NCBI GenBank assembly: GCA_949282845.1
Contig: CASDQF010000020.1
Coordinates: 1 to 41,458, forward strand
Direction: 5' to 3'
DNA: 41,458 nucleotides
Origin: an uncultured Alphaproteobacteria bacterium
GTDB taxonomy: Bacteria; Pseudomonadota; Alphaproteobacteria; CAAHEQ01; UBA3637
This document shows, in pieces, positions 1 through 41,458 of the stretch (its first letter is position 1; every line of letters starts with the position of its first letter). A program made the translations under genes and the position numbers. The notes below the pieces were generated by a model. It worked only from the letters and a program-made list of their open reading frames with translations. It ran no database searches and was not told the DNA's origin.

Positions 1-311
1 AAACATATCTTCAGCCGTTTTCGTGGCCGTTTGCTTGGATCCGCTCATCCCTCGAAAAACAATCCCTTGCCCAATGTTCGTTCTGGCAAAGTTAACGGGC
101 TCTGAAAAAATATCAACTGCAAAAGATTCATATCCTTGATGTTGTTCTCAACTTTGATTTTGCGCATAGCTAAAGATAATCCGGTTAGTCCCGCGATAAC
201 AATAATTCCCATAATACTTAAAACAGTTAGCATTTCAATGAAAGTACGTCCTTGTTCTGAAAGTCTTCTGTTACTTTTACATAAAAATGAAAATTCAAAA
301 CGAAACATCAT
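1..311 (-). pseudogene. Type IV pilin/pseudopilin-like gene, frameshifted and cut by the window edge
   Basis: The start codon at 309-311 follows a good AGGAG ribosome site. The N-terminus is a class III signal: a short basic leader, then the prepilin peptidase site G|RTFIE with the conserved Glu at +5, then a hydrophobic helix (about residues 27-50). This is the hallmark of type IV pilins and type II secretion pseudopilins. The original frame stops at 45-47 after 88 codons, and its last 30 or so residues look random. From about position 135 down to position 1 another frame is open for 45 codons with protein-like content (starts GYESFAVDIF, ends TKTAEDMF). A single-base loss between about 152 and 135 joins the two parts. 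I infer a frameshifted gene, by mutation or sequencing error, with its 3' end beyond the window. Which pilin or secretion system it serves cannot be told. Confidence 0.7.
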
Positions 312-365
312 AAGTCTCCTTTTTCCTGATGTTTCTAAAATAATAGATTTATAGATTTATGGCAA

Positions 366-399
366 GGAAAAAACTCCCCCGTCGTGAGATGAGGGAGTT
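366..399 (-). terminator. Rho-independent terminator after the aaxC-like gene
   Basis: On the minus strand, arms AACTCCC and GGGAGTT (plus 393-399 and 372-378) enclose a 14-base loop and run into TTTT. It lies 7 bases past the stop of the antiporter gene, so it probably ends the decarboxylase/antiporter transcript. Confidence 0.7.
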
Positions 400-405
400 C
401 TAAAA

Positions 406-1887
406 CTAAATTTTAATAATGCCTCTTACAAAAGCATAAATTGCAAAAATTGCTAGGAAAATAAATATCCAAGCCAAATACTTTTCTGCAGGGCTAAATA
501 TGGGACGTCCTGGTATATTTTCTTTCCGAGCCCATATGTAAACAGGAATACCAATTGCAATGAAAACGACAGCCATCAACAAATAACTAAGTCCTGCTGC
601 ATAAATCAACCATAAAGCGTAAATGGAACCAAAGATACTTGTGATTAATGCTGTTGAGCGTTTGGTTGTCGTTTTTGTCGGATATTCACCATCCTCGCAA
701 AGCTTCCACAAATAAGCTGTACTCATTAAATATGCTGGTAAAACCATAACGGCGGTAATAGAAAGCATAGTATTCCATGCGTTATTTGAAAAATAAACCA
801 TTAACATGCCCAATTGCATTACAAAACTTGTCACCCATAAAGACGTAGAAGGTGAACCTGCTTCATTTTCTTTTGCAAAAGCTTTAGGCATTGTTCCGTC
901 TTGAGCCATAGATTGTGGCATTTGTGCCGTAATCATTGTCCATGCCAGCCAGCTTGCTAAGGTAGCAACAATTAAGCCAATATTCATTAACCATGCTCCC
1001 CAAGGGCCAACGGCTTTTTCTAAAACGCCAGCCGTTGAAGGATTCGGTATAGAAGCTAATTCTGCTTGTGACATAAAACCATAAGGTAAAACAGACAATA
1101 AAGCATAAATAGCTAAACAACCGATGAAACCAATTAAAGTTGCTTTTCCGACATCTTCTTGACTTTTGGCTCGGTTTGATAAGACGACAGCTCCTTCAAT
1201 TCCAATAAAAGCCCATAAAGTGACAAGCATTGTGCTTTTTACTTGGCTGCTGACTGTTCCTAATGATTTTACTTTTCCGGTAATAGCTTGCCCCCAAAAA
1301 TCAAAATCGAATTTATCAATATTAAAGAAAAATAATAGAATGATAATAAACAAAGCAAGAGGGACCATTTTAGCAATCGTACCAATTAAGTTAATTGCTG
1401 TTGCTTGTTTCATCCCTTTTAAAACGAGGTAGTTAAACCCCCAAATCAATAAAGAACCACCAATAATGGAATATAAATTATTGCCTCCCGTGAATACGCC
1501 TGGGAAAAAATAATTTAAAGCATCCATTGTGATGACAGCATATCCTACATTGCCAAAGATTTGACAAAGCCAATAAGACCAACCAATTGTAAAGCCCATA
1601 TAGGAACCAAATCCTTCTTTAGTATACATGTAAATACCGGTTGTTAAATCAGGCTTTGCCATAGACAGAATACGAAAGGAATTAGCAATAAAATACATAC
1701 CAAAACCAGTAATGAGCCAAGCCAGAATAACGGCTCCGATAGAGGCGCTTTGTGCCATATTTTGAGGCAAACTGAAAATGCCCCCTCCAATCATAGAACT
1801 GACGACGATACCAGCCAGACCGAAAACACCTAATTTACCGCTTGTAGACATATTAGATGTTTGTGTTGTTTTTTTATGTTGTGCCAT
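406..1887 (-). CDS. aaxC: APC-family basic amino acid antiporter, probably arginine/agmatine exchanger (AaxC-like)
   Basis: This 493-residue protein has about 12 hydrophobic segments. Near the N-terminus it carries the glycine-rich APC motif SSMIGGGIFSLPQNMA (about residues 30-45), as in the APA antiporters (ArcD, AdiC, chlamydial AaxC). These inner-membrane exchangers swap an external basic amino acid for its decarboxylated or deiminated product. The specific assignment rests on context: the only upstream gene in the same direction is a pyruvoyl-dependent arginine decarboxylase, as in the chlamydial aaxBC pair. Together they would import arginine, consume a proton inside and export agmatine. 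A hairpin separates it from the decarboxylase. A GAGGT ribosome site precedes the ATG. Arginine/ornithine exchange (ArcD) is the main alternative; sequence alone does not settle the substrate. Confidence 0.8.
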   Translation of the reverse strand: MAQHKKTTQTSNMSTSGKLGVFGLAGIVVSSMIGGGIFSLPQNMAQSASIGAVILAWLITGFGMYFIANSFRILSMAKPDLTTGIYMYTKEGFGSYMGFTIGWSYWLCQIFGNVGYAVITMDALNYFFPGVFTGGNNLYSIIGGSLLIWGFNYLVLKGMKQATAINLIGTIAKMVPLALFIIILLFFFNIDKFDFDFWGQAITGKVKSLGTVSSQVKSTMLVTLWAFIGIEGAVVLSNRAKSQEDVGKATLIGFIGCLAIYALLSVLPYGFMSQAELASIPNPSTAGVLEKAVGPWGAWLMNIGLIVATLASWLAWTMITAQMPQSMAQDGTMPKAFAKENEAGSPSTSLWVTSFVMQLGMLMVYFSNNAWNTMLSITAVMVLPAYLMSTAYLWKLCEDGEYPTKTTTKRSTALITSIFGSIYALWLIYAAGLSYLLMAVVFIAIGIPVYIWARKENIPGRPIFSPAEKYLAWIFIFLAIFAIYAFVRGIIKI

Positions 1888-1908
1888 TTTGAATTTACCT
1901 CATTTAAG

Positions 1909-1938
1909 AAAGGAGTATTCTTGAGAATACTCCTTTTT
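1909..1938 (-). terminator. Intercistronic hairpin between aaxB-like and aaxC-like genes
   Basis: A perfect 12-bp stem (AAAGGAGTATTC / GAATACTCCTTT) with a 4-base loop fills much of the 58-base gap between two genes in the same direction. Read on the minus strand it is followed by CTTAAAT, a poor U-tract, so it may be a partial terminator or an RNA-stabilising stem that sets different levels of decarboxylase and antiporter. On the plus strand it is followed by TTTTT, but no plus-strand gene ends there. Confidence 0.55.
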
Positions 1939-1945
1939 GTTAAGT

Positions 1946-2542
1946 TTATTTTTTAGATTTGTTTTCAACAACAGGTGCGAATTCAAAATTCAAAAAGCCC
2001 AGCGCTGTTAAACAATAAGCAAAATTTTGTGTAATATTAACATAGTTGTGGAAAAATTGGAATTCACTATGTTTGTCAACTCCGCGCAGTTCTAATTCGT
2101 GATTCATAGACTTTGTTAACCACATTTCTGCATGAGCTTGGGCAATGTCGTCATCTATATATGTGTCAAAATATTCTACATATTCTGCGGCCCAGCCACC
2201 TAAGAATTTTCCGGATTTATCTTTCCCCCAGACGATACCGATTCCGGTTGCAATTGCTTTGTGATCTTCAATTCTGGCTCCGTTTCCGGCCATAATAACT
2301 TCTAAGACAGCACCGTGTTTAAAGCTTTGTTCAACTTGTTCAACTGGAACGATATTGCCAAAAAGTTCTGGCGGTAAAACGGAAGTATAGGGAATGACAT
2401 TAAAATCTTGAATCTTCGCTTGTAACAAAGCAGTATCATAGCAGAAAGTTTCAAATGGTTGAGGTGGTATTCCATCATCGGCTTGACCAACGCCGCCGGT
2501 ATGAAATGCTAAAGTTGGATAACGTGTTCCTAATGTTGTCAT
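1946..2542 (-). CDS. aaxB: Pyruvoyl-dependent arginine decarboxylase (AaxB-like)
   Basis: This 198-residue protein resembles the PvlArgDC family (archaeal and chlamydial AaxB). These enzymes are made as a proenzyme that cleaves itself at a Ser; the Ser becomes the pyruvoyl cofactor of the large chain. The likely site is T53|S54 in [14 protein letters not shown], at the expected place in the chain. Downstream are the family-like segments LEVIMAGNG and a C-terminal region ending in a Lys-rich tail. The reaction is arginine to agmatine plus CO2, using one proton. The start follows a strong AAGGAG site. The antiporter gene lies directly downstream. No gene resembling the chlamydial porin AaxA is present. 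The upstream region carries two GANTC methylation sites, so expression may depend on DNA methylation (inference). Confidence 0.87.
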
Positions 2543-2608
2543 TTTTTATCTCCTTTATTTTATAATTATTTTTTTTGAAACCGCTTTAAACAGTTTGATT
2601 GTTATCTG

Positions 2609-2622
2609 GACTCCCCCGAGTC
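2609..2622. promoter_or_regulatory. Paired CcrM (GANTC) sites upstream of aaxB
   Basis: GACTCCCCCGAGTC is a perfect 14-bp palindrome made of two GANTC sites whose starts are 9 bp apart. A GTTAAC (CtrA half-site-like) lies 3 bp further on at 2626-2631, give or take one base. If the promoter proposed at 2641-2669 is right, the pair sits just downstream of the aaxB transcription start. The same 9-bp spacing occurs upstream of ccrM. The sites are seen directly; their role is inference. Confidence 0.5.
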
Positions 2623-2640
2623 GAGTTAACAACTAAAAGT

Positions 2641-2669
2641 AGAGTAATTTTTTTTGAAAATGAAGTCAA
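2641..2669 (-). promoter_or_regulatory. Candidate promoter of the aaxB-aaxC operon
   Basis: On the minus strand, -35 TTGACT (plus 2664-2669), a 17-base spacer and -10 TACTCT (plus 2641-2646). The -35 is close to the housekeeping consensus and the -10 is weak. It would give a leader of about 90 bases carrying the GANTC pair. Confidence 0.35.
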
Positions 2670-2706
2670 ACATATTGTCGCATGTTAATGTATTCATTTG
2701 TATAGA

Positions 2707-2735
2707 TTGAATATACAACTTTTAGTTAATATAAT
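2707..2735 (+). promoter_or_regulatory. Promoter of the 2760 lipoprotein gene
   Basis: TTGAAT (2707-2712), a 17-base spacer and a perfect TATAAT (2730-2735) lie 25 bases before the start codon. This is the best sigma70-type match seen in the window. Confidence 0.65.
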
Positions 2736-2759
2736 CCTCTGGAATACTAGGAGAAAAAA

Positions 2760-3140
2760 ATGAAAAAAATTATAAAATTTACATCATTTGTTATCGTTTG
2801 CGCAGTCGGTACGGCTTGTCAATCTGTTCAAGAATATGAAACAACGCTTCGTTCTTGGATAGGTAAATCTGAAGCTCAATTAGTGAGTTCTTGGGGGGCT
2901 CCGACATCCATGGAAACAATAGCTCCTGGTCGTCAATTATTTACATACATTAAACAACATCAGGTTTTTGTACCGGGAGAAGCCCTAAATTATACGGCTT
3001 TAGGGGAGAATGCGGAATATAACAATTTTGGAGATTCCTTAGGAGAAACATTTGAATATTTTTGTCGAACGACATTTACGACACAAGATGATATCATTGT
3101 GAATTACAGCTGGGAAGGCGACAGTTGTTTAATTGAATAG
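2760..3140 (+). CDS. Small SmpA/BamE-like lipoprotein of unknown function
   Basis: This 126-residue protein begins with a lipoprotein signal: a Lys-rich N-terminus, a hydrophobic stretch and the lipobox VGTAC with Cys20 as the predicted lipidated residue. The mature part starts with a helix, then GKSEAQLVSSWGAPTS and a later PGRQLFTY. That pattern (helix, G-x-P turn, beta strands) is typical of small SmpA/OmlA-type outer-membrane lipoproteins. Two Cys near the C-terminus (in EYFCRTTF and GDSCLIE) could pair in the periplasm. AGGAG lies 7 bases before the ATG, and the promoter upstream is strong. It stands alone, converging on the next gene with only 6 bases between. Family membership is a resemblance, not proof. 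Confidence 0.7.
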   Translation: MKKIIKFTSFVIVCAVGTACQSVQEYETTLRSWIGKSEAQLVSSWGAPTSMETIAPGRQLFTYIKQHQVFVPGEALNYTALGENAEYNNFGDSLGETFEYFCRTTFTTQDDIIVNYSWEGDSCLIE

Positions 3141-3146
3141 CTGAGC

Positions 3147-4082
3147 TTAATGTTTAATTTTATGCCAAATAGAAGAACAAATAAAGAAAATGCCGCTTAA
3201 GCACAAAGGTACGAAATAATACATAATTCTGAAAGTAATTAACGCCGCTAGTATCGGAGCTTTTTCAGGGGGTGTATGAACGAATAAGTATAAGAACATG
3301 CCTTCAAAAACACCCAGACCTCCGGGAACCTGTGTCGAGATACCGATCAATTGAGCCAGTAGGAAAATAGAGATAACATGGAAAAAATTGACATCCAAGT
3401 GATATCTTAAAAGTGTATAGAAAACTAAAGAAGTTGCAAGCATATCTGCACTTCCAATTAGTAATTGATACAGCGTCATTCGTGTTGTTGGAGCAGCAAT
3501 TGTTATATTATTAAATGTTAATTTTCGTTTTGGTTTGACAATGAAGAACCAATAAAGAATAAAGAGAATAGATACTAAAATACTTCCACAATAAAACCAA
3601 AATACTTCTGAAGGTGCTCGTGTTAAGTGAAAAATGCTTGTTAGAATAAGAGATAAATTAAAAATACACGCCATACCGAGTAAAAATGTTAAACTTTCAA
3701 AAGCAATCATTTTAAGGACGTCTAATTCACTTAATCCCTTCTTTGAATAAAGCAAATAACGAATAGAGCCGCCGGCGATATAAGCATGTCCTGTCGTATT
3801 TGTAATCGAAAAGCTAACCATGGCTGTTTCAATAATGGCCGGTAGTGGTACTTTTTTTCCGATATACTTTAACGCCAATACATCATATCCAGAGTAAGCT
3901 GTATAATCTAATAGAACAAATATAAAAGCTAATCCCAAAACCCATATAGGAATGCTTTTCATAGAGAGCCATATTTGAGCCATGCCGATTTTTTCAATTT
4001 CCTGATAAACCAGCCATAATGCCAGCAGTAGGAAAAAGAAAGCAAAGAGTTTTATAACGCTTTTCAACCATTCTTTTAGCAT
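3147..4082 (-). CDS. UPF0104/LPG-synthase-type transmembrane protein
   Basis: This 311-residue integral membrane protein has about 8 hydrophobic segments. The motif QVPGGLGVFEG (about residue 250) is diagnostic of the family that includes YbhN and the flippase domain of MprF (lysylphosphatidylglycerol synthase membrane region). A second conserved-looking stretch is NTTGHAYIAGGSIRYLLYSKKG near residue 95, matching the usual N-terminal glycine-rich signature. The soluble aminoacyl-transfer domain of MprF is absent, so it is not a full MprF. Members are thought to handle or flip lipids, but most are uncharacterised. It is a single-gene unit flanked by two divergent or convergent lipoprotein genes. 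Function is unknown beyond membrane lipid-related transport. Confidence 0.75.
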   Translation of the reverse strand: MLKEWLKSVIKLFAFFFLLLALWLVYQEIEKIGMAQIWLSMKSIPIWVLGLAFIFVLLDYTAYSGYDVLALKYIGKKVPLPAIIETAMVSFSITNTTGHAYIAGGSIRYLLYSKKGLSELDVLKMIAFESLTFLLGMACIFNLSLILTSIFHLTRAPSEVFWFYCGSILVSILFILYWFFIVKPKRKLTFNNITIAAPTTRMTLYQLLIGSADMLATSLVFYTLLRYHLDVNFFHVISIFLLAQLIGISTQVPGGLGVFEGMFLYLFVHTPPEKAPILAALITFRIMYYFVPLCLSGIFFICSSIWHKIKH

Positions 4083-4226
4083 AAAGATTAAATAGGAAAA
4101 ATTTTTAAAAAAACAATAAAGTCAGTTGAAAAAAATGTAAGAAAATATAATGATATCTTATCTTCTATAAAATAATAAACTTTATAAATAAAAAATATGA
4201 AGAGGTGCTTTGCAAGGAGTAAAAAG

Positions 4227-4625
4227 ATGAAGAGAACAATTATTTTGTTAGGTATGTTATTCTTTTTAAGCGGTTGTGATACAGCAAATTGGCGTTTTTC
4301 CGGTTCGACAGAAATGCCTTTATCATATAAAACACCATTAGCGGTTAAAGATTATGAAATATTAGATGCTGTTCATGGCGAGTATAGTAGGATTTGTGTT
4401 TTATTTAGTTTATTTTGTTTCGGAGAAGTATATCCGTATGATGAGCTCATGCAGCAAGCCATTCAAAAGGGTGGTAATTCGATCATTAATTTTGTGACGG
4501 ATACGGATACATCATCGCCATTTTGGTATCCTCTTTATATGCGCAAGACAGTTCGAGTGAACGGATTGGCGATTAAGCTGACGAAGACGAAGCAAAATGT
4601 CCGTTATTCTTATGGAGAAAATTAA
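4227..4625 (+). CDS. Small lipoprotein of unknown function, TRL-like
   Basis: An ATG exists at 4197, but the ATG at 4227 is the better start: it has AAGGAG 8 bases upstream and gives a clean signal peptide MKRTIILLGMLFFLSGC with lipobox LSGC (Cys17 lipidated). The protein is 132 residues. The mature part is reminiscent of TRL-like small lipoproteins: a substrate-like beta region, a helix with YDELMQQAIQKGGNSIINF, and a closing strand VRVNGLAIKL. Helix residues around ELMQQAIQKGG are typical of domains in which an alanine-rich helix follows a glycine/aspartate turn. No operon partner. Its stop codon overlaps that of the convergent symporter gene (shared bases in TTAA). No function can be assigned. 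Confidence 0.65.
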   Translation: MKRTIILLGMLFFLSGCDTANWRFSGSTEMPLSYKTPLAVKDYEILDAVHGEYSRICVLFSLFCFGEVYPYDELMQQAIQKGGNSIINFVTDTDTSSPFWYPLYMRKTVRVNGLAIKLTKTKQNVRYSYGEN

Positions 4626-6013
4626 CTAAAAAAAGCCATTAAAAAGAGTATTGTCAAAACGACAGGTGCGATAAAACGTAAACTTATTTTGAAATAGCTT
4701 CGGAATAAATGCCCGGAATGTGAACTTTGTTGTAGATTACGCCAAATAGGTTTTACTCCAATCCATCCAATGAACAAGCAGCAAATAATCATTGTGAAAG
4801 ATAAAGAAAATGAACCAGTAATCCAATCGAACGCATCGAATAAATTACGATTGAATAATGTCCAAGAGAAAAGGCCAGTTAAGGAAAGAAGAGTTATTGT
4901 GAAGCTCAGAATATTTAAACAAGTTGTTAATAAGGTGGCTTTTAAGCGAGTTAATTTGAGTTTTTCCATAAACAAAGAAGTTAAGGGTTCATAGATGGAA
5001 AAAAGTGAAGTGAGGGCTGCAATAAAAAGTAACAGATAAAATAGGAAAGCCCAGAAAGCGCCTCCCCACATATTGTCAAACACATAAGGAAGGGTGATAA
5101 AAGTTAATCCGGCTCCTGTTGATGGTTCTAAGCCAAAAGCAAAGACGGCTGGTAAAATAATAAAACCAGCTAACAAAGATACGGTTAAATCTAATCCAAC
5201 AATCCAAGCGGCGTCTTTTTTTAAATTATCGGTGTTCGCCAGGTATGAGCCATAGGTAAACATAACGCCCATGCCCAAGGAAAGAGAGTAGAAAGATTGT
5301 CCTAACGCTGTTAAGAGGACTTTGGAAAATAAGGAAATATCAAATCCTGTTTCGGAGAAACCGATTGCAGACCAATCAGGGGTTAAAAAGAAAGCGACTC
5401 CTTTTTCTGCTCCGGGGAGTAATAAAATCCGACATAGCATTAAAATTAAAAGTCCAAACAAAAGGGGCATTAACCATAGGCAGACTCGTTCAATACCTTT
5501 TTTTACGCCTTTTGAAATCACTAAAGTTGTTAATAGAATGCAAAGCCCGCCCCAAAGAAGTTGCTCTGAAAAAGCATGTGTTAAATGATCAAAACCTTGT
5601 TGGGCATCAATAGGATTATTAGACCCGAACAAAGATAATCCAGCTTCAACTGTGTAAAGTAAAGTCCATCCGATGACAATGACATAAACACCACTGATAA
5701 TAATACCATTTAGAATAGCTAAAAAGCCGCCTAAATACCCCCAGAGAGGAGAATGTTGTTTTCCTATTTTGATATCAATTGCTTTAAAACCATCCATAAT
5801 ATTGGTTTTAGCAGTTCGTCCGAATGCTAATTTTCCAAGCAACATAAAATATCCTAAGCCAAAAACGCAACAAAGATATAAAATTAAAAAAGCACATCCA
5901 CCATTTTGGCCTGCCAAGTAGGGGAAGCGCCAAATATTACCCAGACCGATAGCCGAACCTGCTGTTGCTAGAATAAAGCCGAGGCGAGAACCCCAATGAG
6001 CACGAGATATCAT
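4622..6013 (-). CDS. Sodium-dependent transporter of the neurotransmitter:sodium symporter (NSS/SNF) family
   Basis: This 463-residue membrane protein belongs to the LeuT-fold NSS family. The N-terminal helix carries GSAIGLGNIWRFPYLAGQNGG (about residues 19-39, given here only as the family hallmark), including the Asn of GLGN that coordinates Na+ in LeuT and the RFP motif. About 11-12 hydrophobic segments follow, with an unwound-helix-like region SFYSLSLGMGVMFTYGSY near residue 240. These carriers import amino acids or related amines with Na+. The substrate cannot be read from sequence. The gene has AGGAGG upstream of its ATG and stands alone, divergent from fprA. A Na+-coupled carrier fits with the N-type ATPase in this window, but such carriers are common in bacteria. 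Confidence 0.88.
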   Translation of the reverse strand: MISRAHWGSRLGFILATAGSAIGLGNIWRFPYLAGQNGGCAFLILYLCCVFGLGYFMLLGKLAFGRTAKTNIMDGFKAIDIKIGKQHSPLWGYLGGFLAILNGIIISGVYVIVIGWTLLYTVEAGLSLFGSNNPIDAQQGFDHLTHAFSEQLLWGGLCILLTTLVISKGVKKGIERVCLWLMPLLFGLLILMLCRILLLPGAEKGVAFFLTPDWSAIGFSETGFDISLFSKVLLTALGQSFYSLSLGMGVMFTYGSYLANTDNLKKDAAWIVGLDLTVSLLAGFIILPAVFAFGLEPSTGAGLTFITLPYVFDNMWGGAFWAFLFYLLLFIAALTSLFSIYEPLTSLFMEKLKLTRLKATLLTTCLNILSFTITLLSLTGLFSWTLFNRNLFDAFDWITGSFSLSFTMIICCLFIGWIGVKPIWRNLQQSSHSGHLFRSYFKISLRFIAPVVLTILFLMAFFS

Positions 6014-6130
6014 TTATTATTCCTCCTGAACAAAAGTATAAAATAAAGAGGACACTTGCAATAAAAAAATTGAAAAACAGTTGCTTTTTGGTTAAAGTGA
6101 GCTCATCTTTTTCTGTAAAGGAGATAAAAA

Positions 6131-7309
6131 ATGGAAATAAAAGAAATTGTAAAAGATGTTTATGCAGTTGGCTCAAAAGATCCACATAGACCTTTGTTTG
6201 ATCAGTTGATGCCATTAAGTGAAGGGACGAGCTATAATTCCTATTTAATTAAAGGGAACGATAAAATAGCATTGATTGATACAGTTTATCCTCCGTTTGA
6301 AGAGGAAATAGAAAATAAACTTAAAAATATGGGAATTGAGCGAATCGATTATATTATTGCGAATCATGGGGAACAAGATCATTCCGGCGCTCTTCCAAAA
6401 TTGTTGGAAAAATATCCAATGGCTAAAATAGTCACAAATACTAAGTGCAAAGAAATTACAATGGGTTTCCTGCCGTTATCTGATGATCAATATGTGGTTA
6501 TTGATGATCGCTCTGAGCTAGATTTAGGTGGAAAAACACTACAATTTATTTTTGCACCATGGGTTCATTGGCCAGATACAATGTTTACTTTTTTGAAAGA
6601 AGATGGCATTTTATTTTCGACTGATTTTTTTGGGGCCCATGCGACTAACTTTGATTTATTTTGGGAAAATGATCCGTCGATTATTCCTTTAGCTAAAGGG
6701 TATTATGCTGAAATTATGATGCCGTTTGCGCGTATTTTCCAAAAATATTTACCGATGGTCGAAGCGTTAAATCCGACCATGATTGCTTCTTCACATGGTC
6801 CTATTTATCGTCAACCGAAGTTTATAATTGACTTATACAAAGAATGGAGTGGCGCTCATAAGAAAAATCAAGTTGTGATTGTTGCTGTTTCTATGTATGG
6901 CAGTACGACACAGATGGTTGATTATTTAAAAGAACAGTTGGAAAAGCAAGGCGTGACAGTTAAATTATACGATGCTGTTCATTTAAATATGAATGCATTA
7001 GCTTGCGATTTGGTCGATAGCGCCGGTCTGATTGTAGCAACGCCTACTGTTTTAACAGGACCTCATCCGGCTGTTGTAGAGTCAATTTTCTTGGCTAATG
7101 TTTTAAAACCGACATTAAAATATGTTGGTTTAATAGGTTCTTATAGCTGGGGAACAATGGTGGCTCAGAAAGTTAAAGAAATGTTGGGTAATTTAAAAGA
7201 CACAACAATTTTAGAGCCTGTTTTATCTAAGGGCACACCTAAAGAGCAAGATTTCGAAGCATTGAATAAGCTTGTTGAACAGATTGAGCAAATTCATAAA
7301 GAATTATAG
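6131..7309 (+). CDS. fprA: A-type flavoprotein (FprA/ROO family), O2 or NO reductase
   Basis: This 392-residue protein has two domains. The N-terminal metallo-beta-lactamase fold keeps all seven di-iron ligands: H79, E81, D83 and H84 (HGEQDH), H146, D165 and H222. The C-terminal flavodoxin domain starts near residue 247 with the FMN phosphate loop SMYGSTTQM (254-262). This is the minimal class A arrangement with no fused rubredoxin or flavin reductase, so an external electron donor such as rubredoxin or F420H2-type partner is required; none is in the window. These cytoplasmic enzymes reduce O2 to water or NO to N2O and are typical of anaerobes and microaerophiles. The start has AAAGGAG 8 bases upstream. 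A hairpin terminator follows directly. Whether O2 or NO is preferred cannot be read. Confidence 0.92.
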   Translation: MEIKEIVKDVYAVGSKDPHRPLFDQLMPLSEGTSYNSYLIKGNDKIALIDTVYPPFEEEIENKLKNMGIERIDYIIANHGEQDHSGALPKLLEKYPMAKIVTNTKCKEITMGFLPLSDDQYVVIDDRSELDLGGKTLQFIFAPWVHWPDTMFTFLKEDGILFSTDFFGAHATNFDLFWENDPSIIPLAKGYYAEIMMPFARIFQKYLPMVEALNPTMIASSHGPIYRQPKFIIDLYKEWSGAHKKNQVVIVAVSMYGSTTQMVDYLKEQLEKQGVTVKLYDAVHLNMNALACDLVDSAGLIVATPTVLTGPHPAVVESIFLANVLKPTLKYVGLIGSYSWGTMVAQKVKEMLGNLKDTTILEPVLSKGTPKEQDFEALNKLVEQIEQIHKEL

Positions 7310-7337
7310 AAAAGGAGGCTTTAGCCTCCTTTTTTTT
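7310..7337. terminator. Bidirectional terminator between fprA and galE
   Basis: Arms AAAAGGAGGC and GCCTCCTTTT flank a TTTA loop and are followed by a T-run on the plus strand; the flanking A-run supplies the U-tract on the minus strand. It starts right after the fprA stop codon, and the galE stop codon (7321-7323) lies inside the loop, so one structure serves both convergent genes. Confidence 0.85.
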
Positions 7338-8295
7338 GATAAACAGCCCAAGTTGTCCGAATAATGTTCTCCGGGCTGCTGTGTAAAGGCGTCCAGTGAA
7401 GCAAGTTTTTTGCTTTTTCGGCGCATGCTGTTAATTTAGAAGGATCTCCCGGGCGACGATTTTCGTAAACAGAATTGATTTTTCGTCCAATCACCTCTTC
7501 TGTTTTTTGGACCATTTCCAAAACACTTATTCCATTTTGTGTTCCTAGATTAAAGATATCGCTTTGATTATTTTCTTTTAGGAATTTTAAAGCCTTAACA
7601 TGAGCATCTGCTAAATCTGTGACATGAATATAATCTCGGACACAAGTTCCATCAAGTGTATCATAGTCGTTTCCGTAAATACATAACATAGGTCGTTTTT
7701 CAATAGCAACTTCCATAACGATAGGAAGTAAATTTTGAGGGTTGTTTTCTAATCCTTTGATATCTCCTTCGGCATCATAGCCGACGGCATTAAAATATCT
7801 CAGAGCTACAAATTTAATTCCTTTGAGGGTGTCATACCAATGCAGCAGTCGTTCCATTTCCAGTTTGGTGAAGCCATAAAAACTGGTGGGATGAAGAGGA
7901 TGTTTTTCATCAATGGGTAAATATTCAGGAGAACCATAAACAGCGGCAGAAGAAGAAAAAACTATCTTTTTTACATGACATTCTAACATTATATTTAAAA
8001 CATTAATGCAGCCTGTAATATTGTTTATCGCATATTTAGAGGGATTTTCCATTGATTCTCCGACGGCTTTTTTACCGGCGAGCAGAACGACAGCATCGAC
8101 ATTTTGACACATTGCTCTTCCTAAAGCATCTGTATCGAGAATACTTCCTTTAATGAAGTGTGCTTGAGGAAATAAATTAACTTGTTGTCCTGTAGATAAA
8201 TCATCAAAAACAGTGACTTTATCACCGTTTAATAATAAAGCTTTGACGACATGACTACCGATATATCCGGCGCCTCCGATAACAAGTATATGCAT
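7321..8295 (-). CDS. galE: UDP-glucose 4-epimerase
   Basis: This 324-residue extended short-chain dehydrogenase interconverts UDP-glucose and UDP-galactose using NAD+ in the cytoplasm. It feeds galactose into lipopolysaccharide and other surface glycans. Visible features are the NAD+ loop GGAGYIGS (residues 7-14), D31 at the end of beta 2, the catalytic Ser in SSSAAVYG (114-121) and the Tyr-x3-Lys pair Y140/K144 in FYGFTKLE. The length is right for the family (about 325-340). C-terminal NLGTQNGISVLEMV and RPGDPSKL segments are the usual nucleotide-sugar contacts. AGGAGG lies 8 bases before the ATG. It is monocistronic here. UDP-GlcNAc or other 4-epimerase activity cannot be excluded. Confidence 0.9.
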   Translation of the reverse strand: MHILVIGGAGYIGSHVVKALLLNGDKVTVFDDLSTGQQVNLFPQAHFIKGSILDTDALGRAMCQNVDAVVLLAGKKAVGESMENPSKYAINNITGCINVLNIMLECHVKKIVFSSSAAVYGSPEYLPIDEKHPLHPTSFYGFTKLEMERLLHWYDTLKGIKFVALRYFNAVGYDAEGDIKGLENNPQNLLPIVMEVAIEKRPMLCIYGNDYDTLDGTCVRDYIHVTDLADAHVKALKFLKENNQSDIFNLGTQNGISVLEMVQKTEEVIGRKINSVYENRRPGDPSKLTACAEKAKNLLHWTPLHSSPENIIRTTWAVYQKKGG

Positions 8296-8417
8296 TATAT
8301 CCTCCTCGTAAAAATGTTCTTATACATTTAGCTTAGCAGAAACATAATAAAATGCACGACTTATTTTTTAGGACTTGATTTTTAAAATAGAACTTCCTTT
8401 ATTTAAAAGGGGGAAAA

Positions 8418-9299
8418 ATGATTTGGGTTATTACAGGTTTGTTTTACGGCCTTTTTATGAGCTTTTATACGGCTATTAACCAAAACAATAAGATTAATGG
8501 ATATGTTTTAGGCTTATGGCGCGGTTTTGGTGTTAGTTTTGTTTCAATTCCCGTTTTGTTAATAGAACCATTTTTTTTTGATCCTATTTATTTTTTCTTA
8601 TTGATTATTCAGGGGTTGTTCATCGGATATTATGATTCACGTATTTTCTTTTCATCAGCTCGTTTTGGCGCGGCAGGGACATCTCGTGTTTTAGTGTTTT
8701 CGATTTTAATTTCTCTTATTCTCTATTGGGTGACAAATCCATCCTCTTTTATTCACATCAGCCGTCATCCTCTTGTTTTGATTGGTATTTTATTATCAAT
8801 TTTAGGGACTATTATCAGTTATATGCTTATGTTAAAAGAAAAGTTTACACGAGACTTGATAAGATTTATGTTGCCGGCGGTATTTGTTTTATCTCTGATG
8901 AGCTCATTGACACAGGAAATTATGCAACGACATAGTCTAAGATATGGAATGGTTTATTATTTGTTTTTTTCTACATTCGTAAGTGGTTTGTATAATTTAT
9001 TTTATTACCTAAAGACAGAAAAGCCAACAAAAGAAGAGGCTTTGCAACAGATATTTGCTCCGAAAGTTATGAACATAGGTTTTCTTCTTGTTTTTTTTAG
9101 TTCCCTTTTAATCGTGACAAAAAGTATAGCGTTAGATAAAACGCCGAACACAGCTTATGTAAATGCTTTATCATTGACTTCTCCTTTGTGGTTGATGCTT
9201 TATAACCATATTATTCGTCATCAGGATTTTGCATCGCCTAAAGCAGGTTTTTTTATGATAGTTTGTTTATTGATTTTGGTTTTGTTCAGTTCTTTTTAA
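8418..9299 (+). CDS. DMT/EamA-like membrane transporter
   Basis: This 293-residue protein is almost entirely hydrophobic, with about 10 predicted membrane helices. Its size and the pattern of two similar halves match the drug/metabolite transporter superfamily: first-half GAAGTSRVLVFSILISLIL and second-half TPNTAYVNALSLTSPLWLML are the usual helix-turn-helix positions (A-x-x-x-r-x-l... and A...l.sP). Such carriers move small metabolites, amino acids or nucleotide sugars; no substrate can be assigned. The start has AAGGGGG upstream. It may be expressed with the downstream tsaB, but the 55-base gap holds its own -10-like element. It diverges from galE. The superfamily call is by resemblance and fold size only. 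Confidence 0.6.
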   Translation: MIWVITGLFYGLFMSFYTAINQNNKINGYVLGLWRGFGVSFVSIPVLLIEPFFFDPIYFFLLIIQGLFIGYYDSRIFFSSARFGAAGTSRVLVFSILISLILYWVTNPSSFIHISRHPLVLIGILLSILGTIISYMLMLKEKFTRDLIRFMLPAVFVLSLMSSLTQEIMQRHSLRYGMVYYLFFSTFVSGLYNLFYYLKTEKPTKEEALQQIFAPKVMNIGFLLVFFSSLLIVTKSIALDKTPNTAYVNALSLTSPLWLMLYNHIIRHQDFASPKAGFFMIVCLLILVLFSSF

Positions 9300-9354
9300 A
9301 AAAGAGTTTCAGGAGTATAGAAAATGTGCTACAAGGAAGAAAAAGGAGAAAAGA

Positions 9355-9963
9355 ATGTTAATTTTAGCTTTTGATACTTCAGCTTCTTCTGTTTCTGTTG
9401 CAGTATTAGATGAGGCACGTGTTTGGTCTTATCAAGAACGAGAGATGGAACGAGGGCATGCGGAAGCCTTAATGCCGATGATCCAGTCTGTTTTAGACGC
9501 TTCTAGGATTACTTTGAAAGACATAGGTGGCGTAGCTGTTAGTTTAGGTCCGGGTTCTTTTACGGGAGTTCGTGTTGGATTGGCAGCTGCTCGAGCTTTT
9601 GCATTAGCTTTAAATATTCGTGTTTATGGCGTGACTACTTTTGAAGCGTGGGCTTATCATGTCGGTAAGCCGGCATGGGTTGTTTTAGATACAAAAAGAG
9701 ATGATTATTACGCACAATTATTTGACGGAGAAGGAAAGGTCAGCAGTGAACCAACAATTCTTTCTGCTGAACAATTCAAAGAAAAATTGCCGTTCGACGC
9801 TCTTGGAACAGGAGCTGAAAAACTAGCAAGTGAAGTGCATTGTGGTTTAATACAAAAGATTTCTCCGATAGCCGTTTCCATTGGTCGAATAGCTCTTAGT
9901 CGACTAGACCATCCTTTACCACCAGATCCGATTTATTTGAGAGATGCGGATGTTACACTTTGA
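9355..9963 (+). CDS. tsaB: tRNA N6-threonylcarbamoyladenosine biosynthesis protein TsaB
   Basis: This 202-residue protein is the ASKHA-fold partner of TsaD in making t6A37 on tRNAs that read ANN codons. The N-terminus LILAFDTSASSVSVAVLD is the family hallmark (first phosphate-loop-like strand pair), and SLGPGSFTGVRVGLAAARAFA (about residues 63-83) is the most conserved TsaB segment. TsaB itself is not catalytic; it scaffolds TsaD and TsaE. AAAGGAG precedes the ATG. Its last 20 bases overlap rimI, the usual neighbour in alphaproteobacteria, indicating translational coupling. tsaD and tsaE are not in this window. The length (about 200) is normal. Confidence 0.92.
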   Translation: MLILAFDTSASSVSVAVLDEARVWSYQEREMERGHAEALMPMIQSVLDASRITLKDIGGVAVSLGPGSFTGVRVGLAAARAFALALNIRVYGVTTFEAWAYHVGKPAWVVLDTKRDDYYAQLFDGEGKVSSEPTILSAEQFKEKLPFDALGTGAEKLASEVHCGLIQKISPIAVSIGRIALSRLDHPLPPDPIYLRDADVTL

Positions 9964-10378
9964 TGCTCTAACACCGGCATATGTTCCTGTTATGGCTGCT
10001 TTACATGCTCTTTCATTCGACAGAGGTTGGTCTGAAAAAGAGTTTTTTGATTTGTTAAAATTACCGACAAACATGGGCTTTATTTCTCAAGAAGGATTTA
10101 TCTTATGTTCCGTTGTAGAAGATGAGGCGGAAATTATTACTTTGTGTGTTGCTCCCAAAGCTCGAAGAAAAGGGGTTGCTTCAGCATTGTTAAAAAAAAC
10201 AGAAGAAAATTTAAAAAAACATCAAGTTCATTCATTATTTTTAGAAGTCGGAACTTGGAATGAAGCAGCTCTTTCGTTGTATCATAAAGCTGGTTTTGTC
10301 GAAAAAGGGCGCAGAAAAGGATATTACTTACATGCCGGTTCACATTATGATGCTATTTTAATGGAAAAAGAATTGTAA
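9944..10378 (+). CDS. rimI: Ribosomal-protein-alanine N-acetyltransferase-like GNAT protein RimI
   Basis: This 144-residue protein is a single GNAT domain. The acetyl-CoA pyrophosphate loop is RRKGVASALL (about residues 64-73), followed by the typical LEVGTWNEAALSLYHKAGF (strand 5, helix 4) and the closing GRRKGYY. In E. coli RimI acetylates the N-terminal Ala of ribosomal protein S18. The call rests on the fold, the size and the tsaB-rimI order, which is conserved across many bacteria. It overlaps tsaB by 20 bases. A second ATG lies 6 bases in (9950); the first was kept because translation is coupled. The actual protein substrate cannot be read from sequence. Confidence 0.85.
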   Translation: MRMLHFDALTPAYVPVMAALHALSFDRGWSEKEFFDLLKLPTNMGFISQEGFILCSVVEDEAEIITLCVAPKARRKGVASALLKKTEENLKKHQVHSLFLEVGTWNEAALSLYHKAGFVEKGRRKGYYLHAGSHYDAILMEKEL

Positions 10379-10388
10379 TTTTTTTTCA

Positions 10389-10417
10389 TTGCAAAAATGA
10401 GGAAAAAAGTCTATGCT
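10389..10417 (+). promoter_or_regulatory. Candidate promoter of ppiD
   Basis: TTGCAA (10389-10394), a 17-base spacer and TATGCT (10412-10417). It ends 40 bases before the favoured ppiD start at 10457. The longer reading frame from 10397 would begin inside this promoter, which argues for the shorter protein. Confidence 0.4.
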
Positions 10418-10456
10418 AACCGGCATCAGATAACTAAGAGCAAGGATAATTTTAAA

Positions 10457-12355
10457 ATGATAATGTTTTTTCGCAAATTAAGTGAGAGCTGGATTGCTAA
10501 ACTGTTAATGATTTTGTTGTCTATTAGTATGATGATGCTGTTCGGTATCAGTGGAATGACCAGTATGTGGGGTAAAGATGATACCGCTATTGTCGTTGGT
10601 AATGAGCATATTAAAGCACATCAGTTAATGAGTGATTTTCAAAGAGATTTGAAAAAAGCACAGGCTTTAATGGGAGGGAAATATTTATCACCTCAAGATG
10701 CTATAAAGATGGGTATGATGAATGCCGTCGTTCAACAACGTGTTTCCGGGGCTCTTAAAAATAGAATGACAGAAGATATGGAAACTGTAGCATCAGATGC
10801 AGCTGTTCGTAATTACATTATTAATAATCCGAATTTTCAAACTTTAACGGGTCAATTTGATCGTAATTTATTTATGGCTTATCTTAATCAAATGCAGCTA
10901 TCAGAGAACCAGTTTTCGCTAGATTTGCGCCAAGAATTAGCACAAAAACATGTTTTTGATGCTATTCGTGCTGTCGTTGTCGCACCAAATTCTTTAACAG
11001 AAAAAGTTTATGCTTACGGCAATGAAACACGTGATTTAGATGTCCTTTTAGTTCATGCGGGAACAGTTCCAGTTTCTGAAGAACCAACAGAAGAAGAGCT
11101 GCAAGACTATTATGCTGCTATGGAGGATCAATTATATGCACCGGAATACCGTCAATTGTCTTTGATGAAAATTACGCCTGAAACGGTTTCTGCAAATTTT
11201 GAAATTGATGAAGATGTTATTCAAGAAGCATATAACCAAAATTTAAGTAATTACACGAAGCCGGAGCGGAGAAAAGTTGATCAAATTTTAACAAAAGATG
11301 CTGCTTCTGCCGCATTTGTGTCAGAGGGGTTGACAGCAGACAATTTCTTACAAGTTGCTCAGGACAAAGGTAAGCAGACGCCGGAGGAAACGGACTTGGG
11401 TTGGCTTGAGAAAGCTTCTGTTTTGCCTGAAATCGGAGATGCTGTTTTTTCGGCCAAAGTCGGAGAAATTTTAGGACCGGTTGAGACAACGGTTGGGTAT
11501 CATATTTTAGTTGTTCGGGAAATTGAAGATGCAGTTGTGACACCTCTTTCTGAAGTTAAAGATGCAATAGTCGCTCAGTTAAAAGCTGAAGAAGCATATG
11601 ATGTTATGTATGAAAAGTCTCGTGAGATAGATGATAAATTAGGCGCCGGCGAGTCTTTGGATAAGGTTGCTTCAGATGTCGGTCTGACGATAGAGAAAGT
11701 AGATTTCATCGATGGGAGTGGTAAAGATAAGACAGGAAAAGAGGTTGCAGGATTAACACCAGAAATTTTGGAAACTGCATTTTTATCACCTGAAAGAGAA
11801 CCCAGTCCTTTGGTCAATTATGAAAATGGTTCTGTTGTTGTTCAGGTAGATGCTGTTGAACCGACAACATTAAAACCTTTTGAACAAGTGAAGGATATAT
11901 TAGTTGCAGAATGGAAAAAGGATCAACAGAAAAAAGGAATTGAAGATTTTGCACAAAAAGTTTATCAAGCAGCTCGACAGGGAGATGAATTTAAAACAGT
12001 TGCTTTATTTTATCACTTAGATGAGAAGAATTTGAAAGATGTCAATAGAGGAGCAGTCTCTGATTTGCCGCGTGAAGTTGTGGAAAAATTGTTCTCAGCG
12101 CAGAAAGGGGATATTCTTTTGTTGCCGGTAGGAGAAGATTATGTTGTTGCTAAAGTAGATAAAATCGTTTCTGCCGATTCTGAAATCGATCCGGCTTTGT
12201 TGGTTGCTGTTCAGACGAATTTAAATCAACAAATGGCGGATGGTATGATCGAGGAATTATTAACTTCTTATGCGAATAAAGTTGGTGTTAAAATCGATAT
12301 GCCTTTAATTGAGGAAACTTTCCAAGTTTATATGAAACAGGATAATGTTGATTAG
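10457..12355 (+). CDS. ppiD: Membrane-anchored periplasmic peptidyl-prolyl isomerase/chaperone PpiD (SurA family)
   Basis: The favoured start at 10457 has AAGGA 10 bases upstream and gives 632 residues; the open frame reaches 10397, but its first 20 codons lack a ribosome site. The N-terminus MIMFFRKLSESWIAK is a short cytoplasmic head, followed by one membrane helix (LLMILLSISMMMLFGIS), the classic PpiD anchor. A SurA-N-like helical domain follows, then a parvulin domain at about residues 265-360 with typical RKVDQIL, DLGWLE, FSAKVGEILGPVETTVGYHILVV segments. The remainder is a second SurA-like arm. It helps fold outer-membrane and secreted proteins at the translocon exit. In many alphaproteobacteria ppiD precedes trpE; here it is followed by a terminator and rnr. 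Confidence 0.88.
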   Translation: MIMFFRKLSESWIAKLLMILLSISMMMLFGISGMTSMWGKDDTAIVVGNEHIKAHQLMSDFQRDLKKAQALMGGKYLSPQDAIKMGMMNAVVQQRVSGALKNRMTEDMETVASDAAVRNYIINNPNFQTLTGQFDRNLFMAYLNQMQLSENQFSLDLRQELAQKHVFDAIRAVVVAPNSLTEKVYAYGNETRDLDVLLVHAGTVPVSEEPTEEELQDYYAAMEDQLYAPEYRQLSLMKITPETVSANFEIDEDVIQEAYNQNLSNYTKPERRKVDQILTKDAASAAFVSEGLTADNFLQVAQDKGKQTPEETDLGWLEKASVLPEIGDAVFSAKVGEILGPVETTVGYHILVVREIEDAVVTPLSEVKDAIVAQLKAEEAYDVMYEKSREIDDKLGAGESLDKVASDVGLTIEKVDFIDGSGKDKTGKEVAGLTPEILETAFLSPEREPSPLVNYENGSVVVQVDAVEPTTLKPFEQVKDILVAEWKKDQQKKGIEDFAQKVYQAARQGDEFKTVALFYHLDEKNLKDVNRGAVSDLPREVVEKLFSAQKGDILLLPVGEDYVVAKVDKIVSADSEIDPALLVAVQTNLNQQMADGMIEELLTSYANKVGVKIDMPLIEETFQVYMKQDNVD

Positions 12356-12359
12356 TTAT

Positions 12360-12393
12360 AGAAAAGCCTCAGCAATGAGGCTTTTCTTTTTTT
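12360..12393 (+). terminator. Rho-independent terminator of ppiD
   Basis: An 11-bp stem AGAAAAGCCTC / GAGGCTTTTCT with a 6-base loop, followed by an eight-T run, 4 bases after the ppiD stop codon. Confidence 0.9.
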
Positions 12394-12395
12394 CT

Positions 12396-12424
12396 TTGTC
12401 AAGATAAGATGGGTGTGCTAGCCT
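12396..12424 (+). promoter_or_regulatory. Candidate promoter of rnr
   Basis: TTGTCA (12396-12401), a 17-base spacer ending TGTGC, and TAGCCT (12419-12424). The -10 ends exactly 20 bases before the rnr ATG. The metK promoter candidate has the same -10 hexamer, spacer and distance, which supports both. Confidence 0.45.
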
Positions 12425-12443
12425 TAAGAAAAGGGAGGGCCTT

Positions 12444-14585
12444 ATGCACAAAACTAAAACACCTTTACCAACAATGCAGGAGCTAACAGATTTCCTCAAT
12501 AAACAAACGCGAGAAATCAGCCGTCGAGAAATTGCTCGTTCTTTTGGTATAAAAGGTGATGATAGGACATATCTAAAGCATATGTTGAAGGAAATAGAGA
12601 TGCGAGGACTTGTTCGCCGCAATGGTCGCTCATTTAGATCTTCGGCATTTGTTCCAGATAGATTAACTGTTGAAGTGACGGGACAAGATGCTGACGGTGA
12701 GTTAGTCGCTCGTCCTATTGAATGGCATGAAGAAGGGGAGCCTCCTCAGATTATTTTAACAAAAAATCGATTAAAGCCTCCGGCGGGGATCGGAGATATT
12801 CTGATAGCCAAAATTCATCCAGTTTCAAAGCATTTTTATGAAGGTGAGGCTTTAAAAAGGGTTACAGCTGCTCCAAATGAGATGGTAGGGGTTTTTTTTG
12901 ATGGTAAGATTTTATCTGTTGATCGACGTTTTAAAGAAGCTTTTTTATTAGATTCTTCTTTCCCGTCTGATTTAAAACCAAATGATTTGGTCATTGTTAA
13001 CATTCCTGAATTGCGGTCGCGCCGTCCGATTGCTCATTTTGTAAAAAAAATAGGCAAATCAACGGATGCACATGCGGCGAGTTTGATTTCTATTTTTGCA
13101 CATCATTTACCTGTTGCTTTTAGCGAAGTGGCTTTAGAGCAGGCTAAGAAAGCTAAATTACCTCAAATAGGCACACGAAAAGATTTAAGGCAGCTATCTT
13201 TCGTGACTGTAGATGGGGCTGATGCGCGAGATTTTGATGATGCTGTTTGGGCAGAAAAGACGGAAGAGGGGTTTCATATCATGGTTGCGATTGCGGATGT
13301 TGCCTGGTATGTTCGTTCTGGCTCAGCTCTAGATGCGGATGCTTTTTTAAGAGGAAATTCTACTTATTTTCCGGATCGTGTTTTGCCTATGTTGCCGGAA
13401 GCATTATCAAATGGACTTTGTTCTCTTAATCCAAAAGAAGACAGATCTGTTATGGTTGCGGAAATTTGGATTGATGAGGAGGGGAGAAAATTAAAGCATC
13501 ATTTTTTCAGAGCGGTAATTCGTTCTGCCGCTCGTTTGACTTATGAAGAAGTTCAAGCAGACTTCGATGGCAGACGTTCAATAGAAAATTTAGGTTCTTT
13601 GATGGAGGTATTGAAAGCAGCGTATCAAGCTTTGTTAAAAGCTCGTTTAAAACGAGGTGTTTTAGAATTAGATGTTCCGGAACGAGAAGTTCAATTGAAT
13701 GAGGAAGGAAAAGTAATAGCTATTCGTCAACGCGAACGGTATGACAGCCATAAAATGATTGAAGAGTTGATGATATTAGCAAATGTTGCGGCGGCAGAGA
13801 CTTTAGAGAAATTAAATATAGCGACGATGTATCGTGTTCATGATAGACCCAGTATCGAGAAGCTGGAAAGTTTGAAAAGTTTTTTAAAGAGTATAGGTTT
13901 AAAAAGCTCTTTAAATCAAACTCCGGAGCCAAGAGATTTTAATGATATTTTATTAACAAAACAAGCACAGAAACAACCTGTTGTCGTGAATGAAATGGTT
14001 TTAAGAAGCCAATCTCAAGCAGAATATAGCCCGGAAAATATAGGTCACTTTGGCTTGGCTTTAGAAAAATATGCTCATTTTACTTCCCCTATTCGTCGGT
14101 ATGCGGATATTTTAGTGCATCGTGCTTTAATAGAGGGGCTTCATCTGGGAGCGGGAGGATTAACGCAAGATGAAGCAGCTGCTTTTGATAAAATAGCGCA
14201 ACATATTTCTGCAACTGAACGTCAGTCGGCCGCTGCTGAGCAAGATGCTTTAGATAGATATACGGCTTCTTTTTTAGCTGACAGAGTTGGTGAAATGTTC
14301 GAAGCAAGAATTTCATCCGTGACAAGATTTGGCTTATTCGTTGCATTAGATGAATATGGCGCAGACGGAATTATTCCTATCAGCACATTAACGGATGATC
14401 ATTATATCTTTGATGAAAGAACGGAAATATTAAAAGGAACGCGATTTTCTCGAGTTTTTGAACGAGGTCAAACGGTTCGTGTCGTTTTGAAAGAAGCAGT
14501 TCCTTTGACCGGAGGATTGCTTTTCCATTTGGTTGATATGCACTCTTCTCGTCAAAAGCGATTTTTTAGAAGAAAAAAAAGATAA
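12444..14585 (+). CDS. rnr: Ribonuclease R (RNB-family 3'-5' exoribonuclease)
   Basis: This 713-residue enzyme degrades structured RNA processively in the cytoplasm. An N-terminal winged-helix domain (residues 15-60) and cold-shock-like domains precede the RNB catalytic core. Core hallmarks are DGADARDFDDAV (about 258-269, the acidic Mg2+ site), YFPDRVLPMLPEALSNGLCSLNP (helical gate region, about 308-330) and HFTSPIRRYADILVHR (about 545-560). A C-terminal S1 domain (about 620-695) and the basic tail RQKRFFRRKKR follow. It is somewhat shorter than E. coli RNase R (813), because the basic tail is short, as in other alphaproteobacteria. GGGAGG lies upstream of the ATG. It has its own promoter candidate and converges on the RsmB-like gene with only 4 bases between. 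Confidence 0.95.
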   Translation: MHKTKTPLPTMQELTDFLNKQTREISRREIARSFGIKGDDRTYLKHMLKEIEMRGLVRRNGRSFRSSAFVPDRLTVEVTGQDADGELVARPIEWHEEGEPPQIILTKNRLKPPAGIGDILIAKIHPVSKHFYEGEALKRVTAAPNEMVGVFFDGKILSVDRRFKEAFLLDSSFPSDLKPNDLVIVNIPELRSRRPIAHFVKKIGKSTDAHAASLISIFAHHLPVAFSEVALEQAKKAKLPQIGTRKDLRQLSFVTVDGADARDFDDAVWAEKTEEGFHIMVAIADVAWYVRSGSALDADAFLRGNSTYFPDRVLPMLPEALSNGLCSLNPKEDRSVMVAEIWIDEEGRKLKHHFFRAVIRSAARLTYEEVQADFDGRRSIENLGSLMEVLKAAYQALLKARLKRGVLELDVPEREVQLNEEGKVIAIRQRERYDSHKMIEELMILANVAAAETLEKLNIATMYRVHDRPSIEKLESLKSFLKSIGLKSSLNQTPEPRDFNDILLTKQAQKQPVVVNEMVLRSQSQAEYSPENIGHFGLALEKYAHFTSPIRRYADILVHRALIEGLHLGAGGLTQDEAAAFDKIAQHISATERQSAAAEQDALDRYTASFLADRVGEMFEARISSVTRFGLFVALDEYGADGIIPISTLTDDHYIFDERTEILKGTRFSRVFERGQTVRVVLKEAVPLTGGLLFHLVDMHSSRQKRFFRRKKR

Positions 14586-14589
14586 AAAC

Positions 14590-15651
14590 TTATTTCTTTT
14601 TCATAATGGCGACATAAAATCCATCTGTATTGCTTTGGAAAGGTGAAAAACGTTTTTGTGATAAAAGAATAAAATCTGAATGCTTTTTTAGGAAGTTTTC
14701 AATTTGTGCTTCATTTTCATCATTTGTAAGAGAACAGGTCATATAACACAGTTTTTCTTGAGTTAAAGGAGCGCCTTTTTCTAACAATTCAGCTTGAGTT
14801 TTAATTAAATTTTGAAATTGTGTTTGTGTTATTTTCCATTTTGCATCAGGCATTCGTCGACAAATTCCTGTTCCGGAACATGGAGCATCAATGACAACCA
14901 CATCAAAAAGTTCTTTTGGAAAATCAAGCGTTGTATGAATAATATTTACATGAGCTCTTTGTACTCTTTTTTCCAGTTCAATCAAACTACGGAAAGAGAT
15001 ATCATAAGCTGTGATAGAACCTTTATTTTGCATCATTTGTGCGAAAATTAAACTTTTCCCGCCTGCGCCGGCGCACATATCAAAGAGAGACTGTCCGGGG
15101 GATACTTGTGTTTCTAAAGCAATCAATTGAGAACCTTCGTCTTGAACTTCAACAAATCCTTTTTTATAAGTTTCTGATAAGTTCAAATTGTATCGTTTTT
15201 CTAATTTAATCCCGTAAGGGGAAAGAGGTGTTGGGAAACCAGAGATACCTTCTTGAGCTAGTTTCTTTATAATTTCATTTCGATCTCCATTTGCGCGAAG
15301 AATGGTCGGGGCATTTGTTAACATCGCTTTGAGTTCATTTTCAGCATCAGGTATTTTCTTTAATAACCACTCCGGACATTCTAATCTTACCCAGTCTGGC
15401 ATATCATTACAGTCTTGAATTTCGATATCTAACAGTTCTTGAAAAGTTTTTCCACGTTCCATATAAAACTCTATATGAGCTTTGAAACGCAGCATTTTCC
15501 AAACATATTCAGTTAATTTCTTGCGATCCTTTGATCCAATATAACGACGAGAACGCGTATAACCAGAGATGACTTCCGAAGCAGGATGAGATGATTGAAG
15601 ACAAAGATACCATAACTCTTCAGCTGCTTTTTTTATTTGTTCGGGGTGCAT
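14590..15651 (-). CDS. RsmB/NOP-family RNA 5-methylcytosine methyltransferase
   Basis: This 353-residue protein is a SAM-dependent m5C methylase, probably acting on 16S rRNA. The SAM loop is DMCAGAGGKS (191-200). Both catalytic cysteines are visible: C258 in DAPCSGTG (motif IV) and C306 in YMTCSL (motif VI), the arrangement unique to the RsmB/NOP2 family. A NusB-like helical N-terminus is present but short (about 60 residues), so it is not a full-length RsmB; RsmF or another paralogue is possible. It is translationally coupled to rlmE: its start lies 19 bases inside the rlmE end. Two rRNA methylase genes side by side fit a ribosome maturation role. The exact target base is unknown. Confidence 0.85.
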   Translation of the reverse strand: MHPEQIKKAAEELWYLCLQSSHPASEVISGYTRSRRYIGSKDRKKLTEYVWKMLRFKAHIEFYMERGKTFQELLDIEIQDCNDMPDWVRLECPEWLLKKIPDAENELKAMLTNAPTILRANGDRNEIIKKLAQEGISGFPTPLSPYGIKLEKRYNLNLSETYKKGFVEVQDEGSQLIALETQVSPGQSLFDMCAGAGGKSLIFAQMMQNKGSITAYDISFRSLIELEKRVQRAHVNIIHTTLDFPKELFDVVVIDAPCSGTGICRRMPDAKWKITQTQFQNLIKTQAELLEKGAPLTQEKLCYMTCSLTNDENEAQIENFLKKHSDFILLSQKRFSPFQSNTDGFYVAIMKKK

Positions 15652-16310
15652 TTAAAACCTTTCGCAACAACATAATACTCGACAGAATCTTTTCGACTGG
15701 CAGGAGGTTTAACATGTTTGACCGATTGAAAATTTTTTTTCATTTGTGCTAAGAATTGATTATCTGTTCCGCCGGCGAAGATTTTAGCAATGAACCATCC
15801 GCCCGGCACTAAAACTTGTAAAGCGAAATCGTAGGCCAGCTCGATTAAGTTCATTGTTCGTAAATGATCGACAGATGGAATGCCTGTTGTATTGGCGGCC
15901 ATGTCGCTCATGACAATGTCTGCCGGTCCGCCCATAAGAGCTTTTAAAGCTTCGGGAGCTTTTTCATCCGTAAAATCCATATGAAGAAGTTTCGCTCCGT
16001 TCACCGGTTCCATCGGTAAAATATCAATTCCAAAAACGATAGGCTTCTCTTCTGTCGAGCTTACTTTTTTGACCGCAACTTGTGTCCAACCTCCTGGCGC
16101 AGCTCCTAAATCAACAACTCGAGCTCCTTTTTTAAAAAAATGGAATTGTTCATTAAGCTCAATAATCTTAAAAGCCGCACGTCCACGATAACCTTGTTTT
16201 TTAGCTTCAATCACGTAAGGATCGTTCAACTGGCGCTGAAGCCAAGCTGTTGAACTTTTTTTGCGACCTTTGGCGGTTTTGACGCGAACATGTAAAAGGT
16301 GTTGTGCCAT
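15633..16310 (-). CDS. rlmE: 23S rRNA (uridine-2'-O)-methyltransferase RlmE (FtsJ/RrmJ)
   Basis: This 225-residue enzyme methylates U2552 in the A-loop of 23S rRNA, late in large-subunit assembly. The catalytic tetrad K-D-K-E is intact: K47 (RAAFKI), D136 (MSDMAAN), K176 (FIAKIF) and E211 (DSVEYY). The SAM-binding loop is DLGAAPGGWTQ (67-77). The basic N-terminal arm (KTAKGRKKSS) is the usual rRNA-binding extension. The length fits. The ribosome site is weak (AAGAGA), but ccrM ends 51 bases upstream and the pair are probably read from the ccrM or rnhB transcript. It overlaps the downstream RsmB-like gene by 19 bases. Confidence is high because all four catalytic residues are present. Confidence 0.95.
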   Translation of the reverse strand: MAQHLLHVRVKTAKGRKKSSTAWLQRQLNDPYVIEAKKQGYRGRAAFKIIELNEQFHFFKKGARVVDLGAAPGGWTQVAVKKVSSTEEKPIVFGIDILPMEPVNGAKLLHMDFTDEKAPEALKALMGGPADIVMSDMAANTTGIPSVDHLRTMNLIELAYDFALQVLVPGGWFIAKIFAGGTDNQFLAQMKKNFQSVKHVKPPASRKDSVEYYVVAKGFKCTPNK

Positions 16311-16361
16311 CTGTTTTCTCTTTTTGAGTATTTTAAAGAAAAAAACGGCAGAAAGTCAAGC

Positions 16362-17504
<1,143 letters not shown>

Positions 17505-17520
17505 CTATTTTCTTAACGCC

Positions 17521-17534
17521 GAGTCGCTCGAGTC
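17521..17534. promoter_or_regulatory. Paired GANTC sites in the ccrM leader
   Basis: GAGTCGCTCGAGTC holds two GANTC sites whose starts are 9 bp apart, 71-84 bases upstream of the ccrM start. In Caulobacter the ccrM leader also holds two GANTC sites, whose methylation shuts off the promoter. The same spacing is seen upstream of aaxB in this window. Confidence 0.6.
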
Positions 17535-17562
17535 GATTTTTTTTGAATAATTTTTGTAAGTT

Positions 17563-17578
17563 GTTGAAATGTAATTAA
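17563..17578 (-). promoter_or_regulatory. CtrA-like box upstream of ccrM
   Basis: On the minus strand TTAATTACATTTCAAC fits TTAA-N7-TTAAC with one mismatch. It lies about 30 bases upstream of the GANTC pair, the right order for a CtrA-driven promoter with GANTC sites in the leader. In AT-rich DNA such matches also occur by chance. Confidence 0.4.
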
Positions 17579-17596
17579 AAGATATGAAAGTTCTTT

Positions 17597-18091
17597 TTAA
17601 AAGAAAGGATTGTATGCCCATTGTAGTAAGGCTTGTCGTTGTTTGGCTCGGCATTGAAAATTCATAGGGAAGCAATTTTTTTCTATTTGAATTTTATGTC
17701 TTTTAAAGGAACGCCATCTTTTAATTTGTATTTGATCAATCTCAGGAATCCTACGTCCCATATAATATCTGCAATACCATTGAAACCAGCCTCGAGGATC
17801 TGGAGGATAAATCCATCCATTTTCTTGCCATATTTTTAATGACAAACGAGATTTAACTTTAAAAAAATTACAGGTTAAGTCTGGTTTATCAAAAGATAAT
17901 TTTGCCTCGGTAAACCAATCTGTTGGAAATTCGGATATACAATCTGTTAAATACTTTCCTTCGAAAACACCGAGTTTTAACATTTCTTTAGGAGAAAGTT
18001 CCGGGTTAAAATCAATATCAAACTCTTTTCCTATGGGCGCGACACAATCATAGCTATAATGTTGCTGTATTTTGTCATTTACAATAATCAT
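17597..18091 (-). CDS. Conserved hypothetical protein with a Trp/Arg/Cys-rich C-terminal half
   Basis: I do not know a function for this 164-residue protein. It has no signal peptide or membrane helix. The N-terminal half has LGVFEGKYLTDCISEFPTDW. The C-terminal half is striking: PPDPRGWFQWYCRYY, then GRR, basic helices (IQIKRWRSFKRHKIQI) and RAKQRQALLQWAYNP. I recall a conserved-hypothetical family, scattered in bacteria and some eukaryotes, with this same pattern (GWI-PPDPRGWFQWYCRYY-GRR ... CR-QRQALL-WA); that is memory, not a search. The basic, aromatic C-terminus suggests nucleic-acid binding (inference). AAGGAAG precedes the ATG. It sits between rnhB and ccrM, all in the same direction, interrupting the pair usually adjacent in alphaproteobacteria. 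Confidence 0.7.
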   Translation of the reverse strand: MIIVNDKIQQHYSYDCVAPIGKEFDIDFNPELSPKEMLKLGVFEGKYLTDCISEFPTDWFTEAKLSFDKPDLTCNFFKVKSRLSLKIWQENGWIYPPDPRGWFQWYCRYYMGRRIPEIDQIQIKRWRSFKRHKIQIEKNCFPMNFQCRAKQRQALLQWAYNPFF

Positions 18092-18138
18092 TTATCTTCC
18101 TTTTAAGAATAAATAGGAAGTATTTTGAAAAGAGGCAT

Positions 18139-18771
18139 CTATTCTTTAGTTGAGGAAAAAAGACGAGCAATCGGTGCGTAGGTTTTACGGTGATAGGGTG
18201 TAACACCATATTTTTCTAAACCCTCAATATGGGCTTTTGTTCCATAGCCGGCATTTTTATCCCAACCATACATGGGATATTCTTCAGCTAACACACACAT
18301 CAATCGATCACGAGTTACTTTTGCAATAATAGACGCCGCCGCAATAGAAAGGCTAATACCGTCACCGCCGATAACTGTTTGACACGACCATTTCCAAGAA
18401 GGTTTTCTATTCCCATCTATCAGAACATAATCAACGAAATTTCCTTTTTTTTCTATTTGTTCTAAGGCACGCCGCATAGCTAAAAAAGAAGCTTGCAAAA
18501 TATTGATTGAGTCGATTTCTTGAGCACTGGCCTGTCCAATACCAATCAAGGCGTTAGAAGCGTAAATTTTATCAAAGAGCTTTTCTCTTTTTTTGGCAGA
18601 TAGCTTTTTGGAATCATTTAGCTCCGAAGCTAATTCAGATGATACTTCTAAATTTGGAAAACAAACTGCGGCTGCGACAACCGGTCCGACCCAAGGACCT
18701 CGACCAGCTTCATCCGTTCCGGCTATGAGACCTGTAATTGAGAGACTTTTTTCTATCTCGAAATGCGGCAA
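18139..18771 (-). CDS. rnhB: Ribonuclease HII
   Basis: This 210-residue enzyme removes ribonucleotides embedded in DNA and RNA primers. The family hallmark GTDEAGRGPWVGPV (18-31) carries D20 and E21; the third catalytic acid is in VLIDGN (about residue 117), and a fourth lies in the ASIIAKVTRDRLM helix. The C-terminal HRKTYAPI segment (KTYAP) is typical of type 2 RNase H. Length is normal. It starts a minus-strand series rnhB, 164-aa protein, ccrM, rlmE, RsmB-like. The promoter is not obvious in the AT-only stretch upstream (18772-18830). The terminators of the ATPase operon lie just upstream. Confidence 0.95.
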   Translation of the reverse strand: MPHFEIEKSLSITGLIAGTDEAGRGPWVGPVVAAAVCFPNLEVSSELASELNDSKKLSAKKREKLFDKIYASNALIGIGQASAQEIDSINILQASFLAMRRALEQIEKKGNFVDYVLIDGNRKPSWKWSCQTVIGGDGISLSIAAASIIAKVTRDRLMCVLAEEYPMYGWDKNAGYGTKAHIEGLEKYGVTPYHRKTYAPIARLFSSTKE

Positions 18772-18833
18772 TTTTTTCTCCTTTTTTATAATATTTTATA
18801 ATATATATTTTAAAAATATTTTATCAATCAAAA

Positions 18834-18866
18834 AAAAGCCCCGAGTTAAAATAACCCGGGGCTTTT
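18834..18866. terminator. Terminator hairpin, first of a tandem set
   Basis: AAAAGCCCCGAGTT pairs with AACCCGGGGCTTTT across a short AAAAT loop, with one mismatch. Both flanks are A/T runs, so it can end transcripts in either direction. It is the distal terminator of the ATPase operon (minus), and insulates rnhB. Confidence 0.8.
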
Positions 18867-18908
18867 AAAAAAGGAACGGGGGGGGGGGAGAAAAAAAGTT
18901 CCTTTTTT
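18867..18908. terminator. Second hairpin with an 11-G homopolymer in its loop
   Basis: Stem AAAAAAGGAAC (18867-18877) / GTTCCTTTTTT (18898-18908), 11 bp. The 20-base loop holds 11 consecutive G (18878-18888). On the minus strand it follows the atpG stop codon by about 95 bases. The G-run is unusual in an AT-rich genome. Confidence 0.65.
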
Positions 18909-18911
18909 AAA

Positions 18912-18954
18912 ATGCATGGACTTTAAAAAATAAGGGAGATAAATCCATGTGCAT
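18912..18954. other. Third inverted repeat downstream of atpG
   Basis: ATGCATGGA and TCCATGTGCAT pair with a 2-base bulge and enclose about 20 bases. With the two terminators it forms three stacked hairpins in the 232-base gap between atpG and rnhB. It could protect the 3' end of the ATPase messenger or be part of a small RNA; this is inference. Confidence 0.4.
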
Positions 18955-19003
18955 GATATTTTCATACCATACGATAAGTAAATAACATATCTTTTTATTT
19001 CTG

Positions 19004-19927
19004 TCAATATTTTTTGTAAAAAGTTTTTTCTTTTATTTTGGGTTTTTGAATAGTTATTGCTTCCGAACCGGAAACGACATCAATCAATTCTTCAGTAATG
19101 GCCTCTTGTCGTTTTTGTTGATATTCTTGATTCATTTGTTCAAGACTTTCATCAATATTTTTTTCTGCGTTTTGCATATTAATCATTCGAGCATGATGTT
19201 CAGCGGCTAATGAAAAAGTTAATGCACTGGATAGTAAAATCATTAAATACTCACGGATTAAAGTTGAGAACATTTCCTTAGCGGGAATTGTAACCATGGG
19301 GATATTATTTGTCGGCCAGGGTTTATTTTTAAGATTAGCATAAGCTTTTTCAGGAAAAGGAATTAATTTGACTTGTTCAATTCGTGTTGGTTGTCCAGTT
19401 TCTCTTTTGTGATAAAATACTAATACACGATTGACTTTATGAATTCGCATAGCTTCTTCGATACGAATGATGACTGTTCCGGCGATGCTATTAACAACTT
19501 TGATAGAGTTGGAAATAGCATATTTAGCAAAAAGAGGAGCTTCTTTTTGTTCTGCCATTACTGCTACACGCTTACCAATAGTAATAAATAAACTGTCTTT
19601 TAAATTCTCTCCATCCGCTTCAATTATTTCTGCAGCTTTATTAATGATTTCTTTGTTAAATTTTCCAACCAAACCATTATCTGAACCGATAACGATAGCC
19701 AATGTTTTCGTATTTTGTGGCTTAGGCCTTGCCGGAGGTGGAGAAAAACAATCTGTTTTAATTAAAGCATGAAAGGCCGCTAAAATATTTTTTAAGTATT
19801 GTTCTAAGGCAACACCCGCTTGCTCATATTGAAGAATGCTCACAGAGGAAAGCGACTTCATCGTACTGACGATATCGCGTAAGTCTTGTGTTGTTTTAAT
19901 ACGCCTCTGTAGAGTTTCTATAGACAT
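19004..19927 (-). CDS. atpG: ATPase gamma subunit (N-type F1)
   Basis: This 307-residue protein is the central rotor shaft of F1. The N-terminal coil SIETLQRRIKTTQDLRDIVSTM and the C-terminal coil LTFSLAAEHHARMINMQNAEKNI are the conserved antiparallel helices that turn within the alpha3beta3 head. It is about 20 residues longer than common F-type gamma, mainly at the C-terminus (tail KIKEKTFYKKY). It is the last gene of the operon, as in N-ATPase operons where atpG follows atpA. Its start lies 3 bases after the atpA stop. No separate delta gene exists in the operon, as expected for this type. Tandem terminators follow. Confidence 0.9.
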   Translation of the reverse strand: MSIETLQRRIKTTQDLRDIVSTMKSLSSVSILQYEQAGVALEQYLKNILAAFHALIKTDCFSPPPARPKPQNTKTLAIVIGSDNGLVGKFNKEIINKAAEIIEADGENLKDSLFITIGKRVAVMAEQKEAPLFAKYAISNSIKVVNSIAGTVIIRIEEAMRIHKVNRVLVFYHKRETGQPTRIEQVKLIPFPEKAYANLKNKPWPTNNIPMVTIPAKEMFSTLIREYLMILLSSALTFSLAAEHHARMINMQNAEKNIDESLEQMNQEYQQKRQEAITEELIDVVSGSEAITIQKPKIKEKTFYKKY

Positions 19928-19930
19928 ATT

Positions 19931-21445
19931 TTAAAGAATCCTTTCACGTTTCAGAGCTTTTTTGAAAGCATCTAACATTTTCTCTTGTGTTTGAGGAGAA
20001 AGCTTTTCTCTTGATAAAACAGCTTCAGTTTCTTTTTGAAAATCAGTTTGCATAACGGTTTGAATAATTTTTTGAGCTTTTTGATTTTTTTCTTCATCTA
20101 GACCATCTAACAAACCAGCATTTGTTGCTATGAAAATAGCAATTTGATCTGTTACTTTCATAGGCTGAAATTGACGTTGTTCTAATACCAATCGAATAGC
20201 GCGTCCCCTATCAATTTGTTTTTGAGTTTCTTCATCCAGCTGCGTTCCGAAACGAGTAAAAGATTCCAACTCTTCGAATTGAGAATAAAATAATTTTAAA
20301 GGACCAATCAAAGCTTTATAAGCCGGCAGTTGAGCATCTCCTCCGACACGAGAAACAGAACGTCCTGTATCAATGGCCGGCATTATTCCCTTTTGGAATA
20401 AAGGAGCGGATAAATAGATTTGACCATCCGTAATGGAAATAATATTTGTCGGAATATAAGCAGAGATATTACCGGCCTCCATTGAAACGATAGGTAAAGC
20501 TGTCAAAGAGCCGCCACCCAATTTTTTAGATAAATGAGTCGAACGTTCCAGCAAACGAGAATGAATGTAAAAAATATCTCCGGGAAAAGCTTCTCGTCCG
20601 GGAGGACGACGTAAGAGAAGGGACATTTCTCGATAAGCTCTGGCATGATTGGTTAAGTCATCATAAATAATTAGAACATCTTTTCCTTGTTCCATAAAAT
20701 ATTCACCAATAGTCGTTGCAGCATAAGGCGCAATATATTGCATACCTGCTTCATCTTCTCCAGAAGCAACAACAACAATAACGTGCTGCATAACACCATA
20801 TTTTTTTAATTGAGCAATAACGCGAGCTACAGAAGAAGCTTGTTGTCCGATTGCACAATAAATAGAAATGACATTTGTCTCTTTTTGATTGATGATCGTA
20901 TCAACAGCAATTGCTGTTTTACCTGTTTGTCTATCTCCCAGAATTAATTCACGTTGTCCTCTTCCAATCGGCGTGAAAGAATCAACGGCTTTCAAACCGG
21001 TTTGCAGCGGTGTATCAACCGGAGCTCTGTCCATAATCGGATAAGCTTCACGTTCAATCGGACGACGCTCTTTTGTTGAAATAGGCCCTTTTCCGTCCAG
21101 AACGGTTCCTACAGGATTGATAACTCGACCTAATAAATCATTTGAAACAGGAATATCTAAAATACGATTTGTTCGTGTCACTTTATCTCCAGCTTTTAAG
21201 TGGTCCGGATTGTCAAGAAAGACGACACCGACTGAGTTTTGTGATAAAGATTGAACCATACCAGTCGTATTACCGGGAAATAAAAGCATTTCATCCATTT
21301 TTACATTCTTAAGTCCTGTGACAACAGCTGTACCGGCAGAAATAGATTGAATAACACTGACTTCTTGTGTTTTTAACATAGCTTTTGTTTGCTTTACACC
21401 TTTTTCAATAACGGTCATCGCTTCAGTTGTGGCTTTTTTCAGCAT
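19931..21445 (-). CDS. atpA: ATPase alpha subunit (N-type F1)
   Basis: This 504-residue protein is the regulatory nucleotide-binding subunit of the F1 head. The Walker A loop is GDRQTGKT (170-177), the F-type alpha signature; Walker B is LIIYDDLTNHARAYREM. The segment PGREAFPGDIFYIHSRLLERS is the conserved interface loop. The length is normal (500-515). The gene lies between atpF and atpG with 2-3 base gaps, all minus. In classic operons alpha follows delta (atpH), but here it follows the long b subunit directly, which is an N-ATPase feature. Nothing in it is unusual. Confidence 0.95.
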   Translation of the reverse strand: MLKKATTEAMTVIEKGVKQTKAMLKTQEVSVIQSISAGTAVVTGLKNVKMDEMLLFPGNTTGMVQSLSQNSVGVVFLDNPDHLKAGDKVTRTNRILDIPVSNDLLGRVINPVGTVLDGKGPISTKERRPIEREAYPIMDRAPVDTPLQTGLKAVDSFTPIGRGQRELILGDRQTGKTAIAVDTIINQKETNVISIYCAIGQQASSVARVIAQLKKYGVMQHVIVVVASGEDEAGMQYIAPYAATTIGEYFMEQGKDVLIIYDDLTNHARAYREMSLLLRRPPGREAFPGDIFYIHSRLLERSTHLSKKLGGGSLTALPIVSMEAGNISAYIPTNIISITDGQIYLSAPLFQKGIMPAIDTGRSVSRVGGDAQLPAYKALIGPLKLFYSQFEELESFTRFGTQLDEETQKQIDRGRAIRLVLEQRQFQPMKVTDQIAIFIATNAGLLDGLDEEKNQKAQKIIQTVMQTDFQKETEAVLSREKLSPQTQEKMLDAFKKALKRERIL

Positions 21446-21447
21446 CC

Positions 21448-22221
21448 TTATTCCCCTTGTTCAATTTGAGCTGTGCCACTCAAGGTGGCGTCTAAATGAG
21501 ATGAAAAATCTTCTAGATAACTTGCTAAATTCCAGGCAATAGTCTTATCTCCGGCTTGGAGCTCGATTCCACAAATAAGACTTGATTTTTTATGTGTAGA
21601 AAAACGAATATCCGGAGGTAATTTTAATAAAGCTTGAGTAGCTTCTTTTAACTCAGCAGAAGGCTTTTCAAAGGCGGTGGTTAAATAAACAAGTCTTGTT
21701 TGTGTTGCTTCATTAAGAAAATTCTTTTTTTCAATAGCAGAAAGAGCTTTTAATTTTTTTTGAAATTGCTTTTCTATTTGAGATTGTAAATTGGCATCAG
21801 CCATATCATTCAAAGCTTTAGCAGCAAAAGTTTTAAAATGAGACACAATCGCATTACGCATTTCTAAATTAAAAGCTTTTTTTTCTAAAGCAAGTTCTTC
21901 TTTCCATTGCTCTCTGCTGTTTGCGACAGATAAACGAGCTTCTTCAGACAGAGTTGATTTCAAAGTTTGTGCTTCTTGGGTTGCTTGTTCTAACAAAGCT
22001 TGACGTTCTTTGTCGAAAGCTTCCACTTTTTGAGCATACAGAGCTTCTTCTGCTTTTGCCGCTTCAGCTGCTTTTTGAGCATCTTGGACATCTTTGAGTA
22101 TTTTAGCTTGCCTTGCGTCAATCATGTCCAATAGAGGTTTGTATAAAAATTTCTTCAATAGCCAAATTAAAATAGCCAAGTTTATAATTTGAGCTAGAAG
22201 AGTAATGAAATCAACTCCCAT
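21448..22221 (-). CDS. atpF: ATPase b subunit with long C-terminal delta-like region (N-type)
   Basis: This 257-residue protein is the peripheral stalk. One membrane helix at the N-terminus (FITLLAQIINLAILIWLLKKFLY, about residues 5-27) carries the typical b-subunit turn. A long Ala/Lys/Glu-rich coiled coil follows (about 35-130). The remaining 120 residues (from about 135) resemble a delta-type domain and end with LICGIELQAGDKTIAWNLASYLEDF, a stretch akin to the C-terminal part of delta. Ordinary b subunits are about 160 residues. The extra length explains the absence of atpH in the operon. Fusion or extension of b with a delta-like part is a known property of N-ATPases; the boundary here is my estimate. 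Confidence 0.88.
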   Translation of the reverse strand: MGVDFITLLAQIINLAILIWLLKKFLYKPLLDMIDARQAKILKDVQDAQKAAEAAKAEEALYAQKVEAFDKERQALLEQATQEAQTLKSTLSEEARLSVANSREQWKEELALEKKAFNLEMRNAIVSHFKTFAAKALNDMADANLQSQIEKQFQKKLKALSAIEKKNFLNEATQTRLVYLTTAFEKPSAELKEATQALLKLPPDIRFSTHKKSSLICGIELQAGDKTIAWNLASYLEDFSSHLDATLSGTAQIEQGE

Positions 22222-22233
22222 GATGGGCTCCTT

Positions 22234-22512
22234 TTACTTAGCCGCCATTTCTACAGCATAATTCCAAAATGGATTAGCATATAAAGTTAAGAAAGCAATT
22301 AACAGTGAATATAAAGCAGATGTTTCTACCATAGCCATAGAAACAAACAAGGTGCTTCGAATTCGGCTTGCTTCGTCAGGTTGTTGCGCCATGGCATGTA
22401 AAGCAGAAGCTGCAGCATTTCCTTCTCCGAATGCAGAACCAATACCTCCGATACCCATACATAATCCCGCTGATAAGATAGAGCATGCTCCGATTAAACT
22501 AATTGCATCCAT
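22234..22512 (-). CDS. atpE: ATPase c subunit with two carboxylates (N-type rotor ring)
   Basis: This 92-residue protein is a hairpin of two membrane helices; the ring of copies carries the ions. Helix 1 has the glycine repeat GLCMGIGGIGSAFGEG with E30; helix 2 has MVETSALYS with E63, T64 and Y68. Relative to the Na+-binding c subunit of Ilyobacter (Gln32, Glu65, Ser66, Tyr70), this one has Glu in place of the Gln and keeps the other ligands. Two glutamates are the hallmark of N-ATPase c subunits. The family was proposed to move Na+, but ion specificity may vary (H+ was argued for one member), so it is open. The start overlaps the atpB stop by one base (TAATG). Confidence 0.94.
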   Translation of the reverse strand: MDAISLIGACSILSAGLCMGIGGIGSAFGEGNAAASALHAMAQQPDEASRIRSTLFVSMAMVETSALYSLLIAFLTLYANPFWNYAVEMAAK

Positions 22513-23282
22513 TATTTTTCTCCTTTCTTGTTTAGTAAATAGTTTTCTTCAACATAAGGCACTTCCGGTGCAACATTTGATGTGTAAACGATTGCCAAAA
22601 GTGCAAAAATATAAGCTTGAATTGTTCCGGTTAAAAGTCCCAATGATTGCATGGTAAGGGGCATTATAAAAGGAATGAAAGCAGTTAAAATCGTTGCAAA
22701 CATAATACCACTTAACATATTACCGAATAAACGAAAAGCCATTGATAAAGCAGAAGCAAAATCACTAAAAATATTCATGGGCAACATAACAGGTGAGGGA
22801 TCAATAAATTTCTTAATATATCCTTTAAAACCGGCATTGCGAATAGCATAAAATGGAATAGCAAAAAAGACGACCAATCCGAAAGCTCCGACAGTGCTGA
22901 GAGAAGCTGTAGGTGGTCGAAACCACGGAATAATCGTTAAAAGGTTGCTCATGGCAATGAACATGAAAAATCCCATAACAAGCCCCATATACTTACGTGG
23001 ATTATCATTACTGATGTCTTTAATTTCACTTCGTAGAAAGCTGACGATTATTTCCATGAAAGTCTGAAAACGTGAAACACGAATAGTGTCCTTTAAATGA
23101 CGGGTCGCCAACCAAGATAAGAATACAAGAATTCCCATGACAATCCATGTTGAAAAAATGGTCATATTGATCGGAATGTTTGCAATGTGAAATACAATTA
23201 TTTCATCAGTATTCTCCAATCCGATGGGAGCTCCTTTCTGCGGTAAAAACTTCATCATAAAATCAGATAACTTATCCCACAT
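22512..23282 (-). CDS. atpB: ATPase a subunit (N-type)
   Basis: This 256-residue membrane protein is the stator channel facing the c ring. The essential arginine is R184 in SMAFRLFGNMLSG. Other family features are the N-terminal membrane helix NMTIFSTWIVMGILVFLSWL, SNLLTIIPWFRPPTASLS, and the last helix with IQAYIFALLAIVYTSNVAPE. Length is normal. It follows atpR, with which it overlaps by 11 bases, and precedes atpE, overlapping by one base. Ions pass through it to the two-glutamate c subunit. The genes are strongly coupled, so subunits should be made in fixed ratio except for c. Confidence 0.95.
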   Translation of the reverse strand: MWDKLSDFMMKFLPQKGAPIGLENTDEIIVFHIANIPINMTIFSTWIVMGILVFLSWLATRHLKDTIRVSRFQTFMEIIVSFLRSEIKDISNDNPRKYMGLVMGFFMFIAMSNLLTIIPWFRPPTASLSTVGAFGLVVFFAIPFYAIRNAGFKGYIKKFIDPSPVMLPMNIFSDFASALSMAFRLFGNMLSGIMFATILTAFIPFIMPLTMQSLGLLTGTIQAYIFALLAIVYTSNVAPEVPYVEENYLLNKKGEK

Positions 23283-23610
23283 GCTTTACCTCTTTTTGAT
23301 TGAGCTCTTTTTTCTTTGCTTTTAAAAAGAAAATTCGGACAAGAATAAAGCCGAGAAAGAAAATAAGCATTTTTAAAGCGTTTCTATCGGCAACTAACAC
23401 CAAAACGCAAAAAAATACAGCGAGTCTAATTAATGTTGATAAAAATAAAAATACGCCTCTCTTTTGTATTTTCGAAAGCTGATTGATTGTCCAAGAAAGA
23501 TTCCAAAAATAAAAAACAGCAGTTAAAATTCCGGCGAAAAAGGCAAGAAGTCCATTTAAAAGAGTTAATTGATTAAACATTATTTCTATGATGCTGGTTG
23601 TACTATTCAT
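23272..23610 (-). CDS. atpR: N-ATPase accessory membrane protein AtpR
   Basis: The frame opens at 23619, but that ATG touches the AAGG ribosome site; the ATG at 23610 is 9 bases from it and is preferred, giving 112 residues. There are about 3 membrane helices: LLNGLLAFFAGILTAVFYFWNL, VFLFLSTLIRLAVFFCVLVLVA and LKMLIFFLGFILVRIFFL, with single Arg residues inside the second and third. AtpR is known only from N-ATPase operons and may help assemble the c ring or a/c interface; no activity is proven. It overlaps atpQ by 8 bases and atpB by 11. Together with atpQ it is the strongest mark of an N-type operon. Confidence 0.85.
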   Translation of the reverse strand: MNSTTSIIEIMFNQLTLLNGLLAFFAGILTAVFYFWNLSWTINQLSKIQKRGVFLFLSTLIRLAVFFCVLVLVADRNALKMLIFFLGFILVRIFFLKAKKKELNQKEVKHVG

Positions 23611-23936
23611 GTTTATCATCCTTTATTTTGGAAAGTTCTTCGCGATATTGTTCATCAGCTTTTTCAATTCCTTCGCGTTTAACCCATAAATAACCATAAT
23701 AAAGACCTAGTACAAAACCAACAAACAGTAGATTAAGCCGCCATGAAATAGGTTCCATTGGATAATTTTCATCTATCCAAGCGCCTATAAAAATACCAAT
23801 TAAAATTGGGATAATAATAATGCCACCCAAAATACCAATAATACCAACATTCACATATAAGGAACGATTGCTTCGATTCGCTAATAATTTTGCTTTTCGA
23901 ATCAAAAGCTGTTCAACTTTTTTGTCATCTGTTTCA

Positions 23937-23950
<14 letters not shown>
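23603..23950 (-). CDS. atpQ: N-ATPase accessory membrane protein AtpQ (AtpZ-like)
   Basis: This 115-residue protein has a charged N-terminus, then a two-helix membrane hairpin: YVNVGIIGILGGIIIIPILIGIFIGAWID (about residues 32-60) and NLLFVGFVLGLYYGYLWV (about 73-92). That is the pattern of AtpQ and of the AtpZ/AtpI relatives. IGAWIDE is typical of the family. Its role is uncertain; AtpI/AtpZ members aid c-ring assembly or Mg2+ uptake. It overlaps atpC by 14 bases and atpR by 8. The order atpD-atpC-atpQ-atpR-atpB-atpE-atpF-atpA-atpG matches N-ATPases exactly. Confidence 0.85.
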
Positions 23951-25814
<1,864 letters not shown>

Positions 25815-25831
25815 GAAAAAGTGAAAAATTT

Positions 25832-26953
25832 TTAAAAGTATTGAGAACCTACAGCTTCGTTCACTGAATTAAATCCCTTTTGCTTTAACAAAAGAGCTAA
25901 CTTTTGATTAATATCATTAGCTATATCCGGTCCATTGTATAACAAAGCCGTGTGAATTTGAACAAGGGTTGCTCCGGCACAAATTTTTCGGAAAGCATCT
26001 TCTCCATTAAAGACACCACCAGAGGCAATAAGCGTTATTTTTCCATTAGTTGCTAAATAAAATTTGCTTAAAAGTAAAGTAGATGGTTCCATAAGAGGCT
26101 TACCTGCGATAAAGCCTTTCATGTGAGAATTTCCAAGTCGTTGTTTTTGGCTTTTTGAGCCTGAAAAACCAGCAATGATAACAGCATCTACTCCTTCTTG
26201 CATAAACACATCTGCCAGTAATGGAATATTCGCATCTGTTGTTTCAATAGGTATTTTGACAACTAGTTTTGGTGTTAAAATAGGAGCATGCCTTTGAATA
26301 TGATTTTTCATCGTTCGTAATAAAGAAGAGAGTTGATAGGGCATATGTATTAAGTTTGTAATGGGCATACTTGGATGAGATAAGTTTAATGTAATAAAAT
26401 CACAATAAGGCGCAACTAATTGAACGCTCTTTAAAACATCTTGTTCTAACATTGTATAAAATTCTTTATTGTCTTTATCTTCTAACTCTAAAGAAGACGA
26501 AATACTAACTCCGGCAATGTGAGGTAAGCGCCTTCTGTCAATTAATTGTTTTTGTAAATATTGAATTCCTGGATTAGGCCAGGAGGGCGTATCAACTAAA
26601 ATAGCTTTTTGTTTGGTGAGGAAAAAAGTTTGTTCCATTTCCCTATCTTTATGATAAGTAAATGTTCCGAACTCAGAAAAACCAAACCCAATACGAACGA
26701 GTTCATCATTATATTTGAAGGAATTATCAAATCCGGCAGAAATACCAATAGGATTTTGAAATGTTTTTCCAAGAGCCTGTGTATTTAAAACAGGATTACG
26801 AGGAATTTCTGTTAAAAAAGCCTGATCCGTAATTCCCCAATATAAAAGACGTCTTGCAGTGTTTGGGTTTGTTTTTTTGATAAAAAACCATATAAAAAGA
26901 AATACTTTTTTCGAAAGTTTTTCAATAAAAGATGGTTTTCTAGGATCGGCCAT
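25832..26953 (-). CDS. Dihydroorotate dehydrogenase (class 2)-like flavoprotein with altered active site
   Basis: This 373-residue protein matches the overall layout of PyrD: a basic N-terminal membrane-associating helix (about 8-26), then a TIM barrel. FMN phosphate-binding features are clear near the end (ASGGVFNGEDA, ICAGATLVQIHTALLYNGP). But the substrate motifs differ. AGFDKN is AGFDNS (73-78), so the FMN-contacting Lys is lost. The class 2 base motif N-x-S-S-P-N-T reads NLSHPSM (190-196), replacing the catalytic Ser by His and the next Asn by Ser. The TNTT motif is missing; the region reads IIAGFSGSK. It probably does not oxidise dihydroorotate as usual. It is coupled to metG (3-base gap). 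What it does is unknown. Confidence 0.75.
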   Translation of the reverse strand: MADPRKPSFIEKLSKKVFLFIWFFIKKTNPNTARRLLYWGITDQAFLTEIPRNPVLNTQALGKTFQNPIGISAGFDNSFKYNDELVRIGFGFSEFGTFTYHKDREMEQTFFLTKQKAILVDTPSWPNPGIQYLQKQLIDRRRLPHIAGVSISSSLELEDKDNKEFYTMLEQDVLKSVQLVAPYCDFITLNLSHPSMPITNLIHMPYQLSSLLRTMKNHIQRHAPILTPKLVVKIPIETTDANIPLLADVFMQEGVDAVIIAGFSGSKSQKQRLGNSHMKGFIAGKPLMEPSTLLLSKFYLATNGKITLIASGGVFNGEDAFRKICAGATLVQIHTALLYNGPDIANDINQKLALLLKQKGFNSVNEAVGSQYF

Positions 26954-26956
26954 AAC

Positions 26957-28657
26957 TTATCCCTCAGCCTCTTTATATTTAACAGCTAATTCTTGAATAC
27001 GTTCCGGCGAGATTTTATTAAATAAAAGAATTGGTTCTTGAAGTTCATGACCTGCTTTTAAGAATGATAACTCTACATCTGCTTTTTCTCTCGGCCATAC
27101 TATTTGCTCTTTAACTCCGATTAAACCCAGCATTTTTTGTGCTGTTTCCGGCATAATTGGTGAAGCCAATAAAGCATACAGACGAATAAGATTAATAGCA
27201 GTTCTGAGAATAACTGCAGCATGTTCTTTATCTGTTTTGACAACTTTCCAAGGTTCGTTGCGTGCAATGTAGTTATTTCCTTCTACCCATAGTTCGCGTA
27301 AAGCAATCATTGCTTTGCGGAATTCCATTTTTTGCATGTAAGTTGTATAATTTTCTTTAAGTTCATCAATTTTTGCGTAAAGAGCTTTTTCTTGGGAAGT
27401 TTCATTGCCGCCTTCTGGAATAACTTGGCCAAAATTAGAAATTGTCATTTTTAAAACACGATTGATGAAATTACCTAAGACATCATTTAAATCTTTGTTA
27501 ATCGTTGCAGCAAAATTTTCGAAGTTGAAAGAGGAATCCGAAGATTCAGGAGCATTTGCCATCAACCAATAACGCCAATAATCGGCAGAAAATTCGTTAA
27601 TCGCATCATCTGCAAAAACGCCTCTATGCTCTGATTTTGAAAATTTTCCGCCGTTGAATGTTAAATAACTCATTCCTTTTAAGAAGTCTACCTTTGTCCA
27701 GTTTTCACCGGTTCCCATGAGTGTGGCAGGGAATGTAATGGTATGATAAGGAACATTATCTTTTCCCATAAATTCAACATAGTAAACATCTTCCGGATTT
27801 AGCCACCAATCTTCCCAATGACGTTCTTCAGGCTTTTCATCACTCCATTGTTTCGTAATGCCGATATAGCCGATTGGTGCATCAAACCAGACATAGAAGA
27901 CTTTGTTTTCAAAACCTTCTTTTGGAACTGGAAATCCCCATTTTAAGTCACGTGTGATACAACGAGGTTCTAGACCTTCTTTCAGCCATTTTTGTGCAAT
28001 AGAGTAAACTAAATCGGGCCATAGAAATTCTTTGGGAGCAAGCCATTTAGCTAAAGCATCTTGTAAGGCTGTTAATTTTAAGAAGAGATGTTTTGTTTCT
28101 CGAACTTCCAAGTTAGTTGAACCTGAAATAGTACTATGAGCATTGATTAACTCAGTTGGTTCAAGTACTTTTGTGCAGTTTTCGCACTGGTCGCCTCTTG
28201 CTTTGTCATAGCCACAATACGGGCATGTTCCCGTAATATAACGGTCAGCTAAGAATTGATTATCATCGACAGAGAATATTTGTTTAATTGTTTTTTCTTC
28301 AATAAAGCCGTTTTTATCTAATTCTTTATAAACTCTGTATGTAATTTCTTTGTTTTGTTCAGAACTGGTTCGACCGAAGTAGTCAAAAGATAAGTTAAAA
28401 GCTTTATAAATATCTTGATGAATTTTATGATATTTATCGCAATAATCTTTCACATCCATTCCGGCTTTTAATGCTCCGACTTCAGATGTTGTTCCGTGTT
28501 CATCGGTTCCACAGATATAAAGGACATCAGCCCCTTGCATTCGCATAAACCGTGCATAAACATCAGATGGTAAAAGGCAGCCAATCATATGTCCTAAATG
28601 AGGTTGACCGTTGATGTAAGGTAATGCGCTTGTAATGAGGTATTTTTTCTTATCCAT
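26957..28657 (-). CDS. metG: Methionyl-tRNA synthetase
   Basis: The frame opens at 28726, but the ATG at 28657 (MDKKKYLITS) is the likely start: AAGGAT lies 8 bases upstream and the family begins there. This gives 566 residues. The HIGH motif is HLGH in NGQPHLGHMIG; the KMSKS motif is KFSKS (GGKFSKSEH). A zinc knuckle with two CxxC pairs (CPYCGYDKARGDQCENC) marks the MetG1 type. The anticodon-binding helical domain follows. The C-terminal beta-barrel tRNA-binding domain of some MetGs is absent, as in the short form. It charges tRNAMet in the cytoplasm. It diverges from rpoZ and precedes the PyrD-like gene. Confidence 0.95.
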   Translation of the reverse strand: MDKKKYLITSALPYINGQPHLGHMIGCLLPSDVYARFMRMQGADVLYICGTDEHGTTSEVGALKAGMDVKDYCDKYHKIHQDIYKAFNLSFDYFGRTSSEQNKEITYRVYKELDKNGFIEEKTIKQIFSVDDNQFLADRYITGTCPYCGYDKARGDQCENCTKVLEPTELINAHSTISGSTNLEVRETKHLFLKLTALQDALAKWLAPKEFLWPDLVYSIAQKWLKEGLEPRCITRDLKWGFPVPKEGFENKVFYVWFDAPIGYIGITKQWSDEKPEERHWEDWWLNPEDVYYVEFMGKDNVPYHTITFPATLMGTGENWTKVDFLKGMSYLTFNGGKFSKSEHRGVFADDAINEFSADYWRYWLMANAPESSDSSFNFENFAATINKDLNDVLGNFINRVLKMTISNFGQVIPEGGNETSQEKALYAKIDELKENYTTYMQKMEFRKAMIALRELWVEGNNYIARNEPWKVVKTDKEHAAVILRTAINLIRLYALLASPIMPETAQKMLGLIGVKEQIVWPREKADVELSFLKAGHELQEPILLFNKISPERIQELAVKYKEAEG

Positions 28658-28697
28658 AGTGATATCCTTTATAAAAGTCTTTAAAAAATAACACTTC

Positions 28698-28726
28698 ATC
28701 ATAAAGCGTTTAAAAAATAAAAGCAA
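28698..28726 (-). promoter_or_regulatory. Candidate promoter of metG
   Basis: On the minus strand, TTGCTT (plus 28721-28726), a 17-base spacer and TATGAT (plus 28698-28703). It lies 41 bases upstream of the metG start chosen here, and within the longer open frame, which supports the shorter start. Confidence 0.45.
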
Positions 28727-28731
28727 GAGGC

Positions 28732-28760
28732 TTGATTTTTTTTTAAAAAAGAGATATAAA
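28732..28760 (+). promoter_or_regulatory. Candidate promoter of rpoZ-rel-acpS
   Basis: TTGATT (28732-28737), a 17-base A/T-only spacer ending GAGA, and TATAAA (28755-28760), 43 bases before the rpoZ ATG. It lies back to back with the metG promoter, 6 bases apart. Confidence 0.5.
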
Positions 28761-28802
28761 AGAAAACCTTATAAAACATGTTTTGAAAAAAAAGGATTAA
28801 AA

Positions 28803-29204
28803 ATGGCACGTGTTACCGTAGAAGATTGTGTAGAAAAAGTTCCTAATCGTTTTGAGTTGGTTTTATTGGCAGGACAGCGAGCAAAAAATATTTCTGCCGG
28901 TGAGCCGATTACTGTTGATCGGGATAATGATAAAAATTCTGTTGTGGCTTTACGTGAGATTGCTGATGAAACAATTAGTCCGACAGATTTAGATAATATG
29001 TTAATTGCAGGATTTCAAAAGTTTATTCCGGCACAAGAATATATGTCTGAAGAGCAAGATTTAAAAGAAGTTGATGCTGAATTAGCCGGAGAAGATATTT
29101 ATGCGGACTTGGCAAAGGAAGAAACTTCTCAAATGGTCGCTGAGGAAGGTGAATTTGCCGATACAGAAGCTTTCCAGGTGACGGAAGATCCCGACGCTGA
29201 ATAA
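28803..29204 (+). CDS. rpoZ: RNA polymerase omega subunit
   Basis: This 133-residue protein begins [30 protein letters not shown], the standard omega core (MARVTVEDC... plus helix [11 protein letters not shown]). It assists assembly of RNA polymerase and forms part of the ppGpp-binding site. Residues after about 65 are an acidic extension rich in Glu and Asp, longer than the usual 90-residue omega but common in alphaproteobacteria. AAAGGA precedes the ATG. It is followed 15 bases later by the Rel gene, the conserved rpoZ-rel pairing of proteobacteria, linking ppGpp synthesis to one of its targets. Confidence 0.95.
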
Positions 29205-29219
29205 TCTCGGCGAGGGAAC

Positions 29220-31367
29220 ATGTTACGACAGTTTGAACTTGTTGAACGTGTTAAATCCTATGATCCCAATGCAGATGAAGAGGGATTAAATCGTGCTTAT
29301 GTTTTTGCCGTAAAAATGCATGGCTCACAAAAACGTGAGTCGGGTGATCCCTATTTTTCTCATCCTGTTGAAGTTGCCGGGATTTTAACCGAGTATAAAC
29401 TCGACTATGCGACAATTGTAACCGCTCTTTTGCATGATACGGTTGAAGATACAGCAGCTTCTTATGCAGATATAGAGGGGCTTTTCGGAAAAGAAGTCGC
29501 TGACTTAGTTGAGGGAGTTACCAAACTTTCTCGTATTCAAACTCAATCCGAACATACAAAGCAAGCCGAAAATTTTAGAAAACTTGTGCTTGCTATGAGT
29601 GAGGACATTCGAGTTTTGCTTATAAAACTGGCGGATCGGCTACACAATATGCGAACGCTTCATTTCTGTAAGAAAGAAGAAAAAAGAATGCGTATTGCAC
29701 AAGAAACGCTAGATATTTACGCACCCTTAGCCGAGCGCTTGGGTATGAATAAAATGAAGGATGAGTTAGAGGATTTAGCGTTTAAACAACTTCATCCCGA
29801 TGCCTATCAGTCAATCATAACGCGTTTAAAGTTTCTGCGAGAAAAGGGTGGAAATTTAACAAATGAAATAGTTGAGCAATTAAAAAAAGATATTTCTGAA
29901 GCCGGATTGGATGCTGAAGTTTATGGTCGTGAAAAAAGACCTTATTCTATTTGGCGAAAGATGAATCGACAGAATATTCCTTTTGAACAAATTTGCGATA
30001 TTATGGCTTTTCGTATTGTCGTTTCTAATATTGCCGATTGTTATCATGCATTAGGTATTATACATACTAAATATCCGATGATACCGGGGCGTTATAAAGA
30101 TTATATTTCCACGCCGAAAAGTAATGGGTATCAGTCGTTGCATACAGGGGTCATTGGTCCTTTTAAACAAAGAATAGAAGTTCAAATTCGAACGAAAGAA
30201 ATGCATGAAGTGGCTGAACTCGGTGTGGCAGCGCATTGGCAATATAAACAAAATATGGCTCCTAGTGTTGATGGAAAACAATTCCGTTGGATGAGAGAAT
30301 TGTTAGATTTATTGAATAATTCAACGAACTCGGATGAATTTTTGGAAAATACAAAAATTTCAATGTATAACGATCAAATCTTCTGCTTTACGCCTAAGGG
30401 AGATTTAATAGGTTTGCCTAAAGATGCAACACCGGTTGATTTTGCGTATGCAATTCATTCAAATGTTGGTGACCATTGTATGGGCGCTAAGATTAACGGA
30501 GAAATTAAACCTTTAAGAACTGTTTTGCAAAACGGAGATCAAGTAGAAATTTTACAATCAAAGACACAAACACCTTCTCCGGAATGGGAACGTTTTGTTG
30601 TAACAGCTAAAGCTAAAGCTGCTGTTCGTCGTTTTATTCGTAATCAAAAACGCATCCAATTTATGGAGCTTGGTCGTTCTTTAATACAAAATTTATATAA
30701 AGAGGAAAAGCAACCTTGGAACGATAAAGAAGTTGAAGCTGTCCTTCCTGCTTTTAAGCAGCCGACTTTAGATGATTTGTATGTGATGATGGGAGAGGGG
30801 ATTGTCTTAGCTTCTGATGTTTTTTATAAAATTCATCCAGAAAAACGTTCAACTTTCCAAAAAGTTGTTAATATTTTTAAACGTAAACAGAATACGAATA
30901 AACAAGAAGAAAATGATAAAAATAGTCTGATTAAAGGCTTAATTTCAGGAATTTCTTTGCATTATTCTCGTTGTTGTCATCCTGTTCCCGGAGATAAAAT
31001 TGTTGGAATTGTGACAACTGGAAAAGGAGTCGCAATTCATCGGCATGATTGTCCTATGTTAAAAAAATATGCGAGTGAACCTGAGCGCTGGATAGATATA
31101 GATTGGAATGATAGTGTGTCATCGGATAAAGTATTTCCTGTTCGTTTATTGATTACCGTAACGAATAAGCCGAATACTTTAGCAACAATATCAACAACGG
31201 TTTCGAAAGCACAAAGTAATATTTCTCACTTATTTACGGTTTCTAAAAGTTCCGGTTTTATGGAATTATCGATGGATGTAGATGTTCGTAACACACAACA
31301 TTTAGAAGATGTTATGTCTGCTCTCAAGAACTTAGATGTTGTATTATCTGTGAAAAAGGAAAAATAA
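29220..31367 (+). CDS. Bifunctional (p)ppGpp synthetase/hydrolase (Rel/SpoT, RSH)
   Basis: This 715-residue protein holds the full long-RSH layout. The HD hydrolase domain is at about 20-200: H48 in SHPVEVA and the pair H72/D73 in LLHDTVEDT are intact, so hydrolysis is expected. The synthetase domain follows (about 235-345) with RPYSIWRKMNRQ and DIMAFRIVV, then YKDYISTPKSNGYQSLHT, the typical substrate loop. The TGS domain begins near 380 (YNDQIFCFTPKGDLIGLP), then a helical part, a zinc-finger-like segment with SRCCHPVPGDKIVGI, and a C-terminal ACT domain. Both activities appear possible. It is the stringent-response regulator; in alphaproteobacteria a single such enzyme (often called SpoT or Rel) is usual. 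It lies in an operon with rpoZ and acpS. Confidence 0.95.
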   Translation: MLRQFELVERVKSYDPNADEEGLNRAYVFAVKMHGSQKRESGDPYFSHPVEVAGILTEYKLDYATIVTALLHDTVEDTAASYADIEGLFGKEVADLVEGVTKLSRIQTQSEHTKQAENFRKLVLAMSEDIRVLLIKLADRLHNMRTLHFCKKEEKRMRIAQETLDIYAPLAERLGMNKMKDELEDLAFKQLHPDAYQSIITRLKFLREKGGNLTNEIVEQLKKDISEAGLDAEVYGREKRPYSIWRKMNRQNIPFEQICDIMAFRIVVSNIADCYHALGIIHTKYPMIPGRYKDYISTPKSNGYQSLHTGVIGPFKQRIEVQIRTKEMHEVAELGVAAHWQYKQNMAPSVDGKQFRWMRELLDLLNNSTNSDEFLENTKISMYNDQIFCFTPKGDLIGLPKDATPVDFAYAIHSNVGDHCMGAKINGEIKPLRTVLQNGDQVEILQSKTQTPSPEWERFVVTAKAKAAVRRFIRNQKRIQFMELGRSLIQNLYKEEKQPWNDKEVEAVLPAFKQPTLDDLYVMMGEGIVLASDVFYKIHPEKRSTFQKVVNIFKRKQNTNKQEENDKNSLIKGLISGISLHYSRCCHPVPGDKIVGIVTTGKGVAIHRHDCPMLKKYASEPERWIDIDWNDSVSSDKVFPVRLLITVTNKPNTLATISTTVSKAQSNISHLFTVSKSSGFMELSMDVDVRNTQHLEDVMSALKNLDVVLSVKKEK

Positions 31368-31778
31368 ATGATTATCGGGATTGGTTCAGATATTGTCTCA
31401 ATGAAACGGTTGCGAAATAGTCTTCATCAATTCGATAAAAAAATGATAGATCGTCTATTTACCTCAGTTGAACAAGCATATGCATTGAAAGCAAAATGCG
31501 AACTGGGACAATTAGGAAGATATGCGAAAAGATACGCAGCAAAAGAAGCTTTTTCTAAAGCTCTTGGAACCGGTATAGGGCAAATTTCATGGCAAGATAT
31601 GACGGTGGCGCATGATGAAAAAGGAGCCCCTTTTTTAACTGTTTCTGGTAAGGCTCAGGAACTTTTATTACAAAAGATGCCTTTTGGTTATAAGCCTAAG
31701 ATACACCTTTCTTTGACGGATGAAGCTCTTTATGCGGTTGCATTTGTTATTATTGAGGCTGTTCCAGAGACTCTTTAA
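31368..31778 (+). CDS. acpS: Holo-[acyl-carrier-protein] synthase
   Basis: This 136-residue enzyme transfers 4'-phosphopantetheine from CoA to ACP. Mg2+ ligands are D8 in IGSDIVSM and E60 in YAAKEAFSKALGTG, both intact. The C-terminal LSLTDEALYAVAFV strand is characteristic. The ATG directly abuts the rel stop codon (TAA then ATG), so translation is coupled to rel. In many alphaproteobacteria pdxJ lies between rel and acpS, and lepB-rnc follow; here those are absent and the next gene converges, overlapping acpS by 29 bases. Confidence 0.94.
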   Translation: MIIGIGSDIVSMKRLRNSLHQFDKKMIDRLFTSVEQAYALKAKCELGQLGRYAKRYAAKEAFSKALGTGIGQISWQDMTVAHDEKGAPFLTVSGKAQELLLQKMPFGYKPKIHLSLTDEALYAVAFVIIEAVPETL

Positions 31779-33771
31779 TTTCTAGGAAAAAAGATTGTAA
31801 AGTCGGATGGAAATAAAGAGGTTTTTCTGTTTCCTCTAAATTTATTTTCAATAATGTTTGTTTGTATGGTTGTTTTAATGCTTTTAATGTTGCAGCTTCA
31901 ATAATTGCTTTTTGGTTGAACAAAGCAGTTGTTGCCGGTAATTGTTTTATTAAGTGAAGAGCTTTTAAGGCTTCTTGAGGTTTACGGTTAAGAAGTGCGA
32001 TAAGAGAGGCTTCCAGAGCTAAAATCTGTTGTTCTTCCCCGTGTAAACGATGTTCAGCTAAGGCTGTACTGATTTGATAAGCATTATCCAACAAATCGAG
32101 AGAAATCAAATCATGGACAATCAAATGCATCATTTTATTTCCCGTTTGATCATTTGGAATAAGTTCTTTAAATTCATTAAAGAAAGCAATACGTTCTAGG
32201 GGGGATGCGATTTGGTTATCAAATAATGCTTTTGTAAAAAGAGTTGTCATTTTATCCGGGACATCTGAAACAGGAGTTATGGTTAAAAGAGCTTTGTAAG
32301 CTTGAAGGGCTTTTGTGTAATTATTTTGAGCGCTGTATAATTCAGCTAATCTATTTAAGAGTTCTGGTTCAATTTTTGTATTTCGTAATCCAAAAGCCAT
32401 GTTTTCAAATATACGAATAGCTTCTTTAGGTTCAATGTCTCCGTTTTTAAGAGCTAAATCATTTTTTTTGAAAATTGCTGTTTGTTGAATGAAAGAGAAG
32501 GGTCCTTGAATAGCTTTGTCATAGTTTGTTAATGCTTCCAGTGTTTTATTTTCATTTTCTGCGTTCACTCCCATTAAGAAATGATAGAGCTGTGTTTGAT
32601 AAGGTGTTTTTTTTGTTTTAGCAAAGTCTTCTAAAAGGCTTTTTTGTGCAGCAATATCTTTTCTGTTGAAAGCTTTTTGGAGTGCTTTTGAAAGAATTGT
32701 GGCTTTGAGAGGGTCAGAAAAATCCATTTGTTGAATATATGAGGTGAGTAATCGTTTTTTAGGGTTTACAAGATTTTTCCAAAAGTAGAGAGAGAAATTG
32801 ACATTTTTTACTTGATTGAAGAGTTTAAGAGCTTCTTCATCGCGGTTTAACAGAGATAGCGCAACAGCCTTTAAGCAAATAGTTTCTTCTTTTTCTCCGG
32901 TGTTGGAAAGAATTTCTAAGGCATGTGCCGGTAAGTTTTGAGATAAGTAAAGACGCGCCATTTCCAAACGAAAAGTTTCTTTTTGTTCTGCAGGAGCATT
33001 GGAAATTAGAGATTGAAGTCTATTTTTTTCCGTAAAAAAGTCTTGTTGTGTAAAATGTTTGTAAATTGAAAAATCTAACAGTTCTTGTTTATTCTCCCAT
33101 TCGAATGGTATCTTTTCATTTTCGAAAAGACCGTTTGGAGCAGTCAGTAAGAAGCCGTTTTCTTCTTCTTGCATAAATAGTTTAGAAGTTTGGGGAGCCA
33201 AAGCAATTCCTTGAATAGTCGGAAGAATCTTCAAACTTGGAACGCTATATTCACTAGAGACATATTCTTCAGGAAGAGATAACGGAAAAGCAATTAATCG
33301 TTCTTGTGTGACAGGATCTATCCATTCGACAGGTTTTGTTCTTTCCGTTTTGAAGTAAATGCCTTTTTCTTTTTTTAAAGGAATAATAGGCAAGGTGTTA
33401 GTATTTTCTTTTTTTTCAGCTAAAGAAAAAATCCATAAATTTCCTTTTTTCTGGACTTGAGGAAATAAATTTTCAGGAAGGACTAATTGAAGGATTGTAT
33501 TTGTTTTGCTGGGGATAACCTGAATTTTTTCAAAAAAAGATGAGTTTGATAAAGGATTATCTTGTGTCCAAAGTAGACGATCAAAAATAATCCAAGTAAA
33601 TCCATTTCGGGTAAAAACAGCCGATTGAACTTTGTCATCTAAAGAGAATAAATAATCAGTTACTTTTGTGTTATCATCTGTTAAACGAGTTTGGATTTGC
33701 GGCATAGAAAAAGCGTAACAAATTTTGCTAATCAAAAGAGATAAAATTAAATAAAAGGCTCGTTTTATCAT
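31750..33771 (-). CDS. Large periplasmic TPR-like protein of the flagellar operon
   Basis: This 673-residue protein begins with a signal peptide (MIKRAFYLILSLLISKICYAFS, cleaved near residue 21). Residues 25-120 contain beta-rich segments (FTWIIFDRLLW, LQLVLPENLFP, NLWIFSLAEKK). From about 235 to 660 it is helical with repeated TPR-like pairs such as RLAELYSAQNNYTKALQAYKALL, AVALSLLNRDEEALKLFNQV and LALEASLIALLNRKPQEALKALHLI. It is the last gene of the fliL-fliM-...-MotB-like operon, overlapping its upstream neighbour by 4 bases, so a role in motor or flagellar assembly is likely (inference). Its end overlaps the convergent acpS by 29 bases. I cannot name it; its exact function is unknown. 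Confidence 0.65.
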   Translation of the reverse strand: MIKRAFYLILSLLISKICYAFSMPQIQTRLTDDNTKVTDYLFSLDDKVQSAVFTRNGFTWIIFDRLLWTQDNPLSNSSFFEKIQVIPSKTNTILQLVLPENLFPQVQKKGNLWIFSLAEKKENTNTLPIIPLKKEKGIYFKTERTKPVEWIDPVTQERLIAFPLSLPEEYVSSEYSVPSLKILPTIQGIALAPQTSKLFMQEEENGFLLTAPNGLFENEKIPFEWENKQELLDFSIYKHFTQQDFFTEKNRLQSLISNAPAEQKETFRLEMARLYLSQNLPAHALEILSNTGEKEETICLKAVALSLLNRDEEALKLFNQVKNVNFSLYFWKNLVNPKKRLLTSYIQQMDFSDPLKATILSKALQKAFNRKDIAAQKSLLEDFAKTKKTPYQTQLYHFLMGVNAENENKTLEALTNYDKAIQGPFSFIQQTAIFKKNDLALKNGDIEPKEAIRIFENMAFGLRNTKIEPELLNRLAELYSAQNNYTKALQAYKALLTITPVSDVPDKMTTLFTKALFDNQIASPLERIAFFNEFKELIPNDQTGNKMMHLIVHDLISLDLLDNAYQISTALAEHRLHGEEQQILALEASLIALLNRKPQEALKALHLIKQLPATTALFNQKAIIEAATLKALKQPYKQTLLKINLEETEKPLYFHPTLQSFFLEIKESLEQPQ

Positions 33772-34376
33772 AAGAACCTCTCTCGATTATAAGGATAAAT
33801 AATAATTTCAATTTGAGGTATGGTTAAATTTCGATTTTCATGAGCAAGGACGGGAATATCATCCTTATATCCACCTTTTTTCAGTTCATTTGAAACACTG
33901 GCGGCATAAGATATGCCTTGTTCAAGTGCTGACGGTGTCGAAGTGATGACAGCAATCTTATTGGATAGGTTATTTAATAAATACCCCAGTTCTTGAATAT
34001 TTTTTTGAAAGATATCATGAATAATCATTTTTTCCTGATCGATAAAGACAGTGATGGGAAGTCGAAGGATTAATTCGTCATTTGAAAGAGAAAATTCATA
34101 TTCCGGCATATTGATGCGTTCATCTGATAAAACTTTATAAAGGTATGTTAAGTTAACTCCTCTTTTCATAAAGGTCGGCTTGGCAGATAAAGTGAGTTTG
34201 CTATTTGTTCCGTCATTTAGTCCAATAAAGGGTGTTCGTTCTAAAGTAGGTTGTTCATATAGATTTGGTGAACCCATGGCAAAAAGCATAACAAAAAATG
34301 TTAATAAAAGAGTCATTAAATCTGTAAAAGTTAATAACCATGCTTTTTTTAAAGGAAAAGTAATCATTTTTTTCAT
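33768..34376 (-). CDS. MotB/OmpA-like protein
   Basis: This 202-residue protein resembles MotB, the stator protein that anchors the motor to peptidoglycan. The N-terminus has the MotB pattern W-L-L-T-F-T-D-L-M-T-L-L-L-T-F-F in the single membrane helix, with D19 at the place of the ion-binding Asp (Asp32 of E. coli MotB). The rest (from about 95) looks like a reduced OmpA-C domain: LSNDELILRLPITVFI, a helix around LGYLLNNL, and SALEQGISYAASVSNELKKGGY. The usual NxxLSxxRA motif is degraded to ISYAASVSNELKKGG, so peptidoglycan binding is uncertain. It overlaps its neighbours by 4 bases each. No MotA gene is in the window. Confidence 0.7.
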   Translation of the reverse strand: MKKMITFPLKKAWLLTFTDLMTLLLTFFVMLFAMGSPNLYEQPTLERTPFIGLNDGTNSKLTLSAKPTFMKRGVNLTYLYKVLSDERINMPEYEFSLSNDELILRLPITVFIDQEKMIIHDIFQKNIQELGYLLNNLSNKIAVITSTPSALEQGISYAASVSNELKKGGYKDDIPVLAHENRNLTIPQIEIIIYPYNRERFL

Positions 34377-35008
34377 GATTTATCTCCTTTAGGAGTTGCT
34401 TTTAAAGTAAATGTAACAAAATTTGCATTTCCTCTTTTGAACCCAACGGCAGTTTGTTTCGTTGATACACCCAGATTTTTTAATTTTTCAGCAACAGCTT
34501 GAGCGCGACGTGTCGCTAAACTCGAAAAAATAGGATAACTTTCTTGAGCCGGTAAGTCTACATAAGTTAAAAAATCAACTTCATAAGTATAATAATTATC
34601 TTTTGCTTTTAAATATTGAGCCAGTTTTTGCCAAAATAGTTCTTGTTTCGAGGAGAGCTTTTCCTGAAAAGGAATGAAAAGAACTTCAGTTGGTATACTT
34701 GCAGAAAGTATATGTCCAGTTAAATTTTGCTCTATTTGAACGTTGGAAAAATTCGAGGAAAATAGTTCTCGATTTAGAGAAATAAAACCATTTGGAATAA
34801 ACGAAGGTTCAAAAAAAGCATTTTGTGTAAATCGCTGTGGTTTAAAAGCTGTCCAAAGACTTTCTCGTACAGCATTTACTTTGATTTCTTCAAAGGTTGA
34901 AAAAGAAAGTAAATAACTGAAAAAACAAAAAATAACCAAAATCAATGATAAAAAAATAAAGGAGAAGGAACCTTTTATGTTCGATTCGGAAAATGGAAAA
35001 GTTTTCAT
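34373..35008 (-). CDS. Second MotB/OmpA-like protein without the motor Asp
   Basis: This 211-residue protein has one membrane helix near the N-terminus (FSFIFLSLILVIFCFFSYLLSFS, about 15-37) but no Asp inside it. Its C-terminal half (about 105-205) fits an OmpA-C-like domain: ASIPTEVLFIPFQEKLSSKQE, YYTYEVDFLTYV, and SSLATRRAQAVAEKLKNLGV, the last matching the usual S..RA..V...L...G motif well. So it could bind peptidoglycan as an OmpA-like accessory, while the neighbour supplies the ion-path helix. The two genes overlap by 4 bases. A split of labour between two MotB-like proteins is inference. It is preceded by motE with 8 bases between. Confidence 0.6.
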   Translation of the reverse strand: MKTFPFSESNIKGSFSFIFLSLILVIFCFFSYLLSFSTFEEIKVNAVRESLWTAFKPQRFTQNAFFEPSFIPNGFISLNRELFSSNFSNVQIEQNLTGHILSASIPTEVLFIPFQEKLSSKQELFWQKLAQYLKAKDNYYTYEVDFLTYVDLPAQESYPIFSSLATRRAQAVAEKLKNLGVSTKQTAVGFKRGNANFVTFTLKATPKGDKS

Positions 35009-35016
35009 TTTTCCTC

Positions 35017-35592
35017 CTATTTTTTTACCGGTTTATTTAATTCCTCTGTCAAAAAAACAGCCGTTTGTGTATCCATTTTTTCTAAGATTGCGGCAGCTTT
35101 TAAAGGGGGTAATTGGCGCATAATTTGCATTTTTAAATTTGGTTCTAAAGTTTGTAATAACCTGGCAGCTTCCTGAGGACGCATATTAGCATAGATTTTG
35201 ACAAGATGAGTGGTTTCATCATCGGGTAAATGAAGCGCTTGTTCTTCTAATTTTTTTTGCAGTATTTGAAGTTCCTTTTTTTGAATGGTAATTTGTTGCT
35301 CTAATTGTGATAATTCTTTTTGTTTTTCTATTAAAGAATGTTCACGTTCATCTAAATCAGCTCTTCGTTTGGCCAATTGTTGCAGAACAAGAATTTCATT
35401 TTCTGTTAAAGTTTGTGGTATTGTCGCTTGTGGGGTCATACTAATGGAATTTTGAGCTTGAGCTTGTGTCGGACCAATTATTTCTTCTTCTGTTAAATTA
35501 AACCAAGCGTCTCCAATTCTGAAACTAAGAGATAAAACGGCGAGGAACAAAAAAATAGGTATAAAACGTAAGAAAAAAATTGTCTTTTTCAT
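35017..35592 (-). CDS. motE: MotE-like flagellar motor protein
   Basis: This 191-residue protein has a signal or anchor segment (FFLRFIPIFLFLAVLSLSF, about 5-23), then a coiled coil (RADLDEREHSLIEKQKE to about residue 118), and a C-terminal MgtE-N-like domain HLVKIYANMRPQEAARLLQTLEPNL followed by LPPLKAAAILEKMDTQTAVFLTEELNK. This is the MotE pattern of alphaproteobacteria, where MotE chaperones the periplasmic motor protein MotC. It lies between the DUF6468 gene (4-base overlap at its start) and the two MotB-like genes. MotC itself is not recognisable here. The family call is by architecture and context. Confidence 0.75.
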   Translation of the reverse strand: MKKTIFFLRFIPIFLFLAVLSLSFRIGDAWFNLTEEEIIGPTQAQAQNSISMTPQATIPQTLTENEILVLQQLAKRRADLDEREHSLIEKQKELSQLEQQITIQKKELQILQKKLEEQALHLPDDETTHLVKIYANMRPQEAARLLQTLEPNLKMQIMRQLPPLKAAAILEKMDTQTAVFLTEELNKPVKK

Positions 35593-36035
35593 GCTCCCTC
35601 TCTTAATCGTTTTAGCGCATTTACCAGTTCTTTTTCGGCTTCTGATTGGTAGAGATCAACAGATGAATGTTCGAAAGAAGTTTTATTTTGTGCAAAAGAA
35701 TGATACTCGGAAGCAGAATGAAAAAAAGGAGTATGATTCTTTTCCTCAAAAATTTTATTTTGTGCCGTTTTATCTAAAACTAAGGCTAAGTCATCCCGAA
35801 CTAAAGAAGCTTTGTTTATTTCTTCTCGTAGTTGTTCTGTCATCATATTAGTTGATTTTTGTAATTGGGTTAAAGCACGTTCTGTGTTTTGAGAAATTTG
35901 TTTGAAAGAAGCGGAAGCTTTTAAAATTTCTTTTTTTGTTTCTTTGAAATTGGATAAACGATAATTTAAAATCATTCCGTAAATAATAGCGATAACTAGT
36001 AAGGTAATGATGACGAGGTTAAGTGTGTTTTCCAT
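35589..36035 (-). CDS. DUF6468 flagellar-cluster protein
   Basis: This 148-residue protein has one N-terminal membrane helix (NLVIITLLVIAIIYGMILNYRL, about 5-26), then a helical coiled-coil region (FKQISQNTERALTQLQKSTNMMTEQL) and a variable tail. Alphaproteobacterial proteins of this form (DUF6468) sit next to fliM in flagellar clusters; the role is unknown. Its start overlaps the fliM stop by one base (TAATG) and its end overlaps motE by 4 (ATGA), so it is co-translated with the motor genes. A role in motor assembly is inference. Confidence 0.7.
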   Translation of the reverse strand: MENTLNLVIITLLVIAIIYGMILNYRLSNFKETKKEILKASASFKQISQNTERALTQLQKSTNMMTEQLREEINKASLVRDDLALVLDKTAQNKIFEEKNHTPFFHSASEYHSFAQNKTSFEHSSVDLYQSEAEKELVNALKRLREGA

Positions 36036-36985
36036 TACTCTTCCTCCAGCATACTTTTTTCAATCGCCACGGCAACTTGTTTTCCGATGATTGTGACTTT
36101 TCCTTTAAAAAGATTGATGTCTCCGCATAGGATTTGAATAGGTTTATCTTCGAAATAAGAAAGAGGAAGCGTATCACCTTTTTTCCAATTAAAAACAGAT
36201 TTCAGTGGAACTGTTTTCTTATCTAAAACAGCTTTTAATTCCATTGGAACTTTTAAAAACGCATGAGCCATTTGAGAGGTGAAAGGAGTAATGGTTTCAG
36301 CTTGTTCTTCAGCTTCATACAGTTCATCAACCTTCATTTTATGCAAAAGGTAAGCAGGTAGAACGATGTCCATTCGTCCTCCCCGTTTATCTAACTTTAC
36401 ATCCAATCTGGCAATCATCATATCGCAAGCCGGAGGTGCAATAAGAGCTGTTTGTGGATTTGTGTCTAGTCCGTCGAATAAAAAATCTATTTGAAAAGAA
36501 CGTGTCAAATCGCTCATCATATCCATAAATAAACGTTTAATAATATCTTGTTCGATTCGTGTATAAGCGCGTCCTTCTAGTTGCATAGCAGATGTTCCTC
36601 GTCGTCCGCCGAGAGTCATATCAATGACGGAATAAGCTAGATTAGCATCCATAGAGGCTAGTCCTTCCTCATTCCATTCGGGCAAATGAAAAAAACCGAT
36701 GAGGGAAGGGTGTTCAAGCGTATCAAGATAGGCTCCCATTTGTCCTTTAATAAAAGTCTGGACTTTGACAGAAATATTTTCTGCTTCTGTGATATTTCGA
36801 AAAGTCGTTGTGACGTGCCGAGAAAAAGAATCAATATATTTTTCAAGTTCAGGCAGGGGTTTTACGCCTTGATTTGTCTTGACAAGTTGCATAGGTGACT
36901 TATTTTCCGGCTCTTGAGGCGATAAAAGAGCATCAATTTCTTCTTGTGTTAGAATGTTGCTCAGATCATGTGCATTCTCTATCAT
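36035..36985 (-). CDS. fliM: Flagellar motor switch protein FliM
   Basis: The frame opens at 37048, but the ATG at 36985 is the likely start: AGAGGAAT precedes it and the family begins with the CheY-binding motif LTQEEIDALLS (residues 13-23 of MIENAHD...). This gives 316 residues. The middle CheC-like domain is clear (AYSVIDMTLGGRRG, and ARLDVKLDKRGGRMDIVLPAYLLHKM). The C-terminal SpoA-like domain has LKVPMELKAVLDKKTVPLKSVFNWKKGDTLPL and IQILCGDINLFKGKVTIIGKQVAVAIE. It forms the C-ring and switches motor rotation. It follows fliL directly, with one base between. Confidence 0.94.
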   Translation of the reverse strand: MIENAHDLSNILTQEEIDALLSPQEPENKSPMQLVKTNQGVKPLPELEKYIDSFSRHVTTTFRNITEAENISVKVQTFIKGQMGAYLDTLEHPSLIGFFHLPEWNEEGLASMDANLAYSVIDMTLGGRRGTSAMQLEGRAYTRIEQDIIKRLFMDMMSDLTRSFQIDFLFDGLDTNPQTALIAPPACDMMIARLDVKLDKRGGRMDIVLPAYLLHKMKVDELYEAEEQAETITPFTSQMAHAFLKVPMELKAVLDKKTVPLKSVFNWKKGDTLPLSYFEDKPIQILCGDINLFKGKVTIIGKQVAVAIEKSMLEEE

Positions 36986-36986
36986 T

Positions 36987-37499
36987 TTAATTCCTCTGCT
37001 GAACAAACATTTCTTTGAATAAAACATCGTTAATATGAGCCGGAGCAATTAAAAAGTTGATTCGCTCCAATAAAGCTTCTTTTAAACGATATAATCCACC
37101 GGTTTCTTGTAATTCCTCCGGTCTAACTTCTCTTAAATAGGTTATAATACTATCTTGAATTCGGGGCATAACAGCCAAAATATCTTTTTTATCGGTTGGA
37201 CGATTCATCTCAAGGGCTATGCTTGTTCGTAAAATTGAAAAATTTTGTCGATGATCATTTAAGTTAACTTGAAAAGGAGATAATTCTAAAAAGTAGAGCC
37301 CATCTTTTCCTATAAGCGTTGTTTCTTCTTTGGGTTGAACGGAGATTTTCGGATAAAATGTATCAGGAATGCTGACAAATAAATAACCACCAATCAATCC
37401 AATCAAGAAAACGAACGACAAGCCTAAAAGCCATTTATAAGACTTTCGATTCATTTCTGTTGATGGTTCTAAAAGCTCCTCATTTTCATCTAATTTCAT
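36987..37499 (-). CDS. fliL: Flagellar basal-body protein FliL
   Basis: This 170-residue protein has a charged N-terminus, one membrane helix (WLLGLSFVFLIGLIGGYLFV, about 24-43), and a periplasmic domain with YFLELSPFQVNLNDHRQNFSILRTSIALEMN and IQDSIITYLREVRPEEL, the FliL/stomatin-like fold. FliL supports the stator at the flagellar base. It starts the operon; its end is one base from fliM. AAGGTGA precedes the ATG. A CtrA-like box lies about 50 bases upstream, fitting CtrA control of flagellar genes in alphaproteobacteria. Length is normal. Confidence 0.9.
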   Translation of the reverse strand: MKLDENEELLEPSTEMNRKSYKWLLGLSFVFLIGLIGGYLFVSIPDTFYPKISVQPKEETTLIGKDGLYFLELSPFQVNLNDHRQNFSILRTSIALEMNRPTDKKDILAVMPRIQDSIITYLREVRPEELQETGGLYRLKEALLERINFLIAPAHINDVLFKEMFVQQRN

Positions 37500-37549
37500 C
37501 TGTTGTCACCTTTCTGATACATGACTTATCTTTAGTGTAAGCTAAGTTG

Positions 37550-37565
37550 GTTAACAACTGGTTAT
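37550..37565 (-). promoter_or_regulatory. CtrA-like box upstream of fliL
   Basis: On the minus strand ATAACCAGTTGTTAAC fits TTAA-N7-TTAAC with one mismatch. Adjacent bases give two TAACCA copies 11 bp apart, one helical turn. It lies 51 bases upstream of the fliL start, a plausible position for a cell-cycle-controlled promoter. Confidence 0.45.
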
Positions 37566-37578
37566 GAAAAAAGACTTT

Positions 37579-38085
37579 TTATGGAGTAACAATTTCGGTT
37601 GTTTTTGGTTTTCGTCCGCGTCTTAATTTTTTTTGCGGGGGTTCTGTTTCATCTTTGTTTTTTTCTTGTTCTTCCTCAGATGACAAAGGAATATTAACCT
37701 CCATGAAAGGTAAGACGGATATTTGGTTTGTTTCAGGTTCTGATATCTGATTTGTTTCTTCAGTAATAGGAGGCTGTTCCATAGGAGGCTGTTCTATAAT
37801 AGGCGGCATAGGTCTTTCATTTTGAATAGCTAACTGTAGCTGGCGAGCATAATGATCAGCGTGTTGAGTACAGACTTCGCAGAGAACACGATCATTTTGA
37901 CCTTTGGCATCTTTTGCTGCTGAGAGATATTTATCAATCAACTGTTGAGCTGTTCCGCGGATACGACCGCAAGGACCTGTGCTGTCATAAATAGTGTTTC
38001 TGTTAACGGCATTTAAACGACGTGAATTATTAAAATGCCCATAACGTCCATTAGGACGATTTTTATTATTGGAAGATTGCTTCAT
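37579..38085 (-). CDS. DUF4167-domain protein with AT-hook-like tail
   Basis: This 168-residue protein begins with a basic, Asn/Arg-rich head and then the DUF4167 core: NRNTIYDSTGPCGRIRGTAQQLIDKYLSAAKDAKGQNDR and HADHYARQLQLA (about 28-85). DUF4167 is almost confined to alphaproteobacteria and is thought to bind nucleic acid. A Pro-rich linker with tandem PPMEQPP units follows, then an acidic stretch, then the basic tail KKLRRGRKPK, an AT-hook-like RGR core. Four Cys lie in the core (GPCGR and LCEVC), unlike most family members I recall. It stands alone, divergent from lpxC. In many alphaproteobacteria this gene neighbours prmC-prfA; here it does not. Confidence 0.8.
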   Translation of the reverse strand: MKQSSNNKNRPNGRYGHFNNSRRLNAVNRNTIYDSTGPCGRIRGTAQQLIDKYLSAAKDAKGQNDRVLCEVCTQHADHYARQLQLAIQNERPMPPIIEQPPMEQPPITEETNQISEPETNQISVLPFMEVNIPLSSEEEQEKNKDETEPPQKKLRRGRKPKTTEIVTP

Positions 38086-38244
38086 GCGTATTTAACCAAA
38101 TTTGTTATTTTTTTTATAAGCGTTTCTGCGCTTTTTGACTTATAAAGCCACGAACTTTCGGTTCGTTGAAAGGAAGGATACATAAATTAAAAATAGAATG
38201 CAAGTTTTTTTTATTTTTTGATAAAAAAGAATGTGACATAAATT

Positions 38245-38264
38245 TGTAATAATCTGTAATAATC
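38245..38264 (+). repeat. Tandem 10-bp direct repeat upstream of lpxC
   Basis: TGTAATAATC is repeated twice with no gap (38245-38254 and 38255-38264). It ends 6 bases before the proposed lpxC -35. Ten-base spacing puts both copies on one face of the helix, as for an activator site. Confidence 0.5.
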
Positions 38265-38270
38265 ATTGAT

Positions 38271-38299
38271 TTGCACTTTTGAGGATAAGTCAGTATCTT
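38271..38299 (+). promoter_or_regulatory. Candidate promoter of lpxC
   Basis: TTGCAC (38271-38276), a 17-base spacer and TATCTT (38294-38299), 38 bases before the lpxC ATG. The remaining gap to DUF4167 is A/T-rich with a small hairpin (ACGAAC-TTTCG-GTTCGT at 38150-38166). Confidence 0.4.
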
Positions 38300-38336
38300 A
38301 AGTTCAAAGGAAAAGTTTATTTAAAGGAAAACAATA

Positions 38337-39281
38337 ATGATTGCAGATGTTTCGCGTTTATCTCTTGATTATAGACTGTGTGAAAAAACTTTCCGCGGTT
38401 CTATTTATGCTGTGGGAGTTGGTTTGCATTCGGGGGCTAAAACAAAAATCAGTTTTCATCCTGCTCCGGTAGGAACTGGGATTGTTTTCCGTCGTGTGGA
38501 TGTAACAGACAAAAATAATGAGATTAAAGCATCTTATGAAAATGTTGTAGATACGCGTTTATGCAGCTGCTATGGAAATGCAGAAGGTGTACGGGTTTCT
38601 ACGGCCGAACATGTAATGGCGGCTTTATATGCATATGGTGTGACAAATGCATATATTGATGTTCAAGGACCGGAAGTTCCTATTATGGATGGTAGCGCAC
38701 AAGATTTTGCTTTCTTATTTGATTGTGTCGGCTTAATCGAGCAAAATGCTCCGTTGAAAGCCATTCGAATAAAAAAAGAAGTTGTTTTTGATGATGGTAA
38801 AGGGGCTGTTGTTTCTTTAAAACCGGCAGAGAAGGGGTTAACGATTGATTTTGATATTGAATTTGCTGCGGGGGCAATAGGTCATCAATCCTTCGAATTT
38901 TCTTTAACACAAAAGAGTTTTAAAAAAGAAATTGCTTATGCACGGACATTCGCTCAGTTACAAGAAATTGAAATGCTGCGTTCTATGGGCTTATGCCATG
39001 GTGGTTCTTTGGAAAATGCAATCGTTGTCAATGGTGAAAGCATTATGAATCCGGAAGGATTACGTCATCAAACTGAATTTGTTCGGCATAAAATTTTAGA
39101 TGCTGTTGGTGATTTAGGACAAGCCGGGTTACCAATTATAGGTTCTTTTAAAGGTGTTCGTTCAGGTCATTATCATACAAATGCTTTGCTTCGTGCCTTG
39201 TTTGCGGATTCGTCAGCTTATGAGATAGTTGATTTAAATGAAACTGAAGAAGAAAACGAATCGGCTGTGGCCGTTGCTTAG
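38337..39281 (+). CDS. lpxC: UDP-3-O-acyl-N-acetylglucosamine deacetylase
   Basis: This 314-residue zinc enzyme commits UDP-GlcNAc to lipid A synthesis. Features: [18 protein letters not shown] (N-terminal half), the zinc His H92 in [17 protein letters not shown], and in the C-terminal half [15 protein letters not shown] (His and Asp zinc ligands near 243-247) and [13 protein letters not shown] (catalytic His). The tail [14 protein letters not shown] is variable. It is cytoplasmic and typical of Gram-negative cells, so the organism makes LPS. In many proteobacteria lpxC follows ftsZ; here it is alone. Its stop overlaps the metK stop by shared bases (TTAG). AAAGGA precedes the ATG. Confidence 0.96.
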
Positions 39282-40432
39282 TTAAATAAATTTTTTAATT
39301 CTGAAATAAAATCTAATTTTTCCCACGAGAAAAAGCCTTTTTCAGTTGGTTTTCTTCCAAAGTGACCATAAGCTGCCGTTGGTGTGTAAATTGGCTGATT
39401 TAAGCCAAGGTGAGTACGTATTCCATGAGGAGTTAAATCGACTTCATTAAATAAAATTTGAGCTATTTTTAAATCAGGGAGCAAGCCTGTTCCAAAGGTA
39501 TTTACATAAAGAGAGAGAGGATGAGCTATACCGATAGCATAAGAAACTTGAATAAGACATTTCTTTGCCCAGCCGCCGGCAACGATATTTTTGGCTAAAT
39601 ATCGGAGCATATAAGCAGCAGATCTGTCAACTTTTGTCGGATCTTTTCCAGAAAAAGCTCCTCCGCCATGCGGAGCAGCACCACCATAAGTGTCTACGAC
39701 AATCTTGCGTCCGGTTAAGCCCGTATCTCCATTTGGTCCACCGATGACAAAACGTCCCGTCGGGTTAACATAGAAACGTTCATCAGAGCACATAAAACCG
39801 CTTGGGAGAACTTCCAGAGCACTTTGACGAACAATTTCTTTAATCGTTTCTTGAGATATATCGGCATGATGTTGTGTTGAAACAATGAGCGTATCAACGC
39901 CAATAGGTTTATCATCTTCATAGCGTAAAGTAATTTGACTTTTTGCATCCGGTTCTAATCCTTGTATGAGACCTGTTTTCCTTTTTTGAGCTAAATTTTT
40001 AAGAATATTGTGAGCAAAATAAAGCGGAGCCGGCATATAATCACAAAGAGGACATTCGTCTGTCGCATAGCCAAACATAATACCTTGATCTCCTGCACCA
40101 TCTCGATCAACACCTAAAGCAATATCATCGGATTGTGCATGAATGAAATTTTCGATTTGAACATTTTCCCAATTGAAACCTTCTTGATAATAGCCGATAT
40201 CTTTGATAGCCATACGAACGGTTTGTTCTATTTCTTTTGAAATAGATGAACTAAGACCTGATACTTCACCGGCTAGGATGACACGATTCGTCGTTGCTAG
40301 AGCTTCAATTGCAACTCGAGCATTTGGATTATGCGTTAAAGCTAAATCTAATAATGAATCGGAAAGACGGTCACATACTTTATCAGGGTGCCCTTCGGAT
40401 ACGGATTCACTTGTGAATAAATAAGAGTTCAT
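39278..40432 (-). CDS. metK: S-adenosylmethionine synthetase
   Basis: This 384-residue enzyme makes SAM from ATP and Met. The N-terminal [16 protein letters not shown] has the Lys and His that contact ATP phosphate; [12 protein letters not shown] (about 115-126) is the signature hexapeptide region; and [19 protein letters not shown] (about 255-273) is the second. Length is normal. AAAGGAG precedes the ATG. The leader is only about 80 bases to the divergent gene and shows no SAM riboswitch. It supplies the methyl donor used by ccrM, rlmE and the RsmB-like enzyme in this window. Confidence 0.96.
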
Positions 40433-40451
40433 TTTTTTCTCCTTTCATTTT

Positions 40452-40480
40452 AGGCTAACAGAAAACTTGCAAGATGCCAA
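40452..40480 (-). promoter_or_regulatory. Candidate promoter of metK
   Basis: On the minus strand, TTGGCA (plus 40475-40480), a 17-base spacer and TAGCCT (plus 40452-40457). The -10 ends 20 bases before the ATG, exactly as for rnr, with the same -10 hexamer. Confidence 0.45.
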
Positions 40481-40515
40481 TTTTTTCTTTATCTTTTATT
40501 CGAAAGGGGAGATAA

Positions 40516-41424
40516 ATGGGCTTTGCTCGTAAATGGCAACGTTTTTTAAATACTTATATTGGCCAGGATTATCAAGGTATTCGTCATTATAACTGGATCG
40601 GTGGAGATAAGTCTTGGTTTGCTGAGTTTGTAAACAGTCGTTTTGAGGGACGAGATTTATCTCGACTTTCTTTTGTCTCAGTCTTTGGTTCACTTAAAAC
40701 CTTTTGGTTTCATCGTAAAGAGAAAAAAGTTTTTTGGACAGGAGAAAATTTAGATAGATATCACAAGTATAAAAAGAAACTTCCGGTTGCTTTATCTCTA
40801 GGCTTTGAAGATAAAGACAGTTCTGATTATTTGCGATTTCCTATTTGGTTGCTTTATTTGTTTAGTCCGAAGGATACAGCTGAGGATATTCGAAAAAAGA
40901 TTTATTCTATAACAGAGCAGAAGTATTTAAAAACAGAGTTTGCAACGTTAGTGGCTCGTCATGATCCGGGACATCTTCGTCAGGAAATAGTCTCAAAGCT
41001 ATCAGAGTTGGCGCCTGTTTCTTCAGCAGGTGCTTTTATGCACAATGATGACAGATTATGGAAAGTATACCAGAATAATAAAATTCAATATTTAAGTCAG
41101 TTTCGCTTTTCGATTTGTCCGGAAAATAGTGATGCTTCGGGATATGTGACGGAGAAGTTGTTTGAAGCTTTTTTGGCAAGAGCTATACCGATTTATTGGG
41201 GGGCAGAAGGGCGTCCAGAAGAAGGACGAATTAACCCTAGAGCGGTTCTTTTTTGGGAAAAAGGCTGTCAAAATACAGCTCTTTTAGAACAGATTTATGA
41301 GCTTAATGCTTCTTCCAAGGAATTTCAGCATTTTTTGGAAAATAACCCTTTCTTACCTTCTTTTTCTGACTATGTAGTCGAAAGATTTGAAAAATTAGAA
41401 AAAAAATTGTCAGAACTTCTATAG
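40516..41424 (+). CDS. Glycosyltransferase family 10 (fucosyltransferase-like)
   Basis: This 302-residue protein has no membrane helix or signal and looks cytoplasmic. The family GT10 hallmark is complete: FRFSICPENSDASGYVTEKL (196-215), then ARAIPIYWGA (221-230). VFWTGENLD (72-80) is the upstream GT10 segment, and ARHDP (147-151) the conserved basic turn. GT10 enzymes transfer fucose from GDP-fucose in alpha-1,3 or 1,4 linkage; Helicobacter pylori uses them to build Lewis antigens on its O chain. A similar surface role is possible (inference). Acceptor and donor are not readable. It starts with GGGGAG upstream of the ATG, divergent from metK. The last C-terminal residues (EKLEKKLSELL) are a short helix. 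Confidence 0.88.
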   Translation: MGFARKWQRFLNTYIGQDYQGIRHYNWIGGDKSWFAEFVNSRFEGRDLSRLSFVSVFGSLKTFWFHRKEKKVFWTGENLDRYHKYKKKLPVALSLGFEDKDSSDYLRFPIWLLYLFSPKDTAEDIRKKIYSITEQKYLKTEFATLVARHDPGHLRQEIVSKLSELAPVSSAGAFMHNDDRLWKVYQNNKIQYLSQFRFSICPENSDASGYVTEKLFEAFLARAIPIYWGAEGRPEEGRINPRAVLFWEKGCQNTALLEQIYELNASSKEFQHFLENNPFLPSFSDYVVERFEKLEKKLSELL

Positions 41425-41458
41425 AAATAACTTGCTAAATCTAAAAAGAATAGATATA

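Follow-up and report, generated by a model that had tools for sequence, protein, structure and literature searches.

Why does an uncultured alphaproteobacterium keep, directly behind its methionyl-tRNA synthetase gene metG, an intact gene for a protein that has the fold of a dihydroorotate dehydrogenase (DHODH) without the dihydroorotate site? The gene, here called ex-pyrD, lies in the window (the whole stretch of DNA analysed, 41,458 nt), which comes from a 1.19-Mb genome that is 96% complete (G000; G codes denote genomes, and L codes the loci or proteins compared). A first-pass annotation had described its product as a PyrD-like protein with a lost active site, possibly repurposed. Our analyses support this reading and widen it to the whole order and to three genomes beyond it; what the new function might be is the part that we infer.

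Fold and ligand sites of ex-PyrD

The ORF starts with ATG and runs through 373 codons with zero internal stops, 3 nt from metG, so that the gene is indeed intact and next to metG, as first described (Table 1). An AlphaFold2 model of ex-PyrD, built from 29 relatives, had a mean pLDDT of 89.8 and a pTM of 0.90. Its best structural match was human DHODH (2prl, Z 46.7, rmsd 2.0, 347 aligned residues, 28% identity, residues 14-373), and its structural alignments to class-2 DHODHs begin at residues 6-28. The fold of the model is therefore class 2, N-terminal helices included. Phe18 and Trp22 in these helices rank with the best conserved residues of the family. A sequence search of the PDB likewise found class-2 DHODHs to be closest (best E 5.7e-39).

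The expectation that automatic annotation would call the gene pyrD held in part. Pfam DHO_dh (PF01180) matches ex-PyrD at 130.9 bits (cut-off 27), and some relatives pass TIGR01036, the NCBI class-2 equivalog (L019 with 211.7 and L018 with 281.2 bits), but TIGR01036 alone would not assign the name to ex-PyrD itself (178 bits versus a cut-off of 200), and every NCBIfam class-2 PyrD model matched it under its own cut-off. If the general domain is used for annotation, or in some members the equivalog, bacteria auxotrophic for pyrimidines would be assigned a pyrimidine gene. Other families fitted less well. The catalytic base of class 1 DHODHs is a Cys; ex-PyrD has His in its place and scored 49.6 bits with TIGR01037 (cut-off 270). 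PreA, a barrel of the same superfamily that some genomes of the order encode as a separate gene, carries NFSCP and INT motifs and ends in a ferredoxin-like part; both are missing from ex-PyrD, which scored 27 bits with NF006183 (cut-off 335). A tRNA dihydrouridine synthase was considered because of metG, and no Dus family was among the NCBIfam matches of ex-PyrD at E 0.001. No RNA features were found at the gathering threshold in the whole window.

Table 1. Positions in the window of ex-pyrD, its sequence elements and metG
Feature	Position	Strand	Evidence
ex-PyrD, DHODH-fold protein of 373 aa without dihydroorotate site	25832..26953	(-)	ORF and translation; Pfam DHO_dh 130.9 bits; AlphaFold2 pLDDT 89.8; human class-2 DHODH Z 46.7
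Residues 9-42, two N-terminal helices at the position of the class-2 quinone-tunnel domain	26828..26929	(-)	DSSP of model; structural alignment; conservation
Residues 73-78, AGFDNS, replaces AGFDKN	26720..26737	(-)	Translation, alignment
Residues 140-144, RRRLP, newly conserved, N-terminal barrel face, before strand 3	26522..26536	(-)	R140 and R141 invariant in profile A1; conservation gain
Residues 190-196, NLSHPSM, replaces NxSSPNT; H193 at catalytic-Ser position	26366..26386	(-)	His in 34/36 orthologs
Residues 222-228, HAPILTP, newly conserved, N-terminal face, before strand 5	26270..26290	(-)	Conservation gain
Residues 261-265, AGFSG, replaces TNTT	26159..26173	(-)	G262 in 35/36 orthologs
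Residues 310-335, FMN-phosphate region (strand 7 GG, then AGATLVQIHT)	25949..26026	(-)	Translation; G312 32/36, G313 27/36
metG, methionyl-tRNA synthetase, 3 nt upstream of ex-PyrD	26957..28726	(-)	NCBIfam methionine--tRNA ligase, TIGR00398 557.2 bits; start codon mechanical

The lists of FMN- and substrate-contact residues used here are, apart from S215, N145 and N217, ones that we take to be right, with Asn212 and Asn284 as presumed substrate contacts. A passage of PMC6611227 gives the catalytic Ser of class 2 DHODH as S175 in E. coli and S215 in human, and one of PMC12534982 gives Asn145 and Asn217 as dihydroorotate contacts. In ex-PyrD, seven of the eight substrate-contacting side chains are replaced, the sole one retained being Asn190 (human Asn212). 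Specifically, Ser215 has become His, and Lys100, Asn145, Asn217, Thr218, Asn284 and Thr285 are changed as well, with Asp121, Ser195 and Gly262 at the positions of Asn145, Asn217 and Asn284. The motif changes first noted by eye were all recovered, AGFDNS at residues 73-78, NLSHPSM at 190-196, and the missing TNTT as AGFSG (261-265).

The replacement is a property of the family. We compared 36 members of the order with 59 other proteins, out of 105 distinct proteins; PreA-like or PreA proteins (L012, L020, L022, L023 and L024) and the fragments L050, L086 and L088 were left out, as were L018 and L133, which are shown separately (another comparison of the 105 took 87 rows). The 36 orthologs retain 0 to 4 of the eight dihydroorotate-contact side chains, and the 59 comparison proteins retain a mean of 7.83, with a minimum of 6. 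The catalytic Ser and substrate Asn were said to be among the losses, and indeed Ser215, Asn145, Asn284 and Thr285 are lost in all 36 orthologs. The Ser215 position is His in 34, Asn in one and Thr in one; the Asn284 position is Gly in 35 and Ala in one; Asn145 and Thr285 are retained in none; and a Lys is still found at the Lys100 position in 19. Chance or a misreading of the motifs can be set aside, as the change is seen in 36/36 orthologs and is absent from the 59 comparison proteins. A class 1 DHODH or a PreA can be rejected as well, by both scores and motifs.

The FMN phosphate site had been described as preserved, and the C-terminal region that forms it (ASGGVFNGEDAF...AGATLVQIHTA) is retained in ex-PyrD. 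Among the orthologs, the FMN positions Lys255 (33/36), strand-2 Thr (36/36) and Gly306 (36/36) are kept, and Asn181 (12/36) and Tyr356 (2/36) are weakly retained. The phosphate region has eroded in some subclades, where Gly313 is Cys or Ser (9/36) or Gly312 is Asp or Ala (4/36). Compared with class 2 DHODH (PyrD and human DHODH), ex-PyrD is alike in its whole fold and in the Lys255, strand-2 Thr and Gly306 positions, and differs in the His for the catalytic Ser, in its replaced substrate positions and in a genome where neither the pathway nor a quinone prenyltransferase was found. A DHODH-like protein from a Porticoccaceae metagenome-assembled genome (NORP16; L133, positions 6001-6810) has had its active-site motifs replaced independently (NLSRPGS, no TNTT) and is possibly a second case of a lost site.

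Distribution, missing pathway and descent

A family profile search found an ex-PyrD ortholog in 41 of the 43 genomes and in all 13 genera of the order. The named relatives are uncultured Alphaproteobacteria, several of them from rumen or gut. The genomes without an ortholog are G066 (63% complete) and G031 (91% complete); as the latter lacks a copy, ex-PyrD is not indispensable everywhere. Profile A1 drew on 29 of 31 proteins of group A (all those known at the time except L050 and L051; some tails were trimmed, and L018 is contained), and its invariants include Arg140 and Arg141. L086 carries ex-pyrD as two ORFs. L037, L045, L075, L080 and relatives, all of one genus, have long C-terminal tails on ex-PyrD, which are Pro/Gln-rich in L037 and L045.

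The first-pass annotation had suggested looking for a second, true pyrD, and besides ex-pyrD the 96%-complete G000 has no DHODH-family (PF01180) gene. Aspartate carbamoyltransferase (ATCase, pyrB) was found in two of the 43 genomes of the order, G003 (L057) and G020 (L056), and in 14/14 control genomes. PyrE exceeded its cut-off in one of 43 (G011, 109.9 versus 106.8; controls 14/14), and OMP decarboxylase (pyrF) in 0 of 23 members of the order; it was present in all three other genomes tested and in 14/14 controls. In G000, profile searches found no ATCase, no over-cut-off PyrE and no OMP decarboxylase. Thus, nearly all members of the order have neither a source nor a sink for dihydroorotate, and with the rest of the pyrimidine pathway missing and no second DHODH, ex-PyrD cannot do the job of PyrD in G000. 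Uracil salvage by UPRTase has no general support, full-length UPRTase being found in 5/43 genomes and not in G000. The solitary ATCase gene of L056 has no pyrimidine genes around it; by eye, its neighbours are kdsB-like on one side and ffh-like on the other.

Cofactor and acceptor supply are affected as well. Class-2 DHODHs pass their electrons to a quinone, and the synthesis of ubiquinone or menaquinone needs a UbiA prenyltransferase. A UbiA-family prenyltransferase exceeded its cut-off in one of the 43 genomes of the order and in G000 there was none; home-made quinone is probably absent in nearly all members, and an imported quinone is possible as acceptor. Riboflavin kinase was found in one of the 43 (controls positive in 10/14, the four silent ones being archaea), and FAD-type flavoproteins (Pyr_redox_2) were found in all 24 genomes of the order tested, 22 of them over cut-off. 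As these flavoproteins are kept, flavins are presumably imported, and the lack of the kinase in 42/43 cannot serve as proof that ex-PyrD is flavin-free. The combination implies either flavin import or an unrecognised kinase.

In a tree of 52 rows, 20 members of the order together with G034, G092 and G111 were separated from 29 motif-bearing DHODHs by a branch with 100/100 support, the clade standing on a long branch; the first-pass annotation had named a place within a functional DHODH clade as evidence against its reading, and the tree gave the opposite. Outside the order, these three genomes, which belong to other families, alone exceeded 300 bits among the 385 genomes of the class searched (418.9, 357.6 and 343.2; next 278); the A1 score of G034 is partly by construction since A1 contains L018, and G092 and G111 are not in A1. 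All three have Gly for Asn284 and have lost Lys100, with Asn, Ser and Cys at the Ser215 position. This suggests a sequence of changes in which Asn284 became Gly and Lys100 was lost while Ser215 was variable (Asn, Ser, Cys), and His followed in the order. An over-cut-off ATCase was found in none of the three intermediates and in 4/4 comparison genomes; by completeness (G092 95%, G034 81%, G111 78%) the absence is firm for G092 only. A fragment that G034 carries is more like an ornithine carbamoyltransferase, and G034 retains an OMPdecase-family gene (130.7 bits). In all three intermediates the gene adjoins a TIGR01459 HAD hydrolase gene, as in many ordinary alphaproteobacterial pyrD loci. The pair is therefore no new functional link, and its sharing points to descent from pyrD itself and not from another barrel.

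Selection and the conserved surface

Purifying selection on ex-pyrD is strong. Between G000 and G002 the gene gave a dN/dS of 0.066 (dN 0.091, dS 1.39), near that of rpoZ (0.061), with atpD (0.034) and spoT (0.023) lower; metG values involving G002 were not used (gapped-match artefact), and several G001 dS values are saturated. Within the protein, the FMN-contact sites of the 36 orthologs lie at a mean 72nd conservation percentile (permutation p 0.0006) and the dihydroorotate-contact sites at the 52nd (p 0.40), His193 (98th) and Gly262 (89th) being exceptions among the latter.

Constraint has moved from the catalytic to the opposite face of the barrel. Relative to the comparison set, conservation changed by +0.165 in the six residues before the strands (N-face), by −0.112 in the six after them (C-face) and by +0.014 elsewhere (permutation p 5e-5), the faces being defined by secondary structure rather than coordinates. 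The 59 comparison proteins are taxonomically broader than the order set, so that some of the gain on the N-face may come from loops of different length; such differences are unlikely to be the whole effect, because the catalytic face has lost conservation and the change elsewhere is near zero. The gains, at RRRLP 140-144, A181-C184, AP(I)xxP 223-228 and D256, precede strands 3 to 6, a run of adjacent barrel strands.

In 32 of 33 loci of the order, the gene immediately upstream is metG on the same strand, with gaps of -44 to 14 nt (mechanical starts); the sole exception is L076 (G022), where metG is not beside ex-pyrD. Neighbours were counted over 31 loci (L018, L086 and L088 dropped). Beyond metG, 22 of these share an rpoZ-type gene, so that a common gene order explains part of the link to metG; the gene downstream of ex-pyrD is variable, the commonest being common to 6 of 31.

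Proposed role and rival explanations

For ex-pyrD, the fold, the loss of both substrate site and pathway, purifying selection, a single clade and a conserved place after metG are established. We propose, at a probability of roughly 0.6, that ex-PyrD was inherited vertically, lost its dihydroorotate site and has been retained for a new role; that it now does a different job is very probable. The ancestor would be an alphaproteobacterial class-2 DHODH gene, whose dihydroorotate site would have been lost when the lineage gave up pyrimidine (and quinone) synthesis. Judging from its sequence, ex-PyrD may still bind FMN, which would be salvaged because riboflavin kinase is also missing. The N-terminal helices would hold the protein on the membrane, and RR-x-LP, APYCD and AP-x-x-x-P, placed before strands 3, 4 and 5, would make the N-terminal face of the barrel a new docking surface. 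The whole may be a barrel that holds FMN and has gained a binding surface on the side away from the old active site, the His perhaps serving new chemistry.

The conserved His193 at the old base position would suit a redox reaction on another, non-pyrimidine substrate, to which we give a little under an even chance; a non-catalytic, FMN-binding scaffold in place of a redox enzyme is a more tentative suggestion. It is doubtful that, in a whole order of host-associated Alphaproteobacteria and the three further genomes, PyrD has turned into a flavin-carrying docking protein that gave up its catalytic face, made a conserved interface of the opposite one, is tied in expression to methionyl-tRNA synthetase and possibly signals flavin or redox state to translation; the cells would be unable to make their own pyrimidines, quinones or FMN. 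The idea of a repurposed flavoenzyme is supported by the family-wide loss of the site, and the FMN sites are still conserved, but a claim of catalysis goes beyond the evidence. Several observations weigh against repurposing: the eroded Gly313 and Gly312 in some subclades; the missing riboflavin kinase in 42/43, which makes FMN supply uncertain although FAD-type flavoproteins are present; the absence of a copy from G031; the Lys that persists at the Lys100 position in 19/36; a pocket whose variation among genera fits a single new substrate poorly; and the OMPdecase-family gene of G034 and the ATCases of G003 and G020.

The main rival, which we regard as unlikely but serious, is a pseudoenzyme, a DHODH-fold scaffold without catalysis that binds a partner, for example MetRS, through the new N-terminal face. 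The shift of constraint to that face, pocket residues that differ between genera, the erosion of FMN-phosphate residues, the fixed position behind metG and the missing riboflavin kinase would all agree with it. Against it, the FMN sites are conserved above the average site, His193 is among the most conserved residues, and the metG adjacency may be ordinary operon conservation, as the shared rpoZ-type gene indicates. Catalytically dead paralogs are reportedly kept as partners in trypanosomatids (the AdoMetDC prozyme and deoxyhypusine synthase), likewise with the enzyme fold retained after catalysis was lost; there a live paralog is the partner, and here none was found in the genome.

Oxidation or reduction of another dihydropyrimidine (dihydrouracil or dihydrothymine) for pyrimidine salvage, from which pyrimidine auxotrophs would gain, has a precedent. 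As a passage of PMC10395836 has it, DHODH-like proteins proved to be dihydrouracil oxidases; these are class-1A DHODH-like, and the fungi concerned carry a class-2-like DHODH gene as well. They too are DHODH-family proteins that are not DHODHs, whereas ex-PyrD is of class 2 descent in bacteria without another DHODH or the pathway. We consider this route improbable, since the ring-contact Asn residues are lost, the order's true PreA proteins keep NFSCP and INT at the aligned places, several members have PreA besides, and the PreA model scores far under cut-off. Slightly less credible still is a DHODH with compensating active-site changes that uses imported dihydroorotate or feeds orotate to salvage. 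The complete class-2 fold with its N-terminal domain, the partly conserved FMN sites, the PyrE-like protein of G011 just over cut-off and the OMPdecase-family match of G034 would suit it, but the catalytic Ser and all ring-contacting Asn but one are gone, the dihydroorotate sites are no longer constrained, and substrate producer and consumer are absent in nearly all genomes, as is the quinone prenyltransferase in 42/43. A decaying relic or assembly artefact, as might be supposed from gene loss in reduced genomes, the two ORFs of L086 and the missing copy of G031, is hardly conceivable for a gene present in 41 genomes and 13 genera with a dN/dS of 0.066 and clear family-specific invariants.

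As a gene probably kept for a new role, ex-pyrD shows cleanly how a metabolic enzyme can outlast its pathway, across 13 genera and with intermediates in other families; our search of open-licence PMC papers found no report that such bacteria retain a DHODH whose pathway is gone.

Directly after ex-pyrD the window holds an N-type ATPase operon (19004-25756, minus strand; AtpR PF12966 59.9 bits; alternate F1 beta 747.7 bits versus a cut-off of 752), which among the loci compared occurs there only in the source genus. The window may belong to the reduced gut order Rs-D84, whose published description (PMC12306168) fits in part: nucleotide synthesis and respiratory chains are missing there, and some members have an ATP synthase. 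Against this assignment, the paper reports no flagellar machinery, whereas the window has FliM and FliL. At 33771-35008 together with 35020-37499 (both on the minus strand), MotB is apparently split into two adjacent ORFs, a membrane plug part and an OmpA part, which adjoin MgtE_N (MotE-like), FliM and FliL genes, a set of flagellar genes in a reduced lineage.
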